NCBI GenBank assembly: GCA_018902385.1
Contig: JABSSW010000009.1
Coordinates: 310,001-374,000 of the forward strand
Direction: 5' to 3'
Length of the DNA stretch: 64,000 bases
From: Physcia stellaris
Taxonomy: Eukaryota; Ascomycota; Lecanoromycetes; Caliciales; Physciaceae
The notes beneath the pieces were generated by a model, which ran no database searches, was not told the DNA's origin, and saw only the letters and a program-made list of their open reading frames with translations. Position numbers and translations under genes: made by a program. Positions 1-64,000 of this stretch are shown here, in pieces (position 1 is the stretch's first letter; each line of letters opens with the position of its first letter).

Positions 1-405
1 GGCGAAACAATAGGCTAGATGGTATGGGTCGGAAACATCCACCACGGTGATCCCATCATCATTATCAATGTCCTCCAATCCGGTATTGAAGCTTAGCGGA
101 CGAACTCGTTGCTGGTATCCTACTTCAGGCTCAAACGAGCCGCCGACAGTAAGACACGTTGCAATAAACGGGAAAGGCTGGAATGGCGGGTCTTCGGCGG
201 TCCAAAGCCTATCACCATAGACATGAGCAGCGCGAAGTTCTTGGAGTAAAGGAATACGGTTTCGAGGGGTAGAGAGGACAGAGAGGAGATGGAGGCAGCG
301 CTCAAGAGGGCCGATCCCGAAGAGCCACTGGCAGTGGAGAGCGGCGAGAGTGCGATAAAGGGTGCCAATGCGGGCGATGATGAAGATTTGGTGGCGTTGG
401 CCCAT
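1..405 (-). CDS. Conserved fungal hypothetical protein, 3' end beyond the window
   Basis: A frame opens at an ATG at 405 and stays open for 135 codons to the window edge, so the C-terminus is missing. It begins MGQRHQIFIIARIGTL and continues with a Trp/His/Leu-rich segment (LAALHCQWLFGIGPLER) and then an acidic stretch rich in Asp and Glu (LEDIDNDDG). I recall uncharacterised ascomycete proteins that begin with a similar MGQRHQ sequence; this is memory, not a search. No known domain or catalytic motif is visible. A competing frame (120-548) on the same strand has a low-complexity Ser/Leu composition and is probably a shadow. Function unknown. Confidence 0.6.
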   Translation of the reverse strand, partial: MGQRHQIFIIARIGTLYRTLAALHCQWLFGIGPLERCLHLLSVLSTPRNRIPLLQELRAAHVYGDRLWTAEDPPFQPFPFIATCLTVGGSFEPEVGYQQRVRPLSFNTGLEDIDNDDGITVVDVSDPYHLAYCFA

Positions 406-2478
406 CGTAACGCGTCTGTCAGGGAGATTTGAGGAGGAAGAATGAAAGATTGAGAGAGAGGGGAGAAGAGGGCTAACCTTCTTAGGCAGCAGAGCAGCTC
501 GGTACCGTGTGTATGGTGCCGATATGCACGATTAGCCGCGTATTTCATGCAAGGCGTGGTGTTGCGAAGGGAGATGTAAAACTATGATTTGCCTTATGAT
601 ACGAACACAATGGAGCGATGTGATTGAATATCTGGAAAACAAGAAAGGAGCAAGGTAGTGTCGAGGGAAAACTAACCAATTCTTATACATGAATCATGCT
701 TTTACACATTACCAACAGCGGCATAACCTCGAAAATTCAGATGTGCGTTTAGCAAACCACTACATCAGCAGCTGCACTCGAATTTGCTTCAAGATTCCTC
801 GATTGCGGCTTGAGAGTGCGTGATATCAAGCCGTGCCACAGCTCATTAGCTCAGCAACACCGAGGTCCAGAGCTGCACATCAGGCTAGAGTCGGATTTAC
901 AAATGAGCGACGTTGCGCCAAGAAGAAAATTGAGGTAGTTTCACACGGTAGCGCTTGAGAAAAAGCGGAGTCTTCGAAAGGGGGGTTCTGGTATGCTGTT
1001 TGAATGTTAGCTGTCTGGGCATCATAGAGATAAGCGCGGGGAGAAACGAGGGACCTTGGAAAAAGTACTTTGGTTTGTAAAGTTTGTGATGATGGAAATT
1101 ATAGCGAGTTGTTCGATCTCGGCGAACAGAATACAGGTCCGGTTGCTATCTCACTGATCGTCGTGATAGGTGGGAAACGTTGTCGAAGCTGAATAATCAA
1201 CCCCCATATCCGTTCGGGTCAACCCACAGACTCTCATCGTAAATTGTCCACCAAGCTATAAGGATGCTGATCTTTGATGACCACCTGTTGCTCTTAGCTG
1301 AATTCAGCATGTACTTTCTTCAACACCAAAGTCCATGACTTGGGTATTTAGCTAAATCTCTCTTACTGCTCTCACAGCGATTGCAGCGAGACGGTTTCCT
1401 GCTCTGTTCCAATCCTCGTGGATGGACTCCTCGATACGGAGACACTTGCTCGCTTCCCTTCCTGGTACCGGTGGGATCCATTCCTTGACCACATACAATG
1501 TAATAAAGGGAATCCTTGGTTAGAGGACCGTGAAACAATTGCCATATGCGAATTCTAGGTTATCCCTGTCCAGCGTCCGCGAGCGATCCCATCATACAGT
1601 TTAATAGACGGACCTTACAGCTTGAAATAGAAGATTGAGATAGACGATTGTCTTATGAATTAAAGAGATAAAAATTCAAGGGCGAAAAATCTCAGGCATG
1701 AGACGTCCACCAAGGGAGAGCGGGTAAAGACAAATAGATATAATATTGTAGGGCTGCCCAAGATGGGGATGATAAGGTAGAAGAGTGTGCTTCTTGAAGA
1801 GTACTTAGTGTAGTTTGTACATTAATTGGCGAATAGGGACACAAAGTCTGTTTAATATATGTGCTGAGCTTGCTTTGTCTTTACCGATTGCCCGAAAACA
1901 ACTAGTGCAAGTACAGTAAACACAAAACGAAGGATCGACGCAAGTGTAAGACTATGGGACCTCTCTGCCAACGCCTGTAAGCACGATTGATTAGCGAGAC
2001 AAACAAGGCTAGAATAGACCCTTGCATCAGAGAACCAAGTGAAAGCATCTGGAACTTGCCACAAGGTCATTCGATGCGGCTAATAGTATACTAGGTACCT
2101 TTGAGCCCTTCTAATGAGAATCATCGAGCATAGGAAAATCATGCTGCTCTACAACCCGAGTAAAATCTTACAAGTCCAAGCTCGTCGCTTTCCGATCGTG
2201 AAAAGATGCAATATGGTATCTCGCTCTGCTGAAATAGATGCATGCATTAATACTTCGTAAAACCCTTATGGCATAATCCGTCGGGCCCAGTAGTGGAGGA
2301 CTGGTAAGAACCCCATTCATTTCTCTAAGTGAGTGAATATTTTCTTTGGCAAGTTCGTAGATGTTGATGTTCGTATGCAAGTTTTATCGCCATGGTGTCA
2401 CGGCGCTCGAGCGGACTGGGACGTCGCCTGGAAGTACTTCCACTGGCCAAGATGGCTTGGGCTCAGCCTCCCACTGGC
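406..2478. other. Intergenic region, no gene recognised
   Basis: About 2 kb between the left-edge gene and the end of the Grr1-like gene. It has only short ORFs (under 75 codons) with no recognisable protein features. I see no tRNA, no repeat array and no TIR element. Confidence 0.5.
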
Positions 2479-4473
2479 TCAGCCTTCCACTGGGGCCCCG
2501 TAATCGCTACCATCCCCCGCCTCTGGATCGTCTTCACCATCTTCGTCATCATTAATCCCGGCCATATGCATCAGAGAAGCAACTTGATGGTCATTGTCAC
2601 CGTCCGGTACCTCGCGATCGTCGTACATGGTTCCTTCCGTGTCATAGATGCCGGCAGGATCTTCATTGAGATAGTTGCGTAGGCGGTTCACGCCGTCGCC
2701 AGAAAAGACACAGAACACATTGCGTTGATGATCGGTGAACTCTAGAATGGAATAAGCGATTGTATATTCATGACAGCAAAGATACTTGAAAGACTAGTGT
2801 GGATAAACGGAAATTGAGTGAGGACATGTCATACCTGCTGGCGCCTCTCGGATAAAACTCATGAGATCTTCTCGCAGATAGAATGCTGCGACGCCGGTCA
2901 AGCTGAGGTGAGTAAGTTTAGGACATTGATTCAACAGGGCATGTATTCCCTGTAGAGTCAATGCTGTGCAGTAGCTGAGATGAACTCTCTCGAGTAGACT
3001 AGGTGGCTGGGGTTTCAATGGCTGTCTCCCTGGTCGTCCTTTTTGTGCCAAAGCGAGAATGCTTCGATCTGTTATTTGGCCACATTTAACTAGGCCTATC
3101 CTCCTCAACTTGGGAAGTCCTGCCAGCAGCGTCACACTAGTATCTGTAAGAGCCTGGCAACAAGCCAGATCGATATACCGTATCCGGTTGCAGCACTTCA
3201 CCAATTCCTTGACAGCATCGTCCGTGATGCGTCCACAATGACCAAGATGAATGTAATGGAGATTCTTTCCCAGCTTTGTAATAGCGAAGACAGCTCGATC
3301 CGTGATTTCTCTGCATTTGGCAAGGACAAGGTTGCGTAAGCGAGGAGCAGCATCAACTATCTTCTCGACAGCTTCATCGTGTAGCTGCTCACAGCCGGTC
3401 AGATCGAGGATGCGGAGGCATTCGAGACTCAGAGTTTTGGGTAGATCGAGGAAAGCGTGGTCTGTGACGAGTTTGCAATGGTTCATTCGTAGCTCCCGAA
3501 GCTGGCGGCCATGTGCCAAAAGGCTTGTAATCGACTGATCGGTCACCAAACGGCAATTGTGTAAATCTATTTCAAGCATGGAAGGGCAGCTATTGGCGAC
3601 GGCCAATATGGATTCGTCGGTGACAAGGGTACAGTTGTTGAGCTTGAGCTGTAAAAATAATTAGTAAAACGCTTCTCTGACAGAAGACAAATCCCTTACC
3701 CGTTTCAAATATCTGCAGCTGCCAGCCAACACAGCCAGGGAATCATCTGTGACACGGGAGCACTCCGTGATGTTGAGCCCCTGTAGACGACCGCAGTTCC
3801 GCGCCACAGCAAGAAGTGTATGGTCCGTTACAGAGTCCAATCCTGTTATGTCCAATGCCAAAAGGCTTCTGCTTCCATCAACCAGCGACATCACGCCTTG
3901 ATCGGTCAATTTCCTGCAACCCGTCAGGGTGAGCCTCTCTATTCTCTTGCATGATTGGAATGCTTCCACGGTGCCATCGCTAACTTCATTTGTCAAGCTT
4001 GATAGGTTCAGGCGTTTCACAAGGTCTGAGTAGGCATAGTAGCTCTTCGGATTGCCAATGGATGTCACCACGCTGGTCAGGCGATGCCACTTGTCGCAAA
4101 GAGGTCGGTGCCATAGTAAATCCACGCAGTTCCTGGACCAGTTCTTATCAACCAGCATACAGTGCATCAGGTCCTTGCTTGATCCAAGTCTCGCAAAGAC
4201 GCCGATGAGAAGCTCTGCCGGCAATTTGCTTATTGGGGTCATCCGCCAGAGACGCTGCAGCTCTTCGTCAGTTGGCGACATACTAATATCGCGAAGCGAC
4301 AGGGCTCCAATGGAAGACTGGGAGTCGTTTCTTTGCAGTTGGAAGAAGTCGGTGTCGTCATACGGGATTTGCTCTGGTGAGCTGGCAGAGGATGAAGCCG
4401 ATTGAGATTCGCTAACTTCGAGTGTTGGAGGTCTTGGAGCGCTGACCGGCGAGGGTATGTTACTGAGGTGCAT
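2479..4473 (-). CDS. grrA: Grr1/GrrA-like F-box and leucine-rich-repeat protein (SCF substrate adaptor)
   Basis: Three exons fit: 4473-3700, 3648-2835 and 2741-2479, with introns GTAAGG...ACAG and GTATGA...CTAG, giving 616 residues. An F-box lies at about residues 79-124 (ISKLPAELLIGVFARLGS, then the LVDKNW segment). It is followed by about twelve LRRs with the CxxLTD repeat pattern (for example LTGCRKLTDQGV, LAKCREITDRAV). The last exon carries the conserved tail FCVFSGDGVNRLRNYLN and ends acidic. Grr1 proteins recruit phosphorylated substrates to the SCF ubiquitin ligase; in yeast they act on cyclins and in glucose signalling, and in Aspergillus GrrA is needed for sexual sporulation. Ser/Pro-rich residues 1-70 precede the F-box, as in the family. 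All splice phases close without any disruption. Confidence 0.93.
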
Positions 4474-6209
4474 GATGGTATAGGAGGATTGAGGAGCTTA
4501 TCGGGAGTGAACAACTTCGCCAAGTATCTCAGGGCGCTGTCGCCGTTTGACAAGGCTCGTGGGCAATGACGTGATCTGTCGCGTGTTGGCTCAAAGTGAT
4601 TTCTTTGTAGGATGTAAATGAGATAGTGAGACGATGGTCAGGTGGATAGATTGTTCAAGCCTTGGGCACTGAACACAATGTCCAAGGGGGTGTGTGACGT
4701 GAGAGAGGTCTGAGGTGACGGGCTTGGTGATTGTTCGGTGAGTTGCAGCAGAGCGCCCCTTCCTCGTGCTCAAAGCTCGAGGGCCCGTGTCAAGCTTCTC
4801 AAGGTCGTGACGAGCTATCGCGAGATGGGTAGCTACTTGTTCTGGGTTGTGAGGGTCGGTTAAGGTTAACAATCAGGAGGATTTCTAAGGTGAAGGGCGC
4901 GAGGGCGCTTGCACAAGGTTGATTGGCTTAGAGGCTTCGGCGCGGGAGAAGGTCATGACCTAGGTGCTGCGGCATGGAGTGTTGGTAGATAATGGATTGG
5001 TGTAATCACTGTAGAAGGATCAGGATGAAGAGTGGAGTGTTGTGCAGGTCGTCATAGAGATTGACGTGGGTGTCGCCCTTGAGCTGAGGCTGTGGTAAAG
5101 ATTTGGTCAGAAGAAGACAGGGGTTTGGATGGTGGGGCCGGCCGGATTATCATGCCGCATTGGTCTAGTGCTGACTAATCCCCGAAAAGAACGCTTGCCA
5201 CTTTCGTCAACTTCTACAACCACTCGAGTGAACCAATCTATAGAATTGCCCTAGAATGCTTCATTATTATTTTGTAGCCTGAACAAATACATTTGCAGGA
5301 TAGCCATTGCTGGACCGATGAGATACTAAATCTAAGCTCTCATATCCCAGCCATCCGCCGAGCTCTAAGCGTTCAGTACTGCGTACTCTAAGCGTTGATT
5401 ACTGCGTACTCAACCTCGAATTTCATGACTCACGATCTTACTGCCCTGCTTTCTTTCCTTAGCGCAGCTCCGTCTATCTTTCTTCTTACTTCTAGATCCG
5501 GCTATCTGGGTGTCTCACTTTGTCTTGCGACTTGAGCGCCACCTCTGGCCACAAGCGTTTGCTCTTGGTACTCCATTTGATCGGTAACCTTTTGACTGTA
5601 GATGATGGTGGTCTTATGCTACGTATCACATTCATGGTAACATGTTACCCGGAAAGTAAGTTCTCTACCATCTATTGCGGCACGGTTTCCTGGATTGCTA
5701 CTTGGGCAGTGGACTGTATTGCTCTTAAGACACCGTGTGTGCTTCCGTAGAGTCCTGTAGGCCCTGTTCGCGTTCCTGCTGTTTCCGAGCGGTTTCAAAG
5801 CGATGCCAATGATAGCATATCGATCAGTTGAACGTCTTGCATGGGGATGCAAACATGGGAGAACTATTGGTTTTTGGACCTTTTGGTTAGGTACAGTATC
5901 ACGTGGAGTATGACTACAAAAGAGACGATGTCATTTGTGGCTAAAGCAATGAAGGTATTCTAACTCAGGGGCTGCCTAACGTATTATCGTAAAGATTGTC
6001 AAGTCATGGAAGCTGGTAGAATATATCATCCAGATAAGCTGAAAATTGTAAGAGAATGGATGAAACTAGGGCTAGCTCAACCTTCACAATGTCTTGCCCT
6101 CTATACAACACTTCTGGCAAACTCTCTTACGCCTCGACGATCATGATGTGCGCTATGGGTCTTCCAGGTCAAGAAGCAAGAAGGGGCGCGAGAGAAGCAC
6201 AAACGGCTT
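4474..6209. other. Upstream region of the Grr1-like gene and intergenic DNA
   Basis: About 1.7 kb holding the presumed long leader and promoter of the Grr1-like gene on the right side of its ATG, then the downstream side of the hydrolase gene. No ORF longer than 95 codons looks like a protein. A small direct repeat is listed separately. Confidence 0.5.
5363..5411. repeat. Two-copy direct repeat, about 23 bp per unit
   Basis: Two adjacent units share CTCTAAGCGTT followed by TACTGCGTACTC and differ at a few middle bases. Too short to assign to any element. Confidence 0.6.
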
Positions 6210-7525
6210 CTATATGTTATGGCTGGGATACCCCAGGTACTGGACTTCCTGTTCCAGTCTATCAGCCCCACTAGCCAAACGTGGCTCTTCGCATAAGCCT
6301 CGTCTACCGGACGACGATTCACTACTTCCCCAACGAGGCGGCCAGGCATCTTCAGAAGTATGGCGTAAGAGTTCCCGCGCCTCACCCCACCTCTGAGCTC
6401 CTAGGTTCGCTTCCGTTTCGCTTTTCCTTGTCCGGACCACGCCGGGCGCTTCACCGCAGTATCTCTTCAAGGCCGCCATTACCGTCCGGAAGCCAGGCGA
6501 GTCCTTGCGGTCAAACTTACACATTCCGCTATGATCGGCGGCGATGCCCGATCTCTCTGTATCATCGAGTATGGGCGCCGCACTTGCCTCATCAACAATG
6601 TAATCCTTGGTATACTTGAGATCGGTGCGCTCCTGCTCCCAGAAGAAGAAGATGCGGAATCGATGCATCAAGGGTGCAAATTGATCGGTGATGCTTTGAA
6701 GAACTTCGGAATCCTCTTCTAATGCTCGGAGGAGGCTTGAATCGGTTTCTAACGCTTTCTTTGGAATGGTGGAGGAGACTATTTTCTGGAGATTGCTGAA
6801 GAGGCGGGCTTGGCTGGAGCCGTTGTGAGGGGTACCGAAGAAAAGGATGCTGTAAGTACAAGTATAAATAGAATGAAGATGGGCGATCTTGGCTCCCGTC
6901 CGGCTTGCCGAGTAGGCCAACGCCTGGTGAACCTTGATTAGCAGAGGCTGATATTGAAAATTGGGGATGAAATTAGACAAGGTGCTTACTCGCTTAACTA
7001 CAATGCCACCCAGAGAATGGCAGACGAAAATTATCGGTCGTTCCGTTGCACCTTCGAGCTACGCATGGTTAGGCGGTTATAAGCACGGATATAGACAGAA
7101 AGAATAATTGAAAAAAGGGTAAAAAGGGTAGCGGAAAGGCCAGCGGTAAGCACTGTAGGAAAAAGAAGTGTACTTCTCTGTCCGCCTGCAGCTGGGCGAT
7201 CAACGTCTGTGCATGTTGCAGAATCCTGTCTGCGGAGGTGTTTCTGCCCTTCAAGGAGGTCACATTTGCGTTATAGCCCCATACTAGGATTCGGGCATTC
7301 TTGATATACTTTGGTAGAAGATCGGGATTGTTGAGCCAGCATATTTCGCCCGGACTAGAGGTCCAAGTGCGATGAGCATCACCGTTAATGCCATGGACGG
7401 CCACTATACTGGATGAAGGCAGTATGTGAGCGAGGCTGTTTTTATGGACCTGCAGCGACAATGACTCACTCAACCTCGACGCCAGATGGAGGACAGTAAA
7501 GCTCTTCGATGCCGTAGAGCTGCAT
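6210..7525 (-). CDS. SesB-like alpha/beta-hydrolase, truncated relative to its NLR paralogue
   Basis: Four exons fit: 7525-7470, 7408-7174, 7058-6990 and 6923-6210, giving 357 residues. The start MQLYGIEELYCPP is followed by the beta-strand motif IVAVHGING (residues 20-28), a nucleophile elbow VCHSLGG with Ser112, and the late catalytic-His region SGIAADHSGM. This is the SERAC1/SesB-like esterase fold used as an effector domain in fungal NLRs. The NLR at 10.5-14.4 kb is clearly homologous along this domain and shares the phase and place of intron 1. Here the similarity stops near RWGEARELLR and the frame runs into an unrelated tail; no NTPase or repeat domain follows. It is either a free-standing hydrolase or an NLR cut back to its effector. 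The nucleophile is intact. Confidence 0.72.
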
Positions 7526-7949
7526 CTTTGTCTCTCGATAACTTATTGTGTGTTATAGAACAAGAATTCAAATAGTCAAAGACCTGACCGAATGCCACTA
7601 CGATAGGGTGGAAATTTCTCGAGATCAGAACTGATTGTGGATCAACGCTGGATCTTGGAGTGGAATAAAGGTGAGAATCAGATTCTCGGTAAAATTGATG
7701 AGCTTATTATATATGGAAACAAGATTCTCACAACGTGGCGGTTGTGCTGGCGCCTAATGAAACTAACAGCAACCATCCCAGTGTCTAGAGAAAGTCGTAT
7801 AAATAACCGCTCAGTAAGAGACCAATCATTGATCTTCCTCGGTAGTTTTGCGAAGGGGTACATGGGATCGAATTTTGATGTCTTCGAGGATTGGTGGACA
7901 CGTGGCGAAGTTGGCTCAAGACAGTCTTGGACTGGATTCGATATACTGG

Positions 7950-9735
7950 TCAAGAGTTTAATGACCGACCAAGCTCAATTATACATCCATCAGCACTAGA
8001 AAGAACCAAAGTTAGTCGCTGTCTTTCGGTTCCGGTAGGCTCGCTGATCTCTGACTTCGGCAGCTTGATGACAGGATAATGCTGCAAAAGTCGGATAATC
8101 GTGTAGTAAATCTCGAAGAGCGCAAAATCCTGTCCGAGACACGTTCGAGGACCTCCATTGAACGGAAAAAATGCCCAGCCGTCTGTTGAGTTTGCATCCT
8201 CCCATCTTTCTGGCCGGAATTCATCCGCGTCGGACCCGAAAATATTCTTCCGGCGAGCATTGACGTATTGAGAGAATATAACAACTTCACCCTTTTTCAC
8301 AAGGATGGGTGAGGTACCTTCAGGCCCACCCCCTGTAGGGAGGACCGTGTGCTTCAGAGCTGTTCTATTGTTTAATGGGACCGGTGGATACAAGCGTAGG
8401 CCTACGATGTCCACTTAGCAGGTGTTCCCAGATCAACATGCTTGGATACAAACTAACTTTCTTTGACAACTAATGCAAGATAGGGCATTTTTCGTATGAG
8501 ATCTCGGGTCGGGTGCTTTCCATCGCCGAGTATCGACAGAATCTCTGCACGTAACCGGTCCATGACTCGGGGATGTCTGACCAGTAAGCGGCTATAGTTA
8601 TCAGTAGGATTCGCACTTCGCGACAACTTTGATACGTACAACGTCCAGGAAAGAGAACAGGCTGTCGAGTCACGACCTGCTAACAGGATGTTCAGTAGCT
8701 GATCTCGCAGTGACTCGGTACTACTAGTTTCTTGGGCTAATTGATCGATAAAGCCATAATTCGCGCCTTGATGAGTTCCTTCACGCTCCTTTGTGTTCCG
8801 CTCTTGAATGTATTCGTCGACAAAACGATGAACAGTAGCACACGCGTTTTGGAATGTAGGCGGATTGTAAAAGAATTGCCATGGAGCTATCCTAAAACGG
8901 GCAGCTAACCCTTCTTGGGCTGCATTGAAACTCTCCTGAAAGGCCTTGATGTTGGCATCCGTCTCAGACTTTAGACTGCCGACCGATCTGCCCAGCAGAA
9001 GGCTTGTTGTAGTGTCCAGAGTCAGATTAAAGAACAACGGTTGGAGGTCGACGACGGCATGCGAAGAAGGAAGACATCCGATGAGATTATCGACATGATC
9101 TCGAAAGTGATCTAAGTTTTGATACTGTATCCGTGCAAATTGTTTCCGGAGAACCTCCCGAGAATGTTTCCAAGCAGGACCCTCTTGGGTAAAAATACCG
9201 TCACCCAATAGAGGGTAAAACACAGATCGCCGCACGCCAAAGCCGTAATCTATAGGCCCGTTTGTCAGCCTTAGGTACGGCAACTCGTGAGCTAGAGGAC
9301 TGACTCACCTTCGAAATTTGTTGACAGCACGGCGTCGACATTTCTCGGGTCCAGTGTATGAAAGACGCGAGGCCCAAACAACATGAATTGAGATAGGTTG
9401 TTGCGTGGCTCATAACCATCTGCCAGAGAGCACAAGAAGGCAAGTAGATGTTGCTGCGAATTCCAATACCACAGCTCTTTCAGTCTGTCAACGCCCAAAG
9501 GCCAGCGATTTGGGAGTTGTGGTGGTTGCTGGCATCCGTGACGGGCTCCGAATGCGGCAGCATCCTTGGCGCAACATCAGTACAGGCCAACGGTGACGAC
9601 AAAGAGTGTACTTACACGTCGTTCAAGGTACCAGGAAACGAGGTACCGGATGATTTGTGTGACGCTGACAGCCACGAGAGTTACCGCTGCGGCAAACGGC
9701 AAGCGGCCCGGGAAAGCGGACCACAACATCAGCAT
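7950..9735 (-). CDS. Cytochrome P450, CYP52-like (fatty acid or alkane hydroxylase type)
   Basis: Five exons fit with all phases closing: 9735-9616, 9564-9309, 9249-8640, 8591-8458 and 8401-7950, giving 523 residues, the usual P450 size. An N-terminal hydrophobic segment (residues 9-30) would anchor it in the ER. The I-helix motif is LLAGRDSTA, the ExxR motif is in KESLRLYPP, the PERF-type motif is FRPERW, and the heme loop is FNGGPRTCLGQDFAL with the ligand at Cys461. The GGPRxCxGQxFAL form and the LPNRWPLGVDRLKE N-terminal motif are typical of CYP52 and related fungal families that hydroxylate fatty acids or alkanes; the substrate here is inference. It sits between two homologous hydrolase/NLR genes and is transcribed away from the NLR. 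Confidence 0.9.
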
Positions 9736-10483
9736 TCGTGCGAACCTGTCGTTGTGTGAGTCTCTCTCAAAGACACATGGACAAACGATAGACTAGACAG
9801 CAATATGAAGCAGTTCGCGTTCCCTGAAGGAGTCCCCACGTCCACTGTTTGTCTATTTCTGTACCGCTCCTCTCTTGGCCTGAAGAGAAGAATAACCGCC
9901 CGGATGTGTGATTTGTTCCCCGATTGGTATTGTGGCGCCTGCAATTGCCCGTCGCAACCTTTCGGATCGGAAACGTTTCATATGCATGTTGACGCCAGGC
10001 CAAAGTCCCATCACAGTTTAGCCATGTCCTCGCTAATTCCTTGAGCGTTAATTGGCTAATCATTCCTTTTGGCCCCTAAGCCGACGCCAGCAACCGCAGA
10101 GTAAGATTATGGAGTGTCGCTCTACTACTAACGTGTTGTCACAACTGCATCTTCGTTCCTCTCAATTGACTGCTTGAGCGTGGGCTTCTCGGTAACCCCA
10201 AAAGCCGCCGGACCTATTATTATACTGATTTGGCTTCTTGCGTATTGTTATCGGTCTTTTCTCGGGCAGTGCAAGGATGACAAGCCTCTAAAGGTAATCA
10301 AGTCTTAGCCGCTTCTTTGTTTCACATTCTCGACTCTCTGATATTTGTGCACACCTTACATCTCATCTCAAATCAACTCATTCAATTCATAAGCTGGCCT
10401 TGTTATGGTATCTACAACGAAATTACCCGTGACCGCGGTCTTGAATCCGTGCCACGTTACGTGGAGTAGCACTATCATTGATT
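9736..10483. promoter_or_regulatory. Shared divergent promoter region, P450 and NLR
   Basis: The P450 start codon (9735, minus) and the proposed NLR start codon (10484, plus) face away from each other across 748 bp. No recognisable factor site was identified by eye, but any shared element would act on both genes. The short ORFs inside have no protein character. Confidence 0.5.
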
Positions 10484-13400
10484 ATGCCATTGCGCCAGCT
10501 CAACACTCTTCAACCCAAACAGAGTGGGACTGACAGCAACCATAACTCACTCTCAGTTGAGTAAGTGCATTGTCTTTTATCGGTCACCATGTGGGGACAA
10601 ATTTGCTTCTTCGACCCTTTGTCATCTTCCGTCCTTGTCACGCTCGATAAGTCTGTATCCGTTCCTAGTCCGGTCAATCATCGCCTGTCATTGTACTTGA
10701 GTGACCGGAGAGATATCTAGATAGTTGGATCAACCTTATATCATCAATAGAAAGAGCCGTCATACAGACTCTCCTACGCTTCTGCCAGTACTTCATCGCA
10801 TTTGGAGACGGGCTGAATTTGTGACGGTAGAGGAGTTCCGAGAGCGAGCTGCTGAAGTTGCTGATTCGTTGTGTTTTAGCGTGGTAGCCGTACATGGCCT
10901 TAACGAAAACGAACTCGAAGCGTGGACGGACCCCTCATCAGAAGTATTATGGCTTCGAGACTTACTCCCGAAAGCGATCGGGGTTGCTCGAGTATTGACA
11001 TACGGGTATCGTGCCCATATATCCGCCTTCTACGGAAACGGTTCCGCGGATCGCATTCAGCAGCATGCTCACACCCTCGTCGCGGATCTGCAGGCCGATA
11101 GAGCGCTAGAAGGCTGTCCACAGCGCCCGGTGATATTCATTTGCCACGGTCTTGGAGGAATATTGGTCAAGAAAGCTCTGGCGTACTCCTCTTCCAGATC
11201 ATCCAAAAATGTGGAGCACTTGTACTCAATCTTTACATCGACGTATGCTATATTGTTCTTCGGAACTCCGCATCATGGCATGGACCGTGGAAGCTGGACA
11301 GCAATGGCACTTAGCCAAGCACGACCCAATTCGAGGCCACGTGACCAAGACAGCCAATTGATGATGGTGATTGAAGAGGATTCGGAAACATTGCAAGCTA
11401 TCACTGACCAATTCGCCCCTCTTATGAAGCAATTTCATATTTTTTTCTTCTGGGAAGAAATACCAACGACTCTAGAGGGAGGGATAAGATACGTCGTAAC
11501 TGAGGAATCTGCAGCTCCAATGATGGATAATACCGAAAGAGCAGGTATTCCTGCCAACCACGCCCAGATGATCAGATTTTCCGATGCATCGTCCTCAAGC
11601 TACAGGACTATAATCGAAGCGCTTGTGAGATATAGCCGTGATGCTCCTTTGATAATCTCGAGGAGGTGGCAACAAGCGAAGGAGGCTCTCGCTCGCGTCC
11701 GCGCGAATGAAGCAGTCGAATTAGTGGGTTTGGCTTTCGACATTCATGATAAAGGTAGACCCTTTCATCATGAACGCGAATTATCGGAAAAGCCGCGGAA
11801 CAAATTCTTCTTCATTCCTCAAGTTGTGAGCAGTATATTCACAGGACGCGAGGATTGTGCCACTCTGGTTTCCGAATCCCTCTTGAGCGCAAAAGCATGT
11901 ATGGCACATGGACAACAGCGGAGATATGTCATATATGGTATAGGAGGCTCTGGCAAAACCCAATTTTGCTCCAAATTTGCTCAAGATCACCGGGAGAGGT
12001 GAGTAAGGTCTCCTGGGAACCCTGAGCGGCAACCTAACGGGGCTTCAGTTTTTGGGGAGTCTTCTGGATCGATGCGACATCAAGAGAGACAGCAATTCAA
12101 TCCTTCGCAAAAATTGGAAGATTGGGTGGGATGGAAGCAACGCAGAATGCCGGTAAACACTGGTTGTCTAATGCCGATGAACCTTGGCTACTTATTATTA
12201 ATAACGCTGATGATCCTGGTCTTGAACTTTCGGAACTCTTCCCAGAAGGTGAGCGAGGCCACATTTTGGTGACTACCAGAAATCCAAGCTTCAGGATACA
12301 TGCTACTGTGGGTTCTCTGGAATTTATGGGCTTGAGCAAGAGGGATGCATTGCTACTTCTGTTACGGGCATCCGACTTCCCCAGGCCTTGGGACTCTGGA
12401 ACCGAGGACAAAGGTAACAAGATCACTGACGCTTTAGGGTGCCTCGCTTTAGCTCTGATCCAAGCCGGAGCCTTGATTCTTGAGAAAATCTGCCAACTAG
12501 ACGATTACCTTGGCTTGTTCCAGCAATTTCAAAAGCAAATAATTAACCGCCAGTCGTCAAGAAATTCCAACAAAGAGGACCAAACGATATATGCGACCTG
12601 GGAACACTCCATTAGCTCTTTGGAATTGAGAGGCACGGAGGCCAACTTGGATGCAATACAGATCCTGAGTATGGTTGGCTTCTTCCACTTTGAGCATATC
12701 AGAGTTGATATTTTCACTCGCGCCCTGAAGAATATATTCAGCGCCATTGGCGCTGCAGATAATCACTCTCTCAAACGAAGAATAATCAGCGGTGTAATCT
12801 CCCGCATGCAACCTTTGCCTACCTTGCCGAGCTTTCTGCGTGGCCATTACAAGGAGTATGATCCTTCGCGAATCAGGCATGCGCTTCACGTTCTCCGATC
12901 GTTCTCTCTCATTAGCTACAACAGCCAAGACGACAGCTTTTCTCTGCATCCGGTGGTACATTCTTGGGCTCGGAGTCGACTTTCCAGTGGTGAGCAGATA
13001 CTATGGGCACAAATCGCACTCAACGTGCTTGCTGGATCGGTATCTCTTCCTCCAAATGATACAGGTGAAGCGCACGAAGAATTTAGGAGAGACATTATAC
13101 CTCACTTGAATTCTTGCCTTCATGCACGACCTATTCAGATTCTCAATTACGAAAAAATATTTGGAGGCTTGAAGTACCCTTTCGCACTTGTCCTACGGTC
13201 TTCGTTACTCTTTGTGTTTCGCGATCAGGTTCTCACGGCAGCTAAATGTGGCTATGTCTACGCTGAACGAGGCTACTTCAATGACGCAGCAACACTTCTA
13301 TTGCAAGCCAAGGAGGCCTTAATCCAAAGTAGAGGTAATCAGAACGAAAATACCATGCTTGCCATGTTAGGCCTCGCTGGAACCTATTGGGGTCTTGGAC

Positions 13401-14362
13401 GTTTGGAAGAAGCTGTGACGCTTCAAAGAATTGTAGTGGACGCTCGTTCCCGAAAGCTTGGACCTAACCATATGGATACGCTCACAGCTATGGATCAATT
13501 GGGCCGTTCCTTCTGGCTGAACGGACAATACGTTGAGGCCCTCGAACTCCAAACCCTGACATTGCAGCGAATGAAAACGGCCTTGGGTGTTAGCCATGCG
13601 GACACCCTCTCAGCAATGGATAACTTAGGAGTCACATATGGCTCATGGCAAAGATATAATGAAAGTCGAGACTTGCATCTCGAAGTACTTGATGTTAGGA
13701 AGAAACTTCTTGGCCCCTATCACCTCGATACTCTGACTGCGATGAACAATCTCGCTATGGCACTCAAAGACCTTGGTACTCTAGGAACAGCAAAAGAACT
13801 CATGCTTGATGTATATGAACAACGAAAGCAGAAGCTTGGAAGGGAACATCCCTGGACGCTTTGGGCACTTTGCAACCTCGCCAAAATTAACACAGAGCTC
13901 AAGCTTTTTCAAGAAGCCGAGGATATGTTGGTTCCCGGAATAGCAGCCGCAAAACGTAGTCTTAGCGAGAATCACCTTGGTGTTCTGATGGGCGTCGGTG
14001 AACTCACTCGGGTATATGCCCGACAGAGGCGGTTCGAGGAAGCAGAAAGCCTTTCCGGTGACCTGATCGAGCGATTGGAAGCTTCACGTGGCATTGGACA
14101 CCCAGATACAGTATACGCCTTGTATAAGCTCGCTCAACTCCTCAAGGCGCAAGACAAAAAATCCAAAGCGATTGAGCTTTGTGAGCTCGCCAAATCGAGG
14201 GTGAGCCTGAAGTTGACGAACGAGCACCCTTTGGCGAAGAACATCGAATTACAACTCCAATCGCTTAAGGTCGAAGAAGGAGAACTCTTAAGTCAGTCTA
14301 ATACAGACCTACCATCATCAAAAAAGGCGCCTAAGAAGCTTCAAACATACAAAACCTTCTAG
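10484..14362 (+). CDS. NLR/STAND protein: SesB-like hydrolase, NB-ARC-like NTPase, TPRs
   Basis: Three exons fit: 10484-10560, 10880-11998 and 12049-14362, giving 1169 residues. The first junction (GTTGA then GTAAGT; acceptor TTTTAG) matches the paralogue's intron 1 in phase and flanking residues, though 319 bp is long for an intron and the first exon is the least certain part. Domains: SesB-like alpha/beta-hydrolase (about 27-330); NTPase with P-loop GIGGSGKT (379-386), Walker-B-like LLIINNADD (about 446-454) and sensor HILVTTRN; then kinesin-light-chain-type TPRs (about 780-1120). Such proteins act in fungal allorecognition and in programmed cell death. The hydrolase elbow reads CHGLGG: the nucleophilic Ser is Gly116 here, although the late His region (IPANHAQM) is kept. 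The hydrolase domain is therefore probably catalytically dead. Confidence 0.85.
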
Positions 14363-15450
14363 ATATACTCTAACGTGTCTAAGGACACTGATAGACCAAT
14401 CGATCTGATCAAAAGCTCCTCCCGGTTTCAAAGTGGTTCCTCGGACGAAGTGCTGTCCGTTCAAGCAACACTACATCTCAGTCGCTCCGCCCGGACAAGA
14501 CTGAGCACTGGGAAGGAACCGGTTAGGTTGAGCTCATGATAGCTCTTTCTCGAACAATGAAAGGCCATACATACGTGTTCCGAACAGAGTGTGGGAATGC
14601 TTTCGTTCCCAAATTGGGCTACCACTTGTCCATGTCGCTTCGCTGCTCAAACTTGTTCGGGGCGAGTGAGTGTCTAATCTCAAACTTGTCCAGAGCGAGT
14701 GAGTGTCCAATCGAAATTCTCAGCAAACACTTGGCTGGACAAGTTGCCTTTGTTCATCAAAGGGACTTCGACATCAGTACAGACCTCGAATCCTGTGTGG
14801 ATCGTTGCCTCGTTTAGATATTACTATAGAGCGTATTGCCGTCAATCTCTGCAATAGATCAAGAACGAAGAATGGAGAAGAAGAGGCGGACGCCTATTAC
14901 ACAAGAAGCAGATCGTCCGAGCCTTTCTCGAAATCGATACACATAAGCATACCAATGTCTACATGGCAAACTCTCGTTGCACTGTTGTTTGACGAAAAGA
15001 GTCTCTTGAGTACTGAAAGCTCTCCATGTCAAACTTCATTGCTTTATGTATCAAGGTTCGGGCTCTATCCATGATCCTAAAAACAACTGGAACACACAGT
15101 GCTCCTTGCGTCGATGTCAAAAGTGATCTGGACTGTTACGTACTCGAACTTTTGGCGCACTCATCCATGCGTAACAAGTGTAATATGCTTCTTGTCTCTC
15201 AAAGCTGATGCAGCAAAAGTCGTGATGCATCGCAGCATAATGTTAGGAGTGGGATCAAGCGCCTCTATCTCCGCAGGAATTGAATATGTCGTAATTATGC
15301 TTCTATCGACGTACAGATAACATTACGGGACTGTTCTTGCTTAAGCGTTGACGACTGCAAATCACTACCTTCCTTGAACGAATGACATCGAGTCGAGAAA
15401 ATTGTAGTCCAGAAAACTCACAGTCTCTTCTAGAATGAATAACATATATA
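14363..15450. other. Intergenic region downstream of the NLR
   Basis: About 1.1 kb with no convincing gene. It contains a 33-bp tandem duplication (listed separately) and ends at the left end of a TIR element. Confidence 0.5.
14647..14712. repeat. 33-bp tandem duplication
   Basis: Two adjacent 33-bp units begin TCAAACTTGT and contain GCGAGTGAGTGTC; they differ at about four positions. The unit does not resemble a known element. Confidence 0.65.
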
Positions 15451-15953
15451 GGCTACCAGTACGCGCACCCTCCATTCCGGTACGCGCACCCTCCATTCCG
15501 GTATACGCACTTCCATTCCCCAATCCTGCGGCTATATCAGCTTTTTTATATCATCTTTGTCACGTCTGCAGCGATACTTTCGATTGAATAATGACCTGCA
15601 TCGTCATCAACGAGTCATTCATTCTAATCAAGCGTCTCGTCGTCATCCGGAGAAGGTTCAATCAGTATCGCAGTCATATCATGTTTCGAAAGCTTGATCG
15701 ATTTGATTTGAAGGCCAAATCCCATGCAAAGAGCAGACAGACGGCAGGTAGACGACAGATTTTCAACAAAAAGATTCGTTTTGTATGGTGAAATCGCACA
15801 TTGGCCGGAGATGAAAGATGAAATCCGAAAAATCTTCGAGGTCAGCTCCGAGTACTTTTCCGGGGAAAGAGGGTGCGTAGACCGAAATGGGGGGTGCGCG
15901 TACCGGAATGGAGGATGCGCGTACCGGTTTGGGGGGTGCGCCTACTGGTAGCC
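15451..15953. mobile_element. Non-autonomous TIR element (MITE, possibly pogo/Fot1-derived)
   Basis: A 503-bp unit is bounded by inverted ends starting GGCTACCAGTA, flanked on both sides by TATATA, so a TA target duplication is likely. Each arm is compound: after the first 11 bases it carries two to four head-to-tail copies of a unit of about 21 bp (GTACGCGCACCCTCCATTCCG and variants) in inverted orientation. The interior has a frame (15724-15951) with the segment HWPEMKDEIRKIF, faintly like the CENP-B-type helix-turn-helix of pogo transposases. That and the TA target suggest a deletion derivative of a Fot1/pogo element; the family is inference, the ends are directly visible. Confidence 0.8.
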
Positions 15954-16228
15954 TATATATATAGCATAACTCTGGGCAGGACGGAGTTTTCTTAGCGCAC
16001 TAATCCGCAAGAAATAGGTAGTACAATCCATTTTCCAGATGCTGGAATTGACGATATAGGCGATCATCGATGTAGAAGTTTAACTGTATCGAAGTCTAAC
16101 GATACTTCATACTCTTCCTCAGCTTCGCGGAATTCACACTTTCTGGCCAGCTTACTATACATGTGCTTCCATGTTAATACTGGGCACCTTCATTACTAGG
16201 TGCATAAGTCTGCCTCACAATTTCTTTC
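15954..16228. other. Spacer between TIR element and HET pseudogene
   Basis: Under 300 bp and without features. It contains the presumed 3' flank of the HET locus. Confidence 0.5.
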
Positions 16229-18478
16229 TCACACAATCTCTATCCCACTCTGCAAAGGTGTCGAAGCAAAGATATCTTGTTCGCTACTTTCAAACCGTTT
16301 ATCATAGCTGAATTTGCCAATCCTACGAAATCGCTTCCTAGACGACTCAACAGGCGTCAGGACAAGACCGCTGTCATCAATTCTGTCATGGTAATCGACC
16401 TCGTGGCGGGTCCTCGTGATAAGAAGACAATATAAAGGTGTTGAGTGGACGTCGAAGGGGACGTCGGCACGGAAAAGGCACAAAGTCCTGTGATGGTCAT
16501 CTGCTTGTGATGACGGATATATCAGAGACTTTGATTTATATTCTCGCCAGGATTCTGATAGCTGACAATGTCGTAGCATGCCTTTCACCCTGATGATGGA
16601 CTCCGGCGTGCCAACCGGGGGTAGGGTGTCAGCGCGACTGAATGTTGTTGGAGATGGTAATTTTTCAAAAGTCACCATGACATGCCGTTGTTCTTCGTAA
16701 TTTTCAAAGTCAAGTGTGGCACCAGACATAGAAGCCCATGACCACGTTGGCGCATAGTCATTTCTGCCGTAAGATCTAAAATCTGGATAATTGGTGGCTT
16801 CACGTGTTCTCCATAACAGCTGTATATCGAAACATGAAAGCCAGAGTCCGTACGACGCTTGAAGACCAAGTCGATCCTGGAATGTCGAGGCGATACCTGC
16901 AATGGCTACAAGTTTATCACTTTCGTAGCTCAATCTAGTCTGTGAATATAAATTAATAATGCGGTTCCAGCATGATAGCAAGTCTTCTTGAAGTTTTGGA
17001 CCAGTTGAGGCAGAAGCTATTTCGCACAAAGTCTGGTAGAGCTTTTTGACCGTGTTGCTGCGTAAGGTGTGGGTGCTGTAGGGGTAAGGTTTATGCCAAA
17101 AGCGAGGCTGCTCATCGCAGAGGTTTCCCTCACGACATTCCCAGTGTACTCCATTGGGTCCAAAATACAAGTACGCGGTGACAATGCTCGCTCTTGCAGT
17201 ACCCAGCCTCGCGTATCAAGTCGACATAAACCAGGGAGGAATCTGGCCTACAGCAGGATATGCTGTTCCCCGCAAACACCGTATGCGTGTCATCCCTGAA
17301 AAGTCTGCAAGCTTGCGAGCGAAGAGGTGAACGGTAATGTAGGAAGCCGTCATTACTCGCACCGGCGTCTGCAGCAGCAATGGTGAGCGTAGAGCCCGCA
17401 TACACAGAACCCATCAGTGACGCCTCTGTGTCCCAGTCGCCATCAGGGCCCTGAATGATACACAAAGCGTCTATCCAAAGATACGGAATTGCGAGTTTTT
17501 TGCAAATAGCCACGGCATGCTGAGAAGTCCTTGGCAGACTGTCAAATCTTATGCATTGACAGAATGCGTCATAGGTGCCCCGTGTAAGAGTTGTAGTCTT
17601 GCAGACGCCCCAACAGTAGCTCAAAGTTGCGTAAGGTTGGCTCTGCGTTTCAAGCCCCGAAACTAGACGTAAATCTCCATCAGGATCAGCCCCATTAAGC
17701 TCAAGGAGTCGTGTGGGTCTGCGTGGTGGCCCTCCTGTAGTGCATGAGGCATGGTTCTTCAAGCAATAATCAAGCCAACCCCTAATCATCTGTGTACTTG
17801 CTGTTGACCCAGTATATTCTATCCATCTGAAATGAGCGTATTTCAGACTATCATACTCTGGTGTGGAAAGTATTTTACCGAACAATTCTCGCAATTTTGA
17901 CAGCTCTTGACATGCTGGTCCTTTACGCGGCGGAATACTGTCTTTCCTATCTTCCTTGTGCCTAGATCTTCTTCCCGAGGACGTCGCTCCCCGTAAAATA
18001 ACACTTCGAAGGAAGCATCTCTATCATCGCTATCAGGATCTAATCTTATCATGGCAGTAATTACAGCGTTGCTATCTCATCTTGTGATTAATGAGTTCTT
18101 GACAGCGGCAAGGCGCATTCCACGCATAATGTTACAGCAGAAGTGACATCCCTCATTCCCATTCAGAACAATGGTACGAATGCTTGGATAAGCTTCAATT
18201 ATGTGTTGCACCGGATAATAATCCAGTGGCTGATCGGGGTCGCGAGGCAATAGTTCGTCTAGACTGCGTTTCAAGCAAGTGCTTTCTCGACCAAAGCAGT
18301 GCAATAGCGACACAGTCGATGAGGAACCAACAAAGTACGACGTCGACATCTTCTCAAAGGGTACCAGTGAGTCCACCCACGTTTTTGGAAATCCCAATCG
18401 TGTTGTGCTCGTAGATATTTTGTAGGATTCTAAAGGTCTTCTCAAACCCACCGGGCGCAGGTGTCGCGGCGTGTCCAT
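16229..18478 (-). pseudogene. HET-domain (heterokaryon incompatibility) gene, decayed
   Basis: Minus-strand frames carry, in order, a HET lead-in (GCHFCCNIMRG), the HET core (YATLSYCWG; IPYLWIDALCIIQ; AGSTLTIAAADAG), WVLQERALSPRT, then the downstream family region (RLSYESDKLVAIAGIAS; APTWSWASMSG). These lie in different frames. An in-frame TGA lies near 18079; the core passes to another frame at about 17220; the frame changes again near 17170; and the join near 17880 cannot be closed with a GT-AG intron that keeps phase. At least three disruptions argue for a pseudogene, though sequencing errors could explain single-base ones. HET proteins trigger cell death on contact with incompatible partners. 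The gene lies 1.9 kb beyond the NLR. Confidence 0.75.
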
Positions 18479-18646
18479 TTCTCGCTAATCCCTTCGAGTA
18501 GACTTGCATTAGACTTGTGTAACATGGTACAACTACCACCCGTGTTTTGTTGACATCTAGAGTTCATTGTACAGAGTCGCTACATCAAAGATAAACGCTC
18601 CGACCTTTCAGCACAGCAATCAGCGATTTAAAGGAGTACATTTAAG

Positions 18647-19504
18647 ATGAGGAAAGGATTTGTGGACGTCCCCAGGCTTCTGGGGGCAGGCATCCGAAAT
18701 TATGGTTTCACCCACGCACTCCGTATACCACTAGCAACTTTGAAGTCACGACCCTATCTTGAACGCTCACTGCGACTGCTCAAGTCTGATCCCGCGGCTT
18801 CCCATATCCATCCAGCTGCTTTTACGCCGCCTGACATGCAGTATCTGCATCTTGGCAGTCTCTGTCTTCCAACCGCCGCTGCGGAGAAAAGAGCCATCGA
18901 GTTGCTGGAAGGTCTCAAACTTGATCATATCCTTTACGAAAGCACAAGGGACGAGGACCAGTTGGCCGAAACCTTACGAGTCTCAGTTTCTGGTCTGCTC
19001 ATGCACAACTATTTACAAAATTGCTCCTATCTGCATGCCCCTGTGATAGATCACACAAGAAGACTGTCCAGCTTCATACAGATCGTACAGGGAAAATTCA
19101 TAGCTGCCAAATTGATGGTCCAAACCCGGCGCGAACGTGTACCGAAGCCAATCCTCCAAGCCTCAGTAATTGGCAATAAAATGGTGAGATCTAAGACTGA
19201 AATCTGTTCCCCTCATATCCAAAGACGATTGTCGGGAACCAGTATTACTCTAAAAGGATTACCCTCTTGGGATCTCAGATACCTATACAACAAGTATCGA
19301 GATCACATCTGGGCAGAGAATTTTCCCCTGCAGCGGCTTCATATAGCCGAAATAAAGTCGCTTAATATATGGAAAGATGGTAAGATAATTGGTCGTGGCT
19401 GTCCCGAACTTGCAAGTGTACCACTTCCTGGCATCAAGCATCTAGAACAAGATACAGCACTGGAAGATGTTACCTATGAGGACTATGAAAGAATCATTGT
19501 CTAA
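18647..19504 (+). CDS. ASCC1/AKAP7-like 2H phosphoesterase-fold protein, motifs degenerate
   Basis: A single ATG-initiated exon encodes 285 residues. The order of motifs matches the AKAP7/ASCC1 group of the 2H family: an N-terminal YGFTHALRIPL segment, an AFTPPDMQYLHLGSLCL region where the first HxT motif is expected, ILQASVIGNKM where the second is expected, and the C-terminal segment LHIAEIKSLNIWKDGK followed by ASVPLPG. Both catalytic motifs are altered: the first reads HLG and the second QAS, so an active 2',5' or cyclic phosphodiesterase is unlikely. The protein may start slightly late compared with relatives. It could bind RNA or ligand without catalysis, or be a decaying copy. Family assignment is by eye. 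Confidence 0.6.
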   Translation: MRKGFVDVPRLLGAGIRNYGFTHALRIPLATLKSRPYLERSLRLLKSDPAASHIHPAAFTPPDMQYLHLGSLCLPTAAAEKRAIELLEGLKLDHILYESTRDEDQLAETLRVSVSGLLMHNYLQNCSYLHAPVIDHTRRLSSFIQIVQGKFIAAKLMVQTRRERVPKPILQASVIGNKMVRSKTEICSPHIQRRLSGTSITLKGLPSWDLRYLYNKYRDHIWAENFPLQRLHIAEIKSLNIWKDGKIIGRGCPELASVPLPGIKHLEQDTALEDVTYEDYERIIV

Positions 19505-19562
19505 GTGGTTTAGACGCATAACGCTTTCATGTGTCCTTTGGAATTTAAAACATGGCTATATA

Positions 19563-19695
19563 GCCCACGCCCTGGCAGGGCTCACTTTTAGGCGATACGG
19601 CCCCGGGACCAGGCGCCGGGATACCAGGGGATGTTCCGAGGGGCGGCCCGCCTAGGCGATAATCAAGCGTGAGCCCACGGTGCCAGAGCGTGGGG
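19563..19695. mobile_element. GC-rich foldback (MITE-like) element, about 133 bp
   Basis: The left end (GCCCACGCCCTGGCA, then GGGCTCAC) is matched in inverted orientation by the right end (GTGAGCCC, then TGCCAGAGCGTGGGG). TATA-type sequence flanks both ends (CTATATA left, TATAT right), suggesting insertion at TA. The centre is also GC-rich. There is no coding capacity. Confidence 0.6.
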
Positions 19696-22600
19696 TATAT
19701 GGTCTTGGATTACTGAACGAGATACTGTGCTTTTGCTTGCGGCCATCCCGGAAGAAGACTCAGGAACATCCTTCTTTGCCTGATCAGCTGCAGTAGTCTC
19801 TCTTCATGGAAGAGGAGTGTTGATGTTTGTGTTTGGACTTTGGATATTTCACAATTCTCACGTGGAGTTCTGGAGTTTTTTCAAAAAGTGTAGCGCGAAG
19901 AAAAGGAGGTAGGCGCTACGAACGACACTGGACATGGTATCCTACAGATCCCGAAAAATCCGTTGTGATTTGGCAGGGAGGATAGCAATATCTCAATCAG
20001 CAGCATTTGGATCATCGAACGCCTAGAAATTTCGGTGATTACGACGATCAGCAGCCTTCTGAAACTTCTGATGCGGAACAACCGCTAAGCTCAAAAGTTC
20101 TAATCATGAGGATTGCACTTTTAATCCAACGCGAACCCTTAGTATCTTCCTCATAAGGTCTCTCGTTTGAGGGTCACGACATGAGCTATCCATTGCTATC
20201 CCATCGATGACCACCATCGTGTATTCCATGATATTGCTACACTTTATATGAACAGACGTTAGATAGAAGTCCGAAAATGATGAAGAACATCTCTACAAAT
20301 CTTTCGATGACATGTCTCGCATGACTCGCGTGTTTTACTTTTACCTTAATTCTTTGTTTTTATTTTTTGTGGTACAAGTTTCAATTTCTTTCCTTACAAC
20401 TAGCGATCCCGTTAGCCGTCTACCGTTCCCCATTGTCTTTTCAAATCAATAGAAATGGATATCATCCGTTTGGAGCGGCCCATCATTGGCTTCCTTCGTA
20501 AGAGAATGGGGCAAAGGTTTTGCATAGTATGGGAAAATATCATGGAGTCTATCCGAATTAAGGGGGTTCTTAAGGTCAAGAGAATAAAAAATGGATGTAT
20601 ATAGACAGGCGTGCTTATTGAGAAAGTCTCGGGTCTCGCCAACTTCCAAAAAGAGAGCGAAAGAAGCGAGATTGAGCATTGGGACTGCAGACAGTATCAT
20701 CAAGTCTGGTTTCTGTGTTCACCACCTCATAGACGAGAATACTCACTGCGTATGTAGAGCTTCGGTTTTGAGATACCTTGCTTCCTCTACATCGTCCATG
20801 CTCCATATACCCACGACTTCTTCTTCTAAAGCCACATAAATATCTTTAATATCTAATACGAAGGCGATCTGGACGTGTCTTAATTGATATGCTTCATCCC
20901 TCAGCCTTCAGCGGCCGAAAAATGCGCCCGAATAGTCTCACTCTGGCCGAGCTCAAGTCGGCCGCCGAACCCAAGATCGCCCCCAACGGCTTCTTGAAAC
21001 GAGACGCGCACGTGATAAGTGTCTCTCAGGGAACTTTCAATCGCATGTGATTATGGGAATTTGCCCAGTGGGGCATGGAAGAACATATCGCGGTAGGTGT
21101 TGTCGGCAATGCGGCCAATCAAACGAAGGCTAGCTGAACTCTTGATTATGACAAGAAAAGAATTTTGTGTTCGAGCCATTTTATAAACAGTTAACCGATC
21201 ATTCGGACGTAGTGAGACAAATTGCGGCAGCACGTGATTGAAAGTGGAAGAACTATTGCTCTTGGAATCGATCGGTCTCCATATCAATCAGTCCCCGAGA
21301 ACGATCGATTCGGAAAGTCAATGTTGTGTCTGGATCAGCCTCGGACAGATCAGAGATGTTATCTTTATTTGGCATACGGTTTTGTATTAATGATGACAAT
21401 ATATCAAGATAAATCTATGAAGCGATGAATCGATCAAAAGTCGTCATTGACATGAATCATTAAAAGACGGCGTTTCTTCATCAACATCTTGGCAATTATA
21501 CCAGTATATTCTGCTACGAGGAAATTTGATAGATGACTTTGCTGAGTAAATAATTTGAGCGATGCAAGCAATCGAAGCGACAGATTTATCGATAATCAAC
21601 GTACTTGGCAACATCAAGTTCAGAGAATACGAGATCTCATATCTCTATCAGCGTCGAGCTTTAGAAAGCATCATCAATGTAGATCTGAAACTCACTTCAA
21701 TGACCAATGAGAAGAAGTAACAAAGTAGAAATCAATGCACAAAAGTTCATGCTAGCTGTAAAATAATCGAGAAGCATCAATAGAACAGTGAAATACATTT
21801 TCATTTCTCTTTGAAGCTGTGTGCGGTTATAGAAGTTCTCATCAAATTACTGTCTGGTTCGAGCGATTTCTATCAGAGAAGGTACACTTGCGTGCATTAC
21901 GGCGCGTTTTCCGTCTTCGAATGCTTTCGAAAACGATGCAGAGAATGGCGATGATTATCAGCATTCTTCGCTCCGAGCACTGAGCGAATCGATATCGATG
22001 TCGAGACTCATCTTGATGAGAATTGTCAAACAAGTCGTTCTGACGAACAATCAGCAAACACAGTATTGACGCGTGAAAAGAATCAAATGCAAGCGTTTGT
22101 GACTGCGTCGACTTCTTAGATATGAAAGATGCAAATCTGAAGTAATTAATCAGACGATCATGACGAATGCAATCAAGTTGTCGTCGATTTTGCTGATATA
22201 AATATCTTATCACAGAAAAATCAGAAATTAGCATTCGGAAAGTAAACTCGATACTAATTTTGTTTGGGTACACTTGCAAAGATAAAGTTGATCAATTTCA
22301 CTTTCTCGATTTCGAAACGTTTGCGACTTTTTAACAATTTTTTTCTCACATTATTTCGTCTCTCATCAAAATTATTTCGCAAATCTAATTCTGATTGTAC
22401 ATTTCGCCGAGTTTAACGAGTCAAATTTTAACATTTCGATCAAAAATTGACTTTGAAATATGATATTACTTCATTGTGATCGCATACATTCACAAAGCAA
22501 TTGTTGTTATTTTTGAACGATTTGAAAACGTTGTTGTTGAATTTTGTTGAATTGAAAATTGAACGTTGAAGAGAATGTGATAAAAAAAAATTGTCAAAAA

Positions 22601-23680
22601 GTCGCAAGCGTTTCGAAATCGAGAACTCTCGTCACAGGCACATTACGTATGAAAATATTATCGCGTCGGCTAGGCAACCATTATTATATACCGACACAGT
22701 TTCTGTACGAGCATGCAGTTACCTATCAATTGTCAAGAATACAAAACAATAGATTCCCGGACACACTCGTGACTCATGTTCATTTTATCCTCAGTGGATC
22801 CCCCCATCACCGAACAGCAAAGTATCGACTTTGTCGGCTCGTCGAACGAAATCTAAAAATCCGTCACTCCACAAGGGTCGATCTCAAACCAGCGGACTGA
22901 TTTGAAAGTTCCACAAATGATACTCTAGGTGGAGCAGAACGACAACCCGTCCATATCAACAACAAACCCGACACAAGCGAGCCGGGATGTCGTCGATAGG
23001 ATAGGTCACTGGTCAATCTTTACTTAGATTGTAGTAGATTTTCAATCTCGGGATTCTCCGCTGGGCCCCAGACTGACAAGTATCGGGTTGATAGACGGAT
23101 GCTTCACGTCTAGCGCATACACAAGATCTTCCCATCTATATCTAAGTGAAAATTCCGTGCACTCACTGATCGATGACTTCGAACGACTCTGATATATTGA
23201 TGACGGAGACACATATCAGTCAAATGAGAAACTCAAATGCGGACGGAAAGGTCTCTCAATTAGGGGATGCCATGATACTACTAGTCGTGGGCCGGGATTA
23301 CCCCAGAGGCCGGGGCCTTGAAGCCCACGATCAATGTTAGTTTGCCGGAATCTTTAAGCCGAATTGAATCGCACATCTGTAAGATCTCGATCGTGGTTGT
23401 TACCTGTCCTGTGCCAGCGAAAAGCTTGATCATTCCGACCTTAATATAGTTGCTGTTCTCAACTAGATGCTGCTATCCCATTGCCCAGTATTGGAAAGGC
23501 TGCCGGGTTCTTCAGGTATGATGTACCAAGTGGAGTCATAGGTATCCTTATCAGTTCAAAATCGATCAAGAAGCGCAAAGGCCTTAAGCTCAACAGTCAG
23601 TAAGATGTGCAATCTTCATTCAATCAGCCGGCTTACGACATCAAGGAAATAACCGAACGGACGTGCAATTCGAATGATAG
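19696..23680. other. Gene-poor region, partly AT-rich
   Basis: About 4 kb with no recognisable gene. From about 21.0 to 22.6 kb the DNA is AT-richer and short of CC and GG, like a milder form of the mutated block at the right end, but CT and AG are still present. ORFs here (for example 21842-22279, minus, 145 codons) have biased composition and no recognisable family. An inverted repeat inside is listed separately. Confidence 0.45.
22304..22624. repeat. Inverted repeat, arms about 48-50 bp, loop about 220 bp
   Basis: The arm at 22304-22351 (TCTCGATTTCGAAACGTTTG, then a T-rich run and CTCACAT) is matched in inverted orientation at 22575-22624 with a handful of differences, mostly transitions. 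It could be the ends of a degraded MITE, but no target duplication was found. Confidence 0.65.
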
Positions 23681-24082
23681 TCAAAAGCTCAATCGTAGAA
23701 CCTCCGTATCTCTATTCAGACTTGTTGCTGCAAGATAATTAGTGATATCTTCCGAAGCAATAGTGAACTCATCTCTACTCGATGCCGTGTTCTCCATCAC
23801 ACATAAACACTCAATGACCCACTTGAGAAATGCCGGTGTGAAAAAAGACGTCATGACAATGTCAATGAGAGATCGGATGTACAGATGCCTACTAGCAAAT
23901 TGTATTAGTCTCCGCTCGACAGCATCGATCGCTGTCTCTAAAGCGACATCTCCCGTTCTCATCAGGTCAACAGATGCATAAAATCCTATCTCAGCCTCAT
24001 TTACCGAGAAGGAAGCTGAGGCGGGTTCTTCTGTTGCATGATGATACTTTTCAAGAAATGGAAGTGTAATTAACCTGGCCAT
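23681..24082 (-). CDS. Hypothetical protein, weakly supported
   Basis: An ATG-initiated 133-codon ORF with balanced composition, including helical-looking segments AIDAVERRLIQFASRHLYI and FLKWVIECLCVME. The layout is faintly like the part after the BTB fold in fungal BTB proteins, but I cannot assign it. No neighbouring exon could be linked with confidence. It may be an isolated remnant. Confidence 0.25.
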   Translation of the reverse strand: MARLITLPFLEKYHHATEEPASASFSVNEAEIGFYASVDLMRTGDVALETAIDAVERRLIQFASRHLYIRSLIDIVMTSFFTPAFLKWVIECLCVMENTASSRDEFTIASEDITNYLAATSLNRDTEVLRLSF

Positions 24083-25436
24083 TTGGTATGAATTACGGAG
24101 GACTTATCTAGAGTGAAAATTTGAATAGCGAAACGCTGCTATTTGAGCCCTTGAAAGCAGGCTAACCTCCTTTTCAATACAATAGGCTATATCATGGTCA
24201 AAGACGTCGTTCCTGATTTCGAAACTCTTTCTCCGAATCTTCACAACCACGGTAAATGACTTCCGTGGAGCGAAATGACCAGCCAGAGAAATCCTCGAAC
24301 GGACTCGGCTGTTCGTCGTGCCAGGAGTTATTTGAGTGGGCTCTCTATGCCAAGGATACTCACCAAATAATACACAATCACGGAGTTCAACGTCATACAG
24401 TCCACATCGCTCTTCAGCTGGCCCTTGTGAATGCCTAGAAAGCCATTCAAAATATTTCCTAAAATCACGAGCCTCCTGATCAAGTCACAACTTTGAGGTC
24501 GGAAGGAGGGACTCGATGAAAATCCGCTTCGTCAAGCGGTTCTTGACCGCTTGATCGCGAAATAGGAAGATTTTGGCTGCTTGGACTACAAAGACGTCGA
24601 AATATTGTCAAGGCGTGTGAATACGACTACAAAATTCAGATCCGGCGTCCGCTTATGTAATCGGCAAAGGGGTTTGGGGAAATGGTGGACAATTAACAGG
24701 AAAGCCTCCCAGGATATCCCCGACACCAAAGCTCTTCTCGATGAACCTCTCCATTCTTTTCCCAACCGTTCAGGCACCCTCTCCACCCAGAGCAAGGAAT
24801 ATGCAGACTTTCCTTCAATCCAGCAGACAGCACAGGGTGTCGCACTCATCCTCTATTCCCCTCAGGCTTCTTTGCCTTAGCCTCGCTTGACCACTTTTGA
24901 GCAGCTGAAGAGCGTAGAGATGTAAATTAAAACCGGCCTAGTTCTACTCGGTGAGCAGTATTTAGTCGACCGGATAGCTTGGAATCGGTCACGGAAGGGT
25001 GCATACCTTCGTTGGAAGCGTGCTGACTTCTCTTTGTACAATTGCAGTGGAGGGAAACGAGCGGTGGAATGGAGAATTCGTAGCGATTATGGAGATGGAG
25101 GAGGAAGTGTCGTAGGGGAAGTTTTTGTCTGAAGTATGATGGATGGTCAAGCGTTCAGGATTCCTAGATTTTCAGATATTGTTCGTTCTATTTTCTGATT
25201 ACCGTAGTAGCGTTTCTCACGGGAGTAGCGAGTAGGTCCGGTGGGTGATCAGAGACATGCCCAAGTAGAACATGTTTCGCTCGATTACAGTAGTCCAGCG
25301 GCAGATTGCATATTCTCAAATCCCCCGAATTTTCTTTATGGCCTGCATGGGCAAAGCGAACCGTCTCCCTGCCTCTCTCTCTTCTCCTTTCCAGTCAAAC
25401 ACTCTCTAGATCCTCATTCGGCTACAACATCTTGTT
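24083..25436. other. Intergenic region, no gene recognised
   Basis: About 1.35 kb with only short overlapping ORFs on both strands (for example near 24.6-24.9 kb) that lack recognisable motifs. CT-rich DNA before 25437 probably belongs to the leader of the next gene. Confidence 0.45.
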
Positions 25437-25793
25437 ATGTCCCGTCCCCTGATCCAACAGCACCTCACCCAAAATCAGTCTCCCATCTTCAATACACCTA
25501 CCTCAGCTACCAGCAGCACCGCAAGCATCAACATGCCCTCATCAGCGGCCTGCACCTACCACCTTTTCCAGAACACCTACACATGCGACCCCAAACAGTC
25601 CACAGCCATCCTCAAGACAGGCTTGCAACAAGCCCTCGAGACCGCCAACACCACCATAGGGGAATATTTCAACCGCCGTCTGCTGCCGCTCTACGAGGCA
25701 CACCCTTTCATCACCGGCTGGGTTACGTTGGTGGTGGTCATGTTGGGTATTCTGATGGTGACCTTCCATGCTTGGACAGGAGAGGCAGTTTGA
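25437..25793 (+). CDS. Small single-pass membrane protein
   Basis: A 118-codon ORF. If translation starts at the second ATG (Met33, MPSSAACTYHLF) it is 86 residues, which may be the true form because the first 32 residues are low-complexity Ser/Thr/Gln. A polar middle part containing TYTCDPKQS is followed by a helical segment and one clear membrane span (about residues 92-112, GWVTLVVVMLGILMVTFHAW), then a short tail. No signal peptide and no known family; small fungal membrane proteins of this form are common. Function unknown. Confidence 0.5.
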   Translation: MSRPLIQQHLTQNQSPIFNTPTSATSSTASINMPSSAACTYHLFQNTYTCDPKQSTAILKTGLQQALETANTTIGEYFNRRLLPLYEAHPFITGWVTLVVVMLGILMVTFHAWTGEAV

Positions 25794-26041
25794 ACTAAGT
25801 GGAAATGGATAGACGGTTGGTGGTCTGGACAATAGATATTGGTCAACGATGCTGACTGAGTCTCGTATGGACATCCGCGATGAGAGGCTAGACCTCCTAT
25901 CAAGAGTGATCCTGGGTACGTGCGGTGCTGGATGATACGAGAAGTAGGGTCTCATGTCCTTAGGCTACGGAAGAGCCCATTTGCTGAGGTTTCAGGCGTT
26001 CTGGGAAGGCTCCCATTTCAGTGACAGTAGAGGATAGATGT

Positions 26042-26341
26042 TCAGAGGATAGGTTCCGGGTCTGAATCTATCATAGCGGTTTTTTGAATCCCTTCTTCGC
26101 CGCTCCCTTCATCTTCAGTATCTGGCCCAGATGGCCCACTTCCAAACCGAGAGTCGGTCTCGATTAATTCGGTCTCGACTCCGCTTAGCCATCTTGCTTG
26201 AGTCGGTGGTGATTCCAACACGACCTCTGTGAGTTGATCGGTTACCTTTATCTCTTTTGGTGGCGGTGAAAACATGGAAAGCTCCTGTAGGGCCGCGTTG
26301 CCTGCCATCGCTGCGCCTTCCCGAGTCTTCGCTGCCGACAT
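26042..26341 (-). CDS. Hypothetical acidic protein, weakly supported
   Basis: From an ATG at 26341 the frame codes for 99 residues, with a Pro-containing middle (FSPPPKEIKV) and an acidic C-terminal third (DTEDEGSGEEG). The frame is open further upstream without an ATG, so it may be the last exon of a longer gene. No family recognised. Confidence 0.25.
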   Translation of the reverse strand: MSAAKTREGAAMAGNAALQELSMFSPPPKEIKVTDQLTEVVLESPPTQARWLSGVETELIETDSRFGSGPSGPDTEDEGSGEEGIQKTAMIDSDPEPIL

Positions 26342-27953
26342 ATTATTCTGCTTTTCTCCTTCGCCGGGTTCGCGCACATGGACAACGTTTGATGAAGCTT
26401 GAAAGCCGGACGATGAAGACTCAAACGGGCCGGATCTCACAGGCAAGTCCACAATCAGGGCGAGAGAGAGACGAGGGCTAGATTGAGAGCTTCCTACAAT
26501 GTAAAGAGGTGAGAATAAAAGATGAACGGACAAGTCGGAGAGCTACTGCTTGAAACAGGCACCGATATCAGGTTAGCAATCGAACTCTACCTGTTATGTC
26601 AAGAGTTATGCAGTCACGCAATTACCATCAAATTTGAAATTAGGTGAAGAAAAGAAGAGATCACATTGACAGAGTGGTATATGGAGCGTGGCCAAGTCGC
26701 GAATAAAGGTCGGATCGCACTCGGATAATCGTAGACCAAGGATCCGAGCATTGAAAACTAACCTTATATAAACTCTTCCTATAATAAAATATCCTGTAAA
26801 TTCGCTTCGCGCGGGTGATCGACCGGGAAGAATTTGGACCAATCCTGACTCCGTATTCGTTAAATCCGATAAATCCAACCAATACATAATTCACGTTCCC
26901 AAAGAGGAAAACGGCTATACCCCATTTTATCAACCACCAAAGTCTTTGCGCCCGTGCAGTTGCTGCACATGTTGCACCGCAATCAACGATCACGTATCAT
27001 TTTCACTTATTTACCTAGAACTGTAGAGCAGAAAGAGTGCAGTTCAAAGCTGCAAAAATAATGAAAATCGGTTCATTATCGCAATAGTTCTGAGGCTTTC
27101 AAGACTTCGCCGCTGCCAAATCTGTGCCAGATCGCCAGCTGAGATGCCTGCGGAAAAGTTCCGTCCAACTCTTCGTTGCCTGTACAGTTGCTTCGCATCT
27201 TGCACCTCCATCAACAACCACATATGATTTTCACTTAACTACTCAGAATTGTAGAGCTAAGTGAGCGCATTCCAACGCTTCAAAAATCATTGAAATCGGT
27301 TCGTTATCGCAATAGTTCTGAAGCTTTCAAGATTACACCGCCGAGCGCTCCGCTTTCTGAAAACTCAATTCTCTCAAGTGTTTGCAGCGTTTCGATGCGA
27401 TTTCGATCATAACTCAATGCGCACTCGATCGATTTTCGATATTATTGATTGTTTGGATAGAGCTCATTTCGAGCTTCAAAACAAGCCTTCGTTTGTATGT
27501 TTTAATTGCTGGGTGCAAATGCTATTAAGATGCGAAATCGCTGGGATCGCAGAGCAATTGCGGGATATCGATTTTCGCAATCTTATCAGATTCAAACCTA
27601 ACCCTGAAGCTCTGCACGGAATTTTTTTGAAAAAATTCACGGGCAAACTTGTCCGACCATAATAGTTATTAGGGTTATATCAATAGGTATTCTTCGAGGT
27701 ATCGAGCCTGGCTTTGATTGATTTGCTGCGACTGAAGTATCTTGATGATATGTTGTGACATGGCTAGGCTATGGGTACTAAGGTGAGAGAGCTTGTTGAA
27801 ACCTTCTCATGGTACTAAAGGTTCGGATATGATCAATTTTCAATATTGGCCGAAAGATACAAAAGCCTCCCTCAAATCCTGCCAACCAGCATCAACGTAT
27901 CAGAAACTCATATTCTGGGTTTCAATTTTTTCATTGAACATTTGCTTAATTGC
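26342..27953. other. Intergenic region with a degenerate duplicated segment
   Basis: About 1.6 kb between the weak ORF and the acyl-CoA synthetase. It is moderately AT-rich and contains two diverged copies of one segment (listed separately). No gene recognised. Confidence 0.5.
26957..27355. repeat. Degenerate direct repeat, period about 228 bp
   Basis: Two copies of a segment of about 165 bp begin at 26957 and 27185. Both contain CAGTTGCT, ATTTTCACTTA, TTGTAGAGC or CTGTAGAGC, and GAAATCGGTT or GAAAATCGGTT followed by ATCGCAATAGTTCTGA and GCTTTCAAGA. They differ at many sites. No coding potential and no element ends were recognised. Confidence 0.65.
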
Positions 27954-29778
27954 TTAACTCCTCTCTCTTTCTGCACCTCTCGCCCATTCTCTCAGCACAT
28001 TCTTCCTCAATTTCCCCGTACTCGTCTTCGGTAGTTCGTCGAGGACTTCGACCTCGCGGGGAACCATGAACCTACTGATCCCACCATGGTGCTTTGCCCA
28101 CTCAATCACATCTTCTCCCTTCAGCTGCTTCCCAGGTTGGACCGTGATGAAAGCTTTTGGGCGCTCACCCCAATGCGAGTCCGCTACCGCCACGACGGCT
28201 ACTTCGAGTATGTCAGAGTGCGTCGCAAGAAGAGATTCGAGTGCTATGGATGAGATGTTCTCGCCACCACTGATGATGATGTCTTTTGCTCGATCGAGAA
28301 TTTGGGCTGCGCCATCGGGATGCCAGACTGCTAGATCTCCCGTGTGCAGTACGCCGCCAGCAAAGAGCTTTCTCGTCGCCTCGGCGTCCTTGTAATAACC
28401 CCTTGCACAGATGTTGCCAATGCATACAATCTCGCCAATTTCTTTACCATCTTTTTTGACATCGACGATTTCGCCTTCGGCTACGTCTGTCTTGATGATC
28501 CGAATGGGTAAGCTGGTAATGAAGCCATGCCCTTGCCTTGCCATTTTTTGGTACCTTTCCTGCGCGGGAAGGTTGTCCCAAGCGGGCAATAAGTAGCCTC
28601 GTGTAATTGGCCCATATGTTTCCGTGAGACCGTAGACATGTACAGGATGCAGGTTCAGATTCGTCATTTGCTCGAACAGGTGACCCGATGGTGGACTTGC
28701 AGCGACGGTTACCCTGACAGGCTCCGGCAAGACTTCGGCTTCCTTTGCGTTGCAGAGCAAGGTATTGACGGTTGGTGCGGCACAGTAGTGGGTGATATGC
28801 TCATCCCGTAGCAGTCGCCAGATCTCGGGATAGTCGATCTTACGCAAGCAATAATGAGTTCCTCTGACGGCAGTGACGGCCCAAGGGAACGTCCATCCCA
28901 TGGCATGGAACATCGGCAGAGTCCACAAGTACCGACATCGTGGCGTGTGGTAGTTGAGCTGCGATTCCACAACGTTCCCAAGTGCAGCCAGGTAGCAGCT
29001 GCGATGTGTATATTCCACCCCTTTCGGTTTGGCGGTCGTTCCACTGGTGTAGGCCAAAGCAATCAAGTCGTCCTCGTGATCTGTCTGCGATTGGAGACCG
29101 TCCCAGCCATGGTTGCCCTGTTCTCTGTCGTATCGCAGACCTTCCAAAACCGCCTCATCGAATTGCCCACTCAACTCGCCTTCGGTAGCGTCGGTATCTG
29201 CGTCGACGATCAGGGGAACGTCGGGGTGCCTTTCTCGGTAGCGGTCAAGGAGAGGCAAGAACTCGGCGTCGACGATGATTACATCCGCATCAGCATGGTC
29301 AAAGATGTACGCGATGTCCTCATGCTTCAGGCGGTAGTTGATGGCTAGGGACTCTTGTCAGACTCGATGAAACCCGTTTAGCTCCTTGGGCCATACCAAC
29401 ATTGACCGACCCAGCAGCCGCAATGCCAAATATCGACTCCAGGAATGCCGGAGTATTAGGGCATAATATGCCAACTCTTCTGTGCCCATGTTTTCTCAGA
29501 TAAAAGGCCAATCCGCGAGCCCTATCTGCCGTCTCCTGGTACGAACGCCGAAGGACCTTCCCGTTGGCCGTGACATGGTATATGGCTTCCGCCTGGGTCA
29601 CATGTCAGAAATCTCTGCATTGGTAGGAGCAATGTCATACATCAGGTTCAATGGCAGCTGCTCTTGGTAAGAAAAGAGTTGGAGAAAGCGAATGAGAATT
29701 TGGGCGGTGCTGAGAACTTGAAGATGCAGGCAGAAAATGAGCAGCAAACTTCGACAGGCGGGACTGGGGTCCGGACAT
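27954..29778 (-). CDS. Acyl-CoA synthetase / AMP-dependent ligase
   Basis: Three exons fit: 29778-29641, 29592-29397 and 29344-27954, giving 574 residues with all phases closing. It belongs to the ANL (acyl-CoA synthetase) superfamily: AMP-binding loop LAYTSGTTAKPKG, the motif VYGLTETYGP, the LHTGDLAVWHPDG motif, the hinge region DRAKDIIISGGENIS, and the C-terminal catalytic-lysine motif LPKTSTGKLRK. Such enzymes activate a carboxylic acid as an adenylate and pass it to CoA; the sequence is most like fungal medium-chain or short-chain type ligases, but the substrate cannot be read. There is no C-terminal SKL-type peroxisome signal (it ends RERS). It is co-directional with uL13, about 410 bp apart. 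Confidence 0.93.
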
Positions 29779-30188
29779 AGTAGCGGAATTAGTGACTTTG
29801 ATCAAAAGTCATTACACGCTCAAACGCCTATTCATATTACGATGTGAAACTCTCTCGACGATGAGTAGACACGAATTCAACGATTTCATTATCCCAGTTT
29901 TTGGGTGTCGGCTTGCAGATCTAGGAGTACCTGATGTGGGGTACAGTAGTGGCCGCTCTTCCGGTCGGGAAGGTACTAAAGAGTTCGAATCGTGGCTGAA
30001 AGGGGAGTGTTGATGTATGGAGCAATTTTGCCTCTTGATCATTCCATAAGCTTGATACAGCCCACGCTCCCACAGAAAAGGTTCGCTATTCTTGCGCTTG
30101 GGTCAAACCCCGTGCTAGGGCACTGACCATGAAGTCGCTCGAAGGCTCATCAAGTGCCTCTGCCGGGCAGACCATGCCGCAGTCTGAC

Positions 30189-31112
30189 CTAATAACCAAA
30201 GTCCGCGAGCTGGGCCTTGACCTTTTCATCCACGCTAGCGTTCTTTTGCGCTTCCGACAATTGCCTCCGTGCTGCCTTCTTCCGCTCGTAGTATGCAGCG
30301 CCCTTGACTTTTCTCCGCTCTTCCAAACTGCCAATCGTTAGCAAATTCCACGGGATGACTGGCATTGGAAGCCAGAGCATAGCTCCCACATACCGCTCAA
30401 CCACATCCTTGTATTTCCAGCCAACTTCATGGCTCAAGCGGCCGACCGTGCAGTACTTCCGTCCAGGCTTAAGCCTCAGCACTCTCAACGCTTGCGGGAC
30501 AACCATTCTCTTCTTCTTATCGTAAGGACCAGGGACACCCTCAAAGACCTTGAGGCGTTCCATGGCGGCGGCTCCACGAGCAGTCTTGTGGGGAATCATA
30601 CCACGGACGGTTTTGTAGAAGATGCGAGACGGGGCGCGGAAGTGGAAGGGACCTGACAGCCTTGGTGTCAGTTTTCACCTATGCTTGCTGTCTGATCAGA
30701 GGGGTTCGCTGAGACGTACCGCCACGGGTGGGATTGTAACGGGTCATCTTGCGGAGGTAGGCAAGGTACTTTACTAAAGGCCAAAGACTAGTTAGCCCGA
30801 GACCCCACGGAACAGAGGATCCCTCCGTCAATCGATCCCATCAATTGTGTAACTTCATGACCCCAGACGATGACATACACTTTGCGCGAAAAAATTCTCC
30901 AGAGATATTGAGAGCCTCGCAGCGAACCACTACGATCTTTTGTCCATTGAGCAGTTGCTTGGCCACAATGCTTGCCAAACGACCCAGTAGGTGGCCTTTG
31001 CCATCGATAATGACCTAGAGACAAGGGCGCAACAGTCAGATGGTTGCAATTAATTTGTGGAAGCTCTCAGCTAGAGGGTTGTACTACTTACAACTGGGTC
31101 GAATGTCGACAT
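30189..31112 (-). CDS. rpl16: 60S ribosomal protein uL13 (Rpl16/L13a)
   Basis: Five exons fit: 31112-31092, 31014-30879, 30773-30720, 30652-30394 and 30327-30189, giving 202 residues, the usual fungal length. The start is MSTFDPV, then [20 protein letters not shown], the core [17 protein letters not shown] and MIPHKTARG, and the C-terminal [18 protein letters not shown]. The second intron uses GTATGT, which restores the AKLKYL reading. uL13 sits on the large subunit and binds rRNA. The fourth intron (66 bp, GTATGT...GGCAG) has a length divisible by three and no stop, so a simple frame reading passes through it and adds 22 residues that the family does not have. Intron-rich ribosomal protein genes are normal in filamentous ascomycetes. 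Confidence 0.96.
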
Positions 31113-31779
31113 TTTGGTTGAGTCCTCCCTAAAACGGAGGCTTATGCTGTAAAGGGGTTTCCGATATCACTTTGGCCTGTCGCTGTCCTCTTGGTTGGCG
31201 AAGATCAAAGAAGCGGAGGGTCTGGCTATCTGTGCGTGTTCGACAAGCGAGATATGCCAAGCCCGCCGCTAGACCGCAAAGATAGTAGGTCAGCCTTAGG
31301 CGTCACTGTCGGGCCGGTTGGCAATCTAAGCTCGTCTTCGCGTCCCCTCCTTGCACGACGTGATCTAGATGAATTGAGGTTTTTATTGTACATATGTTTC
31401 AGTGTACATATCTTTTCCATGTCAAGGTAACAGCGGCGTTGAGTGCCAATTGCCAAGGCAAGTCAACATAGCGTGGTGTGTGATCGATTGGTCCTACCAA
31501 CAGATGCCATCATGTGAAGAGATCCCCCACCTTCAAGTCACGACATCGGAATAACTCGGCCATTCGCGCTTGCTTCATCCGACGTTGAGAGATACCTTGG
31601 GCTGTGACATATTGACGTTGCATTCTCCCTTCGAACCTACACATCGGGTATCTCGTAGATCGTGTCAGATCAGTGGCTGGCGCTGGAGAGGAATCCAACG
31701 GCCACTCTGGCGGATAATGAAAAGTCGAGTGGTTGGTGGTTCAAGAATCTTTTGATGATTGGCTGGGATTGCACCAATC
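31113..31779. promoter_or_regulatory. Divergent promoter region, rpl16 and pff1
   Basis: 667 bp between the start codons of uL13 (minus) and the Pff1-like protease (plus). No specific factor site was identified by eye. Short ORFs inside have no protein character. Confidence 0.55.
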
Positions 31780-34746
31780 ATGAAGATCCATAATCCCATC
31801 GCTTTCACTCCGACTCCTGTCACTGTTATCACCTCTCTCGTCTATATTGCTCTTCTTGCTGCTCTGCTGGTAGTCCACACTGTCGTTCCTTCAGCACCGA
31901 AAAGCTCTACCCCTATATCGGGCGTGAACTTGACAGAAGCTTGGCTTGACCTCCGGATACTGACCGAGGCCTACCGACCGTACAACAGCCGACAGAATGA
32001 TCACATACGAGACTGGCTGCTGCGGCGGATCGAAACTATCATTGCAGAAAACAATGCTGCTCCACCAACAACAAGTGATCCGTCATCGGATTTGGCCTCA
32101 ACGTCTTCAGCTGATTCTCCGGCTGTAGTTTTCTCAGATATCACATCTAATTTGACTTTCTCCAGCGAGCGAGAAAAGCCTGGGGCCGGGATCAGTATCT
32201 ACTTTGAAGGTACCAATATCATTGTATACATACGAGGATCCGAGGATGAAAAAGGCGAATGGTGGACGAAGAAAAGCATACCCCAAGGAAAAGGGGGTGT
32301 TTTAGTGAATGCTCATTACGACAGTGTCTCTACTGGATATGGTGCTACAGATGACGGTGTGGGAGTAATTTCAATTCTGCAGCTGATCAAGCATTTCACA
32401 AGCACTGGCAAACAACCGAAGAAAGGCATCGTTGCTCTCTTGAACAACGGCGAAGAAGATTTTCTCAATGGAGCACGAGCGTTTACCCAGCATCCAATGT
32501 CTCAGTTTGCGCATACTTTTCTCAATCTCGAAGGAGCTGGTGCCGGCGGCCGGGCAGCGCTGTTCAGAAGCACCGACACCGAGGTTACTAAAGCATACCA
32601 AACTGTACGATATCCTTTTGGCGATTGTGCTAGTGGCGATGCGTTTTCTCGAGGCGTAATACGCTCCGAGACAGATTACGTCATCTTCAATGGCCTTCTT
32701 GGCCTTCGTGGTCTCGACGTAGCTTTCACCGAGCCAAGAGCACGTTACCATACGGACGAGGATGACACGAAGCATACAAGCGTTGACTCTCTTTGGCATA
32801 TGTTGTCTGCTGCTTTAGCTACCGTGCAAGCTCTCACGTCAGACACAAGCTCCCAATTTGATGGAGAGCCTTCCGGGCGCGGCAAAGTACCGAGTGGAAA
32901 AGGTACTACAGGTGTTTGGTTCAGCTTCTTTGGCGAGAAATTTGCGGTTTTCCGACTTCATACATTGTTCGCTCTCTCAGTTACTCTTCTGGTTGTGGCA
33001 CCCTTAGTCCTGATAGTATTGGCGATCATTCTTACGAGGGTGGACAAAAACTATCTATTCAGCTCCTCTAAGCACCATCACCATCCTGAAGGAGATGACA
33101 CAGTGCCGCTGAAGGGTCTACGTGGTATCGCAAGATATCCACTCATCTTTGTATCTGCAACCGCGGCTGTCATTGCACTGGCCTTTATGTTGGAAAGCCT
33201 GAATCCTTATATCGTTTACAGTAGCCCATATGCCGTGTGGAGCATGATGCTCTCGGCATGGCTTTTCGTAGCTTGGGCGGTGACTCGGTCTGCGGATTGG
33301 CTGAGGCCTACAGCGCTCCACCGAGCTTATGCCCTCTTGTGGATGTTTGCGGCTGGATGGGTGGTACTTATCGTCATCACCGTGTTTGAGCAGAAAACGA
33401 AGATAGCTGGAGATTACTTCATGATCTTTTATTTTGCCGCCATTGCTGTTGCAACGTCCATCTCATTCTTCGAGCTTTTCGGTCTACAGAACAAATCACA
33501 GTACGCCGATGATTTTGCTACTCATGATTTCAGCACTGCAGTCGATTCACGGCCGAGGAGTGCTTCTAGCAGCAGGATCCTAGATCCAGAGCCAGACGAG
33601 ACACTCGAGGACGCGCCTGAAAGGCCCGCAGGAAATGAGGGAGAAGAGGATGCAGACGAGACCACATCTCTACTTCGCAAAGGCAGGCAATCTACCTTCG
33701 CGCGGCGGACATCTCCCCACAGTCACCGGGAAAATCAGGACCCAGTCAAGAAAAAGAGAAATAGAGTGTACGGCTTCGAACAGGATTGGAGCTGGTCTTT
33801 ACCGAGTTGGACGTGGCTACTTCAGTTTCTTATCGTGGCCCCCATTCCAGTAATTCTCGTCGGCCAAGTTGGTCTACTATTCATGTCAGGCATTCACCAA
33901 ACCCTGGGCGATGGAAACGATGTTCTCCCGGTATACCTGGGAGCGGCAGTCTTTAGTATCCTAATTCTTGCCCCTCTGGGACCCTTCCTTCACCGCTACA
34001 CATTTCACATCCCAACATTCCTTTTCCTTATCTTCGCGGGAACTCTCATCTACAACGTCATTGCCTTTCCATTCTCAGGAAACAACCGTCTCAAACTCTA
34101 TTTCATGCAGAACGTTGACCTCGATACTGGCATCAGCCGGGTCTCATTGACTGGCGTCGGAGACCCCTACATGAGCGAAACGATCGCCAGTCTCCCTAGT
34201 TCCGCCGGCCAAGAACCCTCTTGTGTACCAAGCATTCTGCGCAAAGGGCTCACCGAGTGCAGCTGGAATGGCCTGGCTCCAGCTGTGGTGAAAAGCCCCC
34301 ACCCCGACATCCCTCCCTTGTACAACTACGCGGACTGGCTCACGTACCACGTTTTCCGCGCTCCCAACAGCACCGAAGCCCGCATCCGCCTCTGGGGCCG
34401 TAACACACGTGCTTGTAAAATCCAATTCAACCGACCCATATCCGACTTCCACGTCGATGGCGCAGGGGACGATAAGCGGTTCAAGCGCGTCTCGGAAGAT
34501 GGAAGTAAGGAGATTAGACTTTGGAGCAGAACGTGGGAGAAGGAGTGGACTGTGCACGTGAAGTGGGAGATAGGTGAGGACGGGGCGAGGGGGATGGATG
34601 GGAGGGTGGTGTGTCTCTGGAGCGACGACAATGAGACCGGGACGATTCCGGCGCTCGATGAGGTTAGGCATTTTGCGCCGGAGTGGGTGGCAATCGCTAA
34701 GTTGGGGGATGGACTTGTGGAGGGGAGTAAGGCTTTTTTGGTGTGA
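31780..34746 (+). CDS. pff1: Vacuolar membrane protease, M28 family (Pff1-like)
   Basis: A single exon of 988 residues; the ATG at 31780 is chosen because the frame upstream has only a TTG. A membrane span (about residues 15-38) is followed by a lumenal M28 aminopeptidase domain with AHYDS (His179), GATDDG (Asp191/192) and NNGEEDF (Glu225/226) as metal and catalytic residues, and the later ARYHTDEDD motif. About eight further membrane spans follow from residue 390, interrupted by a charged linker (about 600-660), and a lumenal C-terminal domain. Pff1 proteins are zinc-dependent peptidases of the fungal vacuole membrane with this layout and length. All expected metal ligands appear present. 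It converges with the Aim18-like gene, 188 bp apart. Confidence 0.95.
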   Translation: MKIHNPIAFTPTPVTVITSLVYIALLAALLVVHTVVPSAPKSSTPISGVNLTEAWLDLRILTEAYRPYNSRQNDHIRDWLLRRIETIIAENNAAPPTTSDPSSDLASTSSADSPAVVFSDITSNLTFSSEREKPGAGISIYFEGTNIIVYIRGSEDEKGEWWTKKSIPQGKGGVLVNAHYDSVSTGYGATDDGVGVISILQLIKHFTSTGKQPKKGIVALLNNGEEDFLNGARAFTQHPMSQFAHTFLNLEGAGAGGRAALFRSTDTEVTKAYQTVRYPFGDCASGDAFSRGVIRSETDYVIFNGLLGLRGLDVAFTEPRARYHTDEDDTKHTSVDSLWHMLSAALATVQALTSDTSSQFDGEPSGRGKVPSGKGTTGVWFSFFGEKFAVFRLHTLFALSVTLLVVAPLVLIVLAIILTRVDKNYLFSSSKHHHHPEGDDTVPLKGLRGIARYPLIFVSATAAVIALAFMLESLNPYIVYSSPYAVWSMMLSAWLFVAWAVTRSADWLRPTALHRAYALLWMFAAGWVVLIVITVFEQKTKIAGDYFMIFYFAAIAVATSISFFELFGLQNKSQYADDFATHDFSTAVDSRPRSASSSRILDPEPDETLEDAPERPAGNEGEEDADETTSLLRKGRQSTFARRTSPHSHRENQDPVKKKRNRVYGFEQDWSWSLPSWTWLLQFLIVAPIPVILVGQVGLLFMSGIHQTLGDGNDVLPVYLGAAVFSILILAPLGPFLHRYTFHIPTFLFLIFAGTLIYNVIAFPFSGNNRLKLYFMQNVDLDTGISRVSLTGVGDPYMSETIASLPSSAGQEPSCVPSILRKGLTECSWNGLAPAVVKSPHPDIPPLYNYADWLTYHVFRAPNSTEARIRLWGRNTRACKIQFNRPISDFHVDGAGDDKRFKRVSEDGSKEIRLWSRTWEKEWTVHVKWEIGEDGARGMDGRVVCLWSDDNETGTIPALDEVRHFAPEWVAIAKLGDGLVEGSKAFLV

Positions 34747-34934
34747 GCTTTGTTAATTGAACGTCAGCTATTTATTTGAGAGGAGCCGCGTTCTCTGGGG
34801 ATTTTGCCAACAGTAATACTTTTGTATCATGTACATATGTACTTTGGGGGTTTCAACACTGATAGCTCGATTTGATACAGTGAAATACTACACATCTGAT
34901 CGCTCCTAGATTATCGCCCGACCGTGATGCACCG
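34747..34934. other. Convergent 3' region between pff1 and the Aim18-like gene
   Basis: 188 bp shared by the 3' ends of two converging genes. No further feature seen. Confidence 0.5.
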
Positions 34935-36104
34935 TCAGATAACCTGCGTCTCCACGGTCCCAATCGGCCTCTCTACGAGATCCAACACCCCATTCACCAC
35001 ACTTTCCCTCGCCCCCTCAGTCGCCACCTTTGCCCCAGCCAGATACCCCATCCACACCCACCTCGCGATCCTCTCGTCCCGCACGCCACCTAGATACAAC
35101 ATCTGGCTCCCCTTCTCCGGCGCCGCTCCCGCCTCAACCTTCCCTCCCCTCTCCGCCCAAACACTCAAACCCCCCTCCCCTCCCCGTCCAAGCAACAGCA
35201 CCCTCCCCGTCCCCACCTGACTCGCCCCACCCAAAACGCTTTTGAGCCCCTGCACCGCCTCCCTAAACCCGACATCAGTCCTCTCATCACAGCCCTCACG
35301 GCCCGCGCCCGCATTAACCATCCTCACAAACCCATCGCGCATATGCCCCATATTCGTATCCCTAACCGGCGTGATCCTCATCGCGCTCCGAATCCCCCCT
35401 TGCCTCAGCACCTGCGCCCAAATCTCCTGACTCCCCTCCGCATCCAGCAGCCGCGCTTTCAGATCCGCCTTCTCGGACGAGACGAGCGTGGATGCGGTCT
35501 CGGTGCTGGCGACGGCGTGGATCATCCGCTCTTGCAGCGCCGCGAGGTCGCTTTTCGCAACGTACAGCCCCACGACGTACACTTGGATGCGCAGGAAACT
35601 GACTTTGCGCACGCCCTGCCCGAGCAGGATGTATTCCTCGGTTTCGGCCGCGGCGCCCAGACCGGCGGGGAGGGAGGCGCTGCTGGTTGCGTTTGAGGGA
35701 GCGGGGGTGGAGGGGAGGTAGATTTTGCGCGGGAAGAAGGGGACTTTGGAGGTTCCGGTTGGGATTTGCTCGATTGGGTGGTCTTCGTTGTCGGTTGTTG
35801 GGCCGTGGATGCCTGGTGCGCCGGGGACCGGGGTCGAGGTTGGAGGGGCGTCGTTGTGCTCTGGGATTGTGGGGCGGAGGGTGTAGGCGGCGGCACTGAT
35901 TGTGAGGAGGGTCAGGAGGGTGGATTGCCACGGGAGCTTCCGGGGGGTTGGTGGAGGATGGGGGGAAGTTGAGATGGAGCGGATTGAGGAGGGGCGTTGG
36001 GCTGGAAGGTGGGGATGGAGCTGAGAGCGGAGGAGAGTTGGCGGTAAAAGGGGCGATTTGAAGTGCCGTGAGAGGCGTGCTGGGCTGGGTATTATTCGTG
36101 GCAT
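34935..36104 (-). CDS. Aim18/Aim46-like mitochondrial protein, chalcone-isomerase fold
   Basis: A single exon of 389 residues from the ATG at 36104. The N-terminus is rich in Arg, Ser and Pro with few acids (MPRIIPSPARLSRHFKSP), as expected for a mitochondrial presequence, followed by a short hydrophobic span (about residues 61-76). The C-terminal two thirds hold the chalcone-isomerase-like domain: VRKVSFLRIQVYVVGLYVA and the later SAMRITPVRDTNMGHMRDGF segment. Fungal Aim18 and Aim46 are found in the mitochondrial inner membrane; they have the fold but no known isomerase activity. The gene is GC-rich, and the antisense strand shows long meaningless ORFs. It is the last host gene before the AT-rich block. 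Confidence 0.88.
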   Translation of the reverse strand: MPRIIPSPARLSRHFKSPLLPPTLLRSQLHPHLPAQRPSSIRSISTSPHPPPTPRKLPWQSTLLTLLTISAAAYTLRPTIPEHNDAPPTSTPVPGAPGIHGPTTDNEDHPIEQIPTGTSKVPFFPRKIYLPSTPAPSNATSSASLPAGLGAAAETEEYILLGQGVRKVSFLRIQVYVVGLYVAKSDLAALQERMIHAVASTETASTLVSSEKADLKARLLDAEGSQEIWAQVLRQGGIRSAMRITPVRDTNMGHMRDGFVRMVNAGAGREGCDERTDVGFREAVQGLKSVLGGASQVGTGRVLLLGRGGEGGLSVWAERGGKVEAGAAPEKGSQMLYLGGVRDERIARWVWMGYLAGAKVATEGARESVVNGVLDLVERPIGTVETQVI

Positions 36105-36451
36105 TGTTGGAGCTGTAGAGCAGTATTTTGAGACCGTCCACCAAATATGTGACGTCGGGAGCTGCTCCCGATCACGTTATATATGAGCGGAAGTTATTCC
36201 GCGTCGGATCAGGCTCGGATCAGGCCCGTTTGGATGTCTCGCTTTCGGTAATTTACAATGTCTGTATGAAGAAACCTATGGCATGAAAGATCTGACATTT
36301 CCGTCAGTCTGTCCAATCCCCTCCGCATCCAATTAGTGAAATTTAGCGTGTTTTCACGCGATTTTTTTTGTCTCATTTTAATCATCATTACTTCATCAAA
36401 TTTACGTGTATATGTGTATAATTCAATGAAAAAATTCGATAATATATAAAC
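36105..36451. other. Boundary between gene-bearing DNA and the AT-rich block
   Basis: The Aim18-like gene is followed by about 260 bp of ordinary composition, including a short hairpin (CGGGAGCTGCTCCCG). From about 36360 the sequence shifts sharply: CpC, CpT, ApG and GpG become rare. The young LTR element begins 90 bp later, with its target duplication TAAAC at 36447-36451. Confidence 0.65.
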
Positions 36452-36659
36452 TATTGAAAGAATCATGGGTGACTACCATTCTATTGCTCTGAATCTCGTT
36501 GTTCTTGTAACATACATGCAGATGGAGCACAAAAAAGTGTGCGGGTGCCAAGGCACTAGTCCCAACAAGGACGCACTAGTCCTTCTTTCGTCAGGTTATA
36601 TCAACTGGATCGTGACTGCAACACCTGCACAGCACATTTGCGGAGGCTGTATTTCAACA
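36452..36659 (-). repeat. LTR, left copy of the young Copia-type element
   Basis: 208 bp, from TATTGAAAG to TTTCAACA. The two ends are inverted relative to each other with one mismatch (TA instead of TG at the outer left). It contains CACTAGTCC twice. Confidence 0.88.
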
Positions 36660-37960
36660 CTCCCCCACAGCAACCGCTTGTGCCTCCTGCCCTGTATCCT
36701 AACGAGCCCAGCCTAGCCTGGAGCTTCCGTGCAAGCTCCCCCAGCGATGCGTGTCCTGGAGCTCCCCCAGAGCGAGGTGGCTCCCCCAGCGTTGTGGCTC
36801 CCCCAGCGATGCGTTGCCTGGAGCTTCCGAGCAAGCTCCCCCGATGACGTAGATCCTGTAGGGCTAGGCCATACACCGATGCGAAGGCTGCAGAAACGAA
36901 CGAATCGAGGTCCTATTGGCTTCAGTATGACGTAAGGCCGAATTGTAAGGCGTGCGACCGAGCGACTGAAGGCGTTCTGGGTTTCTCCACGAGGTAAGGC
37001 ATCGATGTGGGATCTGGTACCTAGGATTGGCTAGAAGGTACACCATGGAGCAAGTACCCTATGCCTGAGTTCTGCGATGGCGAACGAGAATGCAGGTCAC
37101 ACCATGTAGCATCATTGTGGATCTCAGGGTTCTCAGGTACTTCTTGCGGCATCAATGGCCCGATACCTATGCGATTTGGCTGTAGGAAGTCCATAAGGTA
37201 TGCCGACGAGATGCGCAAAGCTGGAGACGGTCGAGAAATCGATATGGAAGGCATGCACCGATGCAAAGAGTGCAGATTCGAGCTTTTCTGACCTGACTAA
37301 GACCTGCCAGAGAATCAGGTCGATTAGTATGCGAAAAGGTCAGATATCTCCAGCACTATTTGTCCTTCTTGATCGAGTTCTTGTTTCCTTCTTGACCGAG
37401 TTCCTGCTCTGCAAGGCCGAGGTGTAATGACTGCATAGTATGCTCCCCCGAAGCGGTACTATCTGGCATCGAGCCCTTGCTGTAACGGATCAATACGCTC
37501 CCCGAAGCGGTATTGATATGACTCCTTGTCATACGAGACTGTATAGTACGCTCCCCGAAGCGGTACTATCTGAACGTGAGCATCTTGGCTAGTACACTCC
37601 CCGAAGTTGTACTGCCTAGTAGGTTGCTCCTCCTTCATTCTAACAACTGTACGTACAGTACGCTCCCCTCGGAGCTGTACTGTCACTCTCTCCCCCTCGT
37701 ATTTATCGGGCGACTAAGCCTCAAGGGTAGTAGGGAAAGAGGCGAGATTAGTCGTGTTAGATCAAGACGAAGCCACAAAGGTAAGTCCCTACACATTAGT
37801 GAAACAAACAAACAAAGCATACAACAACTTTTAAAAGCTCCCCCAGGCCGATCAACGGTTAACAGGGGGTGGGCGGGCAAAACAAACAAACAAACAACAT
37901 GCTCTAACTCCCCCAAAGTAGTGACTCCCCCGAGGAGGGGTCAATACTCCCCCAAAGTAG
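36660..37960 (-). repeat. Dispersed array of purine-tract-like GGGGGAG motifs
   Basis: About sixteen copies of CTCCCC or CTCCCCC (GGGGAG on the element's strand) occur between the left LTR and the long ORF. Five sit in a short cluster at about 36.73-36.84 kb (GCTCCCCCAGCG type) and five at about 37.44-37.69 kb (GCTCCCCGAAGCGGTACT type, each a short imperfect palindrome). The copy touching the LTR is the presumed polypurine tract. The others are further copies of, or resemble, this motif. Confidence 0.65.
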
Positions 37961-38930
37961 GGCGGAGGGGAGCGAAACGCGAATAACGCATCCCCATGGG
38001 TATCCCATTGTTCCCAACTCTTGAGGCATTTGGCATGGCCCAACCGGTAGGCCGATAGGTGGCGGAACGCCCTTGGCAATGCCTGCAAACAGGAGGAGAG
38101 CGAGAGAATGCCGAGAGAGAGGGGCGCATCGAAGAAGAAAATCGGGAGGTCCGCGAAGGTGATATGCGGGCCGACTGTTTGACCGATGCATGCACTGCTG
38201 GAAATGCTTCGAATTTGGCCGTTTTGGAAGCAGGTGAGGCCACCGCATGGAAGTATGACGTAATGCGGCTTTGTATGGGGCCACATTTGCTGGCGGGACT
38301 GCATTTGCCGAAGCTGCGAGGAGACAACGGCTTGTTCTGACTTGGCTGCAGGCCAAATGGACTCGGCTTCCCAGCGAACATGCGGAACAGGTCGTCCACA
38401 GTGAGATAGGGCCTCGATGGTGTAGGTGCTCGAGGCGGAGTAGGCGGTGGAGTAAGCGGGCAAGCAATACTTGCATTCTCCAACGGTTTGCACACCGATT
38501 TGGGTGTCGCAATCGGGAGACGAGAGGGCTTCGGTGCAACGACTGGCCGTGAGGCAATTTCTGCCCAAGATATCGGTTTCCTTGGTGTTGCAACCGACAA
38601 GGATTCTGGTGGAGTAGGTGATACGCTCTCTGAACGCTCGGGTACAATTTCTGGTGTAGGCATCGAGAGAGGTAAGAGTTTCGGTGACGTGGGCGGTGAG
38701 GAGGTTACCGATCGAGGCGGCGTAGGAGGTTTCGATTCGGAAGGAGGTGAAACAATTGACCGCGAGCTGACTTGAGCAGGCTTCGGCTTCTTTGCATGAC
38801 GAGTACGGATATGCTCGTGAAGCTTGGTGTTGCTGTCGAATTTGGCCGTCTTGCAACGCCTGCAGGTATATCCTTCAGTCCGTTTCACTGCTATGCAGGC
38901 CTCCTCCTTTTGCTTTGTCAACTGCTTCAT
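37941..38930 (-). CDS. Zinc-finger protein carried by the young LTR element
   Basis: 329 residues from an in-frame ATG at 38930. The start is Lys-rich (MKQLTKQKEEAC); a C2H2-type finger follows at about residues 20-45 (YTCRRCKTAKFDSNTKLHEH with a later His). A long Ser/Pro/Thr-rich region comes next, with KPISWAEIASRP and YLTVDDLFRMFAGK, then a Cys pair (CRHCQ). I recall multi-copy fungal proteins with a similar finger and a DDLFRMF motif associated with Copia elements; this link is memory. It has no Gag, protease or polymerase motif. A role in the element's life cycle, for example nucleic-acid binding, is inference. Confidence 0.6.
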   Translation of the reverse strand: MKQLTKQKEEACIAVKRTEGYTCRRCKTAKFDSNTKLHEHIRTRHAKKPKPAQVSSRSIVSPPSESKPPTPPRSVTSSPPTSPKLLPLSMPTPEIVPERSESVSPTPPESLSVATPRKPISWAEIASRPVVAPKPSRLPIATPKSVCKPLENASIACPLTPPPTPPRAPTPSRPYLTVDDLFRMFAGKPSPFGLQPSQNKPLSPRSFGKCSPASKCGPIQSRITSYFHAVASPASKTAKFEAFPAVHASVKQSARISPSRTSRFSSSMRPSLSAFSRSPPVCRHCQGRSATYRPTGWAMPNASRVGNNGIPMGMRYSRFAPLRPTLGEY

Positions 38931-39581
38931 TTTTTTCTTGAGTTTGTTCTTGATTTTCAATTCATGCTTTCGTAAATGATAATTCTCTTGTGTTCTTTTC
39001 GCTTGAATGAATCAACTGCATCTCGAAACATTAGTCAAGCTTGAATTCGTATGCTCGTGATACAGCGATCGAGAATTTTGCGTTCTCGAATCATTCGCGT
39101 CGAGGCAGGTGCATAGAAGAGGTGACCAGGGAAGAAAAGCAGGTGCGGATTCGGAGGTAGAGGATGCACTCTCTGGGTGCTTGCATACGATTTCTGATGC
39201 ACGATTCGAGAGAGGCGAGTGCGTTGTAGATGATGGAGTCGTCATTCTGACTGAGTGATAGGATTCGCGTAGATATTTCGACATCGTAAGGTATTCGCGA
39301 AGGGGTCTCGGTAGATAGGCGAATTCGCGAAGGATTCGTAAGGTGGTTCGGTAGGTAGGTGTTACTGCTGAAGTAACTGAGGGTGTACTGGATGTACTGT
39401 GTACCAAGGTACTGAATGCTGCCAATGCAACTGAGTCAATTCGGGTCTGACAAGACTGGATACTCCACTGAGTTGGTTACTGCGTGTGTACACTTCTGTA
39501 CTGCCTGCGGCTAGGTACTACTGCTTCGTGTGCTCCGACATGCTGCTGTAGCTGGTACTAGATGTAGTAGCGAAAGCTGCT

Positions 39582-39599
39582 AACCCGGTTCTCATAACC
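39582..39599 (-). other. Primer-binding region of the young Copia-type element
   Basis: On the plus strand CCCGGTTCTCATAACC abuts the right LTR; CTCATAACC is the anticodon arm sequence of initiator tRNA-Met. Copia-type elements are known to prime from an internal fragment of this tRNA. The Copia fossil at 53.8 kb has a related sequence in the same place. Confidence 0.65.
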
Positions 39600-39805
39600 T
39601 ATTGAAAGAATCATGGGTGACTACCATTCTATTGCTCTGAATCTCGTTGTTCTTGTAACATACATGCAGATGGAGCACAAAAGTGTGCGGGTGCCAAGGC
39701 ACTAGTCCCAACAAGGACGCACTAGTCCTTCTTTCGTCAGGTTATATCAACTGGATCGTGACTGCAACACCTGCACAGCACATTTGCGGAGGCTGTATTT
39801 CAACA
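39600..39805 (-). repeat. LTR, right copy of the young Copia-type element
   Basis: 206 bp; identical to the left copy except for two fewer A residues in one run. It is followed by the TAAAC target duplication at 39806-39810. Confidence 0.88.
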
Positions 39806-40054
39806 TAAACATTCAATAATTGAAATATGATTACATTCGAAATTCGTTTGAAATCATTAAATCATTTTCAAATGTTTCGAAACGTTTTCAAATTTTTTTA
39901 TTGATCAAAACATTCGTATAATCATTTTTTCGAATCATGATAATTTTGAAACATTCATGTGACACGCATAAATTCATTTTACATGTCATACAATAATCAA
40001 ACGTTTTACGATTCGAACGATGTTGTATATTGACATTTTTGAAAATGAATGTTT
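39806..40054. other. Mutated spacer between two LTR elements
   Basis: About 250 bp of CpC/CpT-free AT-rich DNA. It is the continuation of the host site interrupted by the young element (TAAAC at its start) and ends with the TGTTT target duplication of the next element (40050-40054). Confidence 0.7.
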
Positions 40055-40248
40055 TGTCAAAAGTCGTGTCTGACTAAAAGATAAACAGATAGCAAAACGA
40101 AAATATTTGATTTAAAAAGCAAATATGTACAAAAAGATCGAATGTCAAAAGTAGATTGTGAGCGTCAAGCCCTGATCGCGCTAGCTCCATATGGACTCTC
40201 GCTGATAAGATAAGGCCCCAACCGAGATCCTCAGGCATGCTCGTAACA
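40055..40248 (-). repeat. LTR, left copy of the 1982-bp element
   Basis: 194 bp. Compared with the right copy, about eight CpC/CpT-type transitions fall in its outer (left) 80 bp, while its inner half keeps GGCCCC and other C/G runs. Confidence 0.88.
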
Positions 40249-41402
40249 CTATCCCCCGTCTCCTCCAAGCTTCGTCCCGAAGCGAATAAACCACTCCTCC
40301 TACTCGGTCGGCGTTGCGAAGGGGTCCATTGGCTGTGGCCCAGGTACCAGCCTGGCCATGGTTGGAGCAGGAAGCCCCAAAGCAGGTGCGGCAGATGTGG
40401 AGAGGTAAATGCGAAAGCAGGAGATGTGCGAGAAGGAGAAAGGTAGATATATGCGGCGACGAGAATGAGAACCTTGTTGAGGACCTTGTTGAGGACCTTG
40501 TCGAATTGGTGCGGGAGATACCTGCAGATTAGTATGGTGAAACGGCCGATTTCTCAGGACGGAGCAGAAGCAGAAGCAGCAGGGCGGTATCGGTTCCGCG
40601 GGCGTATGCTGTTTCAAACTCCTCGGATTTGAACTTTTCGAGTCTTTATTAATCGGCGCGTCCTGATTGGCTGCAGATTCTGGGGCAGGACAGGGTGTTG
40701 GCGCATCGACGGCTGGCAGACGGCTGCGGAGAAGGCGGGCTGGATTGGCTGCGTGACAGGCCCACATTGACTGTTGTTCTCCACCTCTTCATGCCATTTG
40801 CTCCCGTATCGCTGCTGTGGTGTAATAGGTCCACCTCCATTGGGGGTATTGGCTGCGGAGGTGTAAAGAATCGAACAAAACAAGGCATGCGCTTTTCGTG
40901 TCATTGAAGCAGACTCACTAGCCATTGTAGCGGACTAACTGGGTGCCATTGAAGCGGGCAGAAACGCTAGGACTGGCGGAGCGGAGCGGAGCGTGACCCA
41001 AATTTTTTGTTTGGGGTTTTGGGTGATTGTTTGTTGGTTTGTTGGTTTGTTGGTTTGGTGGTGAGGTTGTTGTGTGTGGCTTCTATCCCCCTCTTCAACA
41101 AAGCGGTGTCCCAACGCTTAAACAAGGAGGTGGTTATTGTAGAGGCCATCTGGCGGGCTGACTGGCTCGGGGGTAGGAGGTCGTCTATTGACTGGCTGAC
41201 TGGCTCGAAAAGCAAGGAGGTCGGCTATTGACTAGGTGCCGAGGGCTCGAAGGAGGAAATCGACAATTGACTGCCGTTGTAGCAGGCTCACTGATTGACT
41301 GGCTTTCAGAACAAAAAAGGTCAACTCTTGATTGTCATTCTCGCAGACTCACGATGCGCATAGTGGAAGTGAGATGCAACCACCGCCTCCAAAGGGAGGA
41401 CT

Positions 41403-41620
41403 TCAGACTGGCGGTTTTCTTTTGACTCGCGTACCCCTACGAGTGGTCTGGCGGTTTTCTTTTGAACACTCGCGTACCCCTACGAGCGGTGAAGGCTTTG
41501 TTTCTACTCGCTCCCCCTACGAGCAACTGGCGGTTTTCTTTAACTACTCGCGTACCCCTACGAGCATATCTGGCGGTCTTATTTTGCTTACTCGCGTACC
41601 CCGACGAGCAACCCACTAAG
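41403..41620. repeat. Tandem hairpin array in the 1982-bp element
   Basis: About five units of 40-55 bp combine CTGGCGGTTTTCTTT with ACTCGCGTACCCCTACGAG. The second part is an imperfect palindrome (CTCG...CGAG around a C run). Unit length varies. Confidence 0.75.
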
Positions 41621-41842
41621 CAGGACGTTTGGCCGGGTGTCAGTTAGTCTCGCAGAACCCAGGGCGAGAGATCTGCTGTGCAAGAGACGATGAACCACCG
41701 TCACTGCGGATTGATGAGAAGGTTTCGTGCTGAAGATGAAACCGTCACGAATTGACAACGGCCTTGTTTCTTTTTACTCGTTGGCCGTCACGATAACGAG
41801 TGTGGAGTTTACATCGCCCGTCACGATGGAAATCAAATATAA

Positions 41843-42036
41843 TGTCAGGAGTCGTGCCTGGCTAAAAGATAAACAGAAAACAAAACGAGAATATTTGATC
41901 TAAAGAGCAAATATGTACAAGAAAATCGAATGTCAAAAATAGATTGTGAGCGTCAAATTTTGATCGCGCTAATTTCATATGAATTCTCGCTGATAAAATA
42001 AAATTTCAATCGAGATTTCCAGACATGCTCGTAACA
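41843..42036 (-). repeat. LTR, right copy of the 1982-bp element
   Basis: 194 bp. Compared with the left copy, about twenty transitions of CpC/CpT type fall in its outer (right) portion; its first 80 bp are nearly spared. The target duplication TGTTT follows at 42037-42041. Confidence 0.88.
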
Positions 42037-42041
42037 TGTTT

Positions 42042-42395
42042 GACGTTTTCGAAATTTGATGTGAAAATTGATCGAACAATCATTTCACACACAATAAATC
42101 GATTTGACACATTTTGACGATTGATGTATGATATTTGAATTTCGTAAAAGTTTATCAATCAATTTTTGAATAAATACACGTCGATTTCGATGATCAAAAT
42201 TCGTTTGTGATTGATGATGATTTCAAACGATATATGCATTCGTATTGATCGAATTCATCATGTATTCGATCATTCGTTTCGTTCATTTGAATTGTTTAAT
42301 TCGTGATATCGTTAATTTATTTCGAAATTGATTTGCACGATTCACATGATTCATATGAAAATTGTATTGCATTACAATAATGAATTGTTTGACGA
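42042..42395. other. Mutated AT-rich spacer before the Copia fossil
   Basis: About 350 bp of CpC/CpT-depleted DNA with no coding or repeat signal that I can assign. Confidence 0.5.
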
Positions 42396-42589
42396 TATTA
42401 AATGAATGTGAATGATTGTCATTGTATTGCATGCAATATTATCGAAATTGCGTACAGAAATAAATACAATTGATTGCGCAAATGTTTTTAATAATGATCG
42501 ATTTTGACACGTTTCGTTTAATCGATCAATCAGAAATTTGATTTTATTCGTGTTCATATTTCAATCTTTTGTCATCGTATTTTTCAACA
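42396..42589 (-). repeat. LTR of the minus-strand Copia fossil
   Basis: 194 bp, matched in inverted orientation by the two LTRs of the Copia copy at 53797-59682. Confidence 0.8.
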
Positions 42590-44897
42590 TTTTCATTCGA
42601 TGACAATCATGTTCATTGCATTCGTAAATGCGATTTTCATTAAATTTCAGTTTTTGCATTGATTGTGATTTTCATTGAATGTTAATTCGTGCAACGACGT
42701 AATTTTTATTGAATTTCAATTTTTACGTTCATTGATGAAAAAACATTGAATTTTTTTGATCAGAAAATCGAATTCGAACGATTTCGAAAAAATCATTTTG
42801 AATCATCATGCAATTCGAATTTGAACACGATCAACGAGTTTTTGTTTTCAATTATAATTTGTCAAATTCGTACAATCGAATCATTATCGTTTTAAAATGA
42901 AAAAAATAACGTAATTTTCATCAAATTCGAACTTTTTTAATTATTGACGAAAAAAACATTGACTTTTTTGATCAAAAAATTAAATTCGAACGATTTCAAA
43001 AAAAAATCATTTTGAATTATTATGCAATTCAGATTTGAACACGATTAACGAATTTTTGTTTTCGATCATGATTCGTCAAATGTGTACGATTGAATCATCA
43101 ACATTTTAATATGAAAAAAACAATTTTGATTATTGAAAAAATTTAATTGATTTTCGATTTTTTCAATTTCAATTGTTTCACGAATTTTTTGAATTTATTT
43201 TTTGACAATAATTTAATCAAATTATCGATTATCATGTTTGCATTTGAAACGTAATTCAATTGAATCAAATTTTTTTGATGCAAATTTTTGATGTTATGAT
43301 AAATCACATTAATGTGTTTTGATCGTTCGTGAATATGTGCGTTTTTGATCAACAAATTAACGATTTGATTATTTTTCAAAAATTGCATTGATAAACAAAT
43401 TTCATGTTTATCGTTTTGAATGATTGTTATTTGATTCAATTCGATTTCGAAATATTTGATAAAATTCAAATTTCGAAAAAATTGTGTTATTCATAATTTT
43501 TTTTAACGCATGTCGATAAAATCATATATTCGATTTCAATGATTGAAATAACGATCGATTTCTGTTTACGATTCATTCATGATATTGATTTTTCAACGAA
43601 CATGTAAACGTATTCGAAAATCGATTTTTTGTTCAATTTATCGATTGCGTAATCAAAATTCGAATAAATTTTGATTTTGAAATTTTCATTATTGTTCAAT
43701 TTCAAATCGTATACAAAATTTAAATCGATGATCGATCGAATATAACGAAACAAAATTTTTATTATTTTATCGTGATGTTTCGCAAAATCATTGAAATATT
43801 AATTTAATCGTTTTAATGCGAAAACGATATTTGAACGAATGTGTATAACAACATACATGAATTTTTCAATTTTGTGTTGATAATTTTTTGAATCAATTCG
43901 TTCGTCGTTCAATTCAATTGATTTGAATGAATCGTAATCGTTTATGAATAATTTCGTACGTTCGTGTTTATCGATATTCATATGCAATTCATTCAATATT
44001 TCGTTCAAATAATGAATTTGATTCAATCGAATAATTCGTTTTTTACGATCGCGAATGATTTTAATGTCAAAAATCTTTTTCATTTTTTTCAGATTTTTGA
44101 TTTTGAATATTTTTTTGAATTCATTTTTGAATCAATTGATTTGTTCGTTGAATTTGACGACAACAAAAATGTCATTCACGTAAAAAAATAATATGATTTT
44201 TCGTTTTTTATGACGAAACATGCAAAAATCAATCGAAATTTGTTCGAAATTCAATTTGTGCAATTTTTTTACGCAACGTTCGTGTCAATTTCTAATCGTT
44301 TGTTTCAATTCATAAAAATTTCGACGAATCAAAAATGTTTGTTCGAAAAATAAATTCACGTCGAATAACGATTTCATGTAAATTATTTTTTTTAAAAATG
44401 ATTTCGTGAAAACATTGTTGACGTTCATTTGATAACATTCGAAATTTTTCAACGCGACGATGACAAAAAACAAACGAAAAATATCGAATTTGACAATTGA
44501 AACAAAAATATTTGTATAATTTATTTCATATATTTGCGAAAAATTTTTGCAACGAATTTGATTTTCAATTTGTTCAACGTATCATTCACATGCATTTTGA
44601 TTTTGAACATTCATTTATTAATGACGATATTGACGTTTTTCGATAAAATAACGACGTTTCAAATTTCATTAATTATTAACGTCGTCAATTCGATTTGAAT
44701 AATTTCGAATCAAAATTTATTTCAAATGAAATTATTGACAATTTTTTGATAATTTTCGAACACAAATATGATTAATTTTTCAACGAATTGTCGATTTATT
44801 TTTTTTGTTGTTGCAAATAGAATTCATTTATCGTGTTCGCATGTATCAAAATTTTCGATTAAAAAATCATCATGACGCGTGCAATTTTGTTGCGATG

Positions 44898-45207
44898 TGT
44901 AAAAAATTTGAACATCAGAAATGTATAACAAAAAACGATATTATTTCTAAATTAATAATTGCAAAACTAATTATTTTTCACGAAATTTGTTATATACACG
45001 TTTTGTTTGATGCAACGTACACATCATTCAACGCTAATGCGCAAATATCGATGCGATAATCGTTGTTGCGTTGATTTTATTAATATGACGAAATTGTTTG
45101 TTTCATTGTATAATCGATTTGATGTTTCGAATTTGTTTAATTTGAAATTTCGACAATGAAAATTCGATTCGAACTTTTTGCAAATTTTGAACTTTGAATT
45201 TCTTACA
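44898..45207 (-). repeat. LTR, left copy of the Gypsy fossil
   Basis: 310 bp; pairs with 51092-51407. CGATG at 44893-44897 is the target duplication. Confidence 0.85.
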
Positions 45208-48200
45208 CGCGTTTTTTTTTTTTAAACATCGAAATTTCATGAAATAACAAAATCATGTGTTTGAAACATGTTTGATGTTTTCGTATCGATTTGAAAAAAC
45301 ATTGTAATCGTGATTTTCGCATTTGAAAATTTTAAAACTTGAAAAATCATTATGATCGTGATTTTCGCATTCGGAATTTTTTTTCGATTCATATTCAGTT
45401 TGCATTAAAAACTTGAAAAAACATTTTCTTGAATGATTCAGAAAAAGTATGATTTGATGATTTTATTTGTTTGTTGTTTTCAATATCGAAAATTTGATTT
45501 CGTACAATTCACAACTTTCGATTTGATGATTGACAACTAATTGAATGACAATGAATTTTGAATTCGAATTTTTTTATCATTTTTTATTTTTTTATTTCGT
45601 ATATTGAAATCGATGAATTGATTGAAAAAAATTAAACGCGAAAAACGTCATAATCGCGATCGCATTGAATATATCAAATTTTGAAATTTTCGATTTTTTA
45701 CATTTCATTTTATTCACATTCACGATATTTAACGTTCAATTAAATCAAACAACAATTTCTGAAAATGTTTTTGACACGATTCGATTTTCTATGCGTCGTA
45801 AGTTCTTGACAATAAACAACACAAAATCAATGATTTGAATGAATTTGTTTTTTAATTAATTGTTTCATCAAGAAAATTGCATTTATTTGACGTCGAATGC
45901 GTCGTCGATTCGTCAATTTGTTAACATCGTTTTTTTTCGAATTTTTGATGTGAAATTTTCGTAACATATTTCTCAAATGTTTGATCATTGATATTGATTT
46001 TCAAATACGTTTTTCATAATTTTTTCAACGAACGAGATAATAAAGTTTTGATTCGCTGTACGATTTTTCGAAATTTGATTTTTTTTGAAAATTTTACTAT
46101 TTTCAATCGTCTTGACGTCATATATTTTTTTCGTGATTTCATTTTCGTCAATTTCAATGTTTTCAAATTGATATGTGAATTTTAACGAAATTTTTTGTTT
46201 TTTTTTTTATTTAATTTTTTCGAAAAGCGAAACATGAAAAACATTGTGAATTCGTCATCGTTTGAATATTTTTATACGATAAGTTTGATTTTTTATAATT
46301 TCGAATATTTTGAATGATTCAAAGAATTTTCATTTCAATTTTTTATTTCGTTTGATGCGAATATTCTTGTCGTTGAAATTTACGAAATTTTTCACTTTGA
46401 AATTTTTTTTCGTCAGAATTTTTGCATTTTTGTATTTGATTTGCAATTTTTGAACATGAACTAAATTGATTTTGAATACGTTTAGCAATTTTGTCAAGTA
46501 TTTGACATGATTATTGACAAATTTCGATTTAATTTTGAAATTTGCAAAATTTTCAAATGACATTTTTGAAATGTATTTTTGCATGATTTCGAATGAAAAC
46601 ATTTGCGTTGATACATGTTTATTGTTGTTGTAAACGAATTTCGTCATGAACAATAATTTTATTCAATTGTTTTGTTCGAAATTGACGAACGTTTTGAAAT
46701 ATTGTTTCATGATATTATTTTGTCGTTTTGTTTGATCATCGATTTGCGAATGATATGTCGTGAACAATTTGAATTTGATTTTGAATGCGTAACACAACGA
46801 ATCGTGATATTTTGACGTGAAAATGAAATTTCGATCAATCGTTATTGATGACGAAAAATCATGAAATTTTATTATTTCACGTATCAGAATTTCAATCAGA
46901 TTTTTTGCGATTATCGTTTTCGTGACGAAAATGTAATATGTCATTTTCGTCAATTTATTTATCACGACGAATATTGAATCATGTGTGATTTCGTTTCATG
47001 TTTTGTTTTCAAATAATTTTGTCACGAAATTCATTGTCAAATCAATTCATTTGAATTTCGATATAAAAAAAAACGATAATTTTTCGTATGATTTGTGACG
47101 AGAAATTTTGTTTTTTTTGCAAATGACGCATGTTTCGCAATATTTTTTGATTTGTGCACGCATGTCACGATTTTGTTCGATGTTTTTTTCATTTCGTTTT
47201 GAATTCGATCAATAATATTTTTTTTGTATTAATTTTAAAATGCGTTCAACGTCAAAATGTTCGATCAAAAAATTGTCATGATTTGATTTAATGACGTTTT
47301 TTTTCAGATTTGATAATAAATATAAACGATTTTCGTGTCATAATATTTCATTTTCGTTTCGTCATTGCTCATTGTACATATCAAAAATAATTAATTTCTT
47401 TTTCATTTGTACGACGCAAAAATTTTCGTTTAACAATGATCGCATCAATTCAATAATCTTTTCGATGATTTTTTCGTCGTATATTGTTTCGATTTCGTGA
47501 ATATGTTTTCGCGCAATCATTTCATCGATCGATCGAAAAATTGTTGCATTATTCAATATTATGATTTTTCATTCATTGATAATCACGTCTGATTTCGTTT
47601 TTTGAACATTTTGACATTTCGAAAACGAATCGTGTTGATAATTTGATTTTCGCATTGTTGTTTGAATCGCATCGATACAAATTCGAAATTTCAACGAGTT
47701 TGCTTGAAGAAATCGTCGCAATTGATTCAGAATTTGACGATTGTTTTCGATTTTTTTTTTTTCAGAAATTATCATATGATTTGATCGTCGCGACAAATCG
47801 TTCGCAAAATTCTTTGTATCAAAACGATAATCGATGATAAAATCGTAACGTGATAATTTTGAATTCATCGAATTTGTCGAAATGACAACTTCGTTGTTGT
47901 CATGAAACGATTGAAATTTCGATAATTCGTCAAAACGAAAATTTTTTTTTTGATTTTTTCGAAATAATATCGTCATTGTTTGAAAACAAATACAATAATC
48001 AATAATTTTTTGTCATGAATTTCGTAATGACATTTCGTCGAAATCATTTTTTTCGAAAAATAAATTATCGAATGTCAATGTTTTTCGTCGTTTGTTTAAC
48101 ACAAAATTTTTTTTATAATTTTGTTCGAAACGTCGATTTTCACGCGAATTCGTTTAATTGAATCGAAATGTCGAAAAATAAATGTTTTCAAAAACGTTTG

Positions 48201-51091
48201 TTTCAAAAATTTGAACGTTTCGAAAATCTCGAAAATCAAAAAACTATTCGATATTCGTTTTTTATTTCGATTTCGATTTCGACTAATTGTTCGTTTTCGT
48301 TTCGTTTTTTTCTTATGAAGATTTGCTGATTTTTTTAACATGAAAATCAGAAATAGTGTCAATTTATTGAAGTTTTTGATGAAACGTTTGTAAAAATTGC
48401 ACAATTTCAAAAAATTCAAAATTTCAAACACGTTTTTCGAAATCGATCAATTTTGTATTGCATCGATTTTGTTTTTTTGCATTTGAACGTTTTTCGAAAA
48501 AACAACAAAATTCAAAAATTCGATATTGTTCGTGAATCATTTGCATTTGTCGTTGTTGATAAACAATTTATGTTTTTTTAAACGTTGAAAAATTCATTTG
48601 ACGTTTTCGATATGTTGTTTTTTATTCATAAAATAAATGACGATATCGTCAAAATATATTATGACGCAAAAATCGAATCGTTTTGTCAAAATTTTGTTGA
48701 CAAAATTTTGAAACGTGACAAATACATTAATAAAATCAAAAAATAAAACGATATATTCAAAATATTCATATCGCGTTCGAAACGTTGTTTTTCACTCATC
48801 ATTTTTTCGAATACGAAATTTATTGTATGTTGCGATCATATCGAAATTTGTATAAATACGAATTTTGTTTAAACGATCAAAATTTTCATCGATCAACGAT
48901 AAAAAATATTTGTTTTTAATGATTAACAAATTTAAATTTTTGTAATTCACGCACAAACGTAAATTCTCGTTTTTTTTTTGACGAAAAAAATTGAAATTTT
49001 TGTTGCGAAAATAAACGATTTGATAAAATCGTTTTTCAAATGTTTGTTCAAATAAATTTTCAATATTGTTAATTCGTTTTCAGATAACGAATAAATAAAT
49101 TCATAAAAAAATTTTTTGTTCGATTTCAAATTTATTGCGTGATCGTCAAATTCATAAATCGACAATTCGTAAATTTTTTTCTCATTCGAAATTTTTGCGA
49201 ATTTTTTCAAAATTTCAAATATGATGATTTTGATATTTGATTTTTTTTATTTTTATTAAAATTGAATTTATTTGAATTCGTCGTTCGATATGTATTTCAT
49301 TCAAATCATTTTTTTCGTCATGAAATATTCGTACGAACATAACGAAAATTTCATTTTTTTCGTCAATCACATCGTTGATTAATTTTTTCGATTCGATTTT
49401 CTCGATACGATTCATGATGAAAAAAAATTTTGAATTGATAATTGTCAAAATCGAATTTTATTTGCAATTCAATTCATTTTTGTTTTTGATAATTTAAATC
49501 ATGACAAATTTAACGATATATTTCAAAATAAATCGATTTTTAGAAAATTTTCGTTGAAAAAACGATTCACGTCGTTTTCGTTCGAAATTTTTAATCGTAC
49601 GAAATAGATTTCATAAATTTTGAATTGATTGTTGTCGAAAATCATGATTTCACAAAAAAAAACGTCGAACAAAATTAATTTGAACTTTTTAACAAAAACG
49701 TTATTTATCAAATTAATTTCTGTTTTTGAATTCATGATTGCAAAAATCTCGATATCATTGATTTTGATTTTGATTTTATCACATTTAATTGTGCGAAATT
49801 TTTTCGACGACGTTTGCTGATGATATCGTTAAAATTCGTCGAGAAAAATTCGTCGTCGTTGTTATTGTTCGTTAGAAAGTTTTTCACTATGTCAATTTGA
49901 TTGAAAAATGTCAAATCGTTTAATTTTTTGTTTTTTCGATTTCAAACAAAAACTTTGCAAAAACAATGCATTTTTTTTTGTTGATGCAAACGTTGATATC
50001 ATGTTCGTTTTTATCACATTCAAAACATTTTTCATTTTTCTTTATGACAGCGAATTCGATTTTGATTCAACGATACAATTTAAATTTGATTGAATTTTTG
50101 TTAAAATTATCGAATTTGAATTTTTATCGTTTTTTCATTGTCATTGCTATTTTCGTTGTCATTGTTGTTGAATTTGTTCTTTTTGTTGAATTGTTTTTTT
50201 CGTTGATAAAATTATCGTCATTTTTTTTGCGTTTGTTGAAATCATTGTTGATGTTAATTTCGATAATTTTCTGTTTGTTATATTGATTGTTTTGATAGTC
50301 AGCGTTTTCGATTTTCTTGAAACGATTAAAAATTTCAATCTTAGTATGCATATCGCGTTTTTTAGCGAGAAAACGCTTATGTTTCGAAAACAATTCTCTA
50401 ATGAAGTTCTGAAATTTCTCGTGATTGTTGAATTTCAATTTCGACGTAAATTGAATCATGAAAGCGATTCGATTGACGTCATAATTCATAACAAATTGCT
50501 TGTTGATTTGTTTATAATTCAAATATTTATCGTAAATATTTTCGATTTTGATGAAAACTTTTTGTACGTTGATTTTCAAAAATTTCTTGTATTCGATTCA
50601 TGTGCGTTTTTCGTTTGATTTTGCAATGACGTCGATTTCTCATAACATGTGAATAATGATTTCTCGTTTCAAAAAATTTCAACGTATACAAATTTAACAT
50701 TATTCGAATCGTTTGCGAAACGATCGCATTGATTGATTTTGAATTGATTTTTCATGATTCGAATATAAAATATTCATTCGACGTAAAACTTTTTGATATA
50801 AAACGCAAATGTTTGTTCGATTGTTTTGATATGATAAAATTTATCGTTGCGACGAAAAATTTCAAATACAACAAAAAACGATGATTGCATGAAACGTTGA
50901 CGTGTTAAAATTATTTGTTGACGAATATAAATTTTTCATTGTGCAATAAATGTTTTTGTTTCAAATTTTTCGAACAAAAATTTCGCATCGAAATTTGACA
51001 ACGATGAAATATCGCGTGCAATCATTGAAATATATTTAATTGTAATTATACACGAATGATGTTAATTTGATGATTATAATAATTATTAAAA

Positions 51092-51407
51092 TGTAAAATT
51101 CGTGAAATGTGACATCAAAAATGTATAACTGAAAACAAAATAATTTTTAAATTAATAATTGCAAAATTAATTATTTTTCACACGATTTGTTATATACACG
51201 TTTTGTTTGATGCAACGTACACATTATTCAACGCATATGCGCAAATATCGATGCGTTAATCGTTGTTGCGTTGATTTTATTAATATAACGAAATTGTTTG
51301 TTTCATGATATAATCGATTTGATATTTCGAATTTGTTTGATTTGAAATCTCGACAATCGAAATTCGATTCATTGTTTTTGCAAATTTTGAATTTTGAATT
51401 TTTTACA
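51092..51407 (-). repeat. LTR, right copy of the Gypsy fossil
   Basis: 316 bp; pairs with 44898-45207 with scattered differences. CGATG follows at 51408-51412. Confidence 0.85.
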
Positions 51408-52741
51408 CGATGTTCATTTCGTTTTTTCTCGTTCGTGATATTTCGTTTACGTTTAAAAATTGTCACGTGAAAAATTGTTGCATCATGCGTGAAAATTTCG
51501 TGAAAAATGTTAATTTAACACGCGTTTGAATTGTCGATTTCGCGATAAATTCGTTGATTTCATTTTTTTCATTTGATGTATCGATAAATTCATCGTTTTT
51601 TTTATGTGCATTGATTGAATTTTTTTTTTGTTTTTCGAAATCATAAACGCAATAAAAATCGAAAATTTCGCAAAAATTGATGCAACAAATATTGATACAA
51701 ACGTCGATATCATCGAAACGATTACAAATGCAAAAATTATTTTGCGTGATTTTTCGACAAATCGTTTTTCAAATAATTCGTTCATTGTAATCGTGAACAA
51801 ATTCAACGATTTGTTTTTTCATTTTTCACGTTCAAAAAACATTATTTTGTAATGTTTGATGACATCACGACGATCGAAAATTCATATTTTGTATTGAATC
51901 GTGATGTTTTCGTCATAATTCATGAACACGTTTGATTTTTTTGTATTGACGAATTTATTTTTTTTATTTTTTTCAAACAATGATTTGATATTAACGAACG
52001 AATAACATTTGCATTTTCAAACGCGTATGTGATTTATCGACGATTTAATATCTGTTCAAATTTCAATAAAATTTGTTGAATTGTCGTCGATTATTGATTT
52101 CGTGTTCATACGATTGCGAACGTATACATTTGTTTTCGTTGCTTTAAATCAAAATTCTATAAACAATTTTGCATTTTGAATCATTGTTCGAATTTGATTT
52201 TCGAATGTTTTTATGACACGTTTTATTACATCGTTTTGAATGAAATTATACGAAACGATGTACTGTGAAACAATGTCGATAAATTCGCATCAAAAATCGA
52301 ATATAAATTTCAATTTTTTGACGTTGTCACAACGTATTGTTTGTAATTTTCGTTAAATTTCTAATTTCATTTTCAATTTTTATTTGTTGAAAATTTCAAA
52401 AATATCGATTCGTTTGCGAAAAAATAAAATTCACGTTCGTCGAAAATGATTATTCACGATTTTTAAAAAATATTCGTAATCGAATTTTGAAACGAATAAA
52501 AATTCACAAATATCGATAAATATCAATTTCAATATATGAATTTTGCGTTCGATTAAACGACGATTATGTGTATTAATCATTTTCGTAATCGCATATATTT
52601 TGCATAAATCGTTGCGATTTTCAACAATAAATATTGATTTGCGTAAAATTGTGATTTTGTGCAAATTTCGAAATTTTGCAAATTTCATATGATCAAAACG
52701 TCGATGTCATAATTCGTATAAATCACGTTTTTTTTGATTAA

Positions 52742-52841
52742 CATTTGAATCAATATTTGAATCAATATTTGAATCAATATTTGAATCAATATTTGAATCA
52801 ATATTTGAATCAACATTTAAATCAATATTTGAATCAACATT
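52742..52841. repeat. 12-bp tandem repeat inside the minus-strand Copia fossil
   Basis: About eight units of ATATTTGAATCA, encoding Asn-Ile-Asp-Ser repeats on the element strand. The opposite-strand Copia copy has only about four units at the same place (about 55.80-55.85 kb). Confidence 0.85.
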
Positions 52842-53796
52842 CGATAATTGAAAATCGATTTCGATATTATTTCGAAAATCAATATTTGCATCGAACAAAA
52901 TTTCGTTCGAATTCACGATTGTTGACATTGCAAATGAAATAAACAAAATTTTAAAAAATTCAATTGCAAATATCGTGTTGTTCGTTAACAATGCGTATTT
53001 TTTAAATTTTGATGTAATTTTGTTTATTATGTAAACATTTTTTTGAACGAATGTTCGAAATATTTCAACGTTTTGTTTATTGCGCATAAACAAATTATCG
53101 TCATTGAAATTTTTTATCAAATTTTTTTTGATAAAATGTTTGTCGAATAAAAAATTAACGTCGAAATCAAATACATAAAACATTTTTATCAACATGTTTT
53201 TATCGTTTTTGACGCGTATCGTCATTGAATCACATTGATTTAAATACAATTTTTTTTTCGATTTTAATCGTGCGTTTTTTTAATCGACTTGAAAAATTCA
53301 TTAAAAAATCGAAAATCGTCAATCATATGAAACGAAACGTCAATGTTTGCAATTCAAACGAATTTGAAAAATTTATTGATCAATTTTTTGAATAAAACGA
53401 CGATTTTTTTCATGTGTTTTTCATTGTTTGAATCGATGTCGATGTCGAAATTTGAATTGTTATTGAACGAAAAAAAATCGACGACGTTGTACGTTTTGTG
53501 TTTTTTATTTTTGCGTAAAAATTTTTTGATTTTTTGTTTTTTCGTTCATTTTTTTAATTTTTTCAAAAAATTACATTTTGCGATTCGATGTGAATCATCG
53601 CAAAAAAAACATTTCGTTTTTTTCGTTTTAATTTTGAAACGACGAAAATTTTCGTCGAAATTGAAAAATCGTCGTTGAAATATGCGATAAAATTGACGAC
53701 GATTATTTTTGATTATCAATGTCGATTCGACGATTTTGTTCGCAATAAATTGTGTTTTTTTTTTTTTTTGCAATTTTTGAATAAATTTATCGATAT

Positions 53797-53992
53797 TGTT
53801 GAAAAGTACGATAACAAAAATTGAAAATATGAACACGAATAAAATCAAAACTTCTGATTGATCGATTAAACGAAACGTGTCAAAATCGATTATTATTAAA
53901 AACATTTGCGCAATCAAATTGTATTTATTTTTGTACGTAATTTCGATAATATTGCATGTAATGCAATGACAATCATTCACATTCGTTCAATA
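53797..53992 (+). repeat. LTR, left copy of the plus-strand Copia fossil
   Basis: 196 bp, a close match to 59487-59682. Its left end abuts the Gag part of the minus-strand Copia fossil. Confidence 0.87.
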
Positions 53993-56900
53993 AATTATGA
54001 AATTCGAATTAACATAAATTTTTTGTGATTGTCAACGTCAATCGTTCGATCACGAAATCACGAAAATCAAACAACAATGAAAATGTTTCATCGATTCGAT
54101 CGCGTCAAAATTGTAAAAATGTTTTACATATTCGAATTCGATCATCAATTCAACGAATGAACGAACGATTGTGAAAATGTTTCACGAAATACAACAAATA
54201 AAAAAAATTTACATATTTACATATCATATCACGCATCATGAACGATTTCGAATTCAACAAATTCAACGCGCGTCGAGTTTGCGATATTTTCATTCGTCAA
54301 AATTGCGAAAAATGATTCAAATTAATGAAACAATGATTTATCGACGAAAAAATTTGAATAATCGTCGATTCAAATTATGTGTCGAAATTGTTATCGAATG
54401 ATTTTCGAAAATCAAAATGAAATGTCGATTTGAATTTTGATAAAAAAAAAATTGAAAAAAAATTCGACGCAAAAACACAATATCAATTCATCGAATGTAT
54501 CGATGACGATAATCAAAAATTGATAACGAAATTGAAAATTGTCAAAAAAATTTGAAAAATTTTTGTCAACAAATACAAACAAAAATTTGTTACAATTGAA
54601 CGACAATTGTTGCAAAAATTCATGAATTACAAAAAATTTTCAAACGTGATTATTGAAATCGTTTATATCGATATTATCAAAAAAAATCGCAAAATTGCAA
54701 ACATGCAATCAAACATAACGAATTTGTTCAAATCAAAACGTCGTTTTCAAACATTTTTAACATTTTTGTTTGTCGAATACGATGTCATTCGTGATACAAT
54801 CGACGCACAAAACAATTTCGATATCGATAAATTTATTCAAAAATTGCAAAAAAAAAAAAAAACACAATTTATTGCGAACAAAATCGTCGAATCGACATTG
54901 ATAATCAAAAACAATCGTCGTCAATCGTATCGCATATTTCAACGACGATTTTTTAATTTTGATGAAAATTCTCGTCGTCGTTTCAAAATCATGACGAAAA
55001 AAATTAAAAATGTTTTTTTGTGACGATTCATACAAAATCGAATCGAATGCAATTTTCTGAAAACATTAAAAAAATGAACAAAAAAACAACAAATCAAAAA
55101 CTGTTTTTAATCAAAAATAAAAAAAAAAACAAAAAACATAAAACGTACAACGTCGCAAATTTTTTTTCGTTTAACAACAATTTCAATTTCGACATCGACA
55201 TCGATTCAAACAATGAAAACGATATGAAAAAAATCGTCGTTTTGTCAAAAAAATTGATCAATAAATTTTTCAAATTCGTATGAATCGCAAATATCGACGT
55301 TTCGTCACACATGATTGACGATTTTCGATTTTTTAATGAATTTTTCAAATCGATTAAAAGACGCACGATCAAAATCGAAAAAAAAAAATTGTATTCAAAT
55401 CAATGTGATTCAATAACGATGCGCGTCAAAAATGATGAAAACACGTTAACGAAAATGTTTTATGTATTTGATTTCGACGTCAATTTTTTATTCGACAAAC
55501 ATTTTATCAAAAAAAATTTGATAAAAAATTTCAATAACGATAGTTTGTTCATGCGCAATAAACAAAACGTTGAAGTATTTCGAGCATTCGTTTAAAAAAA
55601 TGTTTACATAATAAACAAAATCACATCAAAATTTAAAAAGTACGCATTGTTAGCGAGCAACACGATGTTTGCAATTGAATTTTTTGAAATTTTGTTTGTT
55701 TCATTTGCAATGTCAACAATCGTGAATTCGAACGAAATTTTGTTCGATGCAAATATTGATTTTCGAAATGATATCGAAATCGATTTTCAATTATCGAATG
55801 TTGATTCAAGTATTGATTCAAATGTTGATTCAAATATTGATTCAAATGTTAATCAAAAAAAACGTGATTTATACGAATTATGATATCGACGTTTTGATCA
55901 TATGAAATTTGCAAAATTTCGAAATTTGCACAAAATCACAATTTTACGCAAGTCGATTTTCATCGTCGAAAATCGCAACGATTCATGTAAAATATATGCG
56001 ATTACGAAAATGATTAATGCACATAATCGTCGTTTAATCGAACGCAAAACTCATATATTGAAATTGATATTTATTGATATTTGCGAATTTTTATTTGTTT
56101 CAAAATTCGATTACGAATATTTTTTAAAAATCGTGAATAATCATTTTCGACGAACGTGAATTTTATTTTTTCGCAAACGAATCGATGTTTTTGAAATTTT
56201 CAACAAATGAAAATTGAAAATGAAATTAGAAATTCAACGAAAATTACAAACAATACGTTGTGACAACGTCAAAGAATTGAAATTTATATTCGATTTTTGA
56301 TGCGAATTTATCGACATTGTTTCACAGTACATCGTTTCGTATAATTTCATTCAAAACGATGTAATAAAACGTGTCATAAAAACATTCGAAAATCAAATTC
56401 GAACAATGATTCAAAATGCAAAATTGTTTATAGAATTTTGATTTAAAGCAACGAAAACAAATGTATACGTTCGCAATCGTATGAACACGAAATCAATAAT
56501 CGACGACAATTCAACAAATTTTATTGAAATTTGAACAGATATTAAATCGTCGATAAATCACATACGCGTTTGAAAATGCAAATGTTATTTGTTTGTTGAT
56601 ATCAAATCATTGTTTGAAAAAAATAAAAAAAATAAATTCGTTAATACAGAAAAATCGAACGTGTTTATGAATTATGACGAAAACATTACGATTCAATACA
56701 AAATATGAATTTTCGATCGTCGTGATGTCATCAAACATCACAAAATAATGTTTTTTAAACATGAAAAATGAAAAAATGAATCGTTGAATTTGTTCACGAT
56801 TACGATGAACGAATTATTTGAAAAACGATTTGTCGAAAAATCACGCAAAATAATTATTGCATTTGCAATCGTTTCGATGACATCGACGTTCGCATCAATT

Positions 56901-59486
56901 TTTGTCGTATCAATTTTTGCGAAAATTTCGATTTTTGTTGCGTTTATGATTTCGAAAAACAAAAAAAAAATTCAATCAATGCACAAAAAAAAACGATGAT
57001 AAATTCATCGATACATCGAATGAAAAAAATGAAATCAACGAATTTACGACAAAATCGACAATTCAAACGCGCGTTAAATTAACATTTTTTATCAAATTTT
57101 CACGCATGATACAACAATTTTTTCACGTGACAATTTTCAAACGCAAACGAAATATCACGAACGAAAAAAACGAAATGAACATCGCAACAAAATTGCACGC
57201 GTTATGATGATTTTTTTGATCGAAAATTTCGATACGTGCGAACACGATAAATAAATTTTGTTTGCAACAACAAAAAAAACAAATCGACAATTCGTTGAAA
57301 AGTTAATCATATTTGTATTCGAAAATTATCAGAAAATCGTCAATGATTTTATTTGAAACAAATTTTGATTTGAAATTATTCAAATCGAATTGACGACGTT
57401 AATAATCAATGAAATTTGAAACGTCGTCATTTCATCGAAAAACGTCAATATCGTCATCAATAAATGAATATTCAAAATCAAAATGCATGTGAATGATACA
57501 TTGAACAAATTGAAAATCAAATTCGTTGCAAAAAATTTTTCGCAAATATATGAAATCGATTATACAAATATTTTTGTTTCAATTGTCAAATTCGATATTT
57601 TTCGTTTGTTTTTTGTCATCGTCGCGTTGAAAAATTTCGAATGTCATCAAATGAACGTCAACAATGTTTTCACGAAATCATTTTTAAAAAAAATAATTTA
57701 CATGAAATCGTCATTCGACGTGAATTTATTTTTCAAAACAAACATTTTTGATTCGTCGAAATTTTTATGAATTGAAACAAACAATTAAAGATTGACACGA
57801 ACGTTGCGTAAAAAAATTGCATAAATTGAATTTCGAACAAATTTCGATTGATTTTTGCATGTTTCGTCATAAAAAACGAAAAATTATATTGTTTTTTTAC
57901 GTGAACGACATTTTTGTTGTCGTCAAATTCAACGAACAAATCAATTGATTCAAAAATGAATTCAAAAAAATATTCAAAATCAAAAATTTGAAAAAAAAAA
58001 AAATTTTTGACATTAAAATCATTCGCGATCGTAAAAAACGAATTATTCGATTGAATCAAATTTATTATTTGAACGAAATATTGAATGAATTGCATATGAA
58101 TATCGATAAACACGAACGTACGAAATTATTCATGAACGATTACGATTCATTCAAATCAATTGAATCGAACGACGAACGAATTGATTCAAAAAATTATCAA
58201 CACAAAATTGAAAAATTCATGTATGTTGTTATACACATTCGTTCAAATATCGTTTTCGCATTAAAACGATTAAATTAATATTTCAATGATTTTGCGAAAC
58301 ATCACGATAAAACAATGAAAATTTTGTTTCGTTACATTCGATCGATCATCGACTTAAATCTTGTATACGATTTAAAATTGAACAACAATGAAAATTTCAA
58401 AATCAAAATTTATTCGAATTTTGATTACGCAATCGATAAATTGAACAAAAAATCGATTTTCGAATACGTTTACATGTTCGTTGAAAAATCAATATCATGA
58501 ATAAGTCGTAAGCAAAAATCGATCGCTATTTCAATCATTGAAGTCGAATATATGATTTTATCGACATGCATTAAAAAAAAATTATGAATAACACAACTTT
58601 TTCGTGATTTGAATTTCATTAAATATTTTGAAATCGAATTGAATCAAATAACAATCACTCAAAACGATGAACATGAAATTTGCTCATCAATGCAATTCTT
58701 GAGAAATAATCAAATCGTTAATTTGTTGATCAAAAACGCACATATTCATGAACGATCAAAACACATTGATGTGATTTATCACAACATCAAAAATTTGCAT
58801 CAGAAAAATTTGATTCAATTGAATTACGTTTCAAATGCAAACATGATAATCGATGATTTGATTAAATCGTTGTCAAAAAATAAATTCAAAAAATTCGTAA
58901 AACAATTGAAATTGAAAAAATCGAAAATCAATTAAATTTTTCTCAATCGTCAAAATTGTTTTTTTCATGCTAAAATGCGTTAATAATTCAATCGTACACA
59001 TTTGACGAATCATGATCGAAAACAAAAATTCGTTGATCGTGTTCAAATTCGAATTGCATAATAATTCAAAATGATTTTTTTTGAAATCGTTCGAATTTAA
59101 TTTTTTGATCAAAAAAAATCAATGTTTTTTTCGTCAATAATTAAAAAAATTCGAATTTAATGAAAATTACGTCATTTTTTTCATTTTGAAACGATGATAA
59201 TTCGATTATACGAATTTGACAAATTATAATTAAAAACATGAATTCGTTAATCGTATTTAAATTAGAATTGAATAATAATTCAAAATGATTTTTTTCGAAA
59301 ATTCGAATTCGATTTTCTGATCAAAAAATTCAATGTTTTTTCATCAATGAACGAAAATTCGAAATTCAATGAAAATTACGTCGTTGCAAAATTAACATTC
59401 AATAAAAATCATAATCAATGCAAAAATGAAATTCAATGAAAATCGCATTTACGAATGCAATGAACATGATTGTCATCGAATAAAAA

Positions 59487-59682
59487 TGTTGAAAAATACG
59501 ATGACAAAAAATTGAAAAATAAACACGAATATAATCAAAATTTCTGATTGATCGATTAAACGAAACGTGTCAAAATCGATTATTATTAAAAACATTTGCG
59601 CAATCAAATTGTATTTATTTCTGTACGTAATTTCGATAATATTGCATGCAATGCAATGACAATCATTCACATTCGTTCAATA
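59487..59682 (+). repeat. LTR, right copy of the plus-strand Copia fossil
   Basis: 196 bp, a close match to 53797-53992. Confidence 0.87.
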
Positions 59683-59725
59683 ATTTGCATATATAAACAC
59701 GATACGTTATTCAAAAAAATTTACA

Positions 59726-59880
59726 TGTTTTTTTTTTTTTCAATTTTTTTTTTTCAATTTTTTTTTTTTTCAATTTTTTTTTTTTTACAAAATTTCAAAA
59801 GTTTGTTAATACATTTTTTCAATTTTTCAATTTTTTGATTTTTTTTTTTTTTTTTTTCAATTTTTTTTCAACAAAGTTCA
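59726..59880. repeat. Poly-T tracts with CAA interruptions
   Basis: Runs of 8 to 15 T separated by CAA or short breaks. It could be a decayed poly-A/T tail of an element or simple sequence; no coding part could be tied to it. Confidence 0.75.
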
Positions 59881-61764
59881 AAAAAATTTGTCGATACATT
59901 TTTCTTTTCGATTTTTTTAATTTATTTGTCAAATTTTTTTTTCGATTAATATATTAATTTCATTATTATCGTGTAATTTTTGTTTTATATTTAACATTGT
60001 TCAATCAAATATTTGTTTTTTTTTTTTTTTCAATTTCGAATTTTGCGCATCGAAATTTTGATTTTCAATATTGTTACAAAATCAAAAAATGATATTTTTG
60101 TAATATTTCATATGTTAATCGAAATTTCAAATTATTAATTCAATTATTTTGAAATTTTGTTATATGTTTAGAAATGAATATTGTTTCATTGAATCAAATT
60201 TGTTAATTTTCGAAATTATTACAAAAATAAATTTTAAAAATAATCATCATTGTACACGCGATTCGAATTCGCAATAATAAATAAAACAATCATGAATAAA
60301 AATTGTTTATTTATAATTCGTATCGTTAAATTAAACAATTAATTTCATTTCGTTAAAATATTGATCATTTATTTGCATATATAATTACGAAACAACATTT
60401 AAAATTTTTTGTATTTGTGTCAATCATCGTTTTACGAAAATCAATATTTAACATTGAATATATTTATTTAATTTTATTTAATCGTTTTATTTTATCGTCA
60501 CATTTTCGCAAAAATAATATTTATTTTTCAAATTTTTTTGAATTTGTTTATCGAAATTATTTGAAATTTGTTCATCATAAAATATCAAAAATTTTATCAT
60601 AATTGTCATGCATGATTTGATTTTTAAAAAATTGTTTTTCGAATTAATCTAATTATAAATGAACAAAATAATTGTTTTAAACGAAAAATAAAAATAAAAT
60701 AAAAACATTCGTTTTGTATTGTTAATATTGAAATTCTAAATTAACATATTTGAATTTAACATTAAAATGTAAATATCATATAATACAATGAACACATTTT
60801 CAATAACAATTTTTGCATTTAACATTAAGATTTTTGTATTCAACAAATCAGAAAATTCATTTTTGTATCGAATGTTCATATTTCAAATAATAATATCAAA
60901 ATTCAAATAATCAATAATAAAATCATTGTTAACAATATTTATATTTATGTTTCGAATGTTTGAATTTTTGATTTCATTTTTTTATTCGAAATTTCGATAA
61001 TTACATTCATGCAATTTTAATTTTTTCAATTTTTTCATTTTTTCGTAAAAAAAAAACAATTTGAATTACATGCGAAAATTATATGCATCGTTTTCAATAA
61101 TAATTTTTTGAAATATAAAAATTTTTGATGTCGTATTTTGTTGAATTTTCAAAAAATAATGACGTATTGTTGATAACGTTATGCAAATATAAAATATATG
61201 ATGTTTGATTTTCGAAATAACGAATTTCAACAAAAAAAAATTCGTTTTCAAACATCAAATAACACGAAAAATAAATATTATAATGTGAATTTGTTTTACG
61301 TATTTTGCATTTTCATGTAAAATCAATAATGATTCATAAAATTCGCATACATGTATAATTTTAATCGTACGTTTTAACATTTTCAAAAAATAATAATATC
61401 GAACGTCGAAAAAATAATTGTATTGATGATTTTAATTGTTGAAAAAAATATTTTTCAATCGAAATTTATTTATAAATACATGTTATAATATTATCAACGT
61501 CGATATGATTGTTTTTGAACATTTTGTTTTTTATTAAATTTTTAATCAAACAATCATATTTTTTAATTTTTTGAAAAAATTAAATTATTTAATGTTCATT
61601 TTCGAATTATGATTTTCGTCATTTGCATTTTCATAATCATTATCGTTAAACAAATGATCGAAATCGTTATTTTTTTCGAAAACATTGTCAAAATTATCGA
61701 AATTGTCGTTGAATATTTTTATTGATTTTTCAATTATCATTTTATTGCGTGTGATATTTTTATT

Positions 61765-61805
61765 TCGATTATCGCGATTTCGATTATCGCGATTTCGATC
61801 ACGTT
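61765..61805. repeat. 15-bp tandem repeat
   Basis: About two and a half units of CGATTATCGCGATTT, encoding Arg-Asp-Asn repeats on the minus strand. Confidence 0.7.
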
Positions 61806-62094
61806 TTAATGTATTTTGAATTTCAATCGATTGCGTCATTTTGACAATTTTTTTTCGTGTAATTTTGATTTCGATCAATTTAATTTTTTTGTTTCGAATC
61901 GTCATATTTGAAAGTTTCGATTCATGATTAAAAAAATTTCGATCGATGAATTTTGATTTTCGTTTTTTGATTCGAATTGTTATGTCGTTTTTGTTTTGTG
62001 ATTTTCGATGTTTGTTTTTCAATTCGATAATTGCAAATTTTTTGTTTGTTATTTCAATAACGTCGACGTCGTCTAACATCGAAAATATAATCAA

Positions 62095-62375
62095 TATTCA
62101 TAATATTATCAATATTATCGACGTAATCAAAATTAAAAATATTGTTTTCGTCGTGAACAAAATTGAAAATATCATTATTATCGAAAACACGAACAAAATT
62201 CGAAAAAATATCGTTATTCGAATGATCAACAATGAAATTTTCGTTATTATCGTTAATATCGAAAACATCGTCATCATTGACAACAAAATCGTCATTTCGA
62301 TCAACATCGACGACATTATTATTATCGAAAACACGATTAAAATTAAAAACATTGTTTTCATCGTCAATCGATAAA
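62095..62375. repeat. Degenerate ATTATCGAAAA-type repeats
   Basis: Irregular repeats of ATTATCGAAAACA, AATATCGAAAACA and GAAAATATCATT type give repetitive Asn/Ile/Glu frames on both strands. Probably an old minisatellite altered by the block's mutation. Confidence 0.5.
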
Positions 62376-64000
62376 ACGAAAAAAACGAAACGTGATTGAA
62401 ATCGATTGCGATTATTTCATAACACGTATTTTACGTCAAAAAACGTTTTTTTTTGTCAAAAATAATCGAATTCGAATTCGAATTCGAATCGATTTGCGTG
62501 ATCAATGAATTTCAAAAACGAATAAAATCAAATTTCGATATAATGAAAAAAATTAAATTTTAACAATTTCAAATGAAAATGAAACAATTAAAACGAAAAC
62601 AACGATGTATTTTCAAATCGATCGATTTCGAATAATTTCAAAAAAAATTTCGTATATTGTGAACATACGAAATATTTGTTGTGATATTATGAATGTCAAT
62701 ACACGATTCAAAAAAATGTATATTTGATTTTTTTGAATTTTGATAAATCGTTTGTATTGTTTTTCGATTTTGTGCAAAACGTGAAATGTAATCAAAATAA
62801 ACAAATCGCGATAAAATTGTCGATTAAATTTCGTGATTGTTGATTTCGTTCGAATTTATTTAACGATTTCGAAATAATTTTCATATTGTTTAAAAAATAA
62901 AATTTTTAAACGTTTGATTACAAATTTCATATTGTCAATAAAATATTTAAATATTTGTTTCAAAATGCGATAATCGTTTTCAATTCGAAAAAAAAATTTA
63001 TGAACGTTGAAATACAATATGTCGTTGATATTGTAATTGCAAAAACAACGTCATCATAAAACATCAAATCAAATTTTGTGCAAATACAAAATTTCGTCGC
63101 GATGAAAACGTTTGTATTTATTTTTTAATTTTTTTCAAATTAAATTGTAATTTTCACGAATGAAAACGTAAATAATTTCGAATCAATATTTCATGAATTT
63201 TTGTCATTTTTGTTCGATTTTGTTATCGTTGAAAAAATGTTCGCAATGTTTTCGAATTTTTTTGTTCATGTGATAAATGAAAAAAAAAAAAAATATTTGT
63301 TGTTGAATATCGAAATTCGAAAATTTCGAACAATATTCAATTCGAAATGAAAACGATTACAAAAAAATTGAAAATTTAATCGTCGATACAATTGATCGAT
63401 ATCAAATATCATTTATGTCAAATTCGTTTTATTTTTCGTATTAACAAAAATCAAATTTCAATAAAAATTAATGTTTAATGAAATTTGTTTCAAAAAAACA
63501 AATATCGACAATTCGTATTGTTTGATTTTGCAAATGTTATTCAACACGAAAATTTCGAAATTTTTGAATAAAAAATCGACGACATATTTATTTTGACGAC
63601 AAAAAAATTATTTATACGATCGTGATGTTTCACATCGCGACGATTTCAAATTCAATTAATAAAATCGAAAACGAAAACATCGTACAAAATTTTCATAAAA
63701 ATGTCAATGTTCAATTTTTGCGTTTTGATTTTTTTTTTCGCATTGTAAATATTTTGAAAAATGAAAAAATGATTGAAATGATTCGTGATTAAATCATTCA
63801 AAATTTCGATCGAAATTATGTTTATGTTTGTTAAATTGAAAATTGAATTTGTCGATTAAAAAATTGATTTTTTTCGTTTACAATTGCGATTTTTTTCAAA
63901 ATTTCGTTTGTTATTTGATGTTTGTGATGTACACGAAAATTTTTCGTTGAAACGAACGAATGATTATAAAATTTCGTTTTAATCGTGAATTTTTATTGCG

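Follow-up and report, generated by a model that had tools for sequence, protein, structure and literature searches.

We analysed a window of 64,000 nucleotides of Physcia stellaris DNA (contig JABSSW010000009.1), in which an AT-rich, mutation-saturated block runs off the right-hand end (Table 1). A large part of this block consists of nested Copia and Ty3 retrotransposons, comprising two Copia copies and one Ty3 element. Three pieces tested within 61585-63855 matched no family, so that a transposon origin applies to a large part of the block rather than to all of it. The original prediction had placed the block at 42042-64000; the block is indeed present, but saturation starts slightly earlier and extends to an island and a graded edge, with two younger insertions lying between these and the block. 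A partly mutated zone near 22 kb adds to that list. The elements and genes neighbouring the block are normal, and the tRNA and Rfam scans returned 0 matches. A HET gene is present in the window; together with the remaining genes and the known distribution of HET genes, it points to a filamentous ascomycete.

Table 1. Mutated zones and mobile elements of the window (positions are those of the window).
Feature	Position	Strand	Remarks
Partly mutated zone	21350..22640		CC 0.08, GG 0.20, CT 0.66, AG 0.83 of normal; CA/TG/CG/TA 0.94-1.08
Graded left edge of mutated DNA	~36331..36451		CC/GG absent, CT/AG few
Element 1, youngest LTR-type insertion, unmutated	36452..39805		Target duplication TAAAC
Saturated island	39806..40054		0 CC/GG and 0 CT/AG; continuous with the block until split off by element 2
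Element 2, younger LTR element, interior unmutated	40055..42036		Lies within saturated DNA; target duplication of 5 bp, TGTTT
TGTTT target duplication of element 2	40050-40054 and 42037-42041		
Element 2 left LTR, 194 bp	40055..40248		9 CpY sites mutated, 8/9 at LTR positions 6-79, adjoining saturated flank
Element 2 right LTR, 194 bp	41843..42036		22 CpY sites mutated, 21/22 at LTR positions 82-181, toward saturated flank
Main saturated block	42037..64000		Runs off window end; 0 CC, 1 GG, 97 CT, 82 AG
Copia copy 1, 3' part	42396..44897	-	Reverse transcriptase RVT_2
Ty3/Gypsy retrotransposon, saturated	44898..51407	-	Inside Copia copy 1; target duplication CATCG; ends taken from flanks
Ty3/Gypsy LTRs	about 44898-45207 and 51099-51407	-	
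Ty3 integrase region	46207..48153	-	10 in-frame TGA, zero TAG, TAA at end only
Ty3 reverse transcriptase region	48096..49457	-	10 in-frame TGA, zero TAG, TAA at end only
Copia copy 1, 5' part	51408..53796	-	Approximate 5' end
Copia copy 2, saturated	53797..59686	+	LTR-like ends 53797-53996 and 59487-59686, 95% identical

The main block has almost completely lost two of the four CpN classes. A single CC+GG site is left of ~2411 expected (0.04% remaining) and 179 CT+AG sites of ~2840 (6.3% remaining), with CA+TG at 92% of expectation and CG at 103%. The loss of CpC and CpT is stronger than first noted, and the sample interval on which that observation had been made, 62101-62340, was reproduced exactly (37 C, 18 CA, 19 CG, and zero CC, CT, AG and GG). 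The 16 dinucleotides showed observed/expected ratios of 0.70-1.19 in reference DNA (1-36000, GC 0.483). By comparison, 42042-64000 (21,959 bp, GC 0.245) contained CC 0, GG 1, CT 97, AG 82, CA 1315, CG 1227, TG 1423, TA 1303 and 1505 TC, which places CpC and CpT far below expectation against both the reference and the shuffled controls; the near-expected counts named beforehand as refuting the proposal thus did not occur. Base composition alone, as had been argued, cannot explain the loss: 200 mononucleotide shuffles of the block gave 657 +/- 26 CC+GG (minimum 589) against 1 observed, and 2027 +/- 34 CT+AG (minimum 1933) against 179. CC and GG, and likewise CT and AG, were depleted together, so both strands are affected as in canonical RIP.

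Thirteen context models of C-to-T change were applied to the unaffected DNA of the window (1-36000). The CpY model, in which every C before C or T becomes T on both strands, was the best of the 13, with r = 0.997/0.994/0.990 for 2-, 3- and 4-mers and a predicted GC of 0.244 against 0.245 observed. The rival models A, G, CG, AC and AT reached r of 0.32, 0.50, 0.81, 0.66 and 0.77, respectively, against 0.997. CpY conversion cannot change the sum CA+TG+CG+TA, which stood at 236.8 per kb in normal DNA compared with 239.9 per kb for the block. UV dipyrimidine damage would also strike TpC, but TpC is kept, with a TC density of 67.1 per thousand in the block against 65.9 predicted by the CpY model.

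The direction of mutation can be read from element 2, whose LTRs were identical at insertion. Among sites visible in this pair, where those mutated in both LTRs escape counting, differences fell at 16/16 CpC, 15/29 CpT, 0/24 CpA and 0/18 CpG (CpY versus CpR, Fisher p = 4.7e-13). There were 31 transitions and 1 transversion over 194 aligned bases, the C:G to T:A change of canonical RIP, and the transitions were split almost evenly between top (15) and bottom (16) strands. When the repeats were compared with ragged ends, 3 CpA changes appeared, all outside the exact 194-bp LTRs. This pair, with 0/42 CpA/CpG sites changed, refutes classical RIP or CpG deamination as the main process. The changes occupy different halves of the two LTRs, mostly facing the flanks (Mann-Whitney p = 0.0014); element 2 is thus mutated only at its edges, which argues for spreading from flanking chromatin, with no sign of copy counting. 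Such spread into flanking or new DNA, a feature of heterochromatin-directed, DIM-2-type mutation, is also seen at the graded left edge. Element 1 has LTRs of 208 and 206 bp with zero substitutions between them.

An earlier stage is preserved in the partly mutated zone, where CpC is lost first and CT/AG is little changed. A 164-bp repeat pair at 27 kb carries 2 CpC, 7 CpT, 3 CpA and 7 CpG changes, a mixture in which the context is not clear. The order of context loss, CpC > CpT >> CpA > CpG, is nearly the reverse of that of Neurospora crassa RIP, given as CpA>CpT>CpG>CpC in the relevant section of PMC5496416. All of the evidence comes from one locus of one genome. It demonstrates the type and direction of the substitution, the order of contexts, action on both strands, saturation and an overflow into new DNA alongside. 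Considered as a mutational signature alone, saturating C-to-T change before a pyrimidine on both strands of transposon DNA is almost certain, in support of the mutational reading originally proposed.

Modified-base miscalls can produce strict context rules, and methylated C before a pyrimidine might have been called T during base calling or assembly. However, the effect reaches ~99.96% of CpC/GpG sites over 22 kb, including bottom-strand sites that opposite-strand reads would give as plain G, three zones stand at different stages, and adjacent elements and genes are normal; we therefore regard such an artefact as very improbable.

CpA and CpG had been described as spared. This is nearly true of the block as a whole but does not hold entirely, since old Copia copies differ at 112/646 CpA sites (17%) and 40/558 CpG sites. 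Between fully saturated copies, CpA accounted for 62/107 and 60/108 transitions; CpC and CpT are exhausted in both copies there and can hardly differ. Dominance of CpA-to-TpA change in repeat alignments, named beforehand as evidence against the proposal, therefore occurs between saturated copies but is absent from the part-way pair of element 2. CpA is a weak secondary target, the main target lies elsewhere, and the context preference is not absolute.

RIPper takes a product index >1.15, a substrate index <=0.75 and a composite index >0 as thresholds (given in the consulted part of PMC7882544). By these criteria, 0/42 windows of the block were positive, with means of 0.41 for product, 1.53 for substrate and -1.12 for composite, the last falling below the value for the remainder of the window (-0.59). 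Standard indices thus call the block unaffected, as had been anticipated. Dinucleotide surveys of RIP rely on indices blind to a CpY signature, by which the block even ranks below the adjacent genes in apparent RIP. Although CpA is the commonest C/T difference between saturated copies, the negative indices, the poorer fit of the other context models and the retention of TpC leave classical CpA-directed RIP, CpG deamination or UV damage with a negligible probability as explanations.

The process resembles RIP in action but fails its CpA criterion, given the unchanged CpA sites of the element-2 LTRs and the near-normal CA+TG. RID-dependent RIP of N. crassa shares with the block exclusive C:G to T:A change, both-strand action, transposon DNA and strong AT-enrichment; it also spills beyond the repeat, as happens at this locus. 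Unlike N. crassa RIP, the block has no enrichment of TpA relative to ApT (index 0.41) and its newly formed stops are TGA only. Canonical RIP requires a RID or DIM-2 DNA methyltransferase and operates premeiotically, during the sexual cycle. As for the repeated DNA associated with canonical RIP, the locus offers the two Copia copies and Ty3, element 2 mutated at its edges and 59.7-64 kb without an assigned family. Certain families in Botrytis, Sclerotinia, Magnaporthe, Colletotrichum truncatum and Anisogramma show CpT-to-TpT among their major changes, according to the sections consulted of PMC4352252, PMC6180176 and PMC10998396, and in the CpT-biased Copia families of C. truncatum the CpA/TpG index is about 0.12 (PMC6180176, same section). 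In these fungi, CpA is also mutated at genome or family level and those sections do not name CpC as a signature, whereas the block has CpC as the leading context and CpA almost unaltered. C-to-T mutation of repeats has been shown experimentally in crosses of T. reesei in a context unlike that of N. crassa, but there, in the passages on these crosses, CpA and CpG lead and CpC comes last (PMC5496416). CpG-type hypermutation of repeats, described in parts of PMC4014442 and PMC4352252 for Microbotryum (TpCpG), Rhizoctonia solani and Tuber, likewise acts outside the CpA rule, but the block spares CpG, and the MIP-like loss of CpG with gain of TpG/CpA is not found in the block or among the CpG sites of the LTR pair. 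In a whole-genome table for R. solani, CpC changes are the most closely spaced of the four contexts (214 bp vs 370-491 bp; PMC4014442, in part); these figures describe a heterokaryon SNP set, without the CpC loss seen in the block. Older genomic repeats undergo RIP without RID, as stated in the portion consulted of PMC11969663. Mutation of this DIM-2/heterochromatin-directed kind, which is associated with H3K9me3, HP1 and DNA methylation, is confined to established AT-rich chromatin and spreads to neighbouring DNA, as the present locus suggests from sequence alone, but a CpC/CpT preference is absent from that portion of PMC11969663. Our search of the openly accessible literature found no description of CpC-led RIP.

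We consider it fairly probable that a RIP-like defence or heterochromatin process, with a methyltransferase-type mechanism, converts C before a pyrimidine. On either strand, C would change to T if its 3' neighbour is a pyrimidine, in the order CpC before CpT, within transposon DNA and ~100 bp past its edges; CpA, followed by CpG, would be attacked far more slowly. The agent may be a cytosine-methyltransferase-type enzyme of the RID/Masc1 or DIM-2 class with an altered preference for the 3' neighbour, and mutation would be nucleated by repeats and then spread from established heterochromatin.

An unlikely alternative is that no active mutator exists and that heterochromatin methylated at CpC/CpT decays by slow, ordinary deamination of 5-methylcytosine. 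That mutation occurs only in AT-rich DNA with transposons and at the margins of such DNA, that a young insertion is untouched and that CpA and CpG also decay slowly are all consistent with this alternative. Nevertheless, 31 CpY transitions against one transversion in the element-2 LTRs, with every visible CpC changed, is fast relative to ordinary mutation, and the block holds 2947 TC+GA sites, each one transition from CC/GG, yet only one CC/GG is seen, which suggests quick reconversion. Direct action on DNA by a cytosine deaminase (APOBEC-like, or with a DNA-deaminating toxin-like domain) instead of a methyltransferase appears more improbable still. It agrees with C-to-T change on either strand and with the absence of any pointer to methylation within the window. 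APOBEC-type enzymes, however, read the 5' neighbour, whereas target choice at this locus depends on the 3' neighbour and the block retains TpC that precedes a purine. In addition, deamination of retroelement cDNA is contrary to the near-equal strands, and the edges of chromosomal insertions are mutated, not the element alone. One-strand APOBEC-type hypermutation of cDNA was rejected outright, since CC/GG and CT/AG are lost alike and the LTR changes lack strand bias.

As a more far-reaching reading we suggest, tentatively and with distinctly less confidence than for the methyltransferase-type process, a reversed-context mutator in one filamentous-fungal lineage, reading a 3' pyrimidine and not adenine. 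Such a diverged or unrelated enzyme might run CpC to completion, maintain saturated heterochromatin against back-mutation and creep into new insertions, and may have escaped notice, as surveys for RIP are based on CpA, TpG and TpA. A 2025 kingdom-wide k-mer study concluded, in the part consulted (PMC12543289), that RIP-like defences share a CpA preference, to which this locus, in what is probably a filamentous ascomycete, is a counter-example. An enzyme with CpC/CpT preference would permit a direct test of the determinants of target context in RID/DIM-2-type proteins.

Mutation at CpY has a different coding outcome from mutation at CpA. Old reading frames in the block become open again only when TGA is read through; the longest then spans 648 codons, whereas 100 first-order Markov controls gave at most 375. 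This is expected if TGG becomes TGA while CAA/CAG do not become TAA/TAG. In alignment with Ty3, TGA lies under Trp at 3/8 aligned places in the integrase and at 0/4 in the reverse transcriptase, where three lie under Tyr or Phe. Simulated full CpY conversion of four unaffected ORFs of the window created 54 stops, all TGA, and full CpA conversion of the same ORFs created 143 TAA/TAG stops. Proline and glycine codons are almost gone from the block, at 1 and 1 of 43,914 six-frame codons.

From 42037 onward, the ordinary DNA of the left 42 kb of the window (GC about 0.48, with intact-looking genes) gives way to a 22 kb AT-rich block of GC 0.245, which continues past the window end. The original prediction held that a RIP-like mutation had removed CpC and CpT from this block; the observation was right, and its interpretation was right as to the signature. 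Dinucleotide counts in 42042-64000 were CC 0, GG 1, CT 97, AG 82, CA 1315, TG 1423 and CG 1227. Scaled from 1-36000, 42037-64000 retained 1 CC+GG versus about 2411 expected and 179 CT+AG versus about 2840 expected, with CA+TG at 92%, CG at 103% and TA at 126%. The loss exceeded base composition, as had been claimed, since shuffled block sequence contained 657 +/- 26 CC+GG. Standard RIP indices were indeed blind to it: with the thresholds given in PMC7882544, RIP was called in 0 of 42 block windows and in 0 of the 82 windows elsewhere.

A single rule, converting each C before C or T (CpY) to T and applied likewise to the other strand, was run on 1-36000. It predicted a GC of 0.244, and its spectra correlated with those of the block at 0.997 (2-mers), 0.994 (3-mers) and 0.990 (4-mers); the runner-up among 13 context models, T alone, reached 0.962 for 2-mers. 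Acting on both strands, the rule cannot change the sum CA+TG+CG+TA; normal DNA carried 236.8 of these dinucleotides per kb and the block 239.9. The small misfits (per thousand, TA 59.3 versus 47.0 predicted, CA/TG 62.3 versus 67.7, CT/AG 4.1 each versus 0) are as slow extra CpA loss and incomplete CpT loss would give.

Direct proof of the C to T direction came from element 2, one of two younger insertions at the left margin. Saturated DNA lies on both of its sides (39806-40054 and 42037 on), therefore it inserted into already mutated DNA; its interior is normal and its edges are altered. Taking its LTRs as identical at insertion and their differences as later change, visible sites differed at 16/16 CpC, 15/29 CpT, 0/24 CpA and 0/18 CpG (CpY versus CpA plus CpG, Fisher p = 4.7e-13), with one transversion and the changes divided between top (15) and bottom (16) strands. 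In the left LTR 8 of 9 changes fell at positions 6-79, and in the right 21 of 22 at positions 82-181 (Mann-Whitney p = 0.0014), so that each LTR was altered mainly in the half adjoining saturated DNA. The process spilled about 80-115 bp from saturated DNA into element 2. The LTRs of element 1 showed no substitutions, only a 2-base gap, and no spill was seen, which marks it as the youngest. At the unique left margin of mutated DNA (36331-36451) the transition was graded over about 120 bp.

The order of target contexts could be read from two sources. An isolated zone at 21350-22640, the only part of 1-36300 containing 300-bp windows with at most 8 CC+GG, retained 0.08 of normal CC, 0.20 of GG, 0.66 of CT and 0.83 of AG, with CA, TG, CG and TA at 0.94-1.08; CpC was thus lost first and CpT second. 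As CpY is exhausted in saturated copies, their alignment exposes the runner-up context: the two Copia copies differed at 112/646 CpA, 40/558 CpG and 40/48 CpT sites, with 34 transversions per 4828 aligned bases. After CpC and CpT, CpA is thus hit slowly and CpG more slowly still. The sparing of CpA and CpG stood for overall counts and the element 2 LTRs and was incomplete in saturated copies, the CpA differences being the strongest result against a sparing of CpA.

Features of the window and their positions
Feature	Position	Strand	Remarks
F-box/LRR gene	2794-4497
P450 gene	8453-9304
TPR protein gene	12038-14362
HET gene	17130-18020
AMP-binding enzyme gene	27954-29357
PFF1 vacuolar protease gene	31759-34746
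Chalcone isomerase-like gene	34935-36176
Element 1	36452-39805		Young LTR-type insertion; target duplication TAAAC
Element 2	40055-42036		194-bp LTRs; perfect TGTTT target duplication
Copia copy 1	42396-44897 + 51408-53796	minus	Split by Ty3 element
Ty3 element	44898-51407	minus	Within Copia copy 1
Copia copy 2	53797-59686	plus	Uninterrupted

The Copia copies lie head to head and are 91-94% identical, and the 5-bp target duplication of the Ty3 element, CATCG, is single in the uninterrupted copy. Pfam families above cut-off were Integrase_H2C2, SH3_Tf2-1, RVT_1 and RVT_2 (3 of 10 pieces, first set) and again RVT_2 (2 of 5 block pieces, second set); two further second-set pieces gave gag_pre-integrs and SH3_retrovirus, both below cut-off. 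Structure-database matches were to Ty3 itself (7q5b, E 3.1e-21; 4ol8, E 5.9e-30). Three pieces searched from 61585-63855 gave no family above its cut-off, nor did the longest minus-strand ORF of element 1 (37941-39011), in which zinc-finger-like spacing was noted by eye.

The CpY rule creates stops only through TGG to TGA and leaves CAA untouched, whereas CpA-type RIP creates TAA and TAG. The longest block frame was 190 codons in the standard code (100 first-order Markov controls reached at most 189) and 648 with TGA read (control maximum 375), frames of at least 200 codons then totaling 4821; it was 261 with TAA read and 190 with TAG read, the controls covering the standard code and TGA. Three of eight aligned TGA codons in the integrase lay under Trp of Ty3; in the reverse transcriptase none of four did, three lying under Tyr or Phe.

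Our analysis established C to T change before C or T on both strands, saturating in retrotransposon DNA and spilling from saturated into new DNA. An enzyme-driven RIP-like or heterochromatin-directed process may be responsible, most likely through a DNMT1-family protein with changed context. In the block, 2947 TC+GA sites need just one transition to become CC/GG, and near-zero CC despite these suggests continued action rather than a single ancient event. The main rival, slow deamination of CpY-methylated DNA, requires methylation in this context order, and we know of no eukaryotic methyltransferase with such an order. The enzyme-driven process would work like RIP, but CpA preference was tested for and not found, for which reason we do not file it as canonical RIP; we treat it as a new RIP-like variant, seen here at one locus. 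In the published text consulted, the order is CpA>CpT>CpG>CpC in N. crassa, and CpA and CpG lead with CpC last in T. reesei (PMC5496416); CpA, CpT and CpG signatures are reported in PMC4352252, the term CpC being absent from its text; CpT accompanies CpA in PMC2621366, PMC6180176 and PMC10998396; and PMC12543289 concludes that RIP-like defences share CpA preference. It should be borne in mind that CpC changes have the closest spacing in a table for R. solani (PMC4014442).

Additionally, compared with the rest of the block, 59690-61200 (GC 0.164) is half as dense in CpG and twice as dense in TpA; it likewise lacks CC, carries oligo-T arrays at 59728-59947, and is of different origin. Several repeats were also observed: a tandem duplication of ~214 bp in both Copia copies (42697-43123 and 58959-59385, 80-82% alike); a 43-bp tandem array of about 5 copies in element 2 (41408-41608); a 164-bp direct duplication, 80% identical, at 26950-27341, where CC/GG is mildly reduced; and two arrays at 15444-15960, inverted relative to each other and separated by about 360 bp, each with about 3 copies of a 21-bp unit.
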